A stretch of 63,587 bases of DNA, from assembly GCA_019828545.1 (NCBI GenBank), contig JACVRA010000182.1, positions 1 to 63,587 on the forward strand. The letters run 5' to 3'. Below, one piece after another: positions 1-63,587 of the stretch (position 1 is the stretch's first letter; every line of letters begins with the position of its first letter). The notes under the pieces were generated by a model that saw nothing but the letters and a program-made list of their open reading frames with translations, was not told the origin of the DNA and searched no databases. The stretch comes from Paracamarosporium sp. OC-R06-R3. Lineage: Eukaryota; Ascomycota; Dothideomycetes; Pleosporales; Didymosphaeriaceae. Both the position numbers and the translations under genes were made by a program.

Positions 1-181
1 TTATAGTGGCCGCTCGCTTATAAACACGTTATACTCTCGGATACGTAAACGTTCATCCATCCCGCCGCGTTGTCGGAAAGGACTTTTCGCTGGTAACCCA
101 GCAGTTCGCCGTTACCATGCCTGCCTCAGCTGAGCAAGAACGCTTGTTCGACATATCCTGCTAAACTCACCCAGACATCAA

Positions 182-1756
182 TTAATCATCATCGGAACGC
201 TCCACAGCCTTGCTTGTTGCAGGCCTATCTGCTAGGCGCCGACGTTTTTGGCTGAGCACAACAGGCATATCATCCGAGTCCTCATCGTCCTCTTCGTCGC
301 GTGTTCGAAAACGCCTGTTGCCGCGGGAAGGAGCTACAGGTCCAGAGTCGTCCTCGTCGTCCTCGTCTTTAGAGAAGCTATGCCGTGAAAAGCGCTTTTC
401 ACTGCTGCGACGAGCTCCGTCATCAGCATCATCGTTAGCCTCTTCATCAATATCTACCGTCTCATGGACCACGTAAGAAGGTTTGATGGATGATGTATTC
501 AAGCTAGTGGCCTGATTAGTGGAGCCAGTAATATTGTTGTGGCTCCGGCGGATTCTGCTGTACTCATTGTCGCGAAGTTCCAGAAAGACGGCTTGAATAA
601 CAGATTGTAGCTTGCCCATAGGCACTGGAAAGTCCTCATCTTCGTTCATTTCTTGAACAGCTTTCATCTGAGTGACCTCGTCAATATCGTTTGTGTTGAT
701 GAGGTCGTGCTTCTTCATGTAGTCGCGTACGAAATTCCTGATGCGTTCACGTTCCTGAACGGTGTATGTGGTCGGCCAAAGCATCTCGCTCATTGGGCGC
801 TTCGGGAAAACGGATGCCCATCGAACAAGACGGTGATGGAGAGCAGTATTTATGATGTCTAGTTTTCTTAAAAGTGCTTTTCGGTGCTGCTCGTCCTTCT
901 CGCCCGGGTCGACGTCGGGGTGTGGGGGCTTTAAGACTTCGCGCCATTGGGCCTCTGCTTCCGCAGTGACAATCGAGTTGCTTATGGCCATGTCCAATTG
1001 TGTCTCGTATTCCGTGGGTCTAGTGTTGTCTTCTGTGGAAGCGTTGCCCTCTGAGTCAACTTCCACACCCCAGCCTGCAAAAAAATGGCTAAGCTCTTGA
1101 GACGCTGCGATTTCTGGAAGTGCCTCTCTAAGATAGGTTCTTGCTGCAGTCTCGTTCTCGCCCGCTTCCGATGTGAGCTGGACCTGTTGGAGGGACCTTA
1201 AAAATACGTTAACAAACTTAGCCACTGGCTGAAGGATGCTGCAAAGGTCCTTTCCAGTCTTCTTCTTGTACTTCTCGCCAGGTGTATACCTGAGGTTCTT
1301 CAGGCAATCTAGTGTCACGGTCGAGACCCTTTCATTAGGAGAAACGAACAGTCGACGGAACATAGACATCGTTCCGACTTGGTTGGCCGTGTCCAGCACT
1401 GTCACAAATGGGGATTCGACAGCTGCTGGTTCCGTCGCAGGGATCAATGTAGAGTCATCTGCCGCTGCAGAAGGATCTACGACTGTGGATGGGCTTGCCA
1501 TGGAAATTTCGGTTGTTACAGGAGTTACAGAGTGGCTTGACGAGCTACCGGTGTTCTGGCTATTGTACCAAGCTCGATACCGCGACTTGAGCGCCGGTTT
1601 GTTGCCGCTGGTCTTCAACGACTTGCTGCCTACAAGAGATGAAAACTGAATACGCGTAATCCGAATTCACGAGAGATGGCATTTACTAAGGATCTCCCTC
1701 ATTTGAGGGTTGAGCAGCCCATCGAAATCGTCTGGGTGCGTTTGACTACCCGCCAT
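182..1756 (-). CDS. Acidic-tailed protein of unknown function (505 aa)
   Basis: I do not recognise this family. The long exon (182-1629) has no ATG near its open 5' end. Upstream there is a good 57-bp intron (1630-1686, donor GTAAAT, acceptor TTGTAG) that joins in frame to a short first exon starting with ATG at 1756; the spliced product is 505 aa. The N-terminal third is Ser/Thr-rich and probably disordered. The middle (about 100-370) is helical with many charged residues and looks like the folded part. The C-terminus is a run of Asp/Glu with basic KRRR-type patches, typical of nuclear chromatin-associated proteins. I see no zinc finger, membrane segment or catalytic motif. It is transcribed away from the tyrosine recombinase gene, and the two start codons are about 430 bases apart, so they may share a promoter and possibly a mobile element. 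Confidence 0.6.
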
Positions 1757-2188
1757 CGCCTATGATTTCATAAAAGCGCTTTGGGGCGTAAGACAATGCA
1801 GCTGACGGTGCGAGTTCGACCGACTCCGGTTTATCCAAATAGACACGATGATTTCGATTCAAATGATCTCAAAAATCAGAGAAGGTCGTGGTGGAGGTGT
1901 GGCTCCGTTTGTTGCCGTCCGGAAAAAAAGTGGGGCGGCGGCGCTCGCGGTAAGTGAGCGTCTTCTCTTGTGGCAAGCGAGAACATTTGCTCGCACGGCT
2001 AGCGAGAACATTTGCTTGCACGGCCAGCGAGAACATTTGCTCTCACGGAAAGTGGGGCATCTTCTCTCGCCTGATTCTCGCGATGCTTGACCTCCATCTA
2101 TAAACCACCCATTCCGTCACCTACGCTACCCCTCCCTCCACCGTGTTTCTACGGCCTTGACGCCTGCAACAGGCTTGCTGACTTCACT
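1757..2188. promoter_or_regulatory. Divergent promoter region between the 505-aa gene and the recombinase
   Basis: This 432-base region separates two divergent start codons. It contains an imperfect AAAAGCGCTTT palindrome at 1772-1782, a three-copy 25-base tandem repeat, and two matching AGTGGGGC segments that flank the repeat. I see no coding sequence. If the recombinase is a Starship-type captain, the left end of its element should lie here or a little further left. Confidence 0.45.
1976..2050. repeat. Three tandem copies of a 25-base repeat
   Basis: Units 1976-2000, 2001-2025 and 2026-2050 each begin AGCGAGAACATTTGCT and end in a CACGG-type segment, with a few substitutions between copies. 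The array sits about 140 bases upstream of the recombinase start codon. Similar GGCGCTCGCGGTAAGTGAGCG sequence precedes it. Confidence 0.9.
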
Positions 2189-5100
2189 ATGGCAACTTCT
2201 CTGCGCTTAGGCCAACCTCCACCACGTGCTAAAGTCGCCAAGCGTGTTACGGCAGGCTTCACACGCTTGGCTGCAGACAAGGAAAAGACTGCACAGATCC
2301 GCAAGAACGCGCAGATCTCAAAATACTTTGACAGTTCAGCGCCATCAACACGTATGTATTACCCTGATATGTTTTCCTGCATGCCCATTATTCCGTAGCG
2401 ATGCTCTACTCTGTTTCATCCGCCTCCACATGCTGCTGAAGAAGCGCTTTCTGACACTGCGATGGGGTTCGAACCCGACAGTTCACATTTGACTGAGTCT
2501 GCTAACATAAACATAGGCAAGAAGCGAGAACAAGCTCGAGCACAATATGAAGTTTTCATGGAGACCAACTACCCGGGTCTTGAAGTGCAAGATATGTGGA
2601 GCTCCACAATTTTTATTGATCGCACCAAGGAGTTTCTCGAAGGTATCGTGAATGTGAGTCTCTCCGCAGTTTCATTCTGCACATGGGAACAGTATACTTA
2701 TCACCTGGAAGATATCTAAAGGCAAATTTCAGCCGAAGCTCCAAGTCGGGACCTTGTACGGTACGTTCGCTCATTGTGAACTGATTCATAGGGTTCTATA
2801 GCCCAAAAGGTCCTTTCGCCGGCGACTAATGCCTCTTTAGGGTACAAGCATGCTATTTACTGGTGGGCATCCTGCTTGGTAGACGATTTCCACCTCATAT
2901 GGCAAAAGTGGCACACAGAAACGACGAGACACATCCATTTCCTAGCGGTCAACGAAGCTCTTGGCACTAAACACTGGGCTAAAAACAACCTAGCCGACGG
3001 TGAGCTGGCCATAATCTTTCAGTTCATCATGGATCAGAAGTATGGTGTGGCGAACTTGAAGCAGCATTGGGCTGCGATGCTCTTAACGTGGGCTACCGCC
3101 GCCCGCCCAGGTTCTTTTACCGTTGGACAAGGATATGAGCAAGGAGCATCGCTAGGTATGTATACAGCCTATTTGAAGGTGTTTGATCCCTTGACCCGAA
3201 AGCTGTTTTGGGTTGGTTCACCGCAATTGAACGCAGCCCATGTTCTATACATGCTACCACATGAAGCAATACTGACATTAAATATAGGAATATCTGGTAA
3301 GGTTCGCCAGAGGGATGAGACGCTTCGTTGGTCAGATGTCCAGTTTGTGTACACGAAAGGTGGCATCGCAGTGCGAATAACATTTAAGTACCACAAAGGG
3401 TATCGCAACCCCATTCTCGAGAGCAACACTCGTGATCCTACACGTACCTTCGTTTTCCTACCTACGATCGCGGAGCGACTTGAGTTCGATCTATCAATTA
3501 TTCTCCTGGGCTTGGCTTATGAGCGAGGATTGTTTGTCAAATCAATCGACGAGATTCTCGCAGGTGTTGGTAACGAGGTGATACTGGAGACGAACCCCGA
3601 GATCGCCAAGCAAGCGGTAAGCTGGTTCTGAAAAGCGCTTTTGGCAAGACTCACACGATACAGGTTTTTGTCGCTGCTACGCAAGCTGGTACGATAATCC
3701 CAGACAAACCAATGAACTTAAAAGCCCTCAATGCCAAACTGTCTGTCCTCTGCACTAGCGTCGGTCTGTTTGAAAGGAACACATACTACTCCCTCAGACG
3801 AACGGCGATCATCGAGACGCGTCGAAGAGAGGGCACCGAGGTTACCAAAGACCTCGCTGGTCATAAACCTACCGGGAATACGATAATTTACTACGACAAT
3901 ATAGGTTTCGGCGATTTAGACATGAATACTTTCAGAATGCCGAAAGGAGACGATAACATGGTGACCGGGAATGAGATGACACGAGAAGAGCTCCGAGAGT
4001 TCTTTTCTCAGAAGCACATGGCTATGTGGCACCCGGCTGAAGGTGAGAGTCCAAATCTGAGAGAACATATCGATGCGAACGTCAAAGAACGCCTTACCGA
4101 ATCTGAAGAGTACATTCAGATTGAGGTACAGCTCAAGGAAATCTATGACGAGATCGAAGTGGAGCTCGTGGCGTTGCAAAGGAGTGGCCATATCCCGATC
4201 TCCGAAATTATTCCCCATGGATTCTCTTCCCGAAAGGGAGCCAAATATGCTTATTTTCTTTCCCGATACAACCTGAGAGAGCTGGATACGAAGCTCCATG
4301 AGCACCTGAAGCATCGTAAAGCCACGTATAAAACTCTGCGGCACCGACTCCAAAAAGAGTTCCGAGAAGAGCTGAAGGCAAAGCACAAGGCGATCAAGAA
4401 AGAGAGTTTGATGCAAGCCCGACGACCGCTGGGCGGAAAGGGCCTTCAACTCCCTAAGCCAGCTAAAGAAGCAGACATACCCCGTCTGGGAACTTCGATG
4501 CTAGAAGAGGAATTGTATATCGATGATGGGGACGACGACTCACAGAGCAACTCCGATGAAGCACATGATGCCGGCATAGGCATGGGAGTTGACGAAAACA
4601 TCCTCGAAGATCAGAACCTCGGTGGGCGCCAGGAGCCAGAGTGCTGGGAGGAGTTTGTCGCCCATCAACTATGCAAAAAGGAATTTTCAAAGCTGACCTT
4701 GATTATAGTCTCGAAGACACTGTGCATGTCCAGATTGGAGGTAGCAAAGAGCAGAACGAACAGTGGAACCCGACCCAAGAGTACTGGCAAGTTCGTCACA
4801 ACTTCATTATGAAGTGGATCAACAAGGTTCGTATGCCTGCTATGGTCTTTGTACCATTTACTCACTCCGGTTCCAGAAAGAGTCTGTAGTTCCGCAGTCC
4901 AACCTTGTCTGTCCTCGATGCCAGACGGATCCAACTATAGACGCAAAAGCCAAGCAGAAACGATACACCCGGTACTTACTGAACAAGCATATGAATGGAG
5001 GTGCACATACTCGCAAGGCTCAACTCCGCCGTGCTCTGAAGATAGATGGACTCGACAAGGAAACCGTCATCGTATGCCCTGGTTGCCGTTGCTCATTCAA

Positions 5101-5389
5101 GGGCACCGCCAAGCTCATACACCATATTGAGTATATACCCACGCCTAAATTGACTGACGCACTGCTAATTGTACCTAGGGACACTCACAACGAACAGCTG
5201 TGGGATGGACTAGTAGATGAAGACCTCACTGACTTTGAAGGGTTTGGTGATTCTGCTGTCGATAGTGGTGATGAGTACGAGGACGACGCAGGAGAAACAT
5301 ATAGTCAGCCATCGGAAAGCACTTTTGATGATCACTCAGAAGCGGGACTAAGTTACACAGGCAAGGGGAAGCAGAATGTTATGGAGTAG
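2189..5389 (+). CDS. DUF3435-type tyrosine recombinase (Starship captain-like), 847 aa, apparently intact
   Basis: I modelled nine exons: 2189-2351, 2517-2653, 2733-2760, 2841-3155, 3288-3616, 3664-4652, 4709-4826, 4877-5130 and 5179-5389. They sum to 848 codons with no internal stop. The middle of the protein matches the fungal DUF3435 recombinase family: a first catalytic Arg in TAARPGS, a LRWSDVQF strand, a KYHKG segment, a Y-x-x-R box (YSLRR) and a final IIYYD tyrosine after LAGH, i.e. an R..Y-x-x-R..Y arrangement rather than the R-H-R-Y of most phage integrases. The C-terminus has two C2H2-like zinc fingers; the last His of the second is supplied only after removal of the 48-base intron 5131-5178, which supports that intron. 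Such enzymes insert and excise DNA at short target sites. The 4653 donor (GTTTGT) is my least certain splice site. A solitary recombinase without further element genes is also possible. Confidence 0.82.
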
Positions 5390-6002
5390 AGCCAGCATCA
5401 TAGTCATGAGGGGCTTATAAAGGATATCTGATATGTTTCTTCTGCCATCTGCATGGAAAGCTGGGGTGTTGTTCGAGTGGGATATCTTCTACGAAATAGG
5501 TACATTAGGTCATTCGACATTTAACGAGGGAAGACAATGTATGAGATTCACGCGTTCCGCTGTTCAAAAGTCCTTTTTGAGTATACTGTGAAAGCTTGGC
5601 TATGAAACTTGTCTGGGAAGATGCTTCGAAGATTTGCAAAGCTCTTGCTGTTGCTGTGTGAATGCGACTCCCGGAAGATGCATTTCTTTTTATGTTTTTT
5701 GCATCCAAAAAACAACGTAGAGTTCGGAGTGAGGATTGATGGGTGGTAGATTGGAGGGATTTAGGAGTAGCTGTCATTTGGATACATTGAACGTAGCTAG
5801 AACTGCAGCAAGGGCTTGTTCACTGCTAGAAGGTTTACAATTCAGCGTAACTGCTTGTTCAATCTGTATTTCAGGGCATGCCTAGTCGCGCTGGTCATAT
5901 CATCCTGGTCCTCCAATTCATCTAGAATTGACTCAGTGTCGTAGACGTGTGTATAGTTGGTGGCGGGTTTACTCATAGTATTTTTTCTACCGTGCTAAGC
6001 TG
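5390..6002. other. Intergenic, no feature seen
   Basis: This stretch holds the 3' flank of the recombinase and of the convergent beta-lactamase-family gene. It is slightly AT-rich. I see no convincing coding exon, repeat or RNA gene in it. Confidence 0.5.
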
Positions 6003-7619
6003 CTATGATTTTGAGTCTACCCTATAGAATATTTCCCCTTCAGGATTGTTCCAGCCTTCGTGGACCCAAGTCAAATCTTCAACTACTCCGTCTTCACTAA
6101 CACCGAACTTAATTTTGTAGTAGTTTGGACTTTGAAAAGTAAACCGTCCTCGGCTCGCAAGCATATCGCGGGAGTCCGGTAGCCACGTGAATATGTCCTC
6201 GCTCCAGTGACGTAGCGGCCAAACTTCGTCCGGAAGTCCTTGAAACACCAAATTGATATGTCCATCTGTCAGGGAGATGTCGAGATGGACAGTGCGGACA
6301 CTATTCCAGTACACTCCAATATAGTATGGCAGCTCTCGTGGTGCTTTCGAATGTCGATTTTCTAGAAGCTCCTTGTGTACACTCGGGTACCAGGCCAATG
6401 CCCGACTGACTGTGTCCTTGGTTATCTGCAAATAGTCGTTCTTTTGTGGTTCGTCGATTACAGCTTCTAGGACAAGCTGGCCCACCCAATCAGCAATGTC
6501 GACAAGGGCTAAAGTGTTCGACAAGACAATCACTGCGCTCTGTGACTCGGGTAGGAGATTATATGCTGCAAGCGTTCTAGGGTTGCTGCCCTGGTGGTAT
6601 ACAACCAGTTGTGATGGACCGGATTTGCCAACAATTGGAAAGCCTTTCGGTGCACCTGGGGGATCCGGAAGCCACATACCATTGAGACCAATTGCGCCTA
6701 AAGGCCCCAGAAGCTGCGTTCTAGCAAATCCCATAGCGTAGGAGGTTTCATGATAGGATGGCGACGTAATGGGGATTTGGGTAGACATAATGTGTCCCAC
6801 TTGCTTCAAAGGCGAGTCTGGCGTACTAGTGACACGATTTTCGAATTGATGTTGAGCAGCAGAAAGCCAGGCTTTCGTTAACTTGAGCATGTCGGTCAGG
6901 GTACTTCGTACTCCACCACCGGAGCCTGCTACGGTATTGTCGCCGATCTGCGCGTCGCCGATACGCACAGGAGTCCCATTGCTTAATGCTCCGTATGCTT
7001 TGGACTCGTTATCAGATCCAGCGAACCCTTGGTGTGTCCCGGTGCGACTCATTCCAAGAGTGTCAAAAAGACGGGATTGAAGAGTGTCGTTCCAGGATCG
7101 CCCGGATACTTGGCGAATGACATGTCCGATAATCTCGTAGCCAAGATTGTTGTATTGGTTGGGTAGACAGGCTCAAGGCCATTGATGAGCTTCATGCTGT
7201 CCGAAGAGGGAATGATGATGTTGTTATTGCTCTCAAGCCAGTAGTTGTTCATCTGTAAGCCGGTTCTGTGCGCTAGACAGTCGGTTATAGTAGTCAGGTT
7301 GTGGACAACAGGATCCCGAATATCCCACTGAGGAAGGATATCTTTAATCGGCGTGTCCCAACGTAGTTTTCCCTCTTCAACAAGCATGCCGACTGCCGCA
7401 GCGAGCATGTTCTTTGTCAGAGATGCGACTTGAAAGACTGTATCCTCATTTACTGGTAATTTTTCATCCACGTTGCGATATCCAAAGCTCTGGGTGTGCA
7501 CCATATGGCCGCGATGAATAACCCCGTAGGTCATGCCAGCACAGCCGCTAACGGCGAGCATCTCCTCGATGGTGGGCTTTAGGGCCGCAAGGCGTTTCAC
7601 GAGTTCCATGTCTTTTGCA
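6003..7619 (-). pseudogene. Beta-lactamase-family serine hydrolase, probably frameshifted
   Basis: The protein belongs to the class C beta-lactamase/esterase-like family (penicillin-binding-protein fold), common in fungal secondary metabolism and catabolism. The nucleophile motif S-x-x-K is visible (VASLTKN), followed by the Y-x-N motif (YNNLGY) and an H-x-G motif (VVYHQGSNP). The S-x-x-K part (7049-7619) and the Y-x-N part (6003 to about 7165) lie in different frames, and the junction near 7160-7170 shows no GT..AG pair that could bridge them. I therefore read a net one-base-equivalent deletion. I chose ATG 7619; an open frame continues upstream to about 8029, so an additional N-terminal exon is possible. 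A sequencing error would be an alternative explanation for the break. Confidence 0.7.
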
Positions 7620-8120
7620 GCGTAATCTGGCTGTTCTTTATGAGCAGGGCGAAGAAAAGAGTCACAGGTAATCGAACAAGGTGTGGGGTGAGAGTGCAAA
7701 CAGGAAAGAGCTAATCGAGTGACGGCTGTCGTTATGAGGTCGCACCGCTTGACGACCCAGCCAGTTATGGCATGCACGACGGCCAGGGTTCGACGTTTGT
7801 TCCACCAAGGCGCGCGGGTGATAGAGGTCCGTGTATCTTCGCGATTCACTAATACAATCCAATTCAGCGAGCACATAGGGCACTTAGTCAACTCTACGTA
7901 AATTGGAGGACCAGCGCGACTAGGCTTCGCGAGGATTCGACAAGCAGACAGACCGTCATCATCTACACTAGCTGCAACGTCCCGTTCAAGCGCAGCGTCA
8001 AGGTTATAAAATATATATAGTTGTGCCAATTCCTAGAGGAATCACTTCTTTTTTATTTTGATCCATCTATTTGTGTACTTAGACCCATGCCAAATGTTTG
8101 TAAAACAAAAGCAATTCTAG

Positions 8121-8340
8121 ATAATGCATATAGAGTATATACCCGTACCTGACGCATCACTGGGCGTACCTAGGCAGTCTTACGATGACTATCTTTGATG
8201 TGGTATAGCAAACGAAGACCTCACCGACCAAAGTACCCAGCGATCCTGCCGTCGACAGTGAGAGTACGATAGAGACACAAACAGTCAGCGACCAGGAAGC
8301 TCACTCACAAGCAATATCAAGCTACACCTTGCCGGGCAAG
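8121..8340 (+). pseudogene. Decayed duplicate of the recombinase 3' end
   Basis: This segment aligns with 5124-5360 of the recombinase gene. Shared stretches include GAGTATATACCC, GTACCTAGG, GAAGACCTCAC(C/T)GAC, GATCCTGCCGTCGACAGT (against GATTCTGCTGTCGATAGT) and the final ...GGCAAG. The similarity covers the position of the last recombinase intron, so the copy arose from DNA rather than from spliced RNA. The frame is broken by a stop and by indels. Only the acidic C-terminal tail is left, with no catalytic part. Confidence 0.78.
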
Positions 8341-8742
8341 GACTATACACCCACCCGAGCGGAAACCGATCTGAGATCTTCCCGGCCTTCTCACAGCATG
8401 GATACGCTCTACGTACGCCGGCAGACGAACGAACCAGCCTCGCTTCCAACCCGACGCGCTTGCAGCAATGGCAATACTTGCCTGTTCCATTCACGATCTC
8501 CAACGCCACGCCACGCCACACCATCATCTCATCTCAGCAACAAACGCCACGCGAGCGCCACACGCAACGCCACACGCCACGCATCAGATTTTCTCCCCGC
8601 GCAAATCTCGCGCTCGTCAAGCAAGCGAGCGAGCGAGCACTCTAGCCGCCCTCTCTCTAGATTCCTTTTTTTTCTCGAGAAAAGGAAAGGAAAGAAACTC
8701 ACCCGACCCGACCCAGAGCTTCTACACCGCTAGTAAAAACGC

Positions 8743-8788
<46 letters not shown>

Positions 8789-10896
8789 CAGACATCGCAT
8801 CGGTGTGGCACGGGACCCACTTACCCTTGGACTGACCAACCAATGCACTCACTCATCTTTCTCTAGCCCAACCAACCAACCCACTCACCCACCTACCTAC
8901 CTACCGGTAGACCACACACATCACACACATCACATCACACACTACCGCGCTATCAAAGCCGTTTCTGCAAGTAGGCCGATAGCCGTTGTTGGTGTGGTTT
9001 TGCAAGTGCGAGTGCAAGGGGAGGAGGCGTATGTGGGTGGCCTTATGTGTGCTGGATCTGGCTGACTGTGGGCGCCACGTAAGAGGACGTTAGGTTGTCG
9101 GGCCGGAATGGTGGTGTATGGGAAGGTCTTGGGCTTGGCGGGGATACACACGTGCGGTAGACCAGCGCGGGAGTCTTTTGTGGGTTGTTTTGTGTGAGGG
9201 TTGTGGTGTGGATGGGCATGGGGTGTTCTGTGGTGCTATGCTGTGGAGATGAGATGGGCATGGATGGATTGATTGATTGATTGGGATGGTTTGCTGGGTG
9301 CGTGCCTCAGAGACGCGACATGGAAGGCGCGGCTCGCGGACGGAAGTTCGGCTGCTTGCGGAGGGGTTGCAGGCTGCAGTGCAGCGTCACGCGTGAGTGT
9401 GGCTTGCTATCGATATCGAGGTCACATCGTGGGGTGAGAGAGAGAGAGAGTATGTGTGTGTGAGAGTGGTGTGCGGCGGTGCACCACCGAGGCTTGGCTG
9501 CTTGTGTTTTGCGAAGGGCTGGCTGGCTGGCTGGATGGAATGTGCGTGGAAGAATCGTGGAATGGCAGAGATGAAACAGCGTAGGCGTGTGTTCGGGCGG
9601 TACCTGACGATCGCGTGTCTATCGGTTACTTGGTGCTGGCTAGGGTCGAGGCTATGGGCAGTTGGTGCCGGCGGCTTGCCAGAGGGCACATGGCTGAGGG
9701 AGGGCGGCGTGGGTGCTCGGGAACTGGTGGTGGCTGCGAGCTTGGTAGCAGTGTCTCGCCCAGACCGACGGTGAGCAGAATCTGCTCGGGAGGGCGGCAA
9801 AACCTGCTTGGTGGTGGCCGGGCAGAGGCAAGATGGGCGTGTGTGGCGCGCAGGGAGAGGCTACGTCAGGTGGTGTGGCAGCTGGCCGGGCGGGCGTGGC
9901 ATTGGCTGGCGGCGCTGTTCTAGGCGCCATCGGGCGATGGAGCGCTGCGCCACGGCGAGCATGCGGGCGATTCTGGATGCCGGCGACGCAGCAACGGCGG
10001 TTCGAGGATGCGACAGGTGTGGCGCGCTGCGTGTGAAAGGCCGCGTGTGAGGCTGCCGCTCTGTCCGGGCCAAATTGCTCCCGCAGCACGCCCCAGCGCC
10101 GGCACCGACGCCGAGTGAGTGCGAATCGCACTAAGCCCGCCGCGTCCAGCCACATTGCTCGTCATCGGCACCAGCACCAGCCCTCGCCCAAGCCAGCACC
10201 ACCGCACCTCCTCCTCCTCCTCCTCCCCGTCCTCGTCGCCGCGTGCTGCCCTCTGCCCATCCGAGCCGTTGCCCGCGCTGTCTCGCCTGAGCCGCCCCAG
10301 CGCCCTCCGCAGCCGCCACCGAGCCTGCCACCAGGCCCGCCTAGCGCCTCCACTCCGCTGCCGCTAATCGCCCGCTCAGCTCTTCACAGCCTCACTGCGC
10401 CGCACCCTGCCACTGCTCCTCCTCCCTCGGCCTGCCTGCCTGCCTGCCCGCCTGCTGCTGCCTCTGCCCGTCGCATCGCGACCGTCGTCCGCGTCGACGC
10501 ACCACCCTCGAGCGCCCCTCGCCTGCATTGCATTCCCGCTGCGCGACATCCGTCGAGTCGCTCGCTGGCCCTGCTTCCGCCCCGTGCCTGCACCCGCACG
10601 CCCTGCACCTTTGCGACGCCTACCCTGGCCCCGTCGCGAAAAGCTGGCTCGCTCCAACGCGCCTCTCCTCTGGTCCTCGCTCCCGCCGCCATCGCTGCCA
10701 TGCGCATTGGCTGAACCTGCCACCGCCCTCAGCACCGCGCAGCCTGCAACGACTGCTCTCCCAAGGTACGTGTGTCGGTGTGTCTGTGGGTGCCAACCTC
10801 CGCCATGCCATGGCAATGTTTCAACCACGCGGCTGCGTCGCTAACACGGAAGCAAGGATCAACCACATACCGCTCGCAACACCCACTCTGTAACCC
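8341..10896. other. Long GC-rich leader/promoter of the C2H2 factor with strong strand asymmetry
   Basis: About 2.5 kb without a convincing gene. The plus strand is C/A-rich to about 8950, G-rich from about 8990 to 10060, and C-rich from about 10080 to 10760. It contains the CACAGG microsatellite, CACA/ACCT runs near 8870-8945, ATTG repeats near 9268 and a GA/TG run near 9437. Many open frames exist, but they are compositional artefacts rich in Ala, Arg, Pro and Ser. A 5' leader intron starting at GTACGT near 10765 is possible. Confidence 0.55.
8743..8787. repeat. CACAGG microsatellite
   Basis: About seven consecutive CACAGG hexamers, ending in CACGCA. They lie within the C-rich part of the leader region. 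Confidence 0.9.
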
Positions 10897-12720
10897 ATGG
10901 CTGCGTCAACTCGAGCCATCACGCCCACGCACACCGGCCCCTTCCCCGTGCCAAACCGCGCTGCCACGCCCAATTCGCACGCCGGCGCGACCTTTGGCAC
11001 CCACCTCACAAAGTCCCCGCGGGGTCTCTCGCCAAGACGCTCGCCGCAGCCGCTCACCGGCGCCGCTGCGCTCGAGGACGAACGGCGACGGCAACAGCAG
11101 CTGCTGCGTCAGTCAAGTCCCAATCCCGCGCACGCCGTCGTGCAGAGCCTCATCGGCACCGCCCAATCCGCCGTGAACAACCACAAGGACCCGCCAGCGC
11201 ACATGAACGGCCCGATAGAAAAGGCCCAGAAGGCGCTGGTCATCCCCGAGGCGGGTGGTGTGACGGGAGACAACATGCAGACGAGCCCCGTGAGCCTCTC
11301 CAGCTTCGGCTCAAACGATTCCACTAGCGCCCCGCCCGCGCCTGCCATGGAAGGCTCCACGCCCCAGATCAACATGGAAAGCGCGCCCCAGCATCAACCA
11401 CCACCCCAACCGCAACAGCACCACCAGCACATTGCACCCAACCCGAACGAGAACCCCGGTAATCGTGCCTTCACCTTCCCCGGCCCGCTGCAGCCGGAGC
11501 ACGACCCCCGCGCGCCGACACGCCAGATGAGCTTGCCTGGCTACCAAAACAGCCCAAAGTCGCCCTCGGCTAAGCGCCACAAGTGCCCGTACTGCGCGAC
11601 CGACTTCACGCGACACCACAACTTGAAGAGCCACCTTCTCACGCACAGCCAAGAGAAGCCGTACGAATGCCCCACTTGCCAGGCTCGTTTCCGGCGTCTC
11701 CACGATTTGAAGCGCCACACGAAGCTCCACACCGGAGAACGCCCCCATACGTGCCCCAAGTGCGGCCGCCGCTTCGCTCGTGGAGATGCATTGGCCCGAC
11801 ACAACAAGGGACAAGGCGGGTGCGCCGGTCGCCGGTCTAGCTTTGGAATCGACAACGATGACATGGATGGCAAGGGGGACGAAGCCATGGATGGCGTCAT
11901 GTACCACGGCGGCGAGCACGACGGCGAAGGGGAAGAAGATGACGATGGGCGGCGCGTCAGTGAGCCGGCGCGTAAGAGGCAAAACACGGGGAACTCTACG
12001 CAAGGTTCGTATCGTCAGCACTCTAGCACCTATCCGCCTCTTGCTGCAAATCGTACTCAGTACGCTGGGAACAATCTATACCCACCTGGGTCCGGTGGTC
12101 CTTCAGGCAACCAGTCGACTAACATTTCGCCCAAACTAGCTCCCGGTAGCCTTTCGAACCTGCACTACACGGCGAGTCAAGCGAACATGTTCAGCCAGGG
12201 AGGTCCCCCGATGACGGAAAGCCCCAAACCGCTTTCACCAGGGCAGCAAGACCAACACCGTCTCGGCACGCACGATGGTAGCATGGGAGGCTCGCGCTCG
12301 CCCAACATCCATCCCAACTTCCAACGCGCTCGAGGGTCGCCTTCGATGGGTATGGCACCTCCGCAGGGCAACAACGGCCCTCATCTACCTCCGCTTCCTG
12401 GGCTAGCTCCCAGCATGCTACCGAAGCAGGGCTCGCAGGGCGGCAAAAACGGCCCCAGCATGCTCCAGCATCAGCAGGTGCCAGGATCTGGTTCGCAGCC
12501 TAGCAGCGTCTCAAGTCACGGCGCAGGCAGCGGTGGCAGCATGCGTGAAGTCATGGGCAACCAGGGAATCGACATGTGGCAATATGTGCGGGACATGGAA
12601 GCCCGCATGGCGAAGATGGCACAAGAGCATGAGTCCAAGATGACTACGCTGCAGACTGAAGTTACCACTCTCCGGGCCCAGCTTGCCCAACAACACGCAC
12701 ACAACACGCAGCAACAGTAG
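10897..12720 (+). CDS. C2H2 zinc-finger transcription factor (607 aa)
   Basis: A single-exon gene with ATG at 10897. The N-terminal 220 residues are rich in Pro, Ser, Gln and Thr. Three zinc fingers follow at about 229-310: CPYC...HLLTH, CPTC...HTKLH and CPKC...H, with TGERPH-type linkers; the third ends in a Cys-containing GQGGC segment. Next come an acidic stretch and a basic PARKRQ segment, then a long low-complexity tail. The last 50 residues are a likely coiled coil (RDMEARMAKMAQEHES). This layout resembles fungal regulators often labelled Azf1-like, but that label is from general knowledge and no function is implied. The gene lies outside the ETP block and lacks its promoter motif. It is probably a conserved regulator of growth or development. 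Confidence 0.88.
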   Translation: MAASTRAITPTHTGPFPVPNRAATPNSHAGATFGTHLTKSPRGLSPRRSPQPLTGAAALEDERRRQQQLLRQSSPNPAHAVVQSLIGTAQSAVNNHKDPPAHMNGPIEKAQKALVIPEAGGVTGDNMQTSPVSLSSFGSNDSTSAPPAPAMEGSTPQINMESAPQHQPPPQPQQHHQHIAPNPNENPGNRAFTFPGPLQPEHDPRAPTRQMSLPGYQNSPKSPSAKRHKCPYCATDFTRHHNLKSHLLTHSQEKPYECPTCQARFRRLHDLKRHTKLHTGERPHTCPKCGRRFARGDALARHNKGQGGCAGRRSSFGIDNDDMDGKGDEAMDGVMYHGGEHDGEGEEDDDGRRVSEPARKRQNTGNSTQGSYRQHSSTYPPLAANRTQYAGNNLYPPGSGGPSGNQSTNISPKLAPGSLSNLHYTASQANMFSQGGPPMTESPKPLSPGQQDQHRLGTHDGSMGGSRSPNIHPNFQRARGSPSMGMAPPQGNNGPHLPPLPGLAPSMLPKQGSQGGKNGPSMLQHQQVPGSGSQPSSVSSHGAGSGGSMREVMGNQGIDMWQYVRDMEARMAKMAQEHESKMTTLQTEVTTLRAQLAQQHAHNTQQQ

Positions 12721-14362
12721 GATCAATTGCGTGATACCCTTGTCCGAAATCGATTGGCGCGTAATTACGATTGTATCAGTACGAACACCTCGCGATAACA
12801 GGCATCCATATCACGCACCAAAAAGCTACTTGGGCGATTCATTTCAGCGATAGGCGTCGGGAGGTGTCTTGTTCGGCACGAAAGAAGCTTCGTCAACTTC
12901 ATGGAGTTGGGGGTATCTGGCACGATACCGGTTCAGACGGGTTTTGGGTGATTTCAAACAGCCTCCTTCGCGGCCTCGGTACGGCAACAAGAATAGGTAG
13001 ACCTGGATCGAACCATCGATGAGCCCTGCCGTATGCTACCGGCACTCGTACACTGGAAACGAGTTTTTTGTGGTGGTGTTAGGCTGGTCATCTGGTTTAC
13101 GATCTCACCCCTTGTATTTTTAGCGTCACTTTTCTGCGTTTTTTTGGGTTGGAAGGGATAGGGTCTGGCGTGAGACGTCGACGAGCATGTACAGACTAGC
13201 TCGGAGCGTCCTCTGCCGGCGATTTGCTAGATTGATGATGGGTTTTAGGATTGCTAAGTTTCTTTTGGGTGATACCTTATGGGGGGGCAATGGAAGATAG
13301 GGTGGCAACGGTATATGGTTGGTGTACGTATGAATGGGATAACTGCCGTCAGCCTCATTCGATCTATCTCTAATCAAAACTATTTCTTTCCGCAGTCGAT
13401 GCTTAGCCCATTTGTACATGGAGGGTGTTTGAGACGTGGTTCGCCGACAAAGAAAAGGTGGGCGCAAGTGCAGAAGCCACAGGGGCTCTCTCAGCGAATC
13501 GATACCCCGCCATCCCACCAAATCTCCGACAGCAAAGCTGTTGTGCAACGCGGGCCATTGGTTCTTGACAATGCCATGTCGAGCTCTACTGCATCGAGCT
13601 CTGTATTCCAATGCCGGTTCAAAGCGAGCGAAATTACCGCGTCATGGTCGCAACGGCTTGGACGCTCAGCTCGCGCTGTACCCCGGTCTCGTCTCCGCAG
13701 ACGCGCCGTAACATGGCAGCCCATCCTTGACAACAACCGAAGGTAAACAGGCCGTGCCCAAGCTGGCAGCTCCCTCCACGGACATCACCAGCGTCACCGG
13801 CATACCGACGTCCCCACCGCCATTCGTCCAGACGTCTTGGTGTTGACGTCGCTTCTGACGAGTGAAACGCCTGGTTGCCGCCGCCATCTTTGTTGTCGTA
13901 AACACCGCCGTACCTTGGAACCGCCGCACCCTCAGCAAAGCAGCTCTTTGTCTGGGTAGAAACGCTTTGGCCGCGATCTAGCTCACTTGCCCACCGACTG
14001 GCCCTGTAGGCGCAGCTTTCTTTTCTCTTTCGGCAGGGTGAGCGAGTACATTCGTGGAATGCAATTGCCGCCGAGGGCGCTTGCTAACTTTCACTCCAGC
14101 GACACCCTCGCCGCTGTTTCACGGTTTGCCCTCCCGCAGACAAACACGCGCCTTCGTCTGCCCGGTCGCATATACGGTTGAAGCTGTCCCCAACCGTGTC
14201 GCCTGTTCTCCCGTTGCGGCTTCGCCTGCCCCGCATACACCGACCTTTCCTCTCGACACGAATCGCACCCTGCCACCGCCCTCTCCGCAAGCGCGCAGAC
14301 ACATACACTTTTGGGTTGGCTCTCGCTGGGATCTGTGCAGTCGCTGAGGATCTGGGAGAAAT
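12721..14362. other. Intergenic region upstream of the kinase
   Basis: 1.6 kb holding the 3' flank of the C2H2 gene and the promoter/leader of the kinase. Open frames on both strands here lack recognisable protein features. I see no repeat or RNA gene. Confidence 0.5.
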
Positions 14363-16750
14363 ATGGCCGAGGCGTTTACGGTGAGCGGTTCGGTGGACCC
14401 CACGACGCTGTACACGAAACAGCAATGCATAGGTAGGCGGACGTGCAGGATGCGCTGCTGGGGCCACGCTGACGACACGTAGGCGGAGGCAGCTTCGGGA
14501 AAGTATACAAAGGGTATGTGCGGCGCAACCATGGTGCTCGTATACCTCGCTGATCTCCCGCAGGATCGACCGACGGACCGGCCAGCTTGTTGCGATCAAG
14601 ATCATCGACGTCGAGAATGCCGAAGATGAGGTCGACGATATCATCAGCGAGATTTCTATCCTCTCCAATATGCACTCGCCGTATGTCACCAAGTATTATG
14701 GTTCGTATCTGCATAATACCGAGCTCTGGATTGTTATGGAGTTTTGCTCGGGTGGGAGCTGCGCCGACTTGATGAGGCCTGGTTCTATTGATGAGAGCGA
14801 GATTGCGGTTATACTTAAGGAACTGCTTATGGGGCTTTGCTATCTGCATGAGGATAATAAGCTGCATCGGGATATCAAGGGCGAGTCAGACTATTCGATG
14901 TTGGGGACGATGCTAATGAGTATGCAGCTGCGAATATCCTCGTTGGTTCCAACGGACAGGTCAAACTGGCTGATTTCGGCGTCTCAGGGCAGCTCTCAGC
15001 GACAATGACGAAGAAGAACACATTCGTTGGTACCCCGTTCTGGATGGCCCCGGAAGTGATCAAGCAGTCTGGATACGACCACAAAGCCGACATCTGGTCG
15101 CTGGGCATCACCGCACTCGAACTCGCACAGGGCGAACCTCCATATGCAGACATACATCCTATGAAGGTACTTTTCCTGATCCCAAAGAACCCGTCGCCGC
15201 AGTTGTCCGGAAACTTTACTCCGCAATTCAAAGAGTTTGTGAATCTCTGCCTGAGGAAGGACCCCAAAGAGCGACCGTCGGCAAAGCAGCTGCTTCAATC
15301 GGGCTTTATCCGGAAAGCGGGAAAGCCGTCAAAGTTGCAGGAGCTCATCTTCCGTCACCAAGAATACCAGGCTCGTCATCCTAAGCAGGCTGATTCGGAA
15401 GATGAAGACACGCCTCAGAAAAGGAGGGAGCCCGTCAATGAAGAGCTGTGGGATTTCGGTACTGTCCGTCCTATCAACAACCAGAGGGGCAACGTGTTAA
15501 AGCCCATGAACGAGTCCGGTGCGAACGCTAGGCAGGCTTCGCCCCAAAGAAAACCTCTCCAAGGTCAGCGAGGTGCCTATGGAGACGAGAACTACTACGG
15601 AGATGATACTGTCCGACCGAGTCCGCCGCCATCTCCAACGAAGCGTCTAGCAAAGCTTGATATTCCAACTTCACCGATGAACTCGTTGAAGACTGCTGCA
15701 CGGATTCCCTTGCCGCCGTCTCCAGAGAAAAGGTCGATCCCGCCACTCCCGCCGCCGACGGCACAAGAAGCACGCAAATCACCAGTGCCTGCAGTGTTCT
15801 CGCCGCATCCTCTGAGCCGGGGACTCGTCACACCCACGAAACAACCTGCCCAGCCTCGACGACAAACACCGCTTGCTCGAGACTACGACGAATACCTACA
15901 GCGCTCGATCGCAGAAGACATGGCTGGCATGGAGATGACACCACAGCGAGATCCGACACCACCGCGCGTTTCTGTACTCCCACAAATGACGATCCCAGAG
16001 ATTCCACCTTATCGGGGCGGCCAGTCGCAATCACCAAGGAACGCCGCATCCGCGAGCCAACCTCAGCCACCGAGCCCGGTGCAGAACCAAAATCAGAACC
16101 CGCGGCCGTCTCAGGCTCAGAAGCCACTCCCTCCGCTCTCAGGTCAACAGCCACTCCCACAGCTCACAAACCAGAAGCCCACAGCGCCATCACAGCAATC
16201 GTCCACCTCGACATCACCCTCTCGACCAGGCTCATCATCATCCTACGACCCCTTCGGCGGCCCCCTAGTAACCGACTGGAACAAACTAACCGGCGCACAT
16301 ACGCCCTCACACCCTCTCCCCGCCACGCCCCTCGCGCCCAAACCCTCCCCCCTCTCCCGCAACTCCTTCGGCCGCCCCAAGCCCCAACCCCCCGCGTCTC
16401 CCTCCTCCCCCTCGTCTTCCTCCACCGCCCCCGAAATCACCGCCCTCTCAGGGGTCGTCCTCCCCGCGCTCGAAGCAGCCCTCTCCCGCCGCACATACCA
16501 CCTCTCTCTCAAAAACAAACAGGAGGCCGCGCTCGCGCCGCGCGATTTGCACGCTTTCGTCGAGCAGAAAAAGAGGAGGGGGGAATGTCATGAGCATGTT
16601 AAGAGGTTGGTTGGGGAGCTTAAGAAGGCGTTTCGGGAGTTGGATGAGTGGGATTGTCGCGGGGGGGTGGGGATGGGGGGCGAGGTTGAGGGGTTCCTAG
16701 AGGGGTTTCTCGAGGAGGTTTTGGTTAGGGTTGAACCTGCTGATGATTGA
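14363..16750 (+). CDS. Ste20/germinal-centre-type protein kinase (746 aa)
   Basis: Exons 14363-14432, 14483-14513, 14564-14880 and 14928-16750 join in frame to 747 codons. The kinase domain is N-terminal (about 17-270): the Gly-rich loop IGGGSFGKV is split by intron 1, the lysine is in VAIKII, the catalytic loop HRDIK-AAN spans intron 3, and [12 protein letters not shown] and [11 protein letters not shown] follow. This is the pattern of GCK-type kinases (Sid1/Kic1/Nak1/Mst3 group), which act in septation and polarity signalling. The rest (about 300-670) is a Pro/Ser/Gln-rich linker. The last 90 residues are helical, with a conserved-looking [20 protein letters not shown] segment. Intron 3 (14881-14927) begins with GC instead of GT. 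The gene appears to be a core gene to the left of the metabolite cluster. Confidence 0.93.
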
Positions 16751-18806
16751 ATTGAGCGTGTTGATGATTAGGGGTTAGGGGGTGGGAGAAGGGGAAGAGG
16801 AGAGGGGAAGAAGGGAGAATAGAGGGGTGGGGAGTTTAAGGTTGGGTTGGGATTGGGATTGCTTTTTTTTTTTTTTTGCGTTGGCAATGGCAAGGAATGA
16901 GCGTGGTGTTTGTGGCGTTTTATATCTTATGTCGATGGGATATGATACATTTTACCTCTCTCTTTCTCTCCGTCTCTTTGTGCAGGCTTATGCAGGCTTA
17001 TGCAGGCTTGTCATGTACCTCGTCTCGTTTTCGTATGCACGTATGCACGTATGTTTGTGTGTGTGTGTGTATTAGATATGCAGTCTTGTGAATTCTGAAC
17101 TCAACTCGTGTGTACTGAGTGGGATGTCACCTCACCGGATCTTCAAGCCCGGATGTAGATGTTTCGGCGAGTGAGTGTACGCGGGGTTAGGTTGGGTGGA
17201 AGGAGGGTGTGCGTGTGGCAATGCGTATCTTCTTCTCTTCTTCTTGGTGTATGCGGTAGGTAGGTAGGTCAGGTTAAGAAGGGTTAGGTAGGAAGGGCAG
17301 GGCATATATTACATTACATTACATTACGCACATCTTCTTTCTCTGTTATCTAGGAAATAAATCTAGGAAGGAAAATATGGAGATAAAGGATAAAGAGGGA
17401 ATGGGAATGAGAGACGAGAAATGAGAAATGAGGTTGGTGGATAGAATGGGCTTATTGGTTTGCGATGTGAATGCGGTGGATTGGATAAGACTGTATTGCG
17501 GTGGAAGCAGGTGAGTGCAGTGCTGGGAAGGTGGAGGGATGTGAATTTTATAAAGCTGGGTGATTGAAACGAGCAAGAATTAGTACAAAACAGAGTATGT
17601 TCGTTTTTGATGGTTATCTTTGATGTCAGGCCCGGGTTTGGATTAGGTACGTTTTCTGTTATCTTGTTCTGTTCTGTGGGTTTGAGTTTGGATAACTGGC
17701 TGGTGAGGTGGAATTTGGGACTGAGATTACAAAATGGTTGATGTGTGATGCGGAAGATGGATTTGAAGAGGAAGGAAGTGTAATTCGCGACTGAAGAGGT
17801 GTGATGTTAAATTGGTATGGTTAAGAGTAAGAGGTAAGAGGTGTGCGGTTGCGAGGAAGGGTTTGAGTACACTTCTGAGCGTCACAGCAAAATGGTGGAG
17901 AGGGATTGTATGTGTGATTTAGATAGGTGGTTTGATTAGACTAGGGGGTGGAGGTGTTGGATGAGTATGTCTGGGGATGAGTTTGGGTTTGGGTTTGGCT
18001 GTGTTGCGAATTCTATCAGATTGGAGTTGGAAAATTAGAAGCAGTGGGTATGATATAGAGTAAATGAGGATATAAGAAAAAGTAGATACAGGTTTGATTT
18101 AGGCCTCTGGATGTAATGCGAGGAATAGGTGGCGAAACGGAGGTGTGGGTAGGTCTAGTGGTGAAATCAATGGTGGGAGAGACACAGCTGTATGCGGGAC
18201 GGGTAGTAGGAGGTTGTGGATGTTGCTAAAGGGATCGACACCTTATTCGGATAGGCTGCAAAGGTCTGATTTTTATTGTTTTGATACCATAAATTGAAGG
18301 TGCTTCTTCGAGCATGGTAAAAATGTTGCGCGGAGCTAAATCGTCAAATATGGAGTCACCCATCATCCTTACACGCGTTCCGGCCATAGGACTCCATTTT
18401 CAGACAGAGCATCACACTACGTGAGTCTAGAATGGGATTTCGCTTCACGATCCACCCAGCCCAGTAAGGCTGGGCTTGTGGTGTACGCCATACGGGCAGG
18501 CCGGGCCAATAGGTCTCTTCGCTAACCGAAGCTAAGATGGTCGATGGGTCGAATACGCAAGCGAACTTTTCTATCCCTAACATACACCAACGCTTCTCGT
18601 AAACGGTACTGGCGAAGCCGAATTGATGCAGCGTTCAGCTCGAGGACGCGAATGTGTCGGAACGGCCGGTTGTCATGAGGTACTTGTTTCGGTGGCATAT
18701 AGATGGATCAGATATATCTAGGAAATCTTTCTCTCTGTTGAAAACATCATCTTCTTTGCCACGTTATATTTTCGTTATTTCGACGCTCCAATAAAATATC
18801 ACCGCC
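16751..18806. other. 2-kb gene-free region with short repeats
   Basis: The 3' flank of the kinase followed by G-rich low-complexity DNA. Visible are short tandem runs: GCAGGCTTAT x3 near 16983, CGTATGCA near 17034, GGTAGGTAGGTA near 17258 and ACATT x4 near 17309. A minus-strand frame at 18356-18583 looks slightly protein-like but has no partner exon, so I do not call it. Confidence 0.5.
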
Positions 18807-19402
18807 ATGGGCTACGTAGACAGCTCTAGAAACATCACGCTCACAAAGGATGGCAAGCATCTCTGGCTCTCAGCCGAGTGCAGGAAAATCAACGGCCAAT
18901 ATCGAACCTCAAGAATCGACCTCAACCTTTGCATCGGCCCGTCTTCCTCCAGCGACGGCCTGATGGCGCTCAACGGCTGGAAAGCCGTCACCCTGACCGA
19001 AGGCGGCGGTAAAGGAAATGGCAACGATATGCGCGGCTGGCAGATTGGCGACGGAGGCCGCAAGTTCTGGGTCGAAAAAGAAGTCAGGCAAGGCCTTGAG
19101 GGCATCTTGCCGTGGAACTGGTGGGCGGAGCAGAAGTGGGCTTGGCAGGAATTCCCGCTTGATACTCACTTGAATAATGTGAATGGAACGCTGGAGTTTT
19201 GGGCCGAGAAATATGTGAGTCTGCTGCACACCTTTTTCCTTCTGGACTTGAAGAGCTGAGACGTGATTCGCAGAAACCCATGTTTTCAGATGAGGTTCAC
19301 GAGGCGCAGTGCCCGGCATCGGGTCTAATTCAGACCTCATTCTTATCCGGCATCTCACCGCTGTTGATTCACAGCCCTTCCGGATACCTTCCGGAGGGGT
19401 GA
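18807..19402 (+). CDS. CVNH-type (cyanovirin-N-like) lectin
   Basis: ATG at 18807. The first exon, to 19214, encodes about 136 residues with the CVNH pattern: an N-terminal strand, LWLSAECRKINGQYRTS, then DLNLCIG, and the closing HLNNVNGTLEFW. Fungal CVNH proteins bind mannose-type glycans and are usually small and cytosolic or secreted; I see no signal peptide. A donor GTGAGT at 19215 and acceptor CGCAG at 19273 would add 43 residues and end at 19402. Reading through instead gives a stop at 19259. Neither choice affects the domain. It has no YCGGN3CCGR site upstream and is probably the last gene left of the ETP block. Confidence 0.75.
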
Positions 19403-20111
19403 ATTAGGGAATTGGAAATTCTTAAGAATTCTAGCGCCGGATAGGGTTCGGATCCGCGACTAGTGGCGCTCTTCTTCTTATTCTAGCCATATTTTCCCTA
19501 AATCCTACGAACAATTTTGGTTATGTATTGGCTATCTTACACCGTTGACATAATCTTGGTTTTTCGCTATCTCTCTAGCATGATTTTCTATATAGCTGTA
19601 TCTTCTGTTTGAACTAGATTTAGCAGCTTTTTACTATCCTTTTGTACGAGGCCTATAGGTAGTCAATATACTTGAGCAATCCATGTGTTGAGGCAGGTAC
19701 ACCCGATAGGGTGGTGGCTGCCAAGCCACCTAGGCTTGTTTATCTAGCTCTCTTCCGGTACTCATGAACAATCAATCTTACATCACACTTCTACAAATCA
19801 TCACCATGTAGCCCACGCACTCCCATATGCCTCTGAACGGTTTCGGACTCAAACCAGTATACTGATTCCACCTGTGCCGATACACTAGCCTAAGCACCGA
19901 CAGCGACAGAAACTAGGCCGCCGAGGAGATAGCATTAAGCGGGGTCCCGGACGTCTATTGGTTGCTGTCACATGTTTTTAGCACGAAACTCGGCGCCCGG
20001 GCGGTGCATTTGGAGGTTTCAGTTTATTAGCTAAATAAGACACTGCATCTTCTATCCGAAGACGTAAAAAAGGCAAGTTTCCGAGAGATCGTGCATCGTC
20101 AAACCTTCATC
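19403..20111. other. AT-rich intergenic region, possible transposon relic
   Basis: 700 bases of AT-rich DNA with no gene. Near 19432-19470 there is AGCGCC...GGCGCT around GGGTTCGGATCC, which resembles a pol III B-box but has no convincing A-box or cloverleaf. The last 120 bases are the promoter of the glutathione transferase gene. Confidence 0.4.
19990..20000. promoter_or_regulatory. YCGGN3CCGR site (TCGGCGCCCGG)
   Basis: Lies 112 bases upstream of the GST start. It is the leftmost copy of the cluster motif and marks the probable left border of the regulon. Confidence 0.6.
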
Positions 20112-20975
20112 ATGAGTTCAAATAACGAGGTAGTACAGGGGGACCCAAAGTACGACGGTCGCGTGATCCTCTACATTATCAAAGGTACATTAGTCTAGCA
20201 ACGCTTGCAACGGTTTTAGAGTATTTACGCTTGAATAGCGGACCAAACAAGTTACATCAACTACATCAAGCCGTTGATCCTGGCAGCAGAACTCGGTTGT
20301 CCGCATGTAATTTCCGTCATTGATACCAAAGATGAATGGTACTACAAGATTCATCCGGAACGCTACGTTCCGGCCTTGAGGGACCAGGACCCAGAGACCC
20401 ATCAACAGGTCGTTGTCTTCGAAAGCACAGCATGCTTGCAATACCTGGCTGACCGGTTCGACACCGATGGACAATGGGCGGGACGAACATGTTGGGAGAA
20501 GGCAGCTGTCCTGAGCTGGACTGCTTATCAGACTGCAGGGCTTGGTGCGACTGCCAAGTACTGGCTGTATTTCCTAAAAGGATACCCGAGTCGAGACAAA
20601 CCAGATCCACCTGTGAACGTTGTCCAAAAGTATGTTATTGTCCTTTTCCTATTGATGGAACACGGGCTTCTGTTATTACTGTCCTTTTGCTATTGATGGT
20701 ACACATGCTTATATTATAGGCTTCACCAAAACGTGCTGAAACAATGGGATATCATGGAAGCCCGTTTACAGAGACCAGGGCAAGACTATGTAGCACTGCC
20801 TGATCGTCCTACCATTGCCGATTTGTCCTATTTTCCTTTTGCCATGCCGTGGATGTTCAAGTTCTTAGGCGTTGATGTCGAGGATTGGCCGAATATTCGA
20901 GCCTGGGGAGAAAGGATGCTGGAGCGGCCAGCGGTGCAGACTGTTTTGAACAAGGGCCCAACATATGGACACTAG
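20112..20975 (+). CDS. gliG-like: Glutathione S-transferase, GliG-type (239 aa)
   Basis: Exons 20112-20184, 20239-20629 and 20720-20975 give 240 codons in frame. The N-terminal thioredoxin-like half has the VPAL...FESTACLQYLADRF segment typical of GST glutathione sites (VPAL with cis-Pro, then an E-S pair). The C-terminal half is all-helical, with PTIADLSYFPFAMPWM, the usual N-capping/ID motif region. In ETP pathways GliG adds glutathione to an activated diketopiperazine, installing sulfur. The placement next to a P450 and within the motif-bearing block supports that role. The second intron contains a 33-base direct duplication. A general detoxification GST is the alternative. Confidence 0.85.
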
Positions 20976-21314
20976 ATTGTATTTTCTATCAAAGCTAAAG
21001 CTGCAGTGCAATATCTTTTAGGCTATAACTAGAGCTATCTGTACGATTTTGCTTAACGCCGTGACAGATATTGTCGTCCGCAATTATTCTCATTGGCTAG
21101 AATCAAACATCCTCGAATGCATGATGATGACAAGCATGAATTAGACGGTGTATCGGCGTGCGGGTGGCAAAAGCAACTCTCAAATCGACCGGCAACCGAC
21201 ATTTCGGGTCACTGTTAGCCGCATGGGCCATACCAGGTTGGACCGGTAAAAATCATCGTGAGACGTGCATACGCTCCCGGACTCTATCTTTCTACTGTAA
21301 CTTTTCATATGGCC
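20976..21314. promoter_or_regulatory. Promoter region of P450-1
   Basis: Holds the 3' flank of the GST gene and the promoter of the P450, including a YCGGN3CCGR site. No gene is seen. Confidence 0.5.
21189..21199. promoter_or_regulatory. YCGGN3CCGR site (CCGGCAACCGA)
   Basis: Upstream of P450-1 by 116 bases. The same 11-mer occurs before the NRPS at 59926-59936. Confidence 0.62.
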
Positions 21315-22963
21315 ATGTCTGGAATCTCCAATGCAGATTCACTGTTATGTGTACTGTCGGTGGCCGTATTGCTCCTCGTGTACAGTAGAATTCGGCGACG
21401 TTTGAACCCCATTCTGAAAATTTTCTCGTCCTTCGCTATCAACGTCTGTCCCCAAACGCGCAAGACAATCGCATCACTAACGCTTTAGTAGCAATGGCTA
21501 TTGTTTCGACATCATATAGTGTTGCTCGACGAAGGATCCAAAAAATCCATTCCTACAGTCCCATGGCAATTTCCCAATGGGCAGGGAGATGTAGAAAAGT
21601 TCCTCCACGGCCAGGAGAACAGCATGAAATGGGAGGCTTTGTATGGTCCGATCTACCGGATCTGGTCAGGCACGACACCTGAGATGTGCGTTGGTACACC
21701 AAGAAAAATAAACACTACATCATTTCCCATATTGACGGGAAACATAGCGTACTCACCCGCCCCGAGGACATCCAGACTGTCTTTAAAGACTCAGACAAAC
21801 ATATCAAAGCGAAGAATAACAGCTCTGGCTACTTCATGAGTCAACTACTCGGCCGCTGCGTGGGACTCATCAGCCAATACGAGTGGAAGCGCGTACGCAC
21901 GTTCTGCGAACCTGCATTTCTCCGCTCGCAGTCCAAGTCGCAAATCGCCATCGCCGAGGCGCGTACAGCCCAGCACTTCCAAACACTCTTGCACACGTCT
22001 ACGCTAGCTCAAGGCATCATTGATCCAGCGAAGGACCTCAAGATGCTGCCCTTTTGGGTCATCGCGGAAATCATCTACGGTGCGCTTTCGCCTAGTGAGG
22101 AGGAGGAGCTAGCCGACTTGTCGAGGCAGCGTGAACATCTATACACGTACGTCATCAAAGGAGGTATGTCCCGCTACGCCTGGTCCAAATACATACCGTT
22201 TCTCCCTTCGAACCGCGAACTCGCCGCTTTCCAGTCCCGCTGGACCGCTTTTAATCAGCTGACATACGACGCCGCACTCGCATCCAAAAAAGATATACCT
22301 CTGATCCCCATGTACCAGCGCATGCTATCGGGAGACATGTCTAGGCCCGAGCTTCTTCAGACCCTTGACGAAATGCTCTTCACTAACCTTGACGTCACGC
22401 TCGGCGGCATATCCTGGAACCTTGTGTTTCTAGCTGCGTACCCTGCGGTGCAATCGAAGCTGCGCGAAGAAGTCTTGAACCATATTCAACAAGGCAGCGA
22501 CGAGATGAACGAGTACATTCTGAAATCGCAAACGTTTCTAGCCGCGTGCATATCCGAGTCCGCCCGCCTGAAGCCGCTCGCTGCATTTTCCGTCGCCCAA
22601 GCGGCGCCCACCGATCGTGTAGTATGCGGATACCGTGTTCCCGCTCACACAAACTTCATCGTTGACTCGTACGCACTGAACCAGCGACATCTTTTCTGGG
22701 GCTCAGACTCATCGACCTACCGTCCAGAAAGGTTTTTGGAGAGAGCCCCGCAGGAGTTTCGGTACCAGTACTGGCGTTTTGGGTTCGGCCCACGGCAATG
22801 TCTGGGCAAGTGGGTTGCGGATGTGATACTCAGGGTACTGTTGGTACACTTAGTGAAGGGATATGAATTGAGTCTGTTAGATAAGGGTCAGGGGTGGGAG
22901 AGGGATCGGGAGGTTTGGATTAGCCATCCTGTGGGGCAGATCGTGTGCACGAAGCGGGAATGA
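21315..22963 (+). CDS. Cytochrome P450 (P450-1, 483 aa)
   Basis: Exons 21315-21384, 21520-21685 and 21748-22963 sum to 484 codons. An N-terminal membrane anchor (SLLCVLSVAVLLLVY) is followed by the proline hinge IPTVPWQFP. The I-helix reads TNLDVTLGG, the K-helix ExxR is ESAR, and the heme loop is FGFGPRQCLG with the cysteine ligand. The enzyme should sit on the ER membrane and oxidise the pathway intermediate. In ETP clusters GliC-type P450s oxidise the diketopiperazine before glutathione addition; its position beside the GST makes this the best candidate, though I cannot assign the exact step from sequence alone. The first donor (GTAGAA) is weak, so the N-terminus is the least sure part. 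Confidence 0.88.
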
Positions 22964-23018
22964 TATGCATGGTATGATTGGTTGGTAATGAATGGAAAAG
23001 AGACCTGTATGAACTGAG

Positions 23019-25834
23019 GTCAGGAATTTGACTGTCCTTCGGCATGCTCCTTCTCGGATTTGGTCTGCTTGTCCCACATCTGTGCGTACACGCCTCGTTT
23101 TGCTAGTAGATCGTCGTGGCGTCCCCTTTCCACGACTTTGCCTTGGTGCATGACGAGAATTTGGTCCGCTTTCGTTATGGTCGACAAACGATGGCTAGGA
23201 ATCTATTAGCAGTATCTATATTCCGTCAGACCCAGACACGTACGCTATTGTGATAGTAGTCCTCCCCTGCGAAACTTCCTCCAACGAAGCTTGTATCTGC
23301 TTCTCGGTGCGCGAATCCAGCGATGCCGTAGCCTCGTCGAGCAGCAGAATCCGCGGCGAACGGAGAAACGTGCGCGCAATAGCAATCTAAATCATCTTAG
23401 ACCACAGTCTATCAACAGACAAGGTATTTCTGACTCACCCTTTGTTTTTCACCACCAGATAGCTTCAGTCCCCGCTCACCCACATTTGTGTCATATCCAT
23501 GCGGGAAATTGAGAATCTTGTCATGAATACTCGCAGCTTTACACGCGTTATAGACTTCTTCCTCGGTGGCGTCGGGCTTGGAGTACATCAAATTGTACAT
23601 CAGCGTGTCATTGAACAGTATCGTATCCTGCGGCACCACTCCGATATGCTGGCGCAAATCATCGATCTTGATATCGCGCATGTCCATGCCATCCAACCGA
23701 ATGCTTCCCGAGTCTACGTCGTAGAACCGGAATAATAGTTTGAGGATAGTGGACTTTCCGCTCCCGCTTTCGCCAACAATGGCGGTTGATGTGCCGGGTA
23801 AGAGATCGAATGAGACGTCATCCAAAGCAGGTGTATGCGCGGCGTTGTACGAAAAGGTCACGTGGGAGAATGTGATGCGTCCGTCACACGCTTGAAGACT
23901 GTGAACCCCGGGTTTATCGACGACGGTAGGCTCCTCTTTGAACTTGCACCAAGTCAGCCTCGGATCTTGAATCTTGTAGATAGACGGGACCACATACAAG
24001 ATCTAACATTCTCTCCGCGTCAACCAAGTTGTTCTGTACCTGTGTATAGAAGCTTCCAAAGAAACTCAGCGGCGCTTGCAGCTGCGCCAGGTATGTCAAC
24101 AACGTGACGAACTTGCTCACGTTCTCCAAATCAACACTAATCTCGTACGCATTGAGATAGCAAACTGCTAGCACACCGATGGTAAAGACGCCGTTTTGCA
24201 CGGCGTTGAGAATGTTGAGTGAAAGGAAGACGTTGTACTCGGCGGTTTGAAAGACGGTGATGAGGCGTTTAAACCGCGAGATCTCCATGGAGACAGCGCC
24301 TGATTGATGAACAGTTTCGTAGGAGAGGAGAGCGTCGGTCCTAGCGGTTGTCAGTTCGGTCGATCTGTATGATCGCAAGATCAAAAGGTGGTTCCTACTT
24401 TGCTGCCTCCATCTCGCGCTCTCGCATTGCCATATCTCGGCGAACTCGTCCGCGATACTTGGCCATATAAATGGTCACAAACAAGTAGAACCATGTGACC
24501 GCGATCACCATCAGCGCATACAGGGCATTGAACTCAACGAAAAAGTACACGGCCGCAATCCAGAGATCGGCAACCATAGGGAACAGCTGAAACACAAACC
24601 CATCCAGAAAAGTGTTCAGCGCACTCCCCTTACTTAACGCGCTAATAACTTCGCCAATCCGCTTGCTAAGGTGGAAGTCCAGCGACAGCATGAGCACATG
24701 GCGAAACGCGGCGGATGTCAGACGGCGATATGTGGATTGGGATATCGGGATCCAGAGAATGGCACGGAAGGCTCCGATGACGCCTTGTTGGCCTTGAAGG
24801 CCTCGAGCAAGGACGTAGAAGAGAAGTTCCTTGTGGGGGATTCGAAGTTTACCTTCACTTCTTCCAAGGGATTTCACTAGAACCCCCATCTGGTGGGGGA
24901 CAAAGATGTTAATCAGACGCATGAGGATGAGTAGGAATAGACAGAAAATAGCACGGATCTGGAGTGCTTTGGAGTCTGCAGGCCTACAGAAGAATCTTAG
25001 CGTTAACTTGACTTCCTTGAAGGGATAGTGCAGTTTTACCAGAGGAATGGAAACAACTTCCGAAATCCAAGGAGATAATCCAACCATGTCGTTGTTTGCG
25101 CATCGCCTGGTCTGAAGGCTATGGGCCCTTTGAGCTTGTTCTGCGATGTCCCATACCCATTAACACTGGCGCTCGCTCCATTAATTAGAGCCTCATTCTC
25201 CTCAGTAGCTCCTTGTATCCCTTGGCAGTTCTTTGTTCGTGCAGCATATAATCCTACGAGCAAGGCGAGAAAATTCAGCGGTCGCGATACGGAAAGCGTA
25301 ATCTGCACTGCATCGAGCGCAACATTGCCGTGATGCGTTCGAGTCCACCGACGGATTCCAATGATATTCCACGCAGTCTCAAATCCAAGACTAATGAGCC
25401 ACATGTGGCATTGAACGGTGGAAGGCGTGTATGGTACATCAGGATCAGGAAGGAGACCGGCGACGTAGAAGAGTCCGACGGCAAGCGTTGATGACTGCAC
25501 AGGTGTCACTTGCGAGAAGCAACTAAAACCGAAGGAAACTTACCAGATGGTCTTGGTTTACCCACCATCTTGTGTCATATCCTTTGGCGTTAACAATTGT
25601 TGTGAGTATCACGTTTCCGGCCTATCATGATCGTCAGCGGCTGCCCTAACCGCCCCACAAGAACAAACGTACCAATGTGCAGACAAGAAGCACATGCAGT
25701 CGAAAGATATGAATGTGGATGCTTGGACGTTTGGTCAAGGTTCTATTCGCAATGGATTTGTACCAGAATGCCTGGCCGATTCGAGACGCGAGATAGCCGA
25801 CGTACAACGCGATAGGGTAGGCCCAGAAAAACAT
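23019..25834 (-). CDS. Half-size ABC transporter, HMT1/ABCB-type
   Basis: A multi-exon gene read leftward from ATG 25834; the exons I could check join without stops. The N-terminus has several membrane segments before the ABC core, the extra TMD0 typical of HMT1-like (ABCB) half transporters. A six-helix transmembrane domain follows (about 25040-23990), then one nucleotide-binding domain with Walker [10 protein letters not shown], signature LSGGE and Walker B LLLDEA, ending near 23019. There is only one ABC core, so it must dimerise. Such proteins often sit in the vacuolar membrane and carry glutathione conjugates or metal-thiol complexes, which fits a glutathione-derived thiol product, but export across the plasma membrane is also possible. 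It is convergent with P450-1 and shares a promoter with the aminotransferase gene. Confidence 0.88.
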
Positions 25835-25935
25835 AACGATTGCTGCTCATGTGCACATGGAAAAAGGGTAGAAGCTCCAAGCTACGATAAACTCAATTTC
25901 AGAGTTCGAGCCTCCATGCAGGTCCACCCACCGCA

Positions 25936-25946
25936 CCGGTGTCCGA
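25936..25946. promoter_or_regulatory. YCGGN3CCGR site (CCGGTGTCCGA)
   Basis: In the 255-base divergent promoter between the ABC transporter and the C-S lyase/aminotransferase gene; it could serve both. Confidence 0.65.
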
Positions 25947-26089
25947 CCGGAGTTCCTACGTTCCAATTGGACAGGTATGCCGGAGCGCGGGCTCCAAAAG
26001 AACGTCTTCTCCATTACCACTGCGTCATTGCTCTTCTTGAGCTGTTGATGTGTTTATTTTCTACGCATCAATCACAGTTTTAAATAATC

Positions 26090-27544
26090 ATGAACGGCGC
26101 ACATCTTTCAAAACGCGGCTTCGGCAATGTCGAAGCCATCTGGCCCCGAATCAGTAAGGCATCCGCCGAGCGGGACGAAATCAAGACTGGAGCTCCGGTC
26201 ATTGACCTCAGCACGTCTGAGAATTGGCTCATCCGTAACGAGCTCATTGAGCTGTACAAGAAAGCCGTGCAGGACAGTTTTGGCCATGGCGTGGGTCCCA
26301 CCCTCCACCCTCGACACTTGTAAGCCTAAGACTCTGGCACACTGACTTCGATGGATCGGGATGCAGCACCTATCGTACCCTGCGTTCACAGGCGATGCCG
26401 ATCTTGTGGATGCTCTGGTAGACATGTTCAACACCTATTTCAACCCCCATATACCAGTTGAGAAGGACCATGTCGCAGTTGCGCCCGGTGTCGCATTCGC
26501 ACTCGATGGCCTCCTGTACAATATCTGCGAGCCGGGAGACGGAGTGCTGGTTCCTGCGCCATTCTGGAGTAAGTCCACTGGGGACCATTTTCTGGCGACC
26601 AAATTTTGGGTAATGCTGACAGCAAGACAGATGGCTTCGACTGGCTCCTCAATGTCAAAGCGAGCGTGCAACCCATCGTCGTTAATGTGGATTCTTTCGA
26701 TCAAATATTTACGGATTCTCTGATTTCCGCGCTCGAAAGGGCGTATGCGGAAGCCGAAAGACCGGTCAAAGGCGTTCTGTTCACAAATCCACATAATCCA
26801 TTCGGCCAGTGCTATCCGAGAGAGGTCATTGAAGCGGTCATACGGTTCTGCAGCGAGAAGGACATACATTTTATTTCGGATGAGCTATATGCACTGTCGA
26901 CTATAAAGAAAGATGTGGAAGAGGAGGATGGCGTGCCGTTTGTATCGGCCATGCAGATCAATGTAGAGGATTTAGGATGCAACCTTGCGAGGGTCCACAC
27001 GGTATGGAGTTCGAGCAAGGATTTTGGATCTAGCGGACTGCGCATGGTAGGTGTACAAAAAGACAGTGAGGTATGTGGTTTCTGACCTGTCGTGTAGGGA
27101 TGCTGCATTACACAGGGCAACAGACCGCTAGCAGTCGGTCTCGCTCTAGCTTCAAACACACAGATGTCCTCTTTGACCGCGGTTGCGACGACTGCGCTTC
27201 TCAAGTCCGCTGATCTTCCGGCTTTGCTCGAGCTGAGTTCAAGTCGACTTGGTGCTGCGTATTCGAAACTTACGTCTTTCCTTGAAGCTCGCAAGATCCC
27301 ATACATCCCCGCACGCATGGGTCCCACCCTGTTTGCGAAGGTTGCACAACATGCGACAAGTTGGGATGACGAGGCTCAAGTCATTTCTAAATGCAAAGAG
27401 GCAGGCGTTTCATTGAGTTCTGGGAAAGCGTACCATGTGATTGAGTCTGAAAAGGGTTGGGCGAGAATCACATTTGCTGTAGAGCCCGCGCAACTGGAAG
27501 AGGCGCTACGACGGCTAGAAGGAGTGCTCACGTCGGCGACATGA
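26090..27544 (+). CDS. gliI-like: PLP-dependent aminotransferase/C-S lyase, GliI-type (421 aa)
   Basis: Exons 26090-26290, 26367-26568, 26631-27046 and 27098-27544 give 422 codons. It is a fold-type I PLP enzyme of the ACC-synthase-like group: NPHNPFGQ binds the cofactor, SDELYAL carries the Asp that contacts the pyridine nitrogen with a Tyr nearby, the Schiff-base lysine is in SSSKDFGSSGLR, and a late Arg lies in WARITFA. In gliotoxin biosynthesis GliI cleaves the C-S bonds of the bis-cysteinyl adduct and frees the thiols. Together with the GST, dipeptidase and GGCT-like genes this makes the sulfur-installing set complete. An ordinary aminotransferase cannot be excluded by sequence alone. 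Confidence 0.88.
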
Positions 27545-27584
27545 GGGAGATGTTCTTTACAAACATATCAAGTGATATTTATTC

Positions 27585-29231
27585 TTACCTCATCGCTAGA
27601 CTAACCACCAAGCTGAAAAGGCCAAGACCCACGATAATGGCAGCGGCAATGAACACCGCCTCAGGCCCGATACTGCTTTGAACCACACCTAGCAGAACCG
27701 CCGAGATGAGACCTCCTGTGCTCTCCATCACCGCTAGACTTCCGACAGCCGCTTCCTTGTCCTCTACCACGGAAGTAGTGTACGCTTTGAGAAAGCTAGG
27801 GGCGGACAACCCCAAAGCAATCAGCACGACCAAGAGGTATACATGCCATGTGACCGTAGCAAGAATGAAGCATGGCAAAAAGACCAGCTGTATAATCATG
27901 CACAGCACCGCATACGCAAAGTCCGAATTGAACCGCCACCCATTTTTTGCTGTAGCGCTTCCCTCACCTTCACATGAGTTCCCACTCTCTATTTGCTCTT
28001 CTCCTTTCTTCATTCCATATCCCCAAGAGAAAGCATGTATCCACACTCTCGCCCTAGGCACAACATACAGTGTCAACAGCAGATACGCCGCCGCCACACT
28101 CGCGGCAATCGAAATCACATACCCATTCTCCCTACTCGTAAAATTGAATTTTACTGCCGCAAAGACCATAATAGCTGGAAAAAGGTACGATTGCGCAGCG
28201 TTAAAGAAGAAGAGGGAGAGCGTTAGGGGTATGAGAAGAGGTGTGTGAGCTATATGTATCAGGGGGGCCCAGAGTGTCGAGATGCGTGCATAGAGTACGC
28301 GTGCTAAAGACTGAGAGCCGGATGGGCCGGGTGGTGGGCTAGAGGCCGTAGCAGGTTCCTCGTCATTTGCACTGCAGGTTTCGCTCTCAGCCTCTATAGA
28401 CGTCGGCACGAAGACAATCAGATACAGTAACGATGCCCCTAGAAGCCCAATCGCAACCAGAAAACTGGTGAAGAAGCTAGGCAGCAACGTAACAATCGTC
28501 GGACTCGTCGACATGCCGATCATGTACAGCGCCAATGAGGTGCCCATGAGTCTGGAGAGTCGCGCTTTGTCGCTCGTGCGGACATAGATGGTGGAGAGCA
28601 CATAGTGTAGGATGTTGTCTGTTGACAAGCCCTCGAAAAGCCGGCCTAGGATCGCTATGTAAATGTTCCGCTTCACGACTAAATTTATCACACTTGTTAG
28701 TGCGTATATTGATACAAAAGGCATGAAGAATGTAGTCAGGATATGCGCACCTCCAATGGCCAGTACCCCGATACTCGTTGCGCGAAAAATGAGCCAGAGT
28801 GAAAGGCCGATTTTGGAATTATGTTTGATTAGGTGCTGGAGTGCGCCGACAGCGATCACGCCACAAACATTCGCGATCGTAGTTGCTACAGCCACTACTT
28901 CAGCGTATCTGTTCCTTTCTTTCTCTTGACAGTGCGCAGGGTTTTTGCACATCAGACTCGCGTATGCGAAGGTCGTTGTTGCTGACGTGGCTGCTATTGC
29001 GCATGCTGCTGTAAGAGCGATTAGGAGAACGCGGCTGATGTAGTCTTCTGGAACGACTGTTCTCTGTCTAACAAAATTTTCCCTGTGGATGATTCGAGCC
29101 GCGATATCTCGAGTGTTTTGATGATTCTTTGATAATTGTTCGGAAAGTAGTGGAACTAGCTCTGGGTCAACTGAGGGACCCGTCCCCATGGGGTCCGGCG
29201 GTTCTGGAATTGAAACTTCGCCTGCAGACAT
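27585..29231 (-). CDS. MFS transporter (548 aa, intronless)
   Basis: One open frame from ATG 29231 to the stop at 27585. A hydrophilic N-terminus of about 70 residues precedes roughly twelve hydrophobic helices, with a long charged central loop (about residues 290-320), the usual 6+6 layout. The first loop is unusually extended and contains two cysteines (CKNPAHC). It differs clearly from the 14-helix carrier at 49.5 kb. It is probably a plasma-membrane exporter or an organelle carrier for the cluster product. Its 3' end nearly meets that of the C-S lyase gene (41 bases apart). It shares a promoter with the CmcJ-like gene. Confidence 0.85.
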   Translation of the reverse strand: MSAGEVSIPEPPDPMGTGPSVDPELVPLLSEQLSKNHQNTRDIAARIIHRENFVRQRTVVPEDYISRVLLIALTAACAIAATSATTTFAYASLMCKNPAHCQEKERNRYAEVVAVATTIANVCGVIAVGALQHLIKHNSKIGLSLWLIFRATSIGVLAIGGAHILTTFFMPFVSIYALTSVINLVVKRNIYIAILGRLFEGLSTDNILHYVLSTIYVRTSDKARLSRLMGTSLALYMIGMSTSPTIVTLLPSFFTSFLVAIGLLGASLLYLIVFVPTSIEAESETCSANDEEPATASSPPPGPSGSQSLARVLYARISTLWAPLIHIAHTPLLIPLTLSLFFFNAAQSYLFPAIMVFAAVKFNFTSRENGYVISIAASVAAAYLLLTLYVVPRARVWIHAFSWGYGMKKGEEQIESGNSCEGEGSATAKNGWRFNSDFAYAVLCMIIQLVFLPCFILATVTWHVYLLVVLIALGLSAPSFLKAYTTSVVEDKEAAVGSLAVMESTGGLISAVLLGVVQSSIGPEAVFIAAAIIVGLGLFSLVVSLAMR

Positions 29232-29337
29232 GGTTAAAGCGTAGACTTAGATCAAAAAGTCTGATATAGGAATTTTAGGTGTATAGTCGTTTTGTCAAGG
29301 GGTGAATAGCGTCACTTCGACATCCTCAAATCCATGG

Positions 29338-29348
29338 CCGGCGTCCGG
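29338..29348. promoter_or_regulatory. YCGGN3CCGR site (CCGGCGTCCGG)
   Basis: In the 339-base divergent promoter between the MFS gene (minus) and the CmcJ-like oxygenase (plus). Confidence 0.65.
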
Positions 29349-29570
29349 TTACGGGCCCCTGCACGGCCCGTCAGCCATGGACCCACACCAACCCGATCCA
29401 ATCATTTGCAAGTTATGCCGATCCCACAGTGACTAGTTTTACCTTACTGATCCTTACATACGTTCTTCTGCTTTAGAGACCGAATTCAATCAAACATTAA
29501 ACCCTCTTCAACTTATCTCGACCTAGAGCACCTTTCCCCACCGGCACCCTACTCAGAACCTAACTTCAAC

Positions 29571-30651
29571 ATGGCTACCGTCGAGAGCGAAATGTCCTTC
29601 CTCGAGCCCTGGGTTTCCAAGCCCGAGCCCCCTTACGTCCGTGGGCTCGTCGAAGACGCCTACCCACGCACCAATTTCGCCAACCTCGAATATCCCGTCC
29701 GCATCACCGACGCCCGGTCCAAAAAAGATTTCTTCAACCTCGACACCCACGGTTTCGCCTTCCACACAGACACAAGTATAACCCAGGATGCAATCGAGGC
29801 AGTGAGATCGAAAGACAAGAGTAGAGTGGAAGGATCGTATTATCCGCTTGTGGAAATCCTTGTCAAACAGAAAACAGGTGCTAGTAGAGTTGTGATATTT
29901 GATCATACTTATCGAAAACGGGATCCTAGTCTGGATGTCAAGGCGAACCCGAATGGAAGGGAGCAGCCCGCTACTTTGGTACATACATGCAAGAGATGAG
30001 GAACTGTCAAGGACCGAAGACTAATCAAATGATAGGTGCATTGTGACCAGTGCGTTCCCCAGCTCTACACCGTCGGATTGATTGACCGCTTCTCCCACTA
30101 ATACGATCGGCGTAGATCCGCAATCGGCGCGGAGCGACGTGTCCACCGGCACGCGGGCCCAGACGCACAAAAGCTACTTGAAGGCCGTGCACAGATAATC
30201 AAGTCAGCCCATTGCCCATCTCATTTCCGCACCTACTAATAATCCCCAAGTGTCTGGCGTGCCATAAACGGTGTCGTAGAAGACTGGCCCCTGGCCGTAA
30301 TGGACTATCAATCGATCAAGCCCTCCGAAATTCACCCTACCAACATCTTTAAGCAGCAAGAAGAATTCATGGGCCAGACAGTTAGCATTAATTATTCTGA
30401 GGCCCAGCAGTGGTGGTACTTGGATCGTCAGGATACGGACGAGGTTACGTTCATCAAGATTTGGGATACTAAGGAGGGGGTTGCTAAAAGTAGGTCTCAT
30501 TGATGGACGATAAGAGGAGTGAGTAAGAGCGCTGACGTAAATAGTGTGTGCGCATTGTGCCTTTCCGCATCCAAATGCACCTAAAGACGCAAAACCCAGG
30601 GAGAGTATTGAGGTGCGGTGTTTGGTGTTTTACGAGGATGAGAAACTGTGA
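29571..30651 (+). CDS. CmcJ/AsaB/GA4-desaturase-like oxygenase (284 aa)
   Basis: Exons 29571-29978, 30036-30049, 30116-30202, 30251-30489 and 30545-30651 join to 285 codons; exon 2 is only 14 bases. The protein fits the fungal family that includes CmcJ-like hydroxylase/methoxylase partners, gibberellin desaturase DES and AsaB: an N-terminal TDARSKKDFFNLDTHGF segment, a VHCDQS segment as possible metal ligands, NVWRAI, EDWPLAVMDY, and the closing ReSiEvR-type motif (RESIEVRCLVFY). Members act as non-heme iron oxygenases or desaturases. This type is not part of the textbook gliotoxin set, so it may tailor the product by desaturation or hydroxylation. It is convergent with the acyltransferase gene. 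Confidence 0.85.
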
Positions 30652-30744
30652 CGCTAATTTTCCTATCGAATGTACAATCATCATGGTAATGGCATTCCAA
30701 TCGAAATGGCGGCTCGAGCTTCTGAAACATAAAGTGCAATTCGT

Positions 30745-32063
30745 CTATGGCGGGACGGGTACATGTTCTTTCACTAGCCCTCTTACAAACGAGAACGGTA
30801 GGAATGAGGTTTCGGTCAACCGCATTTTCATCATCGGATCCGCAAACCACGGCAGCGAAAACCAGAACGAGGAGACAACCCATGCATATCCTGTAAGTTT
30901 TTTCGTCCAGCTGTGGCTTTTTGTTTGCCCGAAAACTTGTCGCCATACCCATTGTACGAAATCCTCCATTGTAATAGCGGCTGCTTGCCACAAGAAGAAG
31001 GCCATGACAGGCGTAGTGCACTGCCATGCCGTGACATTGATTGGCCGTGGTAGGAGAAGATTAGATTGTGCATGTATGAGTCCGGAAAAGGCGAATGCGA
31101 CGAAGAGTTGGGTATATGATGATAAATTGGTCCCGCGAGGAATGCGGAAAGAATCTACGACCCAACCTGAAAACTTCGTGAATGTCTACGATTTTCTACA
31201 TTAGCTTTTGAACTACAGCGAGAGATGTTTGATTTGTACAAACCCGTCTATAGATCTGATGCCAGAATGTTCCCCAAAAATATCGCACTGTGGTCACTTT
31301 CCGAATGTCGCCAAAGTACGGCGGCCAATCCTGAGAACATGGTTAGAGAATAAGCACGTCTTCGAAAAACCACACTGACCGCAGGCTGACTGAGATGCGT
31401 GGCAACTGCAACAACCGATCCAGCCACATACTGCATATTCACAAAAAAGAACGGTCCACACGCAAAAGCGAGCGTCTTCGCAAAACTCCATCTCCAATCA
31501 GAATGCGCAATACTAAGATTACTCGAATCCGTAAACGTCCCATAACCAATCGACGGTGTCCACAACAAGCGTTCCGAGAGCTGTAGTAGCAAGTCCGACA
31601 TGACTAGCATATAAGCCAGCATACCGCATTGTTTGATCAGAAACAGGGTTCGACTAATTCGCGGTTTGGGTCGCACGTTCTTAACTTCGTAGTTCCATCG
31701 CACGCCCCTGGTATTGAACATCAGCGCTGCGGCCCATTTGATCTTTCCTAGCCCAAGGCTTGTTAGATCGGTAGCCTCTCGTGCAGGCCGATCTACGCGC
31801 CAGTAGCTTTCTTCTGGATTGCCATTCTCAGCACAGAGGAACTTGTCCAGTGTGCCCAGATAGATGGGAGGCAAGAGGGCGTAAGGCTGCGCATCGCCTG
31901 GGATAGAGCTCGCGGGGCCGACTATGTGCGCTGCGAGAGCGAAGCCTACAGTAGTGATTGCGCAGAGGGAGCGACGGCCGGGGAACGGTGGGGTGGAAAG
32001 AAGGGCAAGCTGGAGTGAGATTTGGGACAGGTGTACGCCCACTGCGGGATTGTTCGTCGTCAT
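30745..32063 (-). CDS. Membrane-bound O-acyltransferase of the fungal wax-synthase family
   Basis: ATG at 32063, stop at 30745, at least three exons. Several transmembrane segments are visible, along with the hallmarks of the fungal wax-synthase-like acetyltransferases: RGVRWNYEVKN, RYFWGTFWHQ, and a conserved His in FSGLIHA, followed by AITMEDFVQW and a C-terminal hydrophobic stretch FWFSLPWFADPMM. Such proteins transfer acyl groups, often acetyl, to hydroxyls of secondary metabolites at the ER. The sirodesmin cluster also includes an acetyltransferase, so an O-acetylated ETP product is plausible. The 3' part has two or more small introns between about 31005 and 31260 whose borders I only partly resolved. 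Confidence 0.8.
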
Positions 32064-32165
32064 GACATTTGTTTGTAAAGTGGAAGAGAGGGCTTTGCTG
32101 CGAAGGAGCTATGCGGAAGTGGTGATCGATGCTTGCGCAGGGGTACCCCGGTCAGCGCCAGGGGT

Positions 32166-32176
32166 CCGGAAACCGA
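32166..32176. promoter_or_regulatory. YCGGN3CCGR site (CCGGAAACCGA)
   Basis: About 100 bases upstream of the acyltransferase start (minus strand gene). The other neighbour is the 3' end of the O-methyltransferase. Confidence 0.62.
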
Positions 32177-32288
32177 ATACATCAATGGACCTGTGGGCGA
32201 CCGGATGCTCTTGAAACGTCCTTTGTTGGGATGCGAAATTCTATCAGTTCGCTCTATGATACACCCACCGCCCTTAACATGATACCAA

Positions 32289-33718
32289 TCAGTCACCCTT
32301 CCAAACAAAGTGTAAGACGGCAAGCTGCGAGCCCATAGGAACTTTACAACCCAAGAACTCAAAGCGCTCATCCGCATCCGCCACAAGTTGTTTCCAATCA
32401 TCTAGTCCCCTCTCCTTCGCGTTGAACCCAGCCTTCATAGCTATATCTATACACCTACAATAGGTCAGCGGGCTAGACTTCTACCAGAGAATATCGATCA
32501 GACTATACCTAAGCGTCTTCTCAAAATACGCAGGAATCATGCCTGGTTCTGGCAGTACGAACTCCTGAATGAGCACACTGGTCCCCTTCTTTAGCACGGG
32601 AATCAGATTCCTCAGAATCATAATCGCTCTCTTATCGGACCAATCGTGTAGGATCCACCGGTACAAATACACGTCTGCATCAGCCACCGGCTGCGTCTCC
32701 GCAAAGAAGTCGTGCTCCATGAAAGTAATCTTTGCAGCTTGCTCATCGGTCTTCGCCTTCTCCTTCGCCTCGGCAATCACATCGGGTAGATCCTGCACAA
32801 CGCATTGGATGTTCGCATGCTCACCCAACACGATCTTGCACGTCTCACCAATATTGCCCCCGATATCGACCAATTTCGATGCAGACTTCCATTCGAAGGC
32901 AGATAGCAAGTGGGTGGGGGAAAAACCAAAGCCTCCATCGGACTGCATATACGTCATGCTGTTTGCGAAAGCTTTGCGTCTCTCGGGATGCGTCTTGAAG
33001 CTCTCAAACCAGGCCTCTTCAGTGCCGTCTGCTAGATTGAAACCCTTCACCGAGTCAGCGTAGTTCGTGAACGGGTGAGTGGGGAGCCTACAGAATGATT
33101 CGGCTCCTGCGATCCAGGCCACTTATCCATTGCATCCAGCATATGCGTTCCTGCTTGCCACAGCTTGTCCAGGCCAATTGAAAGATAGTCATTTAAGCCA
33201 GGGTTGTCAAGGAATTGCTTCGAAGCTGCGTTGTGAGCGATGTAGCCTGGCTTGGGTTCTTTGAAAACATGGCGCGATATTGCGAGTCGTGCGATGCGTT
33301 TCAGATCGTCGGGTGGTAGGTTACAGCGCTGTGCGAGCTCGGTGAATGTGATCTGCTCGTCTATGCTTAATTTTTCGGCGATGCGGTACCGATTCACTGC
33401 CTGTATGCCGATGTACGCTGTGTGCTATATGAAAGTGTCAATTTTATCTGAGTGATCTACCACATTTGAGAAATGTACCCAATGAGGCCGGCCGTCGGCA
33501 AGCTGCCGCGCACCAAGCATTAGGTCCGAAAGCTCGTCTGTCGCAATCAGGACGGCATTTCGCGCTTGTTCAATTTCTGGAGGAGTATTCGCAGGGAATC
33601 CGTCATCGAAGGAGGGAGACTTGAGGTTGTTTGCTTCTACATATTCGTCGATTGTTTTCGTACATGCTTGGATCATGGCCGAGAGTTCGGATATTTTACT
33701 CGTATTGGAGGATGCCAT
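32289..33718 (-). CDS. gliM-like: SAM-dependent O-methyltransferase, GliM-type
   Basis: Four exons read leftward from ATG 33718 to the stop at 32289. The N-terminal half is a winged-helix dimerisation domain (LAQRCNLPPDDLKRIARLA). The catalytic half has the SAM motif LVDIGGNIGE, the acidic ribose ligand region VVQDLPDVI, DADVYLYRWILHDWSD with the general-base His in ILHDW, and the closing VLHFVWKG. This is the plant/fungal COMT-like family used by GliM and SirM. It would methylate a hydroxyl of the product. It shares its promoter with P450-2, and one motif copy lies between them. Confidence 0.88.
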
Positions 33719-33884
33719 GATGACTGTGCGGTTAGGCCAGAGTCGAAGATGGGTGAAGAAATGACTTGAAATTTTCTGAAGTTATGGTAGGAATGAGATG
33801 ATGAGGTCTTTGAAGAGTCCATACCCATCAATCTACTATCTTTCCACCTTCCCTGCCAATACGTATGTGCGGACACCGGCTGCA

Positions 33885-33895
33885 TCGGAGACCGG
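33885..33895. promoter_or_regulatory. YCGGN3CCGR site (TCGGAGACCGG)
   Basis: In the 287-base divergent promoter between the O-methyltransferase and P450-2. Confidence 0.65.
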
Positions 33896-34005
33896 AGGAT
33901 TTAACCCGATATGGGCAAAGACGGCCCATATCAGTAAAATACATCCTAGGTGGAACGTGATCAAGGGCAATCTCATACATTCTGTATTTTCTGCTCAACG
34001 TTGGA

Positions 34006-35828
34006 ATGGAAATGCAAATGTCACCCAGGCTCACATTTCCAGCTATCACAACTTTATTGTGCTTGGTGAGTCCTTGTAAATTCTCCTTAGCAGGAGTTAA
34101 CCCGCATAGTTCATTGCAAGAGCTGTATATATCGGCGTGTACAATGCATACTTCCATCCACTTGCAAGTTTTCCTGGGCCCAAACGGCGAGCGACTTCCG
34201 CATGGTTTTATATCCAAGACCTCTGGCGAGGAGATTCGCTCCATACGACAAGGCGATTGCACGAGATATACGGTCCAGTAGTCAGAATAGCTCCTGATAT
34301 ACTCTCCTTCACAGATCCGGAAGCATGGAAAGGTATTCTATTGCCCGCCTACCAATCACAACACTGACTCAAAATTTACTAGACATCTATGGCTTGCGCG
34401 AAGGCGCAAGACAATTATCCAAGGACTACAAAAGGTTTCCGGACACTAATGAAGTCACATCGATATTGGGTATGCCGACCCTAATAGATCGATGCAGAGC
34501 TAGACTGATCAAGCAGCATCTAGCGATGCCGACCACACGCGGATTAGAAAGGTCATGGCCCATGCCTTCACCGAGTCCGCGATGCAGGAACAAAAACCAA
34601 TCATCTCATCTCACATTACCACCCTTATTCAGCAGCTACTCAAACATACCAATGGCAAAATCGATTCTGTCGTAGAACTGAACAACTGGTACAACATCCT
34701 CTCTTTCGATATCGTGCGCGATCTTTCCTTCGGCAAGCCCTTCGGGGGCTTACAAACCGGGAACCTCGATCCGTCTGTAACAGAGTTCCTCGAGTTCTGC
34801 AAATCCTATTCCATCGTGCCGATGTCGTGGGAGTATCTCCCCGTCAAGATACTACTCAAGCTTATGATGAACATACCCAGCGTCAAAAGATCGCAACAAG
34901 CTAGTTACCTTGCTACGAAGACGAGTGTGGAAAGTAGGATGGAAGATAGGTCGGGAGATAGGAAGGATTTCATGACTTATGTACGCTGCAAAATCGGTCT
35001 TCCTTCTGTGAGGTGAATCACTGCTGAGAAAAGCGACATAGATCCTCGCAGCACCCGAAGAAAAACAAATGAGCAAATCCGAAATCGTAGCATCGACGGG
35101 TGTCCTCATATATGCCGGCGGTGAGACCGTAGCTACATGCCTGGCCGCCGCGACGTACCTAATACTCTTGCACCCGCACGTACACAGCAAACTCAAGAGG
35201 GAAGTCCGTACAGCTTTCACAACGCCAGGAGAGATTATCGACAAAGCGAACACTTTGCCATATCTAACTTCAGTAATCGAAGAAACGCTACGCGTGCATC
35301 CGCCCGCCCCAGGCAACTTTGCGCGGAGGACAGGCGCGCAGCCTGAGATTATTGCGGGCTTTGTAACCCCACCCAATGTGCGTGCCATCTTCATATCATT
35401 TTATCTCACTTCCCTTCACTCACTCTGTCCTCCAGACCTCTGTTGGCGTCCACCAACTCGCAACAAACCATTCCCCATCAAACTTCCACGACCCAGATAC
35501 CTTCGACCCAGAAAGATGGCTACCTGGCGCCCCTGAAAAATATGGGCGAGACAACAAGGCTGCTTGTCAACCGTTTTCGTTTGGGCGACGAGGATGCATT
35601 GGGAAAAGGTATGTATTTATGTTTTCCTTTCCTGTTCGACGCATCTGCTGGTGCTCAGTGAAACACAGACTTGCGTATTTTGAAGTCGCTGCCACGCTTG
35701 CGACAATGCTCTGGTATTTCGATATGGAGCTCGATGAGAGGAGTAAAGAGTGGAGTTCAAAGCAGACGTTTAATATTATTTGGAATCGGGTGCCTTTGTA
35801 TGTTAAGGTGTGGAGGAAAGAGTTTTAG
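34006..35828 (+). CDS. Cytochrome P450 (P450-2)
   Basis: Six or seven exons from ATG 34006 (34018 is an alternative) to the stop at 35828; the first intron is 34066-34109. After a short hydrophobic start come FHPLASFPGPKR (proline hinge), the C-helix segment TRIRKVMAHAF, the I-helix AGGETVAT, the ExxR EETLR, the PERW box DPERWLPG and the heme loop FSFGRRGCIGK. This is the layout of fungal CYP65-like enzymes. It is ER-bound and oxidises the metabolite scaffold; which carbon cannot be read from sequence. The GETVAT variant of the I-helix keeps the acid-alcohol pair. Confidence 0.88.
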
Positions 35829-36565
35829 GTATTTTCAGAAGGTCGAAGCTATCAAAACAAATCAACTGCTCGCATCGAGGATGTTTTCCAATGCCAACAA
35901 GAGATCATGAAAGGAGCTTTGGCTAGATTGTTGTTCGGTTACTGTTCTTTGACTATTATTTAGGGGTTCCTTCGACTGGGACCATTGCAATGTCGTGATA
36001 GGCCAACACGAGAAATCGCAATATGTGGTGCTTGTAGATTACAGTACCCGAAACATTTACCTGTCATGAAAACCTCATACTCAGTGTAATGACACCCACA
36101 AGCACGATGATCTCAGTGGCTAACGTTCGGCATGCGCTCACGTTTCGGTTCACTACCTCCTGATTCGGGGGCCCAGAGCGGGGCCCGAACCGGGCCCCAT
36201 AACGTTGCCGTGATTGGCTGATACGTCCGGCAGCCGGCCCAGGCACCGAAGCGACTTGACCAATAGGCGCGTCGCGTTAGCGGTCCGATGCCTCTTGGTC
36301 GGCCTACATTCCGGCAACCAAACTGTATTGTAAATCTGGTGGTTGTCATGTCACGAGGACTGGTAATCAACTGGTTGAATGATAGTTACGTTTCGAGCAA
36401 TACCATATTGGGTGGGCCGAGTTGGAATTAGAGTTGCATTTGCCGGGGGATGGCGAACTTGTCCACAGTCAAACCTTTCCATACGTACCCAACAATTCCT
36501 CGAATCAAAAGCGAGCACTCAAATGCAATGTATAATCACATTAGACCCAGAGTTGTTGCGATACC
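35829..36565. other. Tail-to-tail intergenic region with an orphan regulatory site
   Basis: 737 bases between two convergent P450 genes. It holds a GC-rich inverted segment near 36169-36200 (GGGGCCC / CGGGCCCC) and one complete YCGGN3CCGR site at 36227-36237, although no gene start is nearby. I see no coding sequence. Confidence 0.5.
36227..36237. promoter_or_regulatory. Orphan YCGGN3CCGR site (CCGGCAGCCGG)
   Basis: It matches the cluster motif but lies between two gene 3' ends, so it has no obvious target. Confidence 0.4.
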
Positions 36566-38559
36566 TCATCCAGCCCGCTTCTTCAAAAGAATGGTCTGCT
36601 TCATATTAGGCGCAAACTGGCCCTCTATGAACATGGGCGGTGGCCGCTCTGAGCCCTGCCTATTCCACTTGATGTCGTATTCAACGAGCAGCTTAGTGAG
36701 GACCAACTTCATCTCTCGGATGGCGAGGAAGCGGCCTGGACAGACGTGATTGCCGTAGCCGAATCTATGACTGGGCGTCAGCACGCCCCAAGCAATAAAG
36801 AATGTAAATAGGTGGACGGAAATCTAGACAGGTAGATACAGAAACAGATGGGGGGTAGAGAGAAGATGTATACCCACGTCAAATTCGACGTCCCCATGGC
36901 ACTCGCGCTCCAGCGTCTACTCTGCTCTTCGACTTTTCCGCTTGCCTCATCTTTATTCATCTTCGCGAACCGAAACCCGTCGAATTTCGTCGGGCGCGCC
37001 AATCCATCGCCGTCACTCTGCAGCGCCATGGTCGGGAACCCGAAGCGCGTGTCGACGGGCAGCGTGAGGCCGTCCGAGAAGCGGAAGGGGGTGCCGATGA
37101 CGGTGCGGACGCATGTGACTAGCCTTTGTCTTAGCCTCTCTTCTGTTCTTGTTCTAGGATTGAACATGCGAGTATTTGAATGAGATGGTCTGTAGGTAAA
37201 CTCGGGACGAGAATAAAAGGGGGAAAAGTGGGAAGAGAAATACGTACTAGAACCCGTAGGAAACAACCGATTCGTCTCCCTGATGAAGCTATCCTGCAAC
37301 GGCAGACCATTCAACAGCTTTTCAGACCACTTGTGTGCTTCCACCGCTTTCCTACTCTCCTCCCGCAGCGGCGCAATGTAGTCTGGGTGCAGGAGCAGCT
37401 GGAACACTATTTCAGTCATGAGACCGCCTGGGACCGAACTTGCAGCCCAGAGATTGTGAAGGAGTTCTTCGGTTACGCTATGCGCTGTGTTGAAAGGCGA
37501 GGATGCCGGTGTGAGATTCAAATTCCATTCGATGGCATCGAGGTTCACTTCTGTTCCTGGCGTTGAAGAGGCAGATTGGTATTGAGCTACTCGGTTGTGA
37601 ACAACTGGGAGGGCTATTTCGGTGCAGCGGTGTAACTTCCATCTATGTGGTATGGCTAATAGCCGTGAAATGAGAGGTCGAAGGGGACCGAGGGGAAGCT
37701 TAACGATCACTAAAGCTGTGATGAAAATGGAAGTTGCGAAGCTTTTAGACTCATTGTGAAATCTTTCGTTCCGGCAGAGTTCCCGCCCGAAAAGGATTCG
37801 TGATGATATGCGGTGGACGATGTTGGCGAAAAAGTCCATGGCTGGGATCTCTTGCCACTCTACGACTCGAATTAGTTGACGGGTTGGATGTATGTTGGAT
37901 ATTCATTATGTACCGGACGAATTTCCAAGCTGGCGATTGAACTCGAAGTCGACCTCCTCCAATATGACAGGAGTAAGTTGTGCTGATTGCAGTTCAATAG
38001 GTTTCTTGTTACGCTCGGCCACAGTACATACGAAGGCGGGGATTTATGCCCTTCTTCACTACCTCGACCATGCGTTCAGCCGGATATTCAGCATACATCT
38101 TGCCAACAGCCAGGTAAAGGAAGAAAGACTAGTTTGAAGACGTCTCGCATCAGTATTATTGGTCTTGATGTTCTGCTCGAGATTGGATATACATACATCA
38201 CTCAAAGCTTGGAAGAAACTGAGATGTCCCCATCCTGCACCTTTCAGCTCTGAAAGGTACTTCGGCGGCATTACAAGCGCATCATCTGCCCACCAATTCA
38301 TCGCGAACGGTTTGCCCTGTGGTTTGATTACCTGGAACCCGTTTTAGCTTCATGTTCGCACACGAGAGCCCACTGCGCTAACCCTATCATATCCATCCTG
38401 CACAACTTCATGAATTGGCTTGTACCCAGTCCAGCCAGCACTAATCCATGTAAAGTTTCGATACACCCCCGAGCCTTGCTTAGCTGGGATCAAGAGTAGC
38501 GATAGCAGCCCTATGGCGATCAAGACCCACGTGCGTGGTTCGACGGCATTGACGTCCAT
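36566..38559 (-). CDS. Cytochrome P450 (P450-3)
   Basis: Read leftward from ATG 38559 to the stop at 36566, with at least five exons. The N-terminus has a membrane anchor (TWVLIAIGLLSLLLIP). The body contains VHRISSRILFGRELCRN, an I-helix with WAASSVPGG in place of the common A-G-x-D-T, the ExxR ETNR, the P-x-x-F-D-G-F-R-F segment and the heme loop FGYGNHVCPGR. The splice before the heme loop joins to FGYG after intron removal. The unusual I-helix and the heme-loop form resemble the fungal group that includes gibberellin/kaurene-type and GliF-like oxidases. It shares a promoter with the GtmA-like gene at 38810, where two motif copies sit. Confidence 0.85.
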
Positions 38560-38670
38560 AATGGGATGATCCACGTGCCCTGCTAACGCAAAGGCAAAAT
38601 AGAGAATTTACGCAATGAGATCGCAGACAGTGTGCATGCCATGCAGAGATGAGGCACAACCAAATATTTT

Positions 38671-38681
38671 CCGGAATCCGG
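38671..38681. promoter_or_regulatory. YCGGN3CCGR site (CCGGAATCCGG)
   Basis: First of two adjacent copies in the divergent promoter between P450-3 and the methyltransferase at 38810. Confidence 0.65.
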
Positions 38682-38683
38682 GT

Positions 38684-38694
38684 CCGGTATCCGG
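38684..38694. promoter_or_regulatory. YCGGN3CCGR site (CCGGTATCCGG)
   Basis: Second of two adjacent copies, offset by 13 bases from the first (two bases between them). Confidence 0.65.
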
Positions 38695-38809
38695 ACAGGG
38701 AGCTGTGAGGTACGTACTCGGTCTACACCATCTAGTTGGATACTAGACGTCGCTACTCCAACATCGAGCTCTAAACGTTGAGATAATCCAAGCCGTCAAC
38801 CCAAACACA

Positions 38810-39670
38810 ATGGCCGCCCCACAAGCTTCACAGTCATCCTTCATCCCAAAGCAAGCCATCTCCAAAGACCCAGCCCTCTACGCTTCCTTTACAGCGGGCG
38901 CAACCCAAGAAGTCGCAGACCGCGTCCTCGCACTTTTCCCTTGCGACTCCATAACCGGCTACATCCATGACAATGGATGTGGCGCCGGCGAAGTGACCTC
39001 TGCCGTTCTGTCACTTGATCCACCACCTTCCAACATTTCTATCTACGCAACTGACATCGACCAGCCCTTCCTCGACAAATTGCAAACCCGAGTTGACGAG
39101 AAGAAATGGCCTGTCACAATCACCAACATGCCGTCCGAGAAATTGGATTTTGAAGATGAGAAGTTTGATCTGAGCTTTGCAAATTTCGTCATCTTCCTCA
39201 CACCGCCTGATGGCGTTGCCGCTCTGCGCGAAAGCTATCGTACGCTCAAACCCGGCGGCACTCTCATACACACCGCCTGGGCTGAACTTCCTGTCGTCGG
39301 GCCTACCAAGACTGCGCACAATGCCACACGCCCAGGTTCCTCAGCGCCCCTTCGTGAGATCCCACCGCAGTGGACGTCTGCTCAGCATCTTGTTCATGTG
39401 ACTGTGCAAGCGGGTTTTGCGAAGGAGAAGATTAGGCTAGAAAAGGTGCCGCAGTACATGAAGATAAGTGATTTGAATGTGTTTGCGGAGATGATGTGGA
39501 GTTATCTGGGGCCGCCGGTAACAGGGTGGTTGGAACAGGATGAGGGGAAGTGGGATGAGGCGGTGGGTATTTTGAAGAGGGAGATGGAGAGGGCGGAAGG
39601 GTTCAGGAAGGCGGAGGATGGCGGGTGGGAGATGGTTAGTATTGCGAACGTGGTCATTGCTGCGAAATAG
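38810..39670 (+). CDS. SAM-dependent methyltransferase, GtmA-like (286 aa)
   Basis: Single exon, ATG 38810. A class I methyltransferase with SAM motif I IHDNGCGAGEV, a motif II acid in YATDID, the post-motif segment FDLSFANFVIFLT, and LKPGGTLIHTAW. The overall pattern (DNGCGAG, a W near the PGG strand, a C-terminal MWSYLGPPVTGW helix) recalls the fungal GtmA/TmtA family that S-methylates ETP thiols to bis-methylthio forms. A close relative lies at 41397-42293; both share the W-SYLG-P-TGW region, so they are paralogues. An N- or O-methyl acceptor is possible, because acceptor choice cannot be read from these motifs. Confidence 0.82.
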   Translation: MAAPQASQSSFIPKQAISKDPALYASFTAGATQEVADRVLALFPCDSITGYIHDNGCGAGEVTSAVLSLDPPPSNISIYATDIDQPFLDKLQTRVDEKKWPVTITNMPSEKLDFEDEKFDLSFANFVIFLTPPDGVAALRESYRTLKPGGTLIHTAWAELPVVGPTKTAHNATRPGSSAPLREIPPQWTSAQHLVHVTVQAGFAKEKIRLEKVPQYMKISDLNVFAEMMWSYLGPPVTGWLEQDEGKWDEAVGILKREMERAEGFRKAEDGGWEMVSIANVVIAAK

Positions 39671-40026
39671 AGGGTGCAGTAAAGTAGTTTCTGTAACCAT
39701 CATGGGTGTTGTTCAAAATTTCGTTTTTTGGGGTAGGCTTCACTGTAGACCAATGTATTCGGGGTGCGAGCGACTACGTAGCGATCCCTGCATGCGTCCT
39801 TCTCGCACGATTCAAGTACATGAATGGCCATAGCTCCATGCGGCGTACATAAAGTGACGTACTATCATCTTGCAATCTTACAAACTGTGCCATAATCCAA
39901 CATATCCCACGCACTGTGCCGCAATCCAATATTACTATTTATCCTTGGGGATAAATTAGTACCGGTCGGGACGGATCTCTTGAGTGGCGTATCATCTTCC
40001 CATCCAACGCCATCGACACAATCACA
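39671..40026. promoter_or_regulatory. Promoter region of the first UMTA methyltransferase
   Basis: 356 bases. No full YCGGN3CCGR site; the nearest is CCGGTCGGGACGG near 39962, which does not fit the spacing. Nothing else seen. Confidence 0.4.
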
Positions 40027-41016
40027 ATGGCGGACCCCGAAAGCACCACCACAGAAGGCCCCAAAGATGAGTACATCATGGGCGCCAACGAAGTCGAGCT
40101 GCACCGCCTGACCCTGCAACACGCCATACTGAAGAACCACATGGGAACGCTCACGTTCGCACCCGTGGACTTTACGCAGGCGGGACTCAGAATTTTGGAC
40201 GTGTGCACCGCGGATGGTACGTCAGATTAATCTTCTCAGTAGCAACCCAGAGCACCCATGCACTCCCATCCCGAGACACTATCAAACCCCCATCCCCCCA
40301 TTTACTAACATAACCCCGCAACAGGCCTCTGGCTCCGCGACCTCTCCGCATCCCTCCTCCTAACGACCCCCCCACACACCCTCATCGGCACCGACCTAAC
40401 ATCCCCCTTCTTCCCACCCCCATCGACCCTCCCCCCAAACCTCACCCTCCAAGTCCAAGACATCTTTGACCCCTGGCCCACCGCCTACCTTCACTCCTTC
40501 GATTACGTCCACCAACGCATGGGTTTCGCCGCACCGGGCCCCGTAATGCTACACTCGCGCGTCACCAAACTGATCGAGCTCGTGAAGCCAGGCGGGTGGA
40601 TTGAACTGCTTGAAGCGGATGTGCAGCCGCATGCGTCCTCGGGCCCCGAAGCCGCGCTATTTACGAAGACGCTAGGCGCGTTTCTGGACTCGGGGGGAAT
40701 TGGGAAGGGCTATGCGCGTGAGCTGGCGCCAATTTTGGAGGAGGCTGGGCTGGTGGATGTGCAGGTTAAAGAGTTTGAGGTTCCGTATGGGGCGACGAAT
40801 CCGGATGGGGAGATGGCGAGGAAAGGGGTCGAGCATATGGTGTTGGTGGCGAAGGGTTTGAGCGAGGGGGCAAAGATGATGAGGGGGATGGGGATGGCGT
40901 TGGGTGTGGAGGAGAGTGAGCTGGAGGGGTGGCCGGAGAGGTTGGAAAGCGAGGTTAGAGAGAGGGGGTTGTATTTTCGGATTTTGGGGGTTTGGGGACG
41001 GAAGAAGGGTGAGTGA
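40027..41016 (+). CDS. UMTA-family methyltransferase, GliN-type (293 aa)
   Basis: Exons 40027-40216 and 40325-41016 give 294 codons. It is a class I methyltransferase of the fungal UMTA/LaeA-like group: an N-terminal EVELHRLTLQHAIL helix, motif I ILDVCTAD-G-LWLRDL with the intron inside it, then GTDLTSPFFPP, FDYVHQRMGF, and VKPGGWIELLEAD. GliN, the gliotoxin amide N-methyltransferase, belongs to this group, so N-methylation is the leading guess. The motif I glycine context differs from the canonical GxGxG (CTADG), as is common in UMTA proteins. A second copy at 44984 shares gene structure and key segments. Confidence 0.82.
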
Positions 41017-41396
41017 GGGGGCGGGAGGTTGAGGTCGTAAGGAAGGATTTGCTGGGGGCATGTTTGTGATGGGGACATGTAGCATGCTGAGAATGACATC
41101 GTTATGAAAGTCCGGAATTTTATTTTGGTCGGTCACGTTGTGGAATCTGTCCAAGAGATATCAGAACCTATGGCCTCGCAGTGAGAGTTATTCTAGGAGA
41201 GTGCAGCCGTGCCAGTTCAGTGTGTAGTAAAACACCAGTTCCCGCTATTCACTGCACCTACCCGAGTAATCCCATCCAAGGAGCCCAAAGAATCAGTCCA
41301 GGAAGGCTAGTAACACTACACCCGCATGTCCAAGCCTGACATACCCTTTCCATACATGGCAACGGCCAACACCCAGCGCTAGCCATGGCCTCTCAC
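41017..41396. other. Convergent intergenic region
   Basis: 380 bases between two 3' ends. No gene, motif or repeat seen. Confidence 0.5.
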
Positions 41397-42293
41397 TCAC
41401 TTAGTAGCCACAGCAATACAAGCCACCATCCTCAACACCGTCTCGCCCTTCTCATTCGTCGAGATGCCATCACCAGCCTTCATCTGCTCCTCAATATCGC
41501 TCACCGCCTCCTCCCACTTATCCTCATCATTCTGGCTCCATCCAGTCGGCAAGCTGCCCAGATAACTCCAGGCCAACTGACTCCACCTAGCCAAATCTGG
41601 AATCGCGACATAGAAGTCCTTCTCGTACGTCTTAATCTTGCCGTTCTCGAAGCCACCCGCAACAAGTGCTGCGCGCAGGTCTTTCTCCTGGTAGTCCTCC
41701 AAGGGGAGAAGCGTGGGCATGGGTCCGTCGCGGCCACGGGTCCTCCAGTGCGCGTGCTGCATAGCTGCTACATGCGGCATATACACCCAGACGCTCGCCA
41801 CGGCCGTGCCGCCTGGCTTGACGGTCCGGTAGACTTGCTTGGCAGCGGTGATGGCATCGCCAATACAGTGGAATGCAAATGCAGTGAAGGAGTGCGTGAA
41901 GTGCGCGTCCGGAAACGTGAGTTCCTGCGCGGACATGGTGGCGGCGGTGACGGGCCAGCCCTTTTCCTTTGCAAGCGCGCCGGTGCCTTCCGCGAACTGA
42001 AGGTTTACGTCCGTGGCGTCGATGTGGATCTTGGGTGGTGAGGTGCTCATGATAGCTGCGGTCATGGCGCCGGCGCCGCAGGCGTTGTCGTGCACATTGT
42101 CGTCTTGACTGAAGGGGGGAACGAGCTCGAGCCTTAGTGTTGTAGTACCGTGTTAGTAGATGTTGGTAAGAAGAGAGCTGGGAACAGCTCCTTACATGTA
42201 GAGTGATGCCTTGTCGCTGACATCTCCCTGTAGCTCGGCTAGGTGCTCAGCCTGATACTTGGTAATCTGCTTTGGCTGGAATCCTGATGCCAT
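41397..42293 (-). CDS. SAM-dependent methyltransferase, GtmA-like, second copy
   Basis: Two exons: ATG 42293 to 42196, then an intron of about 65 bases (donor GTAAGG, acceptor TAAG) and the main exon to 41397. Motif I is DNACGAGAMT, the acidic residue is in DATDVN, and TVKPGGTAVASVW and WSYLGSLPTGW follow. It resembles the 38810 gene and the GtmA/TmtA thiol methyltransferases, with a slightly closer motif I (DNACG). Likely acceptors are the ETP thiols. One motif copy at 42489-42499 lies 196 bases upstream. Confidence 0.82.
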
Positions 42294-42488
42294 CTTTGAT
42301 TTGTAGTCGAGTTTGACCGTTTTAAGCGGAGGTAGAGATGTGATTTGAGTGGGAAAGGGAAGGGTTTGAGGATGTGGCAATATCTTAGCGTGCCCTGTGG
42401 CACAGTTCAAGGCTGCTGCGGGCCAAGGTTATTGACTCGTCACGTGATTCGAGGTCGCACCAGACAGACCCCAACCGTGTTACGTAGC

Positions 42489-42499
42489 TCGGTTGCCGG
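42489..42499. promoter_or_regulatory. YCGGN3CCGR site (TCGGTTGCCGG)
   Basis: Upstream of the second GtmA-like gene; the other neighbour is the 3' end of the SAT4-type gene. Confidence 0.62.
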
Positions 42500-42784
42500 T
42501 CTTGCACGCGCTCCGGACCCACACGAAGGGCACCCACACTGAAACTCCCCTTTGTTCATTCGCATGTCTTACCAACTGCGGGGCAACATAGCTCGGCTGC
42601 CTGATCGTTGTCAGTCCATGTAACTCCCCCCACAATGATTGAAATCGCACATGGATGTAAACCGAACACCTTGAAGAAGCATGATTCTGCATTGTCATCA
42701 GACGCCTACACTATGCAACTCTCCCAAATAGCTTTAATCCTACACAGCCCATCGACCACCAGCCCCACCATCCTCTCCACTCGC

Positions 42785-44192
42785 CTACTCAACATTATAG
42801 CTCTTCACAACCTTGACTTCTCTATGCTCACTCTCCTCCTCATGCCTCCGCTTCCCAAGCTCAATTTCCTCCGTCCCAGCAGTGAACTTATGCCCACCCT
42901 TCAAACTCCCCGCCGCACTACCCGCCGCACTGCCACCATCAAGCCTCACAAAGTTGCGATCGCTAGCATCGCTCCTGTGATCCGGCGAGACGCCGCTACC
43001 CCTAGGTCTACTGGATATGCCACTGCGATTTCCGCTCGAGCCACCAGTGATGGAGAGCAAGCCACGGGCCATGGATGCAGTGACTTGCGTCATCTCCTTC
43101 AGAACGGGGCGCAGTGAGGGCGCGCAGCAACAGATGATTCCGATGGGGAGCTCGATGGTTTGCAGGAGGATCGTTAGCCAGATCCAGTCTGTGAAGTCTT
43201 CTTGCGGGATGCCGGTGAGGTTGAAGAAGCAGACGATCTTGAGGAGGGAGAGGATTGTGGCGCTGGGATTGGTAGGTTAGCTGCGGTTCTGATGGTGGGG
43301 GTGGGAACCTACACCAATCCTATTACTAGCAGGCCAGTCAGAATCAGTCTATTTCGGAGACTCGTCTGGATCTTCCAGATTAGTGGTAGCGGCATTGCGA
43401 CAATGAAGAAGTCGAAGATAACGTGGATTGTGCCTACTGAGCCACATGTCGCATATGTATCTAGGCATGTTCCGGGAGTTGCCGGGATCCAGAGCTTCTG
43501 CACTGGGTTGCAGGAGAAGAGCTCCACGAGGATGCCTGCAATGCCGAATGCCGTGATGCCGAAGACGAGCAGGTACGACAGCCACTTGAAGATGGTATAC
43601 ACGCCGAAGATGCGGATGTAAAAGAAAACGATGGAAAGCTGGACGATGGAGACGGTCGCGAGCCAAATGGTGAAGTTTGCGACTTGGATCTAGAATATTG
43701 TTAGCCTTGAGAAAGGGAGGAAAATATTGGAGGAAAATGAATACTAACTCTGAGATAGATGACGACGGCATTCGGATCAATCTCCAAGACGGTTTTCAGC
43801 GGCAGCCCTGCGCCACCGGCGTACACGGCTGCCATGTTCACGCCCTGGAATACCCAGGTCAAGAACTATGCGGAAATGTGTTAGCGCTAAGCCATACCGT
43901 TGGAACAAAGAACTGTGTCGCGATTGCACATGACATGACTCGCGCCAAATTCCGTCTGCAACCGCTCCTTCGAGCTCTAACGAGAATGCAAACTTACCAA
44001 TGCTAGCAATGCTAGCCAGTCGTCCAGCATGAACTTGTTCTTCATCAGGTATCTGGCGCGAAAGCGCATGGCGACGCAAATAGTCGCTACGGCCACCATG
44101 ACAATAGGCACGATGACAATGCTGCGCTGGTGGGCATTGACGACTTGGAAGGTCGTGCGCTTGTGGAGCTCGCTCCCCAATGTGATGTCCAT
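42785..44192 (-). CDS. Seven-helix SAT4/PTH11-type membrane protein
   Basis: ATG 44192, stop 42785, about four exons. The N-terminus (HQRSIVIVPIVMVAVATICV) begins a series of seven hydrophobic helices with the family signature: FMLDDWLALLAL, IFGVYTIFKWLSYLLVF, CNPVQKLW and GTCLD before a further helix, and PLIWKIQTSLRNR. The C-terminal 100 residues are polar, Ser/Gly-rich and predicted cytosolic. This rhodopsin-like fungal family includes the Pth11 receptor and many proteins of unknown role. It is not a usual ETP cluster member. A role in sensing, membrane organisation or self-protection is only a guess. Its promoter carries one motif copy, shared with the second UMTA gene. Confidence 0.82.
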
Positions 44193-44983
44193 GTTCCGTC
44201 GATTCGAGCTGACAAGAATCCGCTTTCGACGGAAGGCAAAAGAAAAGAAAAGGCGACAGATATGTCTCCACGTGGGGATACGAAGACGTCGGCAGCAGGC
44301 AGGAAGAAGAAATGCAAAAGGTCAGCGAGGCACCGCCGTATCTCTCATCCTCGGCCTTCTGTCGATAGACAAGGGAGGGAGGGTAGCGTGAGCGACCCTC
44401 TCCCATGGCGCCGCCCCTCCCGTGAAAGCCTGTCAGACGGGAGGTAGCCCTACACGTCACAATGCAGGGCTCCATTCTAACTCACGGAGTACATGTGCTA
44501 ACAGTAGCGCAAAGAGGGCAAGAGACCCGGCCACCGAATCTCGAGAAACGACACAGTAACCATACGACGGACTTCGCGTGGTTCAGGAAGGCATCGCCCC
44601 TACCCGGCGCATGTAATTTCTGCGATATGCGACCAACAGGACTCGAATGCCCCATACTCAGCGCTAAGTTTGCAATCAAGACCTGCAGCCTTGTACTACC
44701 CGAACCCTGCGGGGGTAAGCTTGATTTTAGCCTGCACTGCCCCATCAAGACGGCCCCCGCAGGCGTCGTACATGGACACGCAGAACAAGCAATTTCGAAC
44801 TTGAGCTGTCGTTCGTGTGCCGGAAAGGATTGCGGCCCGAATACTTGGACCTTCTTGTCTGCATCCAACAGCCGAGAACCTACCGTCTATGCGACAAACC
44901 TAGGTGCATTTACTCGGTGCCAGTATAACTCGTAAATAATTGCTTGAAACTAACCTGCGCGCGATCGGACAAACAGATTTGAC
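44193..44983. promoter_or_regulatory. Divergent promoter region, SAT4-type gene / UMTA-2
   Basis: 791 bases between divergent start codons. Holds the motif copy at 44527-44537. No convincing exon, although open frames exist on both strands. Confidence 0.45.
44527..44537. promoter_or_regulatory. YCGGN3CCGR site (CCGGCCACCGA)
   Basis: 335 bases upstream of the SAT4-type gene and 447 bases upstream of the second UMTA gene. Confidence 0.6.
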
Positions 44984-46322
44984 ATGGCCGACGATAAAAA
45001 CGAAACGCACTATTTCCTCGACGGCCATGCAGACGAGCTGGAGCGCCTGGATCTGGGGCAAGAGGTTATCAAAGACTACATGGGCAGCTTGGTGTTGGCG
45101 CCAGTCAATTTGGACAGGCCGGGATTGCAGGTGTTGGATTCGGCGACGGCCAATGGTGCGTCCAGTTTGGTTTCGTCTGGAGTCATCCCTACTCACGCAA
45201 CGCGATTATTTTTATCGTACGATGCTGGGAACAACTTGAACACGAACTGGACATTCCTGTCCCTCATTCATGTTCCAATTGCAGTTGCGACTCTGCATAC
45301 TGTCAATTGCAGCTCCAGAGCCAAATTTAGCAACGAACTGGCATCTATGAGTGTTCGATCTCCAGCTAACACTATGATCTTTCATCAGGCATCTGGCTGC
45401 AAGACCTTCGCGCGTCGCTCCCGCAGCATGTCCAAGACTCCGGCACCTTCATCGGGACTGATATAACGGGAATTTACTTTCCACGACCGTACGTATGATT
45501 CACTGTTGCTCGATTTTATGTGCACTTCTCGATACACCATCCGCATTAACAGCAACATTTTCCTTCAATCTTCCGCTCTAATCTGAATCTACCCCAACAT
45601 CATACAAACAGAACAACAAGAACCAAAAACACACAAGCGCGACTCTTACAATTTACGCCTGCTTTAACCGTACCAGCCTCTCCTCTCTGCATCTCCGTCC
45701 TCTTCTTCAAAGCCCCAGTTCAAGTCATCCACTAATCCCAACCAGCACTCCACCAGGCCTAACCCTCTTGGAGCAATCCATGACAAAGCCCTGGCCCGAA
45801 GAATGGGCCGGCACATTCGACCTCTTCCACCAACGCATGGCGCTCCCCGCCGCCCCAACGCCCCTCGTCCTCCCAACCCTCACTTCCTTCATTGCCCTCC
45901 TCAAACCCGGCGGCTACATCCAGCTCGTCGAGCCCGACCACTCCTACACCTCTGGGCCCGTCATGGCCCAGTTCTACAAGCTGCTCTCCTCCATCTTCGC
46001 GTTCATGGGGACCTCGCCCTCTTATGCTCCGCAGCTCAAGACCTGGCTTACTGAGCTGGGGCTCGAGGATGTGGAGGACAGGGTATTTGATGTGCCGGTG
46101 GGGAAGAGCAATGGGAAGGAGGAGTTGCAGGGGAAGAGCGCGAGGATGCAGGAGCTTGTTAGTAAGGGGTTGGTGGGAGTGGTGAAGGGGGCGGGAATTG
46201 AGACGGGGTTTGAGGAGAGGGAGTTGGAGAGCTTGCCGAGGAGGTTGAGGGAGGAGGTTGAGAGTAGTGGGGGTGTGTTTAGGCTGCATGTTGTTTGGGG
46301 GAGGAAACCGCTTGGAGGATAG
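44984..46322 (+). CDS. UMTA-family methyltransferase, second copy (282 aa)
   Basis: Exons 44984-45155, 45389-45488 and 45746-46322 join to 283 codons. The two introns, 233 and 257 bases, are much longer than others in the block. The first exon parallels UMTA-1 (HADELERLDLGQEVIKDYMG), the second supplies GIWLQDLRASL and FIGTDITG, and the third has FDLFHQRMAL and LKPGGYIQLVEPD. Intron 1 falls at the same place as in UMTA-1, so the two genes are duplicates. The long second intron replaces part of the variable loop before the catalytic core, and this splice is my least certain call. Either copy could be the GliN equivalent. Confidence 0.78.
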
Positions 46323-46619
46323 ATGGACATCGAGTGACGAGGGGTAAAAGCCAGTCATGTGATGCACCGAATCTACGTTGCGATACGCGTAGGCAGTGGA
46401 GAGCGGCTGGTTCCCGCGTGACCTAGATGAAAACAGATTGATTAGTTTGAGGATGACATGGACTGATAGTTGAAGACAGAGCTTTGAGCGAGATTGGCAT
46501 AACTTTCGCTATCTAGTATGTGCTACAGATTCGCTCATCAAGATATCACATCTTGTACGCGAACATCGCACAAGGAGCATCATAAATCAAAGTGCTACCT
46601 ACACTCTAGGCAATCTACT

Positions 46620-47714
46620 TCACGAAATACAGCTGCATTGCCCTGCCTCATTTGTACCCTCCATGGCCTTCTCATCTGCATCCCCATTTGCAACCCTCAC
46701 TCCCCTACTCCTCGGCAACTGCCTTGCAATTCCACACCCAGCAAAACTCCCCATACTCATAGCATTCGGAATCATCCTTAGCGGGCTCGCACAATCGCCT
46801 GCCGCAAACACACCCTCAACATTAGTCTGATTAAATGGCGGCATCACTTTGATACCAAAGAACGGCGCCATCTCAAGACCCAGCTGGGCGGGCAACTTGG
46901 ATGAGAGAACCATGTCCGGCTTATGCACAAGGAAGGCTAGAGTTTCCGATGTGCCCTCCGTGAATGAGATGTCAATGTCCGTTCCTTTTTGACCGGCCGC
47001 GAACCTAGCGATGGGGCGATCGTCGACGGCAATGGAGGAGAGGTGGCGTGAGCGGATGGCTTCAGCAAGGCTAGCATTATTGTTCGTGTAGATCGTGACT
47101 GTATCAACAAATTTGAGTGCGTCTTGTGCGTTTGTGACGGCGTTGTCGGGGTTCTCGAGGAGGGCCGTCGCAAGTAGGCCGGCGCGTTTTGCGTTGCGTT
47201 GCTCGTAGCCGAAGCAGAACATGCAGTAAAATCTTTCGGCCGTAAGCTTTGCTCAAAAGGCGTCGGTGGGTGATATTGGATTGTCTCACATTTTTTGTCC
47301 GTAGAGCTCTGCATATCCCTCAATGTCCGGGTAGACGTCTTTCATTCCCATTGCCAAGAGCAGCTTCCTTCCAGACCACGACTTCTCATTGTCATCAATC
47401 ACCGCAAACGTTCCGTCGTCATTTTTTAGAGCAGATGTTGCTGTTGAGGAGACAAAGTCGACGAGCCCATTCCTGTGGAGTTCTGCTCGCGAAGCTGCCC
47501 TGAGATCATCTGCAGATTTGTTTTCCCACGCGGGTGTCAGATGTGTTCGGGTTGAGCTCTGATTGCGAGGAGCAGCCGAATCGATAATGAGACATCGGTG
47601 AAGGGCGCGGTACAGTGTCAAAGCAGCTGCGAGCCCAGCATGGCTTCCGCCAATGATAATCACATCGTATAGTGGTGATGATGTACCTTGAGAGGCTGAA
47701 AGAAGCGAAGGCAT
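46620..47714 (-). CDS. gliT-like: GliT-like FAD disulfide oxidoreductase, copy 1 (345 aa)
   Basis: Exons 47714-47290 and 47232-46620, with a 57-base intron between them, give 346 codons. The FAD/NAD-binding fold starts with YDVIIIGGSHAGLAAAL. The redox-active pair is in CMFCFGYE, encoded just after the intron. The second nucleotide motif and the closing GVFAAGDC are present. In gliotoxin producers GliT oxidises the dithiol to the disulfide and protects the producer. An in-frame ATG at 47771 would add 19 residues; I prefer 47714 because it lies directly before the FAD fold. The C-terminus ends in GQCSCIS, adding two cysteines. A second copy is divergent from it across 270 bases. Confidence 0.88.
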
Positions 47715-47816
47715 GATTTCGGCGTCACGACAAGGACTGTTGATACCACGGTGTATCTCCTCGCACGTCATTTGACGTCTGGTTGTACGAACCAGTCGGA
47801 GACCGCTAGTCTATCA

Positions 47817-47827
47817 CCGGCTACCGG
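47817..47827. promoter_or_regulatory. YCGGN3CCGR site (CCGGCTACCGG)
   Basis: Central in the 270-base divergent promoter of the two GliT-like genes, within a larger palindrome TCACCGGCTACCGGTGA. A related TCGGAGACCGC lies at 47795. Confidence 0.68.
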
Positions 47828-47984
47828 TGATGCTCGGTGCAGATGCGTGCATCCGCATCCAGTTCCTAGATGCCGGGCTAGTACAAAAGCAGGCCTACCA
47901 TGCACACGGAGTAACAGTTCCAATCTATCTGCCAGATCTTCCTGCAATCTTAGGGACACTCACTTGCCTACCAAAAGCAAAGCC

Positions 47985-49016
47985 ATGGGATCGGTCGAAG
48001 AAAGCAACGTCACAGATGTGCTCATCATCGGAGGTGGGGTAGCAGGTCTAGCAGCTGCGCTGACCTTAGCTCGCCAGCTCCATACAGCGATTGTGTTCGA
48101 CTCGGAGGTATATCGGAATGCCCCAAGCGCACGCATGTACAATTTACCGACATGGGACAACAAAGACCCCAAGGAGTTTCGAGCCGCGGCAAGGCAGAAT
48201 ATCTTGGAATACTATAACACAATCCAGTTCCAGAATGTCGAAATCACATCTCTAAAGAGGGAAGAAAGCAGCGGACTGTTTGTAGCAGGTGACTCGACGG
48301 GCGAGACATGGCAGGGGCGAAAAGTCATATTCGCAATAGGAGTTCGAGACATCTTTCCGGATATCGAGGGGTACGACAAATGCTGGTCCAAAGCCATGTA
48401 AGTCTTCTATCCATTTGAGGGAAGCGCTTCCTACGCAGCACAAGCTCATGTCCGCAGGTACCACTGTTTCTTCTGCAAGGGATACGAAGCTCGAGGCGTC
48501 AGCCGTGCAGGGGTGCTGGCATTGCCTGATTTGGCAAACGTGCCGACTGCCCTGCATTTTGCCAGAATAGCTCGGCGCTTCACGTCTTCCATCACTATCT
48601 ACACCCACGGACAGGATGAGCTCAAGCAAAAGATCCTAGACGCGCAAGGTGATAACAAGGTCTTTAATGTCGACAACCGTCGCATTGTACGTTTCGAGAA
48701 AGGGCCAAATTTCGCAGACGTGGTACTTCACTTCGAGGACGGCGATTCTGTGACAGAGGGCTTCCTTGGTCACAAGCCGCCCACAGAGCCAAAAGGAACT
48801 CTACATAAACAGCTTGGTTTCGAGATGAATGCGATGCGAGATCCGCAGAGTACCCCTCTATTCTATGAGACCACCGTCAAAGGCGTCTTCGTTGGTGGGG
48901 ACAATGCCTCGCCGATCAAGATTGTACCACAGGCAGTATTTTCAGGATCCTCGGCGGGCGCTGCATGCTGCGCGCAACTTCAAGCGGAGGCATGGGGTCA
49001 GCCTTGTATTTTTTAG
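47985..49016 (+). CDS. gliT-like: GliT-like FAD disulfide oxidoreductase, copy 2 (323 aa)
   Basis: Exons 47985-48397 and 48458-49016 give 324 codons. The FAD motif is VLIIGGGVAGLAAAL, and the redox pair sits in CFFCKGYE right after the intron, the same place as in copy 1. The C-terminal GVFVGGDNAS keeps the second FAD contact region. It therefore looks active but differs from copy 1 around the active-site pair (K versus F after the second Cys). Either copy may serve ring closure, with the other serving self-protection or a related step. The protein is predicted soluble. Confidence 0.88.
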
Positions 49017-49540
49017 CAGACAAAAGCACACCGAAGCAGCTTGTCCGTAAGAGTCGGAAGGGAACCACTGTGCTGGGTTTTGCATGGGTATTTATCATAT
49101 GTATACTCATTCTCTGGTTGGTCTGGTTTGAAACAGTGATTTGCAACGGTTGCGTGCCGAGGTGGCGTTGTGCATGCGTCTGCAGGAGATATTGAGCTGT
49201 AGATGTTCCGAAGCTGATTTGCAGGCTGATATCCCACTCGTGACGTCTCGGCTTCCGGATTTGGGATCATCGTTTCGACCCCCATTCAATAATGAGTCGC
49301 CGAGGAGCAAGGGTGGCGACCGTTTGAGGCGCTGCGATTGTGTTGGCATCTGCGGCTCGTCCCATCCCCTCGGCGCATTTGGAATGTAGAAAGTGGCCAA
49401 GTGCTGTGCCGCACCCGTTCCGTTGAGCTCCATCGCGCATTGCATTTTTTGGCTCGTGAATCCTGCAACTCCTTGGCGAGACGCCACGAAGAAACTTTTT
49501 TGTCAAAGGTCGTCTTTTGTTCTCGTCTAGATCTTTCCAG
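49017..49540. promoter_or_regulatory. Promoter region of the 14-helix MFS transporter
   Basis: 524 bases with one motif copy at 49248-49258. No gene is seen. Confidence 0.5.
49248..49258. promoter_or_regulatory. YCGGN3CCGR site (TCGGCTTCCGG)
   Basis: 282 bases upstream of the MFS transporter start codon. Confidence 0.6.
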
Positions 49541-51235
49541 ATGAGCAACAATAAAACTCCAGGGCCCACCGAGGTGCCCGTCGAAACTATGAAGGAAGAG
49601 AGAGGAGACGACTTTCCGGTAGAAACGGCGGAAAATACTCCCCAGAGCACCAAACGTGGCTACCAGTTTTGGTTGATCATCCTTTCAGGATGCCTCGTCG
49701 ACCTTGCGTCCGCACTCGATACTACGATCATCACTACCGCGTTACCTAAGATCACCGAAGTTCTCCACGGAAACAGCTACTATGTGTGGATGGCCAACAC
49801 GTACGTTTTCGCATGCACGGCCGTCATGCCATTCGTCGGGCAGACATCGAATATCTTCGGCAGAAGAATGCCAATGATCATATCCGTGGTGCTGTTCTCT
49901 ATAGGGAACGCCATCGCTGGAGGTGCTGTCAACCCAGCCATGTTGATTGCTGGAAGGGCAGTCACAGGCCTAGGAGGCGGCGGTATCTTCGTCCTGAACG
50001 ACCTTATTATAAGCGACCTTGTTCCGGTACGGGAGCGGGCCAAATTCCTCGGTATTCGGATTGCCATCGCAACCGTTGCCGTGACTACTGGTCCGGTGCT
50101 TGGAGGAATCCTAGCGCAAAAATCATGGCGCTGGGTTTTTCTGATCAATCTTCCGATCGCGGGTGTGGCGCTGGCCATCATGATTCCTTTCATGCGCCTG
50201 AAGCATAAGCGCGAACCGACTTGGGCTAAGGCTCTCGCGCGCGTCGATTTCGTCGGAAACGCCATCTTTGTCGCATCTATTGTCGGCGTCTTGTTTGGCT
50301 TAGTCATGGGTGGTACCGAATATGCGTGGTCGTCATGGCACATATTCGTTCCTCTCGTCGTCGGCTTCATGGGATGGGCTCTGTTCCACGTTTACCAGGC
50401 TTCGCCCTGGTGCAAGGAACCGAGTGTTCCTCCGTTGCTCTTTCAAAATAGAACGTCTGTAACAGGACTGGCTCTGACGTTTCTCGCTAATATTTTGCTT
50501 CAGTGGGTGGGCTTCTTCCTACCCATCTACTTCCAGAGCTTGAAAGAAAAGACACCTCTAATATCTGGAGTCGAGATCCTCCCGTTCACTTTTCTCTATG
50601 TTCCCGTGGCAGTCTTCTCCGGAGGTCTCATGTCCAAGGTGGGCAAGTACAAGCCGATTCACTTTGCCGGTTTCATGTTCACAGCGGTCGGTTGTGGCCT
50701 ACTTTCAATCCTCGGACCCTCATCACCCACTGTTGAATGGGTTTTCTTTGAATTTTTCCTCGCCATCGGCGCCGGCCTCACCATGATCAGTATCCTGCCC
50801 GTCATCCAGGCTGCATTGCCTGAATCTTACGTTGCGCAGGCGACAGCTACATTCGCGTTCGTTCGTAACTTTAGTTTTGTTTGGGGTGTCACAGTACCAT
50901 CAGTCATTTTCAACGCAAAGATAGACAGCAATTTGCATCGGATCACCGACAACGATTTGCAGGCCCGTCTAGGCGGCGCTAGTGCTTACGGTTACGCGGG
51001 TACCGGCGCCATCAGCCGTCTCCCATCAGAGACAAAGGCGCAGGTGCTACAGGTGTACAAAAGTGCACATAGCGCAATATGGCAAGCTGCAGCGGGATTT
51101 GCGGCCGTGGGCTTTTTGTGTGTCTTCCTCGAGAAACACATCGAGCTCAAGATGGACATGGACAATGACTTTGGCTTAGAGGAGGGCGGAGAGAAGAAGT
51201 CAGGCGCATCAGGTGAGTCAAAAGAGGTACCATAA
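49541..51235 (+). CDS. gliA-like: MFS drug:H+ antiporter, DHA2/14-helix type, GliA-like (564 aa)
   Basis: Single exon; I chose ATG 49541 (MSNNKT) over an upstream non-ATG extension. About fourteen hydrophobic helices follow a 45-residue polar start. The DHA2 motif LDTTIITTALP is in helix 1, the motif C antiporter segment GPVLGGIL is in helix 5, and the C-terminal tail is acidic. In ETP clusters GliA/SirA-class pumps export the toxin. This is the best candidate for export across the plasma membrane. It lies beside the GliT-like pair, which groups the resistance functions. Confidence 0.9.
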   Translation: MSNNKTPGPTEVPVETMKEERGDDFPVETAENTPQSTKRGYQFWLIILSGCLVDLASALDTTIITTALPKITEVLHGNSYYVWMANTYVFACTAVMPFVGQTSNIFGRRMPMIISVVLFSIGNAIAGGAVNPAMLIAGRAVTGLGGGGIFVLNDLIISDLVPVRERAKFLGIRIAIATVAVTTGPVLGGILAQKSWRWVFLINLPIAGVALAIMIPFMRLKHKREPTWAKALARVDFVGNAIFVASIVGVLFGLVMGGTEYAWSSWHIFVPLVVGFMGWALFHVYQASPWCKEPSVPPLLFQNRTSVTGLALTFLANILLQWVGFFLPIYFQSLKEKTPLISGVEILPFTFLYVPVAVFSGGLMSKVGKYKPIHFAGFMFTAVGCGLLSILGPSSPTVEWVFFEFFLAIGAGLTMISILPVIQAALPESYVAQATATFAFVRNFSFVWGVTVPSVIFNAKIDSNLHRITDNDLQARLGGASAYGYAGTGAISRLPSETKAQVLQVYKSAHSAIWQAAAGFAAVGFLCVFLEKHIELKMDMDNDFGLEEGGEKKSGASGESKEVP

Positions 51236-52416
51236 GAGACTCCTTAGTTCCTCCGAACTGTGACATGATAGGATTGGAATAGATGGAAGGCCGGTGGCGG
51301 GGTTTCGTAATGCACGGTGATCACCTTGAAGGCACGTGATTTGCTACATAATTCGATAAATCTTTTTCGATCCCTCCAATCCACGAAACTAACCGTGCTC
51401 ACTCTTCAACTCACGGCGATTAGATCTCGAGATCATTGCTCTGTTACAGTGGACTTTTGCTTATAAGGTTAGATTCGGTTAGATTAGACCGAAAAGTGGG
51501 GATAATGCTTACGTGCGAAAGCCTATGGTAGCTGTCGATCCGTACCTCGCCTCGAGCATCCTAGGACGAACTCCAAACCAGTCTCCAAATTCGGCCCCTC
51601 ACGACGATCAGAGCATCCGATGAGTACGACGATACGCGCCGGAGCGTTATTCGTGTGCTGAGAGAGGACCCCACCATAAACGCTCCCAGCGTACTGGTTC
51701 CTTGAAGTCCGTGACCAGGATCAAGAAGTCGTGCATACTCGGCTACTAGTATCGCCGAGGTTTATGAACCGGTTTGATTCAGGATCCTCTAGACCTGCAT
51801 GGGTACTTGTTCCTCCCTTGTACCTACGAGTTACCTGCCGGGAGCTAGGGTCGGACCGGGTTTTAGCTCTCAGTAGCTTCGACTTTGTCTCCACCTTGTT
51901 TACCTCGACCGATGAAGAGGGGGTCATGCAATGGCAACGCGTCCATCGAGCCCTCGTATGACGCGGGAGGCCTGCGATACCATGCGTCGGGGTCTGAAAA
52001 ATTCGAGGGTGCAGATTGAATTTGCCCCTTGCGGTAACAATCAGCCTTTGCACTACCGGAAGAAACCAAACCAGAGTCGCGATTTATTATTACTTCGCAT
52101 TCAGCCCCCCACCGCCCGAAGCACCAGACCAATCAACGCTGCGTCCTTGGCAACGCCTGCCGACACTGCATCCATGCAAGGCTGCATGGTCACGGTAATA
52201 ATGGAAAGGCACCATTCTCCGCTCTCAGGCCCACGCCTGACGTTTGCTGAGGAAAATCGTCGCCGTAATATCTTACTCTCGCCCAGCTGTTCCTGCCGTG
52301 GAATCCTTCATTATTGAGCTGCTCGTCCTGATCATCATGCCGACAACCGCGCAGTATGATATCCCCAAAAAGCGCTGGATCCATGCTAACCGGCCCGCTC
52401 CAGACAGACAAAGCCG
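51236..52416. other. Intergenic region upstream of the Zn2Cys6 regulator
   Basis: 1.2 kb. Holds GGTTAGATT-type short repeats near 51468-51490. No full YCGGN3CCGR site was seen (a TCGG-A-CCGG variant with wrong spacing is at about 51851). No convincing gene. Confidence 0.45.
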
Positions 52417-53795
52417 ATGAGGCTCCGATCGGCTTGTAACCAGTGTAATGTTGCCAAGGTCAAGCTCCCCGCACCTCCGTCTGCACGCTGTCCTCCCATG
52501 GTAATTTTTTCTGATCGGCTCTGTAGGTCAAATGCAGTGGAGAGCGTGATGGATGCAGTCGATGTAGGAATGTAGGGATGGAATGTATATACACCGAGTC
52601 TAGAGTAGGCAAAGTCCAGGGCCCGAGAACAAAGCGGCGGAAGTCTCAACTCGGTGCTGCAGCGCCTGTGCAATTGCCATCAAGCACGATTCAAGTGACG
52701 GCTTCTGCAACTTCACCGACTGCGTCTATACGTCCAGCTTCAAGGCCTGCCCAGATAGCCACCTCCTCCATCTTGAACGGGAGCGAACATGGCGACGTCG
52801 CATCGACACGGCTTCCCGTCTCAGCGGCTCAGACGTCGGTGCATAGCCCTCCATCGGCACTCACACAGTCGCTTCAAGACTGGTCGACCGAGCCATGGGC
52901 ATCAGAGTCATGGAACCAAGACATACTGTCGCTGGATGGCCAGATGACTACACTTGATGACATCTTTGGCGAAACTACCACGACCCCAAGGCATAACGAT
53001 GCCATGGGCGGAGTGATACCGTCTGACACCAGCAACACCATCGCCACCAGCCTTGCGTGCTCAAGCGATGTCTATTCTAGTATCTCAATAGGTACTGCCT
53101 CCATTGCCTCGCCTTCGCCTGCTGCTTTTAGAGCCATCAACGACCCGCCGCCGCCTTCTTTACCTCCGCCACCCCGCAAACTCAGCCGCGAAGCAGAAGC
53201 CGCTCGAGCCCGAATAGACAGCAAGTGTGTGCTCGCGACGACGCAAATCATCACCACGCTCGAAAACTACCTGCTCTCGGACCTCAAAGCGCTCGACCTT
53301 ATCCTCAGCACCGTGCGACGCACCAACGACGAGCTCCGCAAGCTGGTCGGCTACCAGCGCCAGTCACGCTGCGAGCGTGTCGTATTCCTTTTCTTCGGCG
53401 TCATGCATCAAATTATCGAGCTGCTAGAAGTCGGCTCGCGCACGCTAGCAGAGAGCATCGATGGTAGCTCGAACGACTCGGATTTTCAACCTAGCACGCC
53501 CACCTCTAACTTCATGGACGCCGACCTCACTGTCCCCATCGTGACGACGCCCAGCTTTCCGGCCTTCGGCGGTCTGGGTGCATTCAGCGTCTCCGCAGAG
53601 GAGCAGAAGAGCTGGTGCAAACAGATCCTGCGTCGCGAGTACCAGTACACGGGCGAGATGCTGCAGAGCGTGGTTGCACTGGCAAAGCTGGGGCCGGCTA
53701 ATTCGCCGCAAACACCCCAAGATATCGCGATGCGGTCAAAGTGTTTAGAAGGAATCGAAAAGAGATTCAAGGAGCTGTGTGATCGGGCCGGGTAG
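52417..53795 (+). CDS. gliZ-like: Zn2Cys6 transcription factor, GliZ/SirZ/AflR-like (436 aa)
   Basis: Exons 52417-52458 and 52527-53795 give 437 codons. The intron cuts the DNA-binding domain: exon 1 supplies ACNQCNVAK, exon 2 continues VKCSGERDGCSRC and MECIYTESR, producing a complete C-x2-C-x6-C-x6-C-x2-C-x6-C binuclear zinc cluster. A basic segment GPRTKRRK follows. The middle is Ser/Thr/Pro-rich. The C-terminal third (about 210-320 and 370-430) is helical with Cys and Leu, as in AflR-type regulators. Zn2Cys6 dimers typically bind CGG half sites; the palindrome CGGN3CCG found across the cluster is a good candidate target. Its own promoter lacks a full site. Confidence 0.88.
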
Positions 53796-54949
53796 GGGAA
53801 GAAAGAGCCTTGCAGTCAGGGGAGGTGCAGGGGTAAGTACTGGGTCAGAGGGTCACAGGCGCTCGGTGGCCGGCTGTTGGGTAGCCAGTGGGAAGGGGGC
53901 CGGGGATCATGTGTTCCCGCGGGCGAAGGAGGCTGGGAGGGGCGTTGGGAGAAGGGGTCCATGCGACAGGCGCCCGGGATTGCATCGAGGCTCCCAGACT
54001 CCGCACCATTGTATTGGGCCAGTCAGGGAACCAATCAGTTATCGTACAGTACGGTCGCGATAACACTAGTACAGTGAAGGCAAAGCACCACGTGATTCTC
54101 CCTGAAGCGTAGGTTTAGCGTTACCAGTTAGCCAGTATTAGTGAAGACGCCTTATCAAGACAGGATCATCGTACCTCGAGGTTGCATGTCCAAGACAACC
54201 AGGTCTAGGAGCAGACAATACGTGTCCGAAGTCAGGCTGTGGTTAGTGGAAGGATCCCCATCTGGAAATTCCCAGGATTAAGGAGCGCGATACTAGCGAA
54301 GAAATTATCATGGCCGTTTAAGATAAGTGTGTCGGTAAGTGAGTCGGTTAATAGTGAGGGGCCTCCAAGAATCAACACAGAGCAGTTAATTCTTTCTGAT
54401 CGTCTGGTCTAGATCTTGATGCACTGAGTTACGTCACTCACGGCTTCTCTCACGTTCATGCAGTCCAAAAGTGGCTAGACATCTGGCTTAGCAACCTTAA
54501 GTTTCCATGTAATTGCAGTTCCTGTAGAGATCCGAAATGTAAATCTGAAATGTGAAGGGACACAAGTATTTCAATACTGCGTTTGGCATACTTGTATATA
54601 CAAACACAAAGCAACCCCACTTTAACAATTTAGTATCTAGGCTAGATCTTCGCGAAAATAACGTTTTACTTTCTTCCGCCTTAAATCCTTCTGTTCTCCT
54701 CATTTCAGATTCTTTCTGTTTACCCTTCTCTTCGCCAGTACCTTGTCGGAATCGAGCTTGGCATGGGCAAACAATGACGATGTCTATCTCTAGGCTTTTC
54801 AACCTAGGCTAAAACGTACAAACATTCCTACAAAGCAAAAAAAGAAGAAATCTCTATTATCTAGATATAACGTTATATGCCTATGCGACCAGGTCCCCCC
54901 CCCTTCCCCTGCCGAAAAACAGATTGAAATCGACACCAAGTACCCATCT
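53796..54949. other. Convergent intergenic region, regulator / NRPS
   Basis: 1.15 kb between two 3' ends. A YCGGN3CCGR site occurs at 53863-53873 without a nearby start codon. The right half is AT-rich. No gene is seen. Confidence 0.5.
53863..53873. promoter_or_regulatory. Orphan YCGGN3CCGR site (TCGGTGGCCGG)
   Basis: Lies 68 bases after the regulator's stop codon and over 1 kb from the NRPS stop; no promoter role is evident. Confidence 0.35.
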
Positions 54950-57900
54950 TCACAGGACCCACATATCACGCCCGAAGAACTCCTCTTCACCTACAATCTC
55001 CTTTCCTTCTTTCGCCAGATTTTTTATATCTTCGCTTATCCCTCGCAGACATGCCTTAATGACGTCATATGTATCCCCCATGACAACGCCGTTCAGAGCT
55101 GTTACAATCATGTCCCTCAAGCTCTGAATCTGTGAGGACGTGAAACAGCTTGAGCTGTACTCGAGTCGTATAAGGAGGGCATCTGGATTCACGACTACAA
55201 ACTCAACCATGAGCGGGAATTTGGCACCGGTGGTATACGTGTACAGCGGCATTGCGTCGACGTCCGAGGAGGAGAACGGTGTCGAGGAGTAGCTCGGATG
55301 GTAGCTAACCATGACGTCGAAAATGTCTCTTCTATTCTCCACCTCTAATCCGGCCTGTATTTCGGTTCCGGTTTTCGACAGAAGTGACGATACAATCCTG
55401 GAAGGCAGCGCGTGCGCCAATGCTGCCTGACTTGATTCCTGTACCGCCTTTACAAGATCGTCCATCTTGTGACGGCGAATAGTTGACTTTGGGGTTCTAG
55501 GACTGCTGGGATATCGAATGCGCACACCCAAGGCCTCCAACCACAAACCCACAACGCCCTCCTCCTCACCTTTTCGTCCTAACAGCGGTGCGCCAAGCAC
55601 AATATCTATATCTTCTCTATGGCACTGCAGTGCCAGCGTCACTGCCGTGAGAGCGAGCTGGTGCGGAGTCGTTCTGTGGGTTTGGCAGTAGCGGGTTAGA
55701 GCATAGAACGTTGGAGTAGGAATGCGGCTGACGAGCGAGAAGCCGGTGGTAGAATACTGAGCTCGATAGGTCCAAGTGCCTATGCTATATTCCAGTGTTT
55801 TGGAAAGATCTTGCAAATAAGAGGTCCAGAAAGAGGTGTCCGTCGTTGAAGGTATGCTGGGCGTTAAGTAGTTTGTATATCCTTTGGAAGAGGCCAATCG
55901 CACGTTGGGATATGTGTATACATTTGCCACTTCGCGGAGGAGAATATGTAGGGTCGTGTAGTCACAAAGTATATGATGCGCGACGAAAAGAAGGGTAGTC
56001 GGTGTGATGATTACTCGAACTAAGTCTGACGTCGATAGGTCAAACGGTTGGTTTACTTCTGTCCAGAGATCGACAAAATCTTGCGATGAGACGGTTGGTG
56101 GATGTTCTGCTAGGGTTCGCAGGACAACGCCGGAGACCCTCGTGTATCGACTTCGCAGGAGTTCGTGCCGGGCAAGAACACAGTTCCAGGCTTGTCGTAT
56201 TTTATCTCTATTGACGGAGGGACTGAGTCGGAATGCGAAGGAGACATTGGAAGACGGACACGACCCGTGTCTTTCGTATCTTTGCCACCAGTACCTTTCG
56301 ACTCCAGAGAGTAGGCTCAAATGCCCGGCACTTGGAGTCACGATTGTGCCAGATGCCTTTAGATTTCGCACTTCTTGCGTTAGCGCGCCGAGATTTGGTT
56401 CCTTGATAACTACTCTTAGAGGTACCGTGTACCCCACAAGCGAGGAAATCCTGTTGGCAAGGTGCAACTGCGCCAAAGAATGTCCACCCAATTCGAGAAA
56501 ATTGGACTTCTCGTCCAAAGTGACACTTTCCGGTAGATCCAGAAGTCGTCTCCATACTTGTGCGATCTGGGTTCCGAGTGGCGTCGTGACCTCCTCGATC
56601 TTTGCTTTCGGAACTGGCTCTGTCTTGTTCAATTTAGAAAGTGTTTTGTAGTCAAGTTTGCCGGCCAGGGTCCGTGGGAAGCTAGACACGCTTGTGATAC
56701 CATGTGGCCTCGCATATGCCGGCAACTTTCTCATCAACACCTCCCGCGCTTCCGTCCTATTGATCGTCGCCGGTTGGACATATGCCAGAAGCAGGTCTCC
56801 CTCGCAGACTAGCGCCACAGCCGTGCAACCCATAAGAGCTGCCTGTATCCTGATCTCCAAATCATCCAGGTCGAGGCGAAACCCCCTCAATTTGACCTGC
56901 CGGTCATTACGGCCTAGAAATCGCAGTTCTCCGTTTTGATCCCAATACCCACGATCACCTGTACCGTACATCTTCTCGCCCTCATGCAAAATATCGTCGG
57001 AAAATCGCTTCGCCATTTCCCCCAAGCAGCCAATGTATCCATGCGATACTTGCACGCCGGCGAGGTAGATCTGGCCGATCACTCCAGGCGGAACCATTTT
57101 CCCAGCTGAGTCCAGTATGTATATTCTAGTTGATGGATTTGGGGTTCCCAGTGTGACTGACATATTTGGATGCAATTGCTTGATCGTAGCTCCGCATGTA
57201 GCCTCTGTGGGACCGTACATGTTGAATAATTGCATTTTTGATGCCCATCGAGTCGCTAGCTCTTCCGCAACTGCCTCACCAACTAGATATACTGCCTTGA
57301 GGTTCGGTAAGTGTTCAGGAGTGAGAACCTTTGCGACGGAGGGGGTTAGTATGGCGGCGTCCACGCTGGCCAGGTGTGCAAAGGGGTCGTTTCCGGTCTG
57401 TAGGACGAGTGTCGCGCCGTAGCTTAGTGCGGAGAATATCTCGTGTATACTACCGTCAAATGCGGGTGACATGATCTGGGAGATACGCCATCCGGGAGCA
57501 GATTGAAGGCGTACGCTGAAGTCTTTTTGGAAAGCCACAAGACCTTGATGGGTGCAAAGAACGCCTTTAGGACGGCCGGTTGAGCCGGAGGTAAAGCACA
57601 GATATGCCGGGTGGTTCGGATTGTATCCAGTAGGTTGTGGATATTGCACTGCAGACAAAGAGCCGATAGAGTATGTGGACTGCTGGGTGAGCACTTCGGC
57701 CACGGAAAGACACAGGGCTCCGGTGGGGATATTAATTGGCCTACTCGATGAATCGCCGGTCAAGAACACCTTGGCTCCTGACTGCAAGAAGTTCTGTTCG
57801 CGAACCTCGTCTGGAAGTGCCTCGTCCAAGGGGCAGTAGACACCCCCAGCTTTCAGAATGCCGTAGATTCCAACGATCCAGTTCATCGAGCGATCTGCAT

Positions 57901-59753
57901 GCACACAGACAATATCCCCAGGCGAAACGTAGACAGATATTCCTTCGGCGACGGTTGTAGACAATGTATTTAGATCTGAGTATGATATTCGGGTATTTCC
58001 CTTTTCAACCGCAGTCGCATTGGGATGCCTTCGAGCCGTAGCCTCAAAAATTTCATGGAGGTGCTCAGTGTAATATCCGGGATGTGTCTCTGGTGACAAG
58101 CAATTTCCATTCCGAAGTAGCTGTGCCTCTATCGTCGGATGTAACAGACCATCCATGCATTCGCCGATGCTCAGTCGTTCATTCAGTAATACGCGGACAG
58201 CGTTCGCAAAGATTCGGCCTAGCGAAATCATGTCAGAAGCGTGGTATCTGTGACCGTGGTAATTTATTCGCATGGGTCCTCTAAGGCAGACATCGAGATA
58301 TAGTGGTAGCCCAGAAACCGTCTTGTGATTCGGTTTTCTTTGCAACCTGAAAGGGCTTGGTTCCACCATAGGTGCTTCGACATGGATGTTTAGCGTTGAT
58401 GGATATGCACTAGTCGCCGCACTCGGCGCCCCTGTCCATTGCATCGTCTCTAGTTCCACAAGATGTTTGAATACACGGTGCAAGAACTCCTGCACTTGGG
58501 TCTCTGAGTCAATAGAGAGGTAGAAAGGCACCGTGTTGATCAATGGACCGACCACTTCAGTTGCGCCAGCAACAGGCAAGCTCCGGCCTGATAGAACAGT
58601 GCCGAAGCACACCTCGTCCGAGTCCACGTACTTGGCTAGTGTCATGGCCCATGCAGCATGTATTATGGTAGCTACAGTGATTCCAGTCCTTTGGGCATAC
58701 TCGCGTAGTTTTTCGTGTGGACACTCAAGGTTAACTTTGACAGTCGCATAAAACGGTGCTTGATCATCGGCTGGGAGAGAAAGCAGTAGTTCTGACTTTG
58801 CAGAAGCACGTTTCTTAGCCTGTCGTTCCCAAAAGCTTCCGTCTTTGGAATTGGCTTGTTGCCGCAATTCTTTCATTCCCTGAGCGACCTTGACGAATGA
58901 CAATCCCGATGTGACGGGGAGGGCGGAAAGGGCTCTTCTGTGCTTATTCAACAACAGTGCGATAGAATATCCGTCGATTAAGGCATGATGGATTTGCAAA
59001 ATGACCGTGCTTTCATCTTTTTCTTCCCGAGTGTCCTTGTAATGAAGTACGTGAAAGATGACCTCCATGGAGTCGGTCGGGACATGAGCGTTTTGTAGCG
59101 CATAATCATACGTGCTCCGACTGTATACTGTCTTCTCTGTCCATTTGAAGGTCGCTGCACCCTCTTCAATCATGTGATATCCATCTGCGGTTGGCTGGAA
59201 CTTCGTCCGGAATATGGGTTCCAATGATACAACCTTTTCCCACGCATTTTTAACGCGAGCGATTTCATGTGTCGCGTACGTCTCGAAATAGTGGATAATA
59301 TTCTCCCCTGGAAGAGCTTTGGTCCCATATATCAGGGCGTTTTGCATTCCTGTCGCGTTGGATTCCGATGTCTCGGTGCTGGGAGGCTGAACAGGACTTG
59401 ACGCAACGATGGCTCGTCCATGACATCGTCGAACAGATCCCTTCTTGGCATGATCGATCAGTTCAGAAAGAGTGTTGCAGGTAAGTACCTGCGCGACCGT
59501 GATGTTTATGCCGTAGAGCCGGCAGGCGGAGACCAGTTTAATTGCCGTGAGGGAGTCTCCACCTAGACGGACGAAACTTGAACTCCAATCTGCCTTGGAG
59601 ATCGCAATTTTTAGTTGTACTCCCACTTCCCGAAGTATAATATCTCGCGCTGAATACGCCAGAGATTCTTTCCACAGAGTCCCGAAAGCCCGGGCCCAGA
59701 GACATTCCAAGGCCTCGGGCCCAGAGGTAAGAAAGGACAACAATGTATTCATT
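54950..59753 (-). CDS. gliP-like: Nonribosomal peptide synthetase core, T-C-A-T-C, lacking the first A domain
   Basis: One uninterrupted frame; the first ATG is at 59753 (about 1600 aa). Order by approximate residue: carrier domain with LGGDS (69), condensation domain with HHALIDG (261), adenylation domain with FTSGSTGRPKG (726), FNMYGPTEAT, YGTGDRG (934) and a late lysine in LAGKLDYKTL, carrier domain with LGGHS (1090), and a second condensation domain with HHILCDY (1265) in which the usual final Gly is Tyr. GliP-type synthetases read A-T-C-A-T-C, most with a terminal T. Here the protein starts directly at the first carrier domain and stops after the second condensation domain. No room for an adenylation domain exists upstream, where the promoter and the GGCT-like gene lie. 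The frame is otherwise clean, so this is either a working shortened enzyme loaded in trans or a recent truncation. Confidence 0.92.
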
Positions 59754-59925
59754 GAGACAAAAGGCAAGAAACAACAAAGTCTTGATGAGAGTGGTGACAG
59801 TAGGAGCCCTGAGAGTAGCTTGAGGAAGCAACGACGAAGTCATATGCTGATCGCTCGGCGAGATCTGCGTTTATTTTGATCTCTTGGTGTTAACTATTTC
59901 TGCAACGGACCTGCATTTGCCCTAG

Positions 59926-59936
59926 CCGGCAACCGA
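59926..59936. promoter_or_regulatory. YCGGN3CCGR site (CCGGCAACCGA)
   Basis: In the 276-base divergent promoter between the NRPS and the GGCT-like gene. Identical to the copy before P450-1. Confidence 0.66.
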
Positions 59937-60029
59937 TGTCTAGGCAGTCGGGAATAAATTGTCGTTATATCCAGCTTACACAGAAAGTCTGATGAGACAG
60001 CCTCGAATTGTTGCTGTCAAACAAACAGT

Positions 60030-60933
60030 ATGCCTGTACTACTTACTCTCGACCGACCAACTACCACAGTATGGTATTTAGCATACGGCTCCAACCTCAG
60101 CGCCCAAAAGTTCATTCACGACCGCAAAATCATACCTCTCAGAGCTATCCCCGTCACAGTGCCTGGCTATGTGCTCGAAATGAATAGTGCGGGCGTGCCA
60201 TACTCCGAGCCAGCATTTGCCAGTATCTCGCCTCTCGAATACATTGGCCAAGAGAAGAAAGTACAATTAGTTGGCACGTCATATCTGCTAACTCCGGATA
60301 TGTATACCAGGGTCATTGCATCCGAAGGAGGCGGAATTGCATACAAGGAAATCGAAGTGACGGCTGAGGCGTTATCGGACACTGCCATGGCGACTTCGAC
60401 GAAGGCATCCCAGTCCAGAACCGCCCCAGGGCCAATGACGGTAAGGACACTTGTCACACTGCTACCTAGACGAGCAAGACCGAGTCTGAGATACATGGTA
60501 AGTCTGTGGACCTTGCATATTCCGGCGCCCGCCACCACGCCCGCATACGTATCTCTCTGCCCCTTTCCCAATCGGCTTTCCGAACGTTGACGTTTTGCTG
60601 CAGGATCTTCTATGTACCGGCGCTAAAGAAGCGGCTATGCCTCAGTCATACCGGAATTTCCTGGCGCGGATACCGACTTATAGCCCGCCGACGCAGGGGC
60701 GGCGGCATATTGGCGCTGTCGTATTCTTGTCCATCTGGGTGCCCGTCATGTCATTGATGGAGAAGATCACCAAGGCATCGTTGAAGGGGAGCAATGATGG
60801 GAACGCCCCGAGATGGGTGCTACTACTGGTCCGGGCAGTGGTTATTTGCATGTGGTGGTGTCACGATTTTATGTTTGCGCCGATTTACGGGAGGGGAGAT
60901 GGACTCGATGATGAAGAAGGTCAAGGGATTTGA
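60030..60933 (+). CDS. gliK-like: Gamma-glutamylcyclotransferase-like protein, GliK-type (265 aa)
   Basis: Exons 60030-60497 and 60604-60933 give 266 codons. The N-terminal YLAYGSNLSA is the substrate-binding loop of the GGCT fold, followed by PVTVPGYVLEMNS and YLLTPDMYTRVIASEGGG. The C-terminal part has hydrophobic helices (GAVVFLSIWVPVMSL and RWVLLLVRAVVICMW), as in GliK. In ETP biosynthesis GliK removes the gamma-glutamyl group from the glutathione adducts before the dipeptidase acts. It is divergent from the NRPS gene, a pairing that fits co-regulation. Confidence 0.88.
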
Positions 60934-61366
60934 CAAGCAAGTGCGGTCTGCTCGTTCAGCGGGTATGTTTCGACATGAAGTCTGTTCCAGATTCTGTATG
61001 GCTCCGTCAGAGATGTTTCACATAGCGGTTCGGTAGCTATCCTAGAATCCTCCCCGTGCCACGCTCTCCGGCTGCCGGTGAGCTTGGAGTCGTTGCGCAG
61101 CTCCTATGCTGGGCTGCCGACTTCCCCATTTACACAGTGTTCCCGGCTTTCCTTGAAAAAAAAAAAAACTGCCATCTGACGGTCCGCGGTCGCACTTCAT
61201 CTCTCGGGATCTCCACTTCCATCTCGGTGCGCGGCGCAGCCGGTGCCCGTGCGGCCTCCGGCTACAGGGTTCCCGAATGCGGCATCCGAATGCGCACCAC
61301 TGAAGGCAGATCTGGCAATTCAATAACGTGGAGACGATACGAAGGGTAGTCAATTCAGTTGCGCGC
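60934..61366. promoter_or_regulatory. Promoter region of the dipeptidase gene
   Basis: 433 bases with one motif copy at 61078-61088 and a partial match (CCGGTGCCCGT) near 61239. A 12-base A run is at about 61157. No gene seen. Confidence 0.5.
61078..61088. promoter_or_regulatory. YCGGN3CCGR site (CCGGCTGCCGG)
   Basis: 279 bases upstream of the dipeptidase ATG. The rightmost copy found. Confidence 0.6.
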
Positions 61367-62769
61367 ATGGGCACAGAGTATCCAATTGATTCCAAAAGTC
61401 CAAGATGGGCCGCCTCTCCAAAATACGTACCGCGCGCAAAGTCTCACAAGTCAAAACCATTGATTTCTCAAATCTGCTGTCTTATTGGAGCTATCACGTG
61501 CACGTGTCTACTTTTGGTTTTGTGGTCTAAGAGCTCGCTTGGACTTAGGCTGCTTGGTGGTGGTGGTGGCGACCTTTTTTCATCCGCGCCCCTAATAGGT
61601 ACGTTCTGAGATGTAATAAATGTCAATGGCAAGACGTATCTCACAAGACATGTAGACGGTCACAATGATTTCCCAATTTGGATCAGGGCCTTTTATCAAA
61701 ACCACATCTACCAGCAAAACTTCTCGGACGAACAGAATCTGTTCGGTCAAGTTGATTTCCGGCGGTTAAAAGAAGGACGAATTGGAGCTCAGTTCTGGAG
61801 TGTATATGTTGAATGGTATGCCATGTATAAATATTTTTTACGGCGGTTGGCGACCCTCTTGTTAACGAATGGTACCTCAGTCCCAAAGAGTCCGGTAATT
61901 ATTCCGAGGAAACATACCGCGAAATCATCCACGACACCCTCCAACAAATCGATCTGGTGTATCGACTGATCAAGGAATTTCCAAACCATCTCCAACACGC
62001 ATTTTCAGTCGACGAGGTGAAGTCAAGTTTCGCCTCCAACGGCAAGATTTCGAGTCTCCTGGGGATCGAGGGTCTACATCAAATTGGCAACAGTGCCAGC
62101 ATTCTTCGCATGTACCATGCTTTGGGCGTGCGCTACGCTACATTAACACATACATGCCACAATGTGTTTGCCGACAGCGAGGAACCAGATCAGCCACAGC
62201 ATAACGGCCTGTCTGAAGCCGGAGTTAGCATGGTCAAAGAAATGAATCGCCTAGGGATGATAGTCGATCTCTCCCACACCAGTATCGCGACGCAGCACTC
62301 TGCGCTCGCAGTCTCCGAGGCGCCGGTCATCTTTTCCCACTCGAATGCCTATGCGCTACGTAAACATACGCGGAACGTGCCCGATGATATTCTTTTAGCG
62401 CTGAAAAAGAACGGCGGCGTGATCATGGCGACATTTTATCCCGCTTTCACGGCACTTAATTCGAGCGAAGCGTCGTTGAGCGACGTAGCGGATCATATTC
62501 AGTATATTGGTGAGCTGATAGGATACGAACATGTAGGCATTGGGTCCGATTTTGATGGTATGGATCACGGACCCAAGGGACTGGAGGATGTGAGCAGATA
62601 TCCGAATTTGGTTGAAGAATTGCTAGGGAGAGGAATTCCGCGAAGGGAAGTCGAAGGGGTGATGGGAAGAAATATCATGAGGGTTTTGGAGGAGGTTGAG
62701 GGTGTAGCAATGCGGAAGAGAGACTTGAGACCATTGGAGGACGATGTGAAGCCTTTCTTCGGAATGTAG
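61367..62769 (+). CDS. gliJ-like: Membrane dipeptidase, GliJ-type
   Basis: ATG 61367. Exons 61367-61598, 61656 to about 61814, and about 61890-62769. An N-terminal signal anchor (ICCLIGAITCTCLLLVLW) precedes the renal-dipeptidase fold. Zinc ligands and active-site segments are visible: DGHND right after the first intron, GIEG, DLSHT, IFSHSNAYAL, and GIGSDFDG. In ETP pathways GliJ removes glycine from the bis-cysteinylglycine adduct. Length and domain are normal for the family. The upstream promoter has a motif copy, and the gene appears to be the last of the cluster on the right. Confidence 0.9.
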
Positions 62770-63297
62770 ATAGATCCAGTCCAATCAACTGTCAGAGACT
62801 TCTGATGATCTTTGAAAGAGTTGCAATAAGCCGGCCACCCCACCAAATCTGATCACACACACTCAAATCGCGACATCCATCAACACTCTATCGAATCTGC
62901 CACTGCGTACACATGTGCAAATACAGGAGTAGCAGCTGCCCTAGCAACTGCTGTAGTGGTAGTAGATACAGTGGATCTAGATACAGCTGCCTGTTCTGCA
63001 GCAGCTTGATCGATTGCCTGCTTGATAGCCTCAACGTCTGTAAATCTCTGGTTTTAATCAATAGCAATCCGCTTTCTCTTCCGGACAGAGATAGAGCTTG
63101 ATAGTTGATGCTCCAATCGCGATATCTTTGTCTCCTGCATAGCGGCCTAAGTATTTGCCATCGCAATTGCTTTCCCTGCTTTTCGTAGCAAAATCTAGGT
63201 AGATCGCGATAGCTTTTCAGACCGTAGCAAGGTCTATTACCTTATACTATAGCTAAAAGGCGCAGCTTAATATATTATTAATTATACACACCTCAAT
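62770..63297 (-). pseudogene. Decayed pogo/Fot-type transposase 3' end
   Basis: Read on the minus strand, about 62880-63190 encodes segments typical of the C-terminal tail of fungal pogo-like transposases: RKRKRIAID, then (after a stop) NQRFTDVEAIKQAID and an Ala/Thr-rich tail ending at a stop near 62886. A stop codon interrupts the frame, and the DDE catalytic core is absent in the window. This is a remnant immediately beside the cluster. Exact ends are unclear. Confidence 0.55.
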
Positions 63298-63383
63298 AGC
63301 TGCGTAGGGCTAACCTTCGGTTGACGGGTGGGGCGAGTACTCGCCTAACATGCCAAGACGTACGTCTTGGCCTTACGCAGCTC
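63298..63383. repeat. Nested palindromes at the start of a transposon
   Basis: AGCTGCGTA (63298-63306) pairs with TACGCAGCT (63375-63383). Inside are the perfect palindromes GGCGAGTACTCGCC (63332-63345) and GCCAAGACGTACGTCTTGGC (63352-63371). They lie 70-160 bases before the transposase start and may be its terminal or subterminal repeats. Confidence 0.7.
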
Positions 63384-63455
63384 AACGTAACTTCGCAGCC
63401 CAACGTAACTTTGAGTCGCCAATTTATCTATTTTATCAATTTGTCAACCACAACC

Positions 63456-63587
63456 ATGCCTAAATATTACGGTGAGAGTCACGAAATCGAGCAGCGTATC
63501 TCCGATTGCATTGCTAGTTTTCCTAATTCAAAAATACCCAATATTGCTGCTGCAGCACGCGATTGGTGTTTGCCTGTTTCGCGACTT
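63456..63587 (+). CDS. Pogo/Fot-type transposase, N-terminal fragment (runs off the window)
   Basis: ATG 63456 opens a frame to the window end (44 codons). IEQRISDCIASFPNSKIPN followed by IAAAARDWCLPVSRL matches the start of the psq-type helix-turn-helix that begins fungal pogo/Fot transposases. The catalytic core would lie to the right. The family assignment rests on this short segment only. Confidence 0.6.
   Translation, partial: MPKYYGESHEIEQRISDCIASFPNSKIPNIAAAARDWCLPVSRL

Follow-up and report, generated by a model that had tools for sequence, protein, structure and literature searches.

A single-adenylation-domain ETP-type peptide synthetase of T-C-A-T-C layout in Paracamarosporium sp. 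OC-R06-R3

The epipolythiodioxopiperazine (ETP)-type gene set studied here includes a nonribosomal peptide synthetase (NRPS) that has one adenylation (A) domain for two carrier (T) domains and ends without a carrier, which raises the question of whether parts of the enzyme have been lost or whether it is complete as it stands. The window analysed is the whole contig, 63,587 bases, and its genes were read ORF by ORF rather than as gene models (Table 1). A preliminary description of this DNA had presented the layout as a defect and had offered three options: that the first carrier is loaded in trans by another enzyme, that the one A domain charges both carriers, or that a recent 5′ deletion has silenced the cluster.

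Table 1 Coordinates of the synthetase, its domains and its neighbours in the window
Feature	Position	Strand	Basis
Single-A ETP-type nonribosomal peptide synthetase, 1,600 aa, T1-C1-A-T2-C2	54950..59752	-	Translation, Pfam, domain order
T1 carrier, residues 36-105, LGGDSL	59438..59647	-	Pfam, domain order, alignment
C1 condensation, residues 135-540, HHALIDG	58133..59350	-	Pfam, domain order, alignment
Sole adenylation domain, residues 560-1040, 10-residue code DGHLYVMCGK	56633..58075	-	Pfam, domain order
T2 carrier, residues 1058-1130, LGGHSL	56363..56581	-	Pfam, domain order
C2 terminal condensation-like domain, residues 1145-1575, HHILCDY at 55958-55978	55028..56320	-	Cyclising role putative
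Divergent intergenic region	59753..60029	.	No detectable A-domain remnant
Divergent neighbour ORF (previously called GGCT-like)	60030..60590	+	First in-frame ATG; family searches blank
Peptidase_M19 dipeptidase ORFs	61610..62769	+	Family match
MFS transporter ORF	49460..51235	+	Family match
FAD/pyridine-nucleotide oxidoreductase ORFs with CxxC	47700..49016	+	Pyr_redox_2 on first ORF; CFFC read
Second oxidoreductase ORF pair with CxxC	46620..47810	-	Pyr_redox_2; CMFC read; TRX_reduct far under cut-off
Zn(II)2Cys6 regulator ORF	52527..53795	+	Partial Zn_clus match
Further ETP-type ORFs: GST N-terminal domain, three P450 stretches, ABC transporter pieces	20235..42152	.	Family matches
Further ETP-type ORFs: class I/II aminotransferase, O-methyltransferase, two Methyltransf_11/25-type methyltransferases	20235..42152	.	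Family matches
Further ETP-type ORFs: MBOAT piece, CmcJ/NvfI-type oxidoreductase (below cut-off)	20235..42152	.	Family matches

One open frame encodes the synthetase

The gene occupies one uninterrupted frame from the first in-frame ATG to the stop codon (1,600 aa plus stop), whereas the other five frames over the same stretch contain 42 to 74 stops apiece. The span first given for it, 54950..59753, describes a real gene and runs one base too far at the 5′ end. Pfam identified one AMP-binding (A), two Condensation (C) and two PP-binding (T) domains in the protein, and translation, Pfam and phmmer together bore out the reported T-C-A-T-C order in a single clean frame. We set the domain boundaries ourselves and confirmed them with phmmer, the seeds being single sequences from the window protein, a design that a very diverged domain could escape. 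The motifs LGGDSL, HHALIDG, FTSGSTGRPKG, LGGHSL and HHILCDY are in place; the preliminary description had judged the remaining motifs to look active.

That description had also reported the last carrier to be absent, and we agree. Only 25 residues follow C2, too few for a T3 carrier at the C-terminus, and a PF00550 search (93 of 93 candidates scored, 88 matches) matched T1 and T2 alone on the contig, so that no separately encoded T3 was found nearby. The window NRPS thus has neither an A1 domain before T1 nor a T3 domain after C2. GliP of Aspergillus fumigatus, an ETP synthetase that makes cyclo-Phe-Ser, has both, its published layout being A1-T1-C1-A2-T2-C2-T3 (PMC9030297); by that layout, it is the middle part of GliP, T-C-A-T-C, that the window NRPS resembles.

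Searches of contig and genome gave no further ETP-like A domain

Upstream of the NRPS start, 277 bases lead to the divergent ATG at 60030. An A-domain search of the contig at E up to 0.001 matched the NRPS gene alone, which supports the earlier statement that no A domain is hidden upstream. We could not confirm the name 'GGCT-like' given to the divergent gene, as the ORF at 59958-60590 gave no family match in Pfam or NCBIfam. A YLAYGSNL stretch in this ORF bears some resemblance to GGCT.

Because the assembly is a draft of 337 contigs, we considered whether a full A domain might have been lost in assembly or might lie in a hidden exon. However, the sequence directly upstream is the 277-base intergenic stretch followed by the divergent ORF, and the 15 aligned relatives that we examined likewise start at T1. 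An error of this kind is exceedingly improbable.

Searching the genome with the NRPS A domain (a 405-residue query; 61 of 61 candidates scored) returned 49 matches, the gene itself included. The best match after the NRPS itself scored 153 bits, compared with 928 bits for the NRPS. Matches spanning 350 or more of these 405 residues were 26-34% identical to it, and some short matches were more alike, reaching 43% over 82 residues. This search, the one that we rely on for the genome-wide negative result, revealed no second ETP-like A domain, and the free-standing ETP-type A domain suggested previously as something to look for is absent from its 49 matches. A PF00501 search of the genome gave 15 matches with 14 of 105 candidates scored, and a search with the whole NRPS protein, with 29 of 78 candidates scored, gave nothing ETP-like. 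With contig and genome searched by whole protein, A domain and PF00501, a hidden first module was rejected.

These results bear on whether another enzyme with an A domain could load T1 in trans, which would yield a heterodimeric product. Potential partners exist, in that the matches to PF00501 and to the A domain include other NRPS or adenylating loci, and Bushley and Turgeon raise the possibility that a lone A domain in fungi supplies other NRPSs (PMC2823734). The contig also ends 818 bases beyond the last cluster ORF, so that a neighbour could lie off the contig in this fragmented assembly. Nevertheless, there are no A domains elsewhere on the contig and no ETP-like ones were found among the fully scored genome candidates, and AtaP, which is listed with the same layout, makes the homodimeric cyclo-Phe-Phe (PMC4274970, PMC9030297). 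We consider trans-loading unlikely.

Relatives share the layout and leave no room for a first A domain

A homologue search gave 5,229 matches among 7,990 scored candidates, these being the candidates with the most words in common with the query. The best 120 of the 5,229 together with the window protein form the family set of 121 sequences; the 120 are 1,156 to 1,695 aa long, apart from one of 2,013 aa that bears a P450 domain. The exact order T1-C1-A-T2-C2 was found in 105 of the 121 sequences including the window, or 104 of these best 120 relatives. Other layouts account for 16 of the 121: C1-A-T2-C2 in nine, T1-C1-A-C2 in three, C1-A-C2 in one, and split or extra pieces in P0025, P0049 and P0086. 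P0025, a Botrytis cinerea gene model in which additional A-like stretches (residues 1207-1496) lie behind T2, was kept in the sequence counts and left out of the tree.

An A domain before C1 was found in none of the 121 sequences and thus in none of the 120 relatives listed. C1 starts at or before residue 198 in all 121, which leaves no room ahead of it for an A domain, including a diverged one. The Ser of T1 is present at the aligned position in 112 of 121 sequences (a gap in eight, Thr in one), and that of T2 in all 121. In the 113 sequences with the T1 column filled, 22-67 residues precede this Ser, with a median of 42; the window protein has 66, which puts its N-terminus at the long end of the range among the listed relatives. 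The closest relative, P0002 (sources jgi, lgn and ena), is 68% identical over 99%, begins at the same place and has the same layout, the same specificity code and the same HHILCDY motif. In a quick midpoint-rooted tree of 120 sequences, which contained no bimodular GliP, the window protein paired with P0002 (SH-aLRT 100) within an 18-sequence group (SH-aLRT 100).

These comparisons decide against a recent 5′ deletion that removed A1 and silenced the cluster. The layout published for GliP, A1-T1-C1-A2-T2-C2-T3 (PMC9030297), would make such a loss conceivable, but under a deletion close relatives should have a complete first module, and the listed relatives have neither an A domain before C1 nor space for one. 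Nor is the N-terminus of the window protein short, and P0002 starts where it does. The frame of 1,600 codons remains open with its motifs conserved, and the contig search turned up no remnant of A1. We therefore rejected the deletion, for which we see almost no chance. The defect framing itself did not hold up against the layouts of the family.

Specificity code and motif variants

The A-domain code, with positions placed by PheA numbering, is identical in 98 of the 121 sequences including the window, that is, in 97 of the best 120 relatives. One or two positions deviate in 22 sequences, and six in P0016. The string DGHLYVMCGK had no mention in the literature that we searched. The same code is found in P0026, a Monilinia laxa protein of 1,593 aa that is 40% identical to the window NRPS over 95% of the query. 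By species and length, P0026 fits the published NRPS of an M. laxa ETP cluster, which is 1,592 aa long, has the layout T-C-A-T-C and is predicted to use Phe (PMC8988988). The code shared with P0026 and this published prediction link the code to Phe indirectly, which we count against our preferred interpretation; the assignment rests on literature predictions.

Two motifs of the window NRPS depart from the commonest forms. The A7 motif reads YGTGD, whereas YRTGD or YKTGD is found in 113 of 121 sequences and YSTGD in P0002, and we count this against our preferred interpretation, set out below. In the C2 motif, the second His and the Asp are kept in 120 of 121 sequences; the first position is occupied by Ser in 112 and by His in seven, and the last by Leu in 99, by Tyr in 18 and by Phe in three, with a gap in one. 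The terminal Tyr of HHILCDY, which had been singled out before, is real, and the motif is a minor but ordinary form of C2 as judged from the alignment. The Tyr was rejected as a lesion, as 18 of the 121 sequences end the motif in the same way.

The window NRPS belongs with the known single-A ETP synthetases

Enzymes of this layout have been described from several ETP clusters. AtaP of Aspergillus terreus, the acetylaranotin synthetase, appears in a published listing as T-C-A-T-C and joins two Phe residues (PMC4274970); its likeness to the window NRPS, a single A domain in T-C-A-T-C order within an ETP cluster, is one of published layout rather than of sequence. The same layout is given for proteins of Botrytis cinerea and Sclerotinia sclerotiorum (PMC8988988), which like that of M. 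laxa are of the BcNRPS1 type (ETP module 2). The aspirochlorine synthetase AclP, from the Aspergillus flavus/oryzae group, is described as making cyclo-Phe-Phe, as AtaP does (PMC9030297), and was a query of a 2026 survey of single-A NRPSs (PMC12881047); the comparison with the window NRPS concerns its described product. That survey reports 719 NRPSs with a single A and two C domains in 278 fungal species, of which 243 are PP-C1-A-PP-C2, holds that a single A domain is enough for a peptide of two identical residues, and describes a Group 3 of 278 proteins, almost all predicted to use Phe. The premise that GliP-type enzymes start with an A domain therefore holds for GliP and fails for the AtaP/BcNRPS1 group.

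Bushley and Turgeon (2010) describe ETP module 2 proteins whose first module is incomplete or degenerate (PMC2823734). Patron et al. (2007) term the cluster NRPSs bimodular, those of A. terreus and A. flavus included and that of G. zeae apart (PMC2045112), and this label counts against our interpretation. The same paper, however, describes module 1 as unusually divergent in A. flavus, A. oryzae, A. terreus and M. grisea, which we find compatible with a missing A1.

The layout, motifs and specificity code of the window NRPS, and its grouping with proteins of the same layout, are direct observations, and they make it a new member of the already known single-A ETP synthetases. The window shows what goes with this group: T-C-A-T-C without A1 or T3, sequence grouping with proteins of that order, the shared A-domain code, and ETP tailoring genes in the cluster (GST, P450, dipeptidase, aminotransferase and pyridine-nucleotide oxidoreductase ORFs). 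The enzyme appears to be complete: T-C-A-T-C is the usual layout of these widespread synthetases. We conclude that it is very probably an ordinary ETP synthetase of the AtaP/BcNRPS1 kind, in which the lone A domain loads both T1 and T2 and the product, probably cyclo(Phe-Phe), is released through C2 without a T3. Loading of both carriers by the lone A domain is thus the best supported of the three options first put forward. It is favoured by the lack of a second ETP-like A domain in the genome search together with the shared code, the relatives of the same layout and the literature.

In this scheme, the A domain would activate one amino acid, most likely L-Phe, and load T1 and T2 alike; C1 would join the two loaded residues, and the terminal C2 would cyclise the dipeptide off T2, with no third carrier, to give cyclo(Phe-Phe). 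The enzymes encoded nearby (P450, GST, dipeptidase, aminotransferase and oxidoreductase) would then convert this to a disulfide-bridged diketopiperazine. A review states that GliP cyclises through its terminal C domain and T3, and that the T3 carrier can be absent (PMC11610984). The means by which a single A domain would supply both carriers, and C2 would act with no T3, concern the whole family rather than this gene. One tentative possibility, to which we give rather less than even weight, is that across the family the A domain reaches T1 over C1 or in a partner molecule and C2 cyclises from T2 without T3, a mechanism distinct from that of GliP. By the title of a 2019 study by Baccile, which the review cites, cyclisation and thiolation domains are reportedly required in GliP, and this counts against our interpretation.

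Since single-A T-C-A-T-C is normal for homodimeric ETP synthetases, the absence of A1 is no sign of decay, and a homodipeptide core, probably cyclo(Phe-Phe), can be predicted for this uncharacterised cluster.

Cluster neighbours and patchy distribution

Among the neighbouring genes, we take the Peptidase_M19 ORFs to be GliJ-like and both sets of oxidoreductase ORFs to be thioredoxin-reductase-like, those at 47700..49016 presumably GliT-like; the second ORF of that pair had no family match. The AtaP cluster names a fused AtaTC (PMC4274970), whereas P450 and oxidoreductase are encoded by separate ORFs in the window.

The contig also carries a protein kinase ORF, which shares 83% identity with a protein of Karstenula rhodostoma and 80% with one of Bimuria novae-zelandiae, both Didymosphaeriaceae (Pleosporales). 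For the NRPS, the best named relative among the best 120 of 5,229 matches is from Annulohypoxylon moriforme (Xylariales), at 46% identity, and the K. rhodostoma NRPS among the matches listed is 39% identical. The NRPS is thus closer to a protein from Xylariales than to that of K. rhodostoma, a patchy pattern that fits the discontinuous distribution described for ETP clusters (PMC2045112).

Adenylation motif A7 and further ORFs in and around the cluster

At motif A7 of its lone adenylation domain, P0001, the single-A ETP-type NRPS of the window, reads YGTGD; YRTGD or YKTGD was found in 113 of the 121 rows compared (the window protein and the best 120 of 5,229 homologue matches), and P0002, the nearest relative among the matches listed, carries YSTGD. 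Another NRPS relative, P0024 from Monosporascus sp. (2,013 aa), includes a P450 among its listed domains and extends 478 residues from the end anchor of C2, the terminal condensation-like domain, to its C-terminus. P0024 is possibly a merged gene model or a natural fusion.

Both the CmcJ/NvfI-type ORF and the MBOAT_2 piece lie within the cluster region and are possible tailoring genes. The P450 stretch could be diverged, or broken by introns as read here, and the two Beta-lactamase-family ORFs perhaps form a single intron-containing gene. The stop-to-stop ORFs of the two CxxC oxidoreductase sets overlap. These sets are arranged head to head.

Features of the cluster and its surroundings
Feature	Position	Strand	Remark
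Two ORFs, Beta-lactamase serine hydrolase family match	6003-8032	-	
CVNH (cyanovirin-N homology) domain ORF	18795-19259	+	At edge of cluster
CmcJ/NvfI-type oxidoreductase ORF	29451-29999	+	69.4 bits, below cut-off of 80
MBOAT_2 piece	30745-31185	-	28 bits (cut-off 25)
P450 stretch	36778-37902	-	Weak P450-family score, 30.8 bits (cut-off 22.8)
Pyridine-nucleotide oxidoreductase ORF set with CxxC	46620-47810	-	
Pyridine-nucleotide oxidoreductase ORF set with CxxC	47700-49016	+	
A7 motif YGTGD	56954-56968	-	Residues 929-933 of P0001
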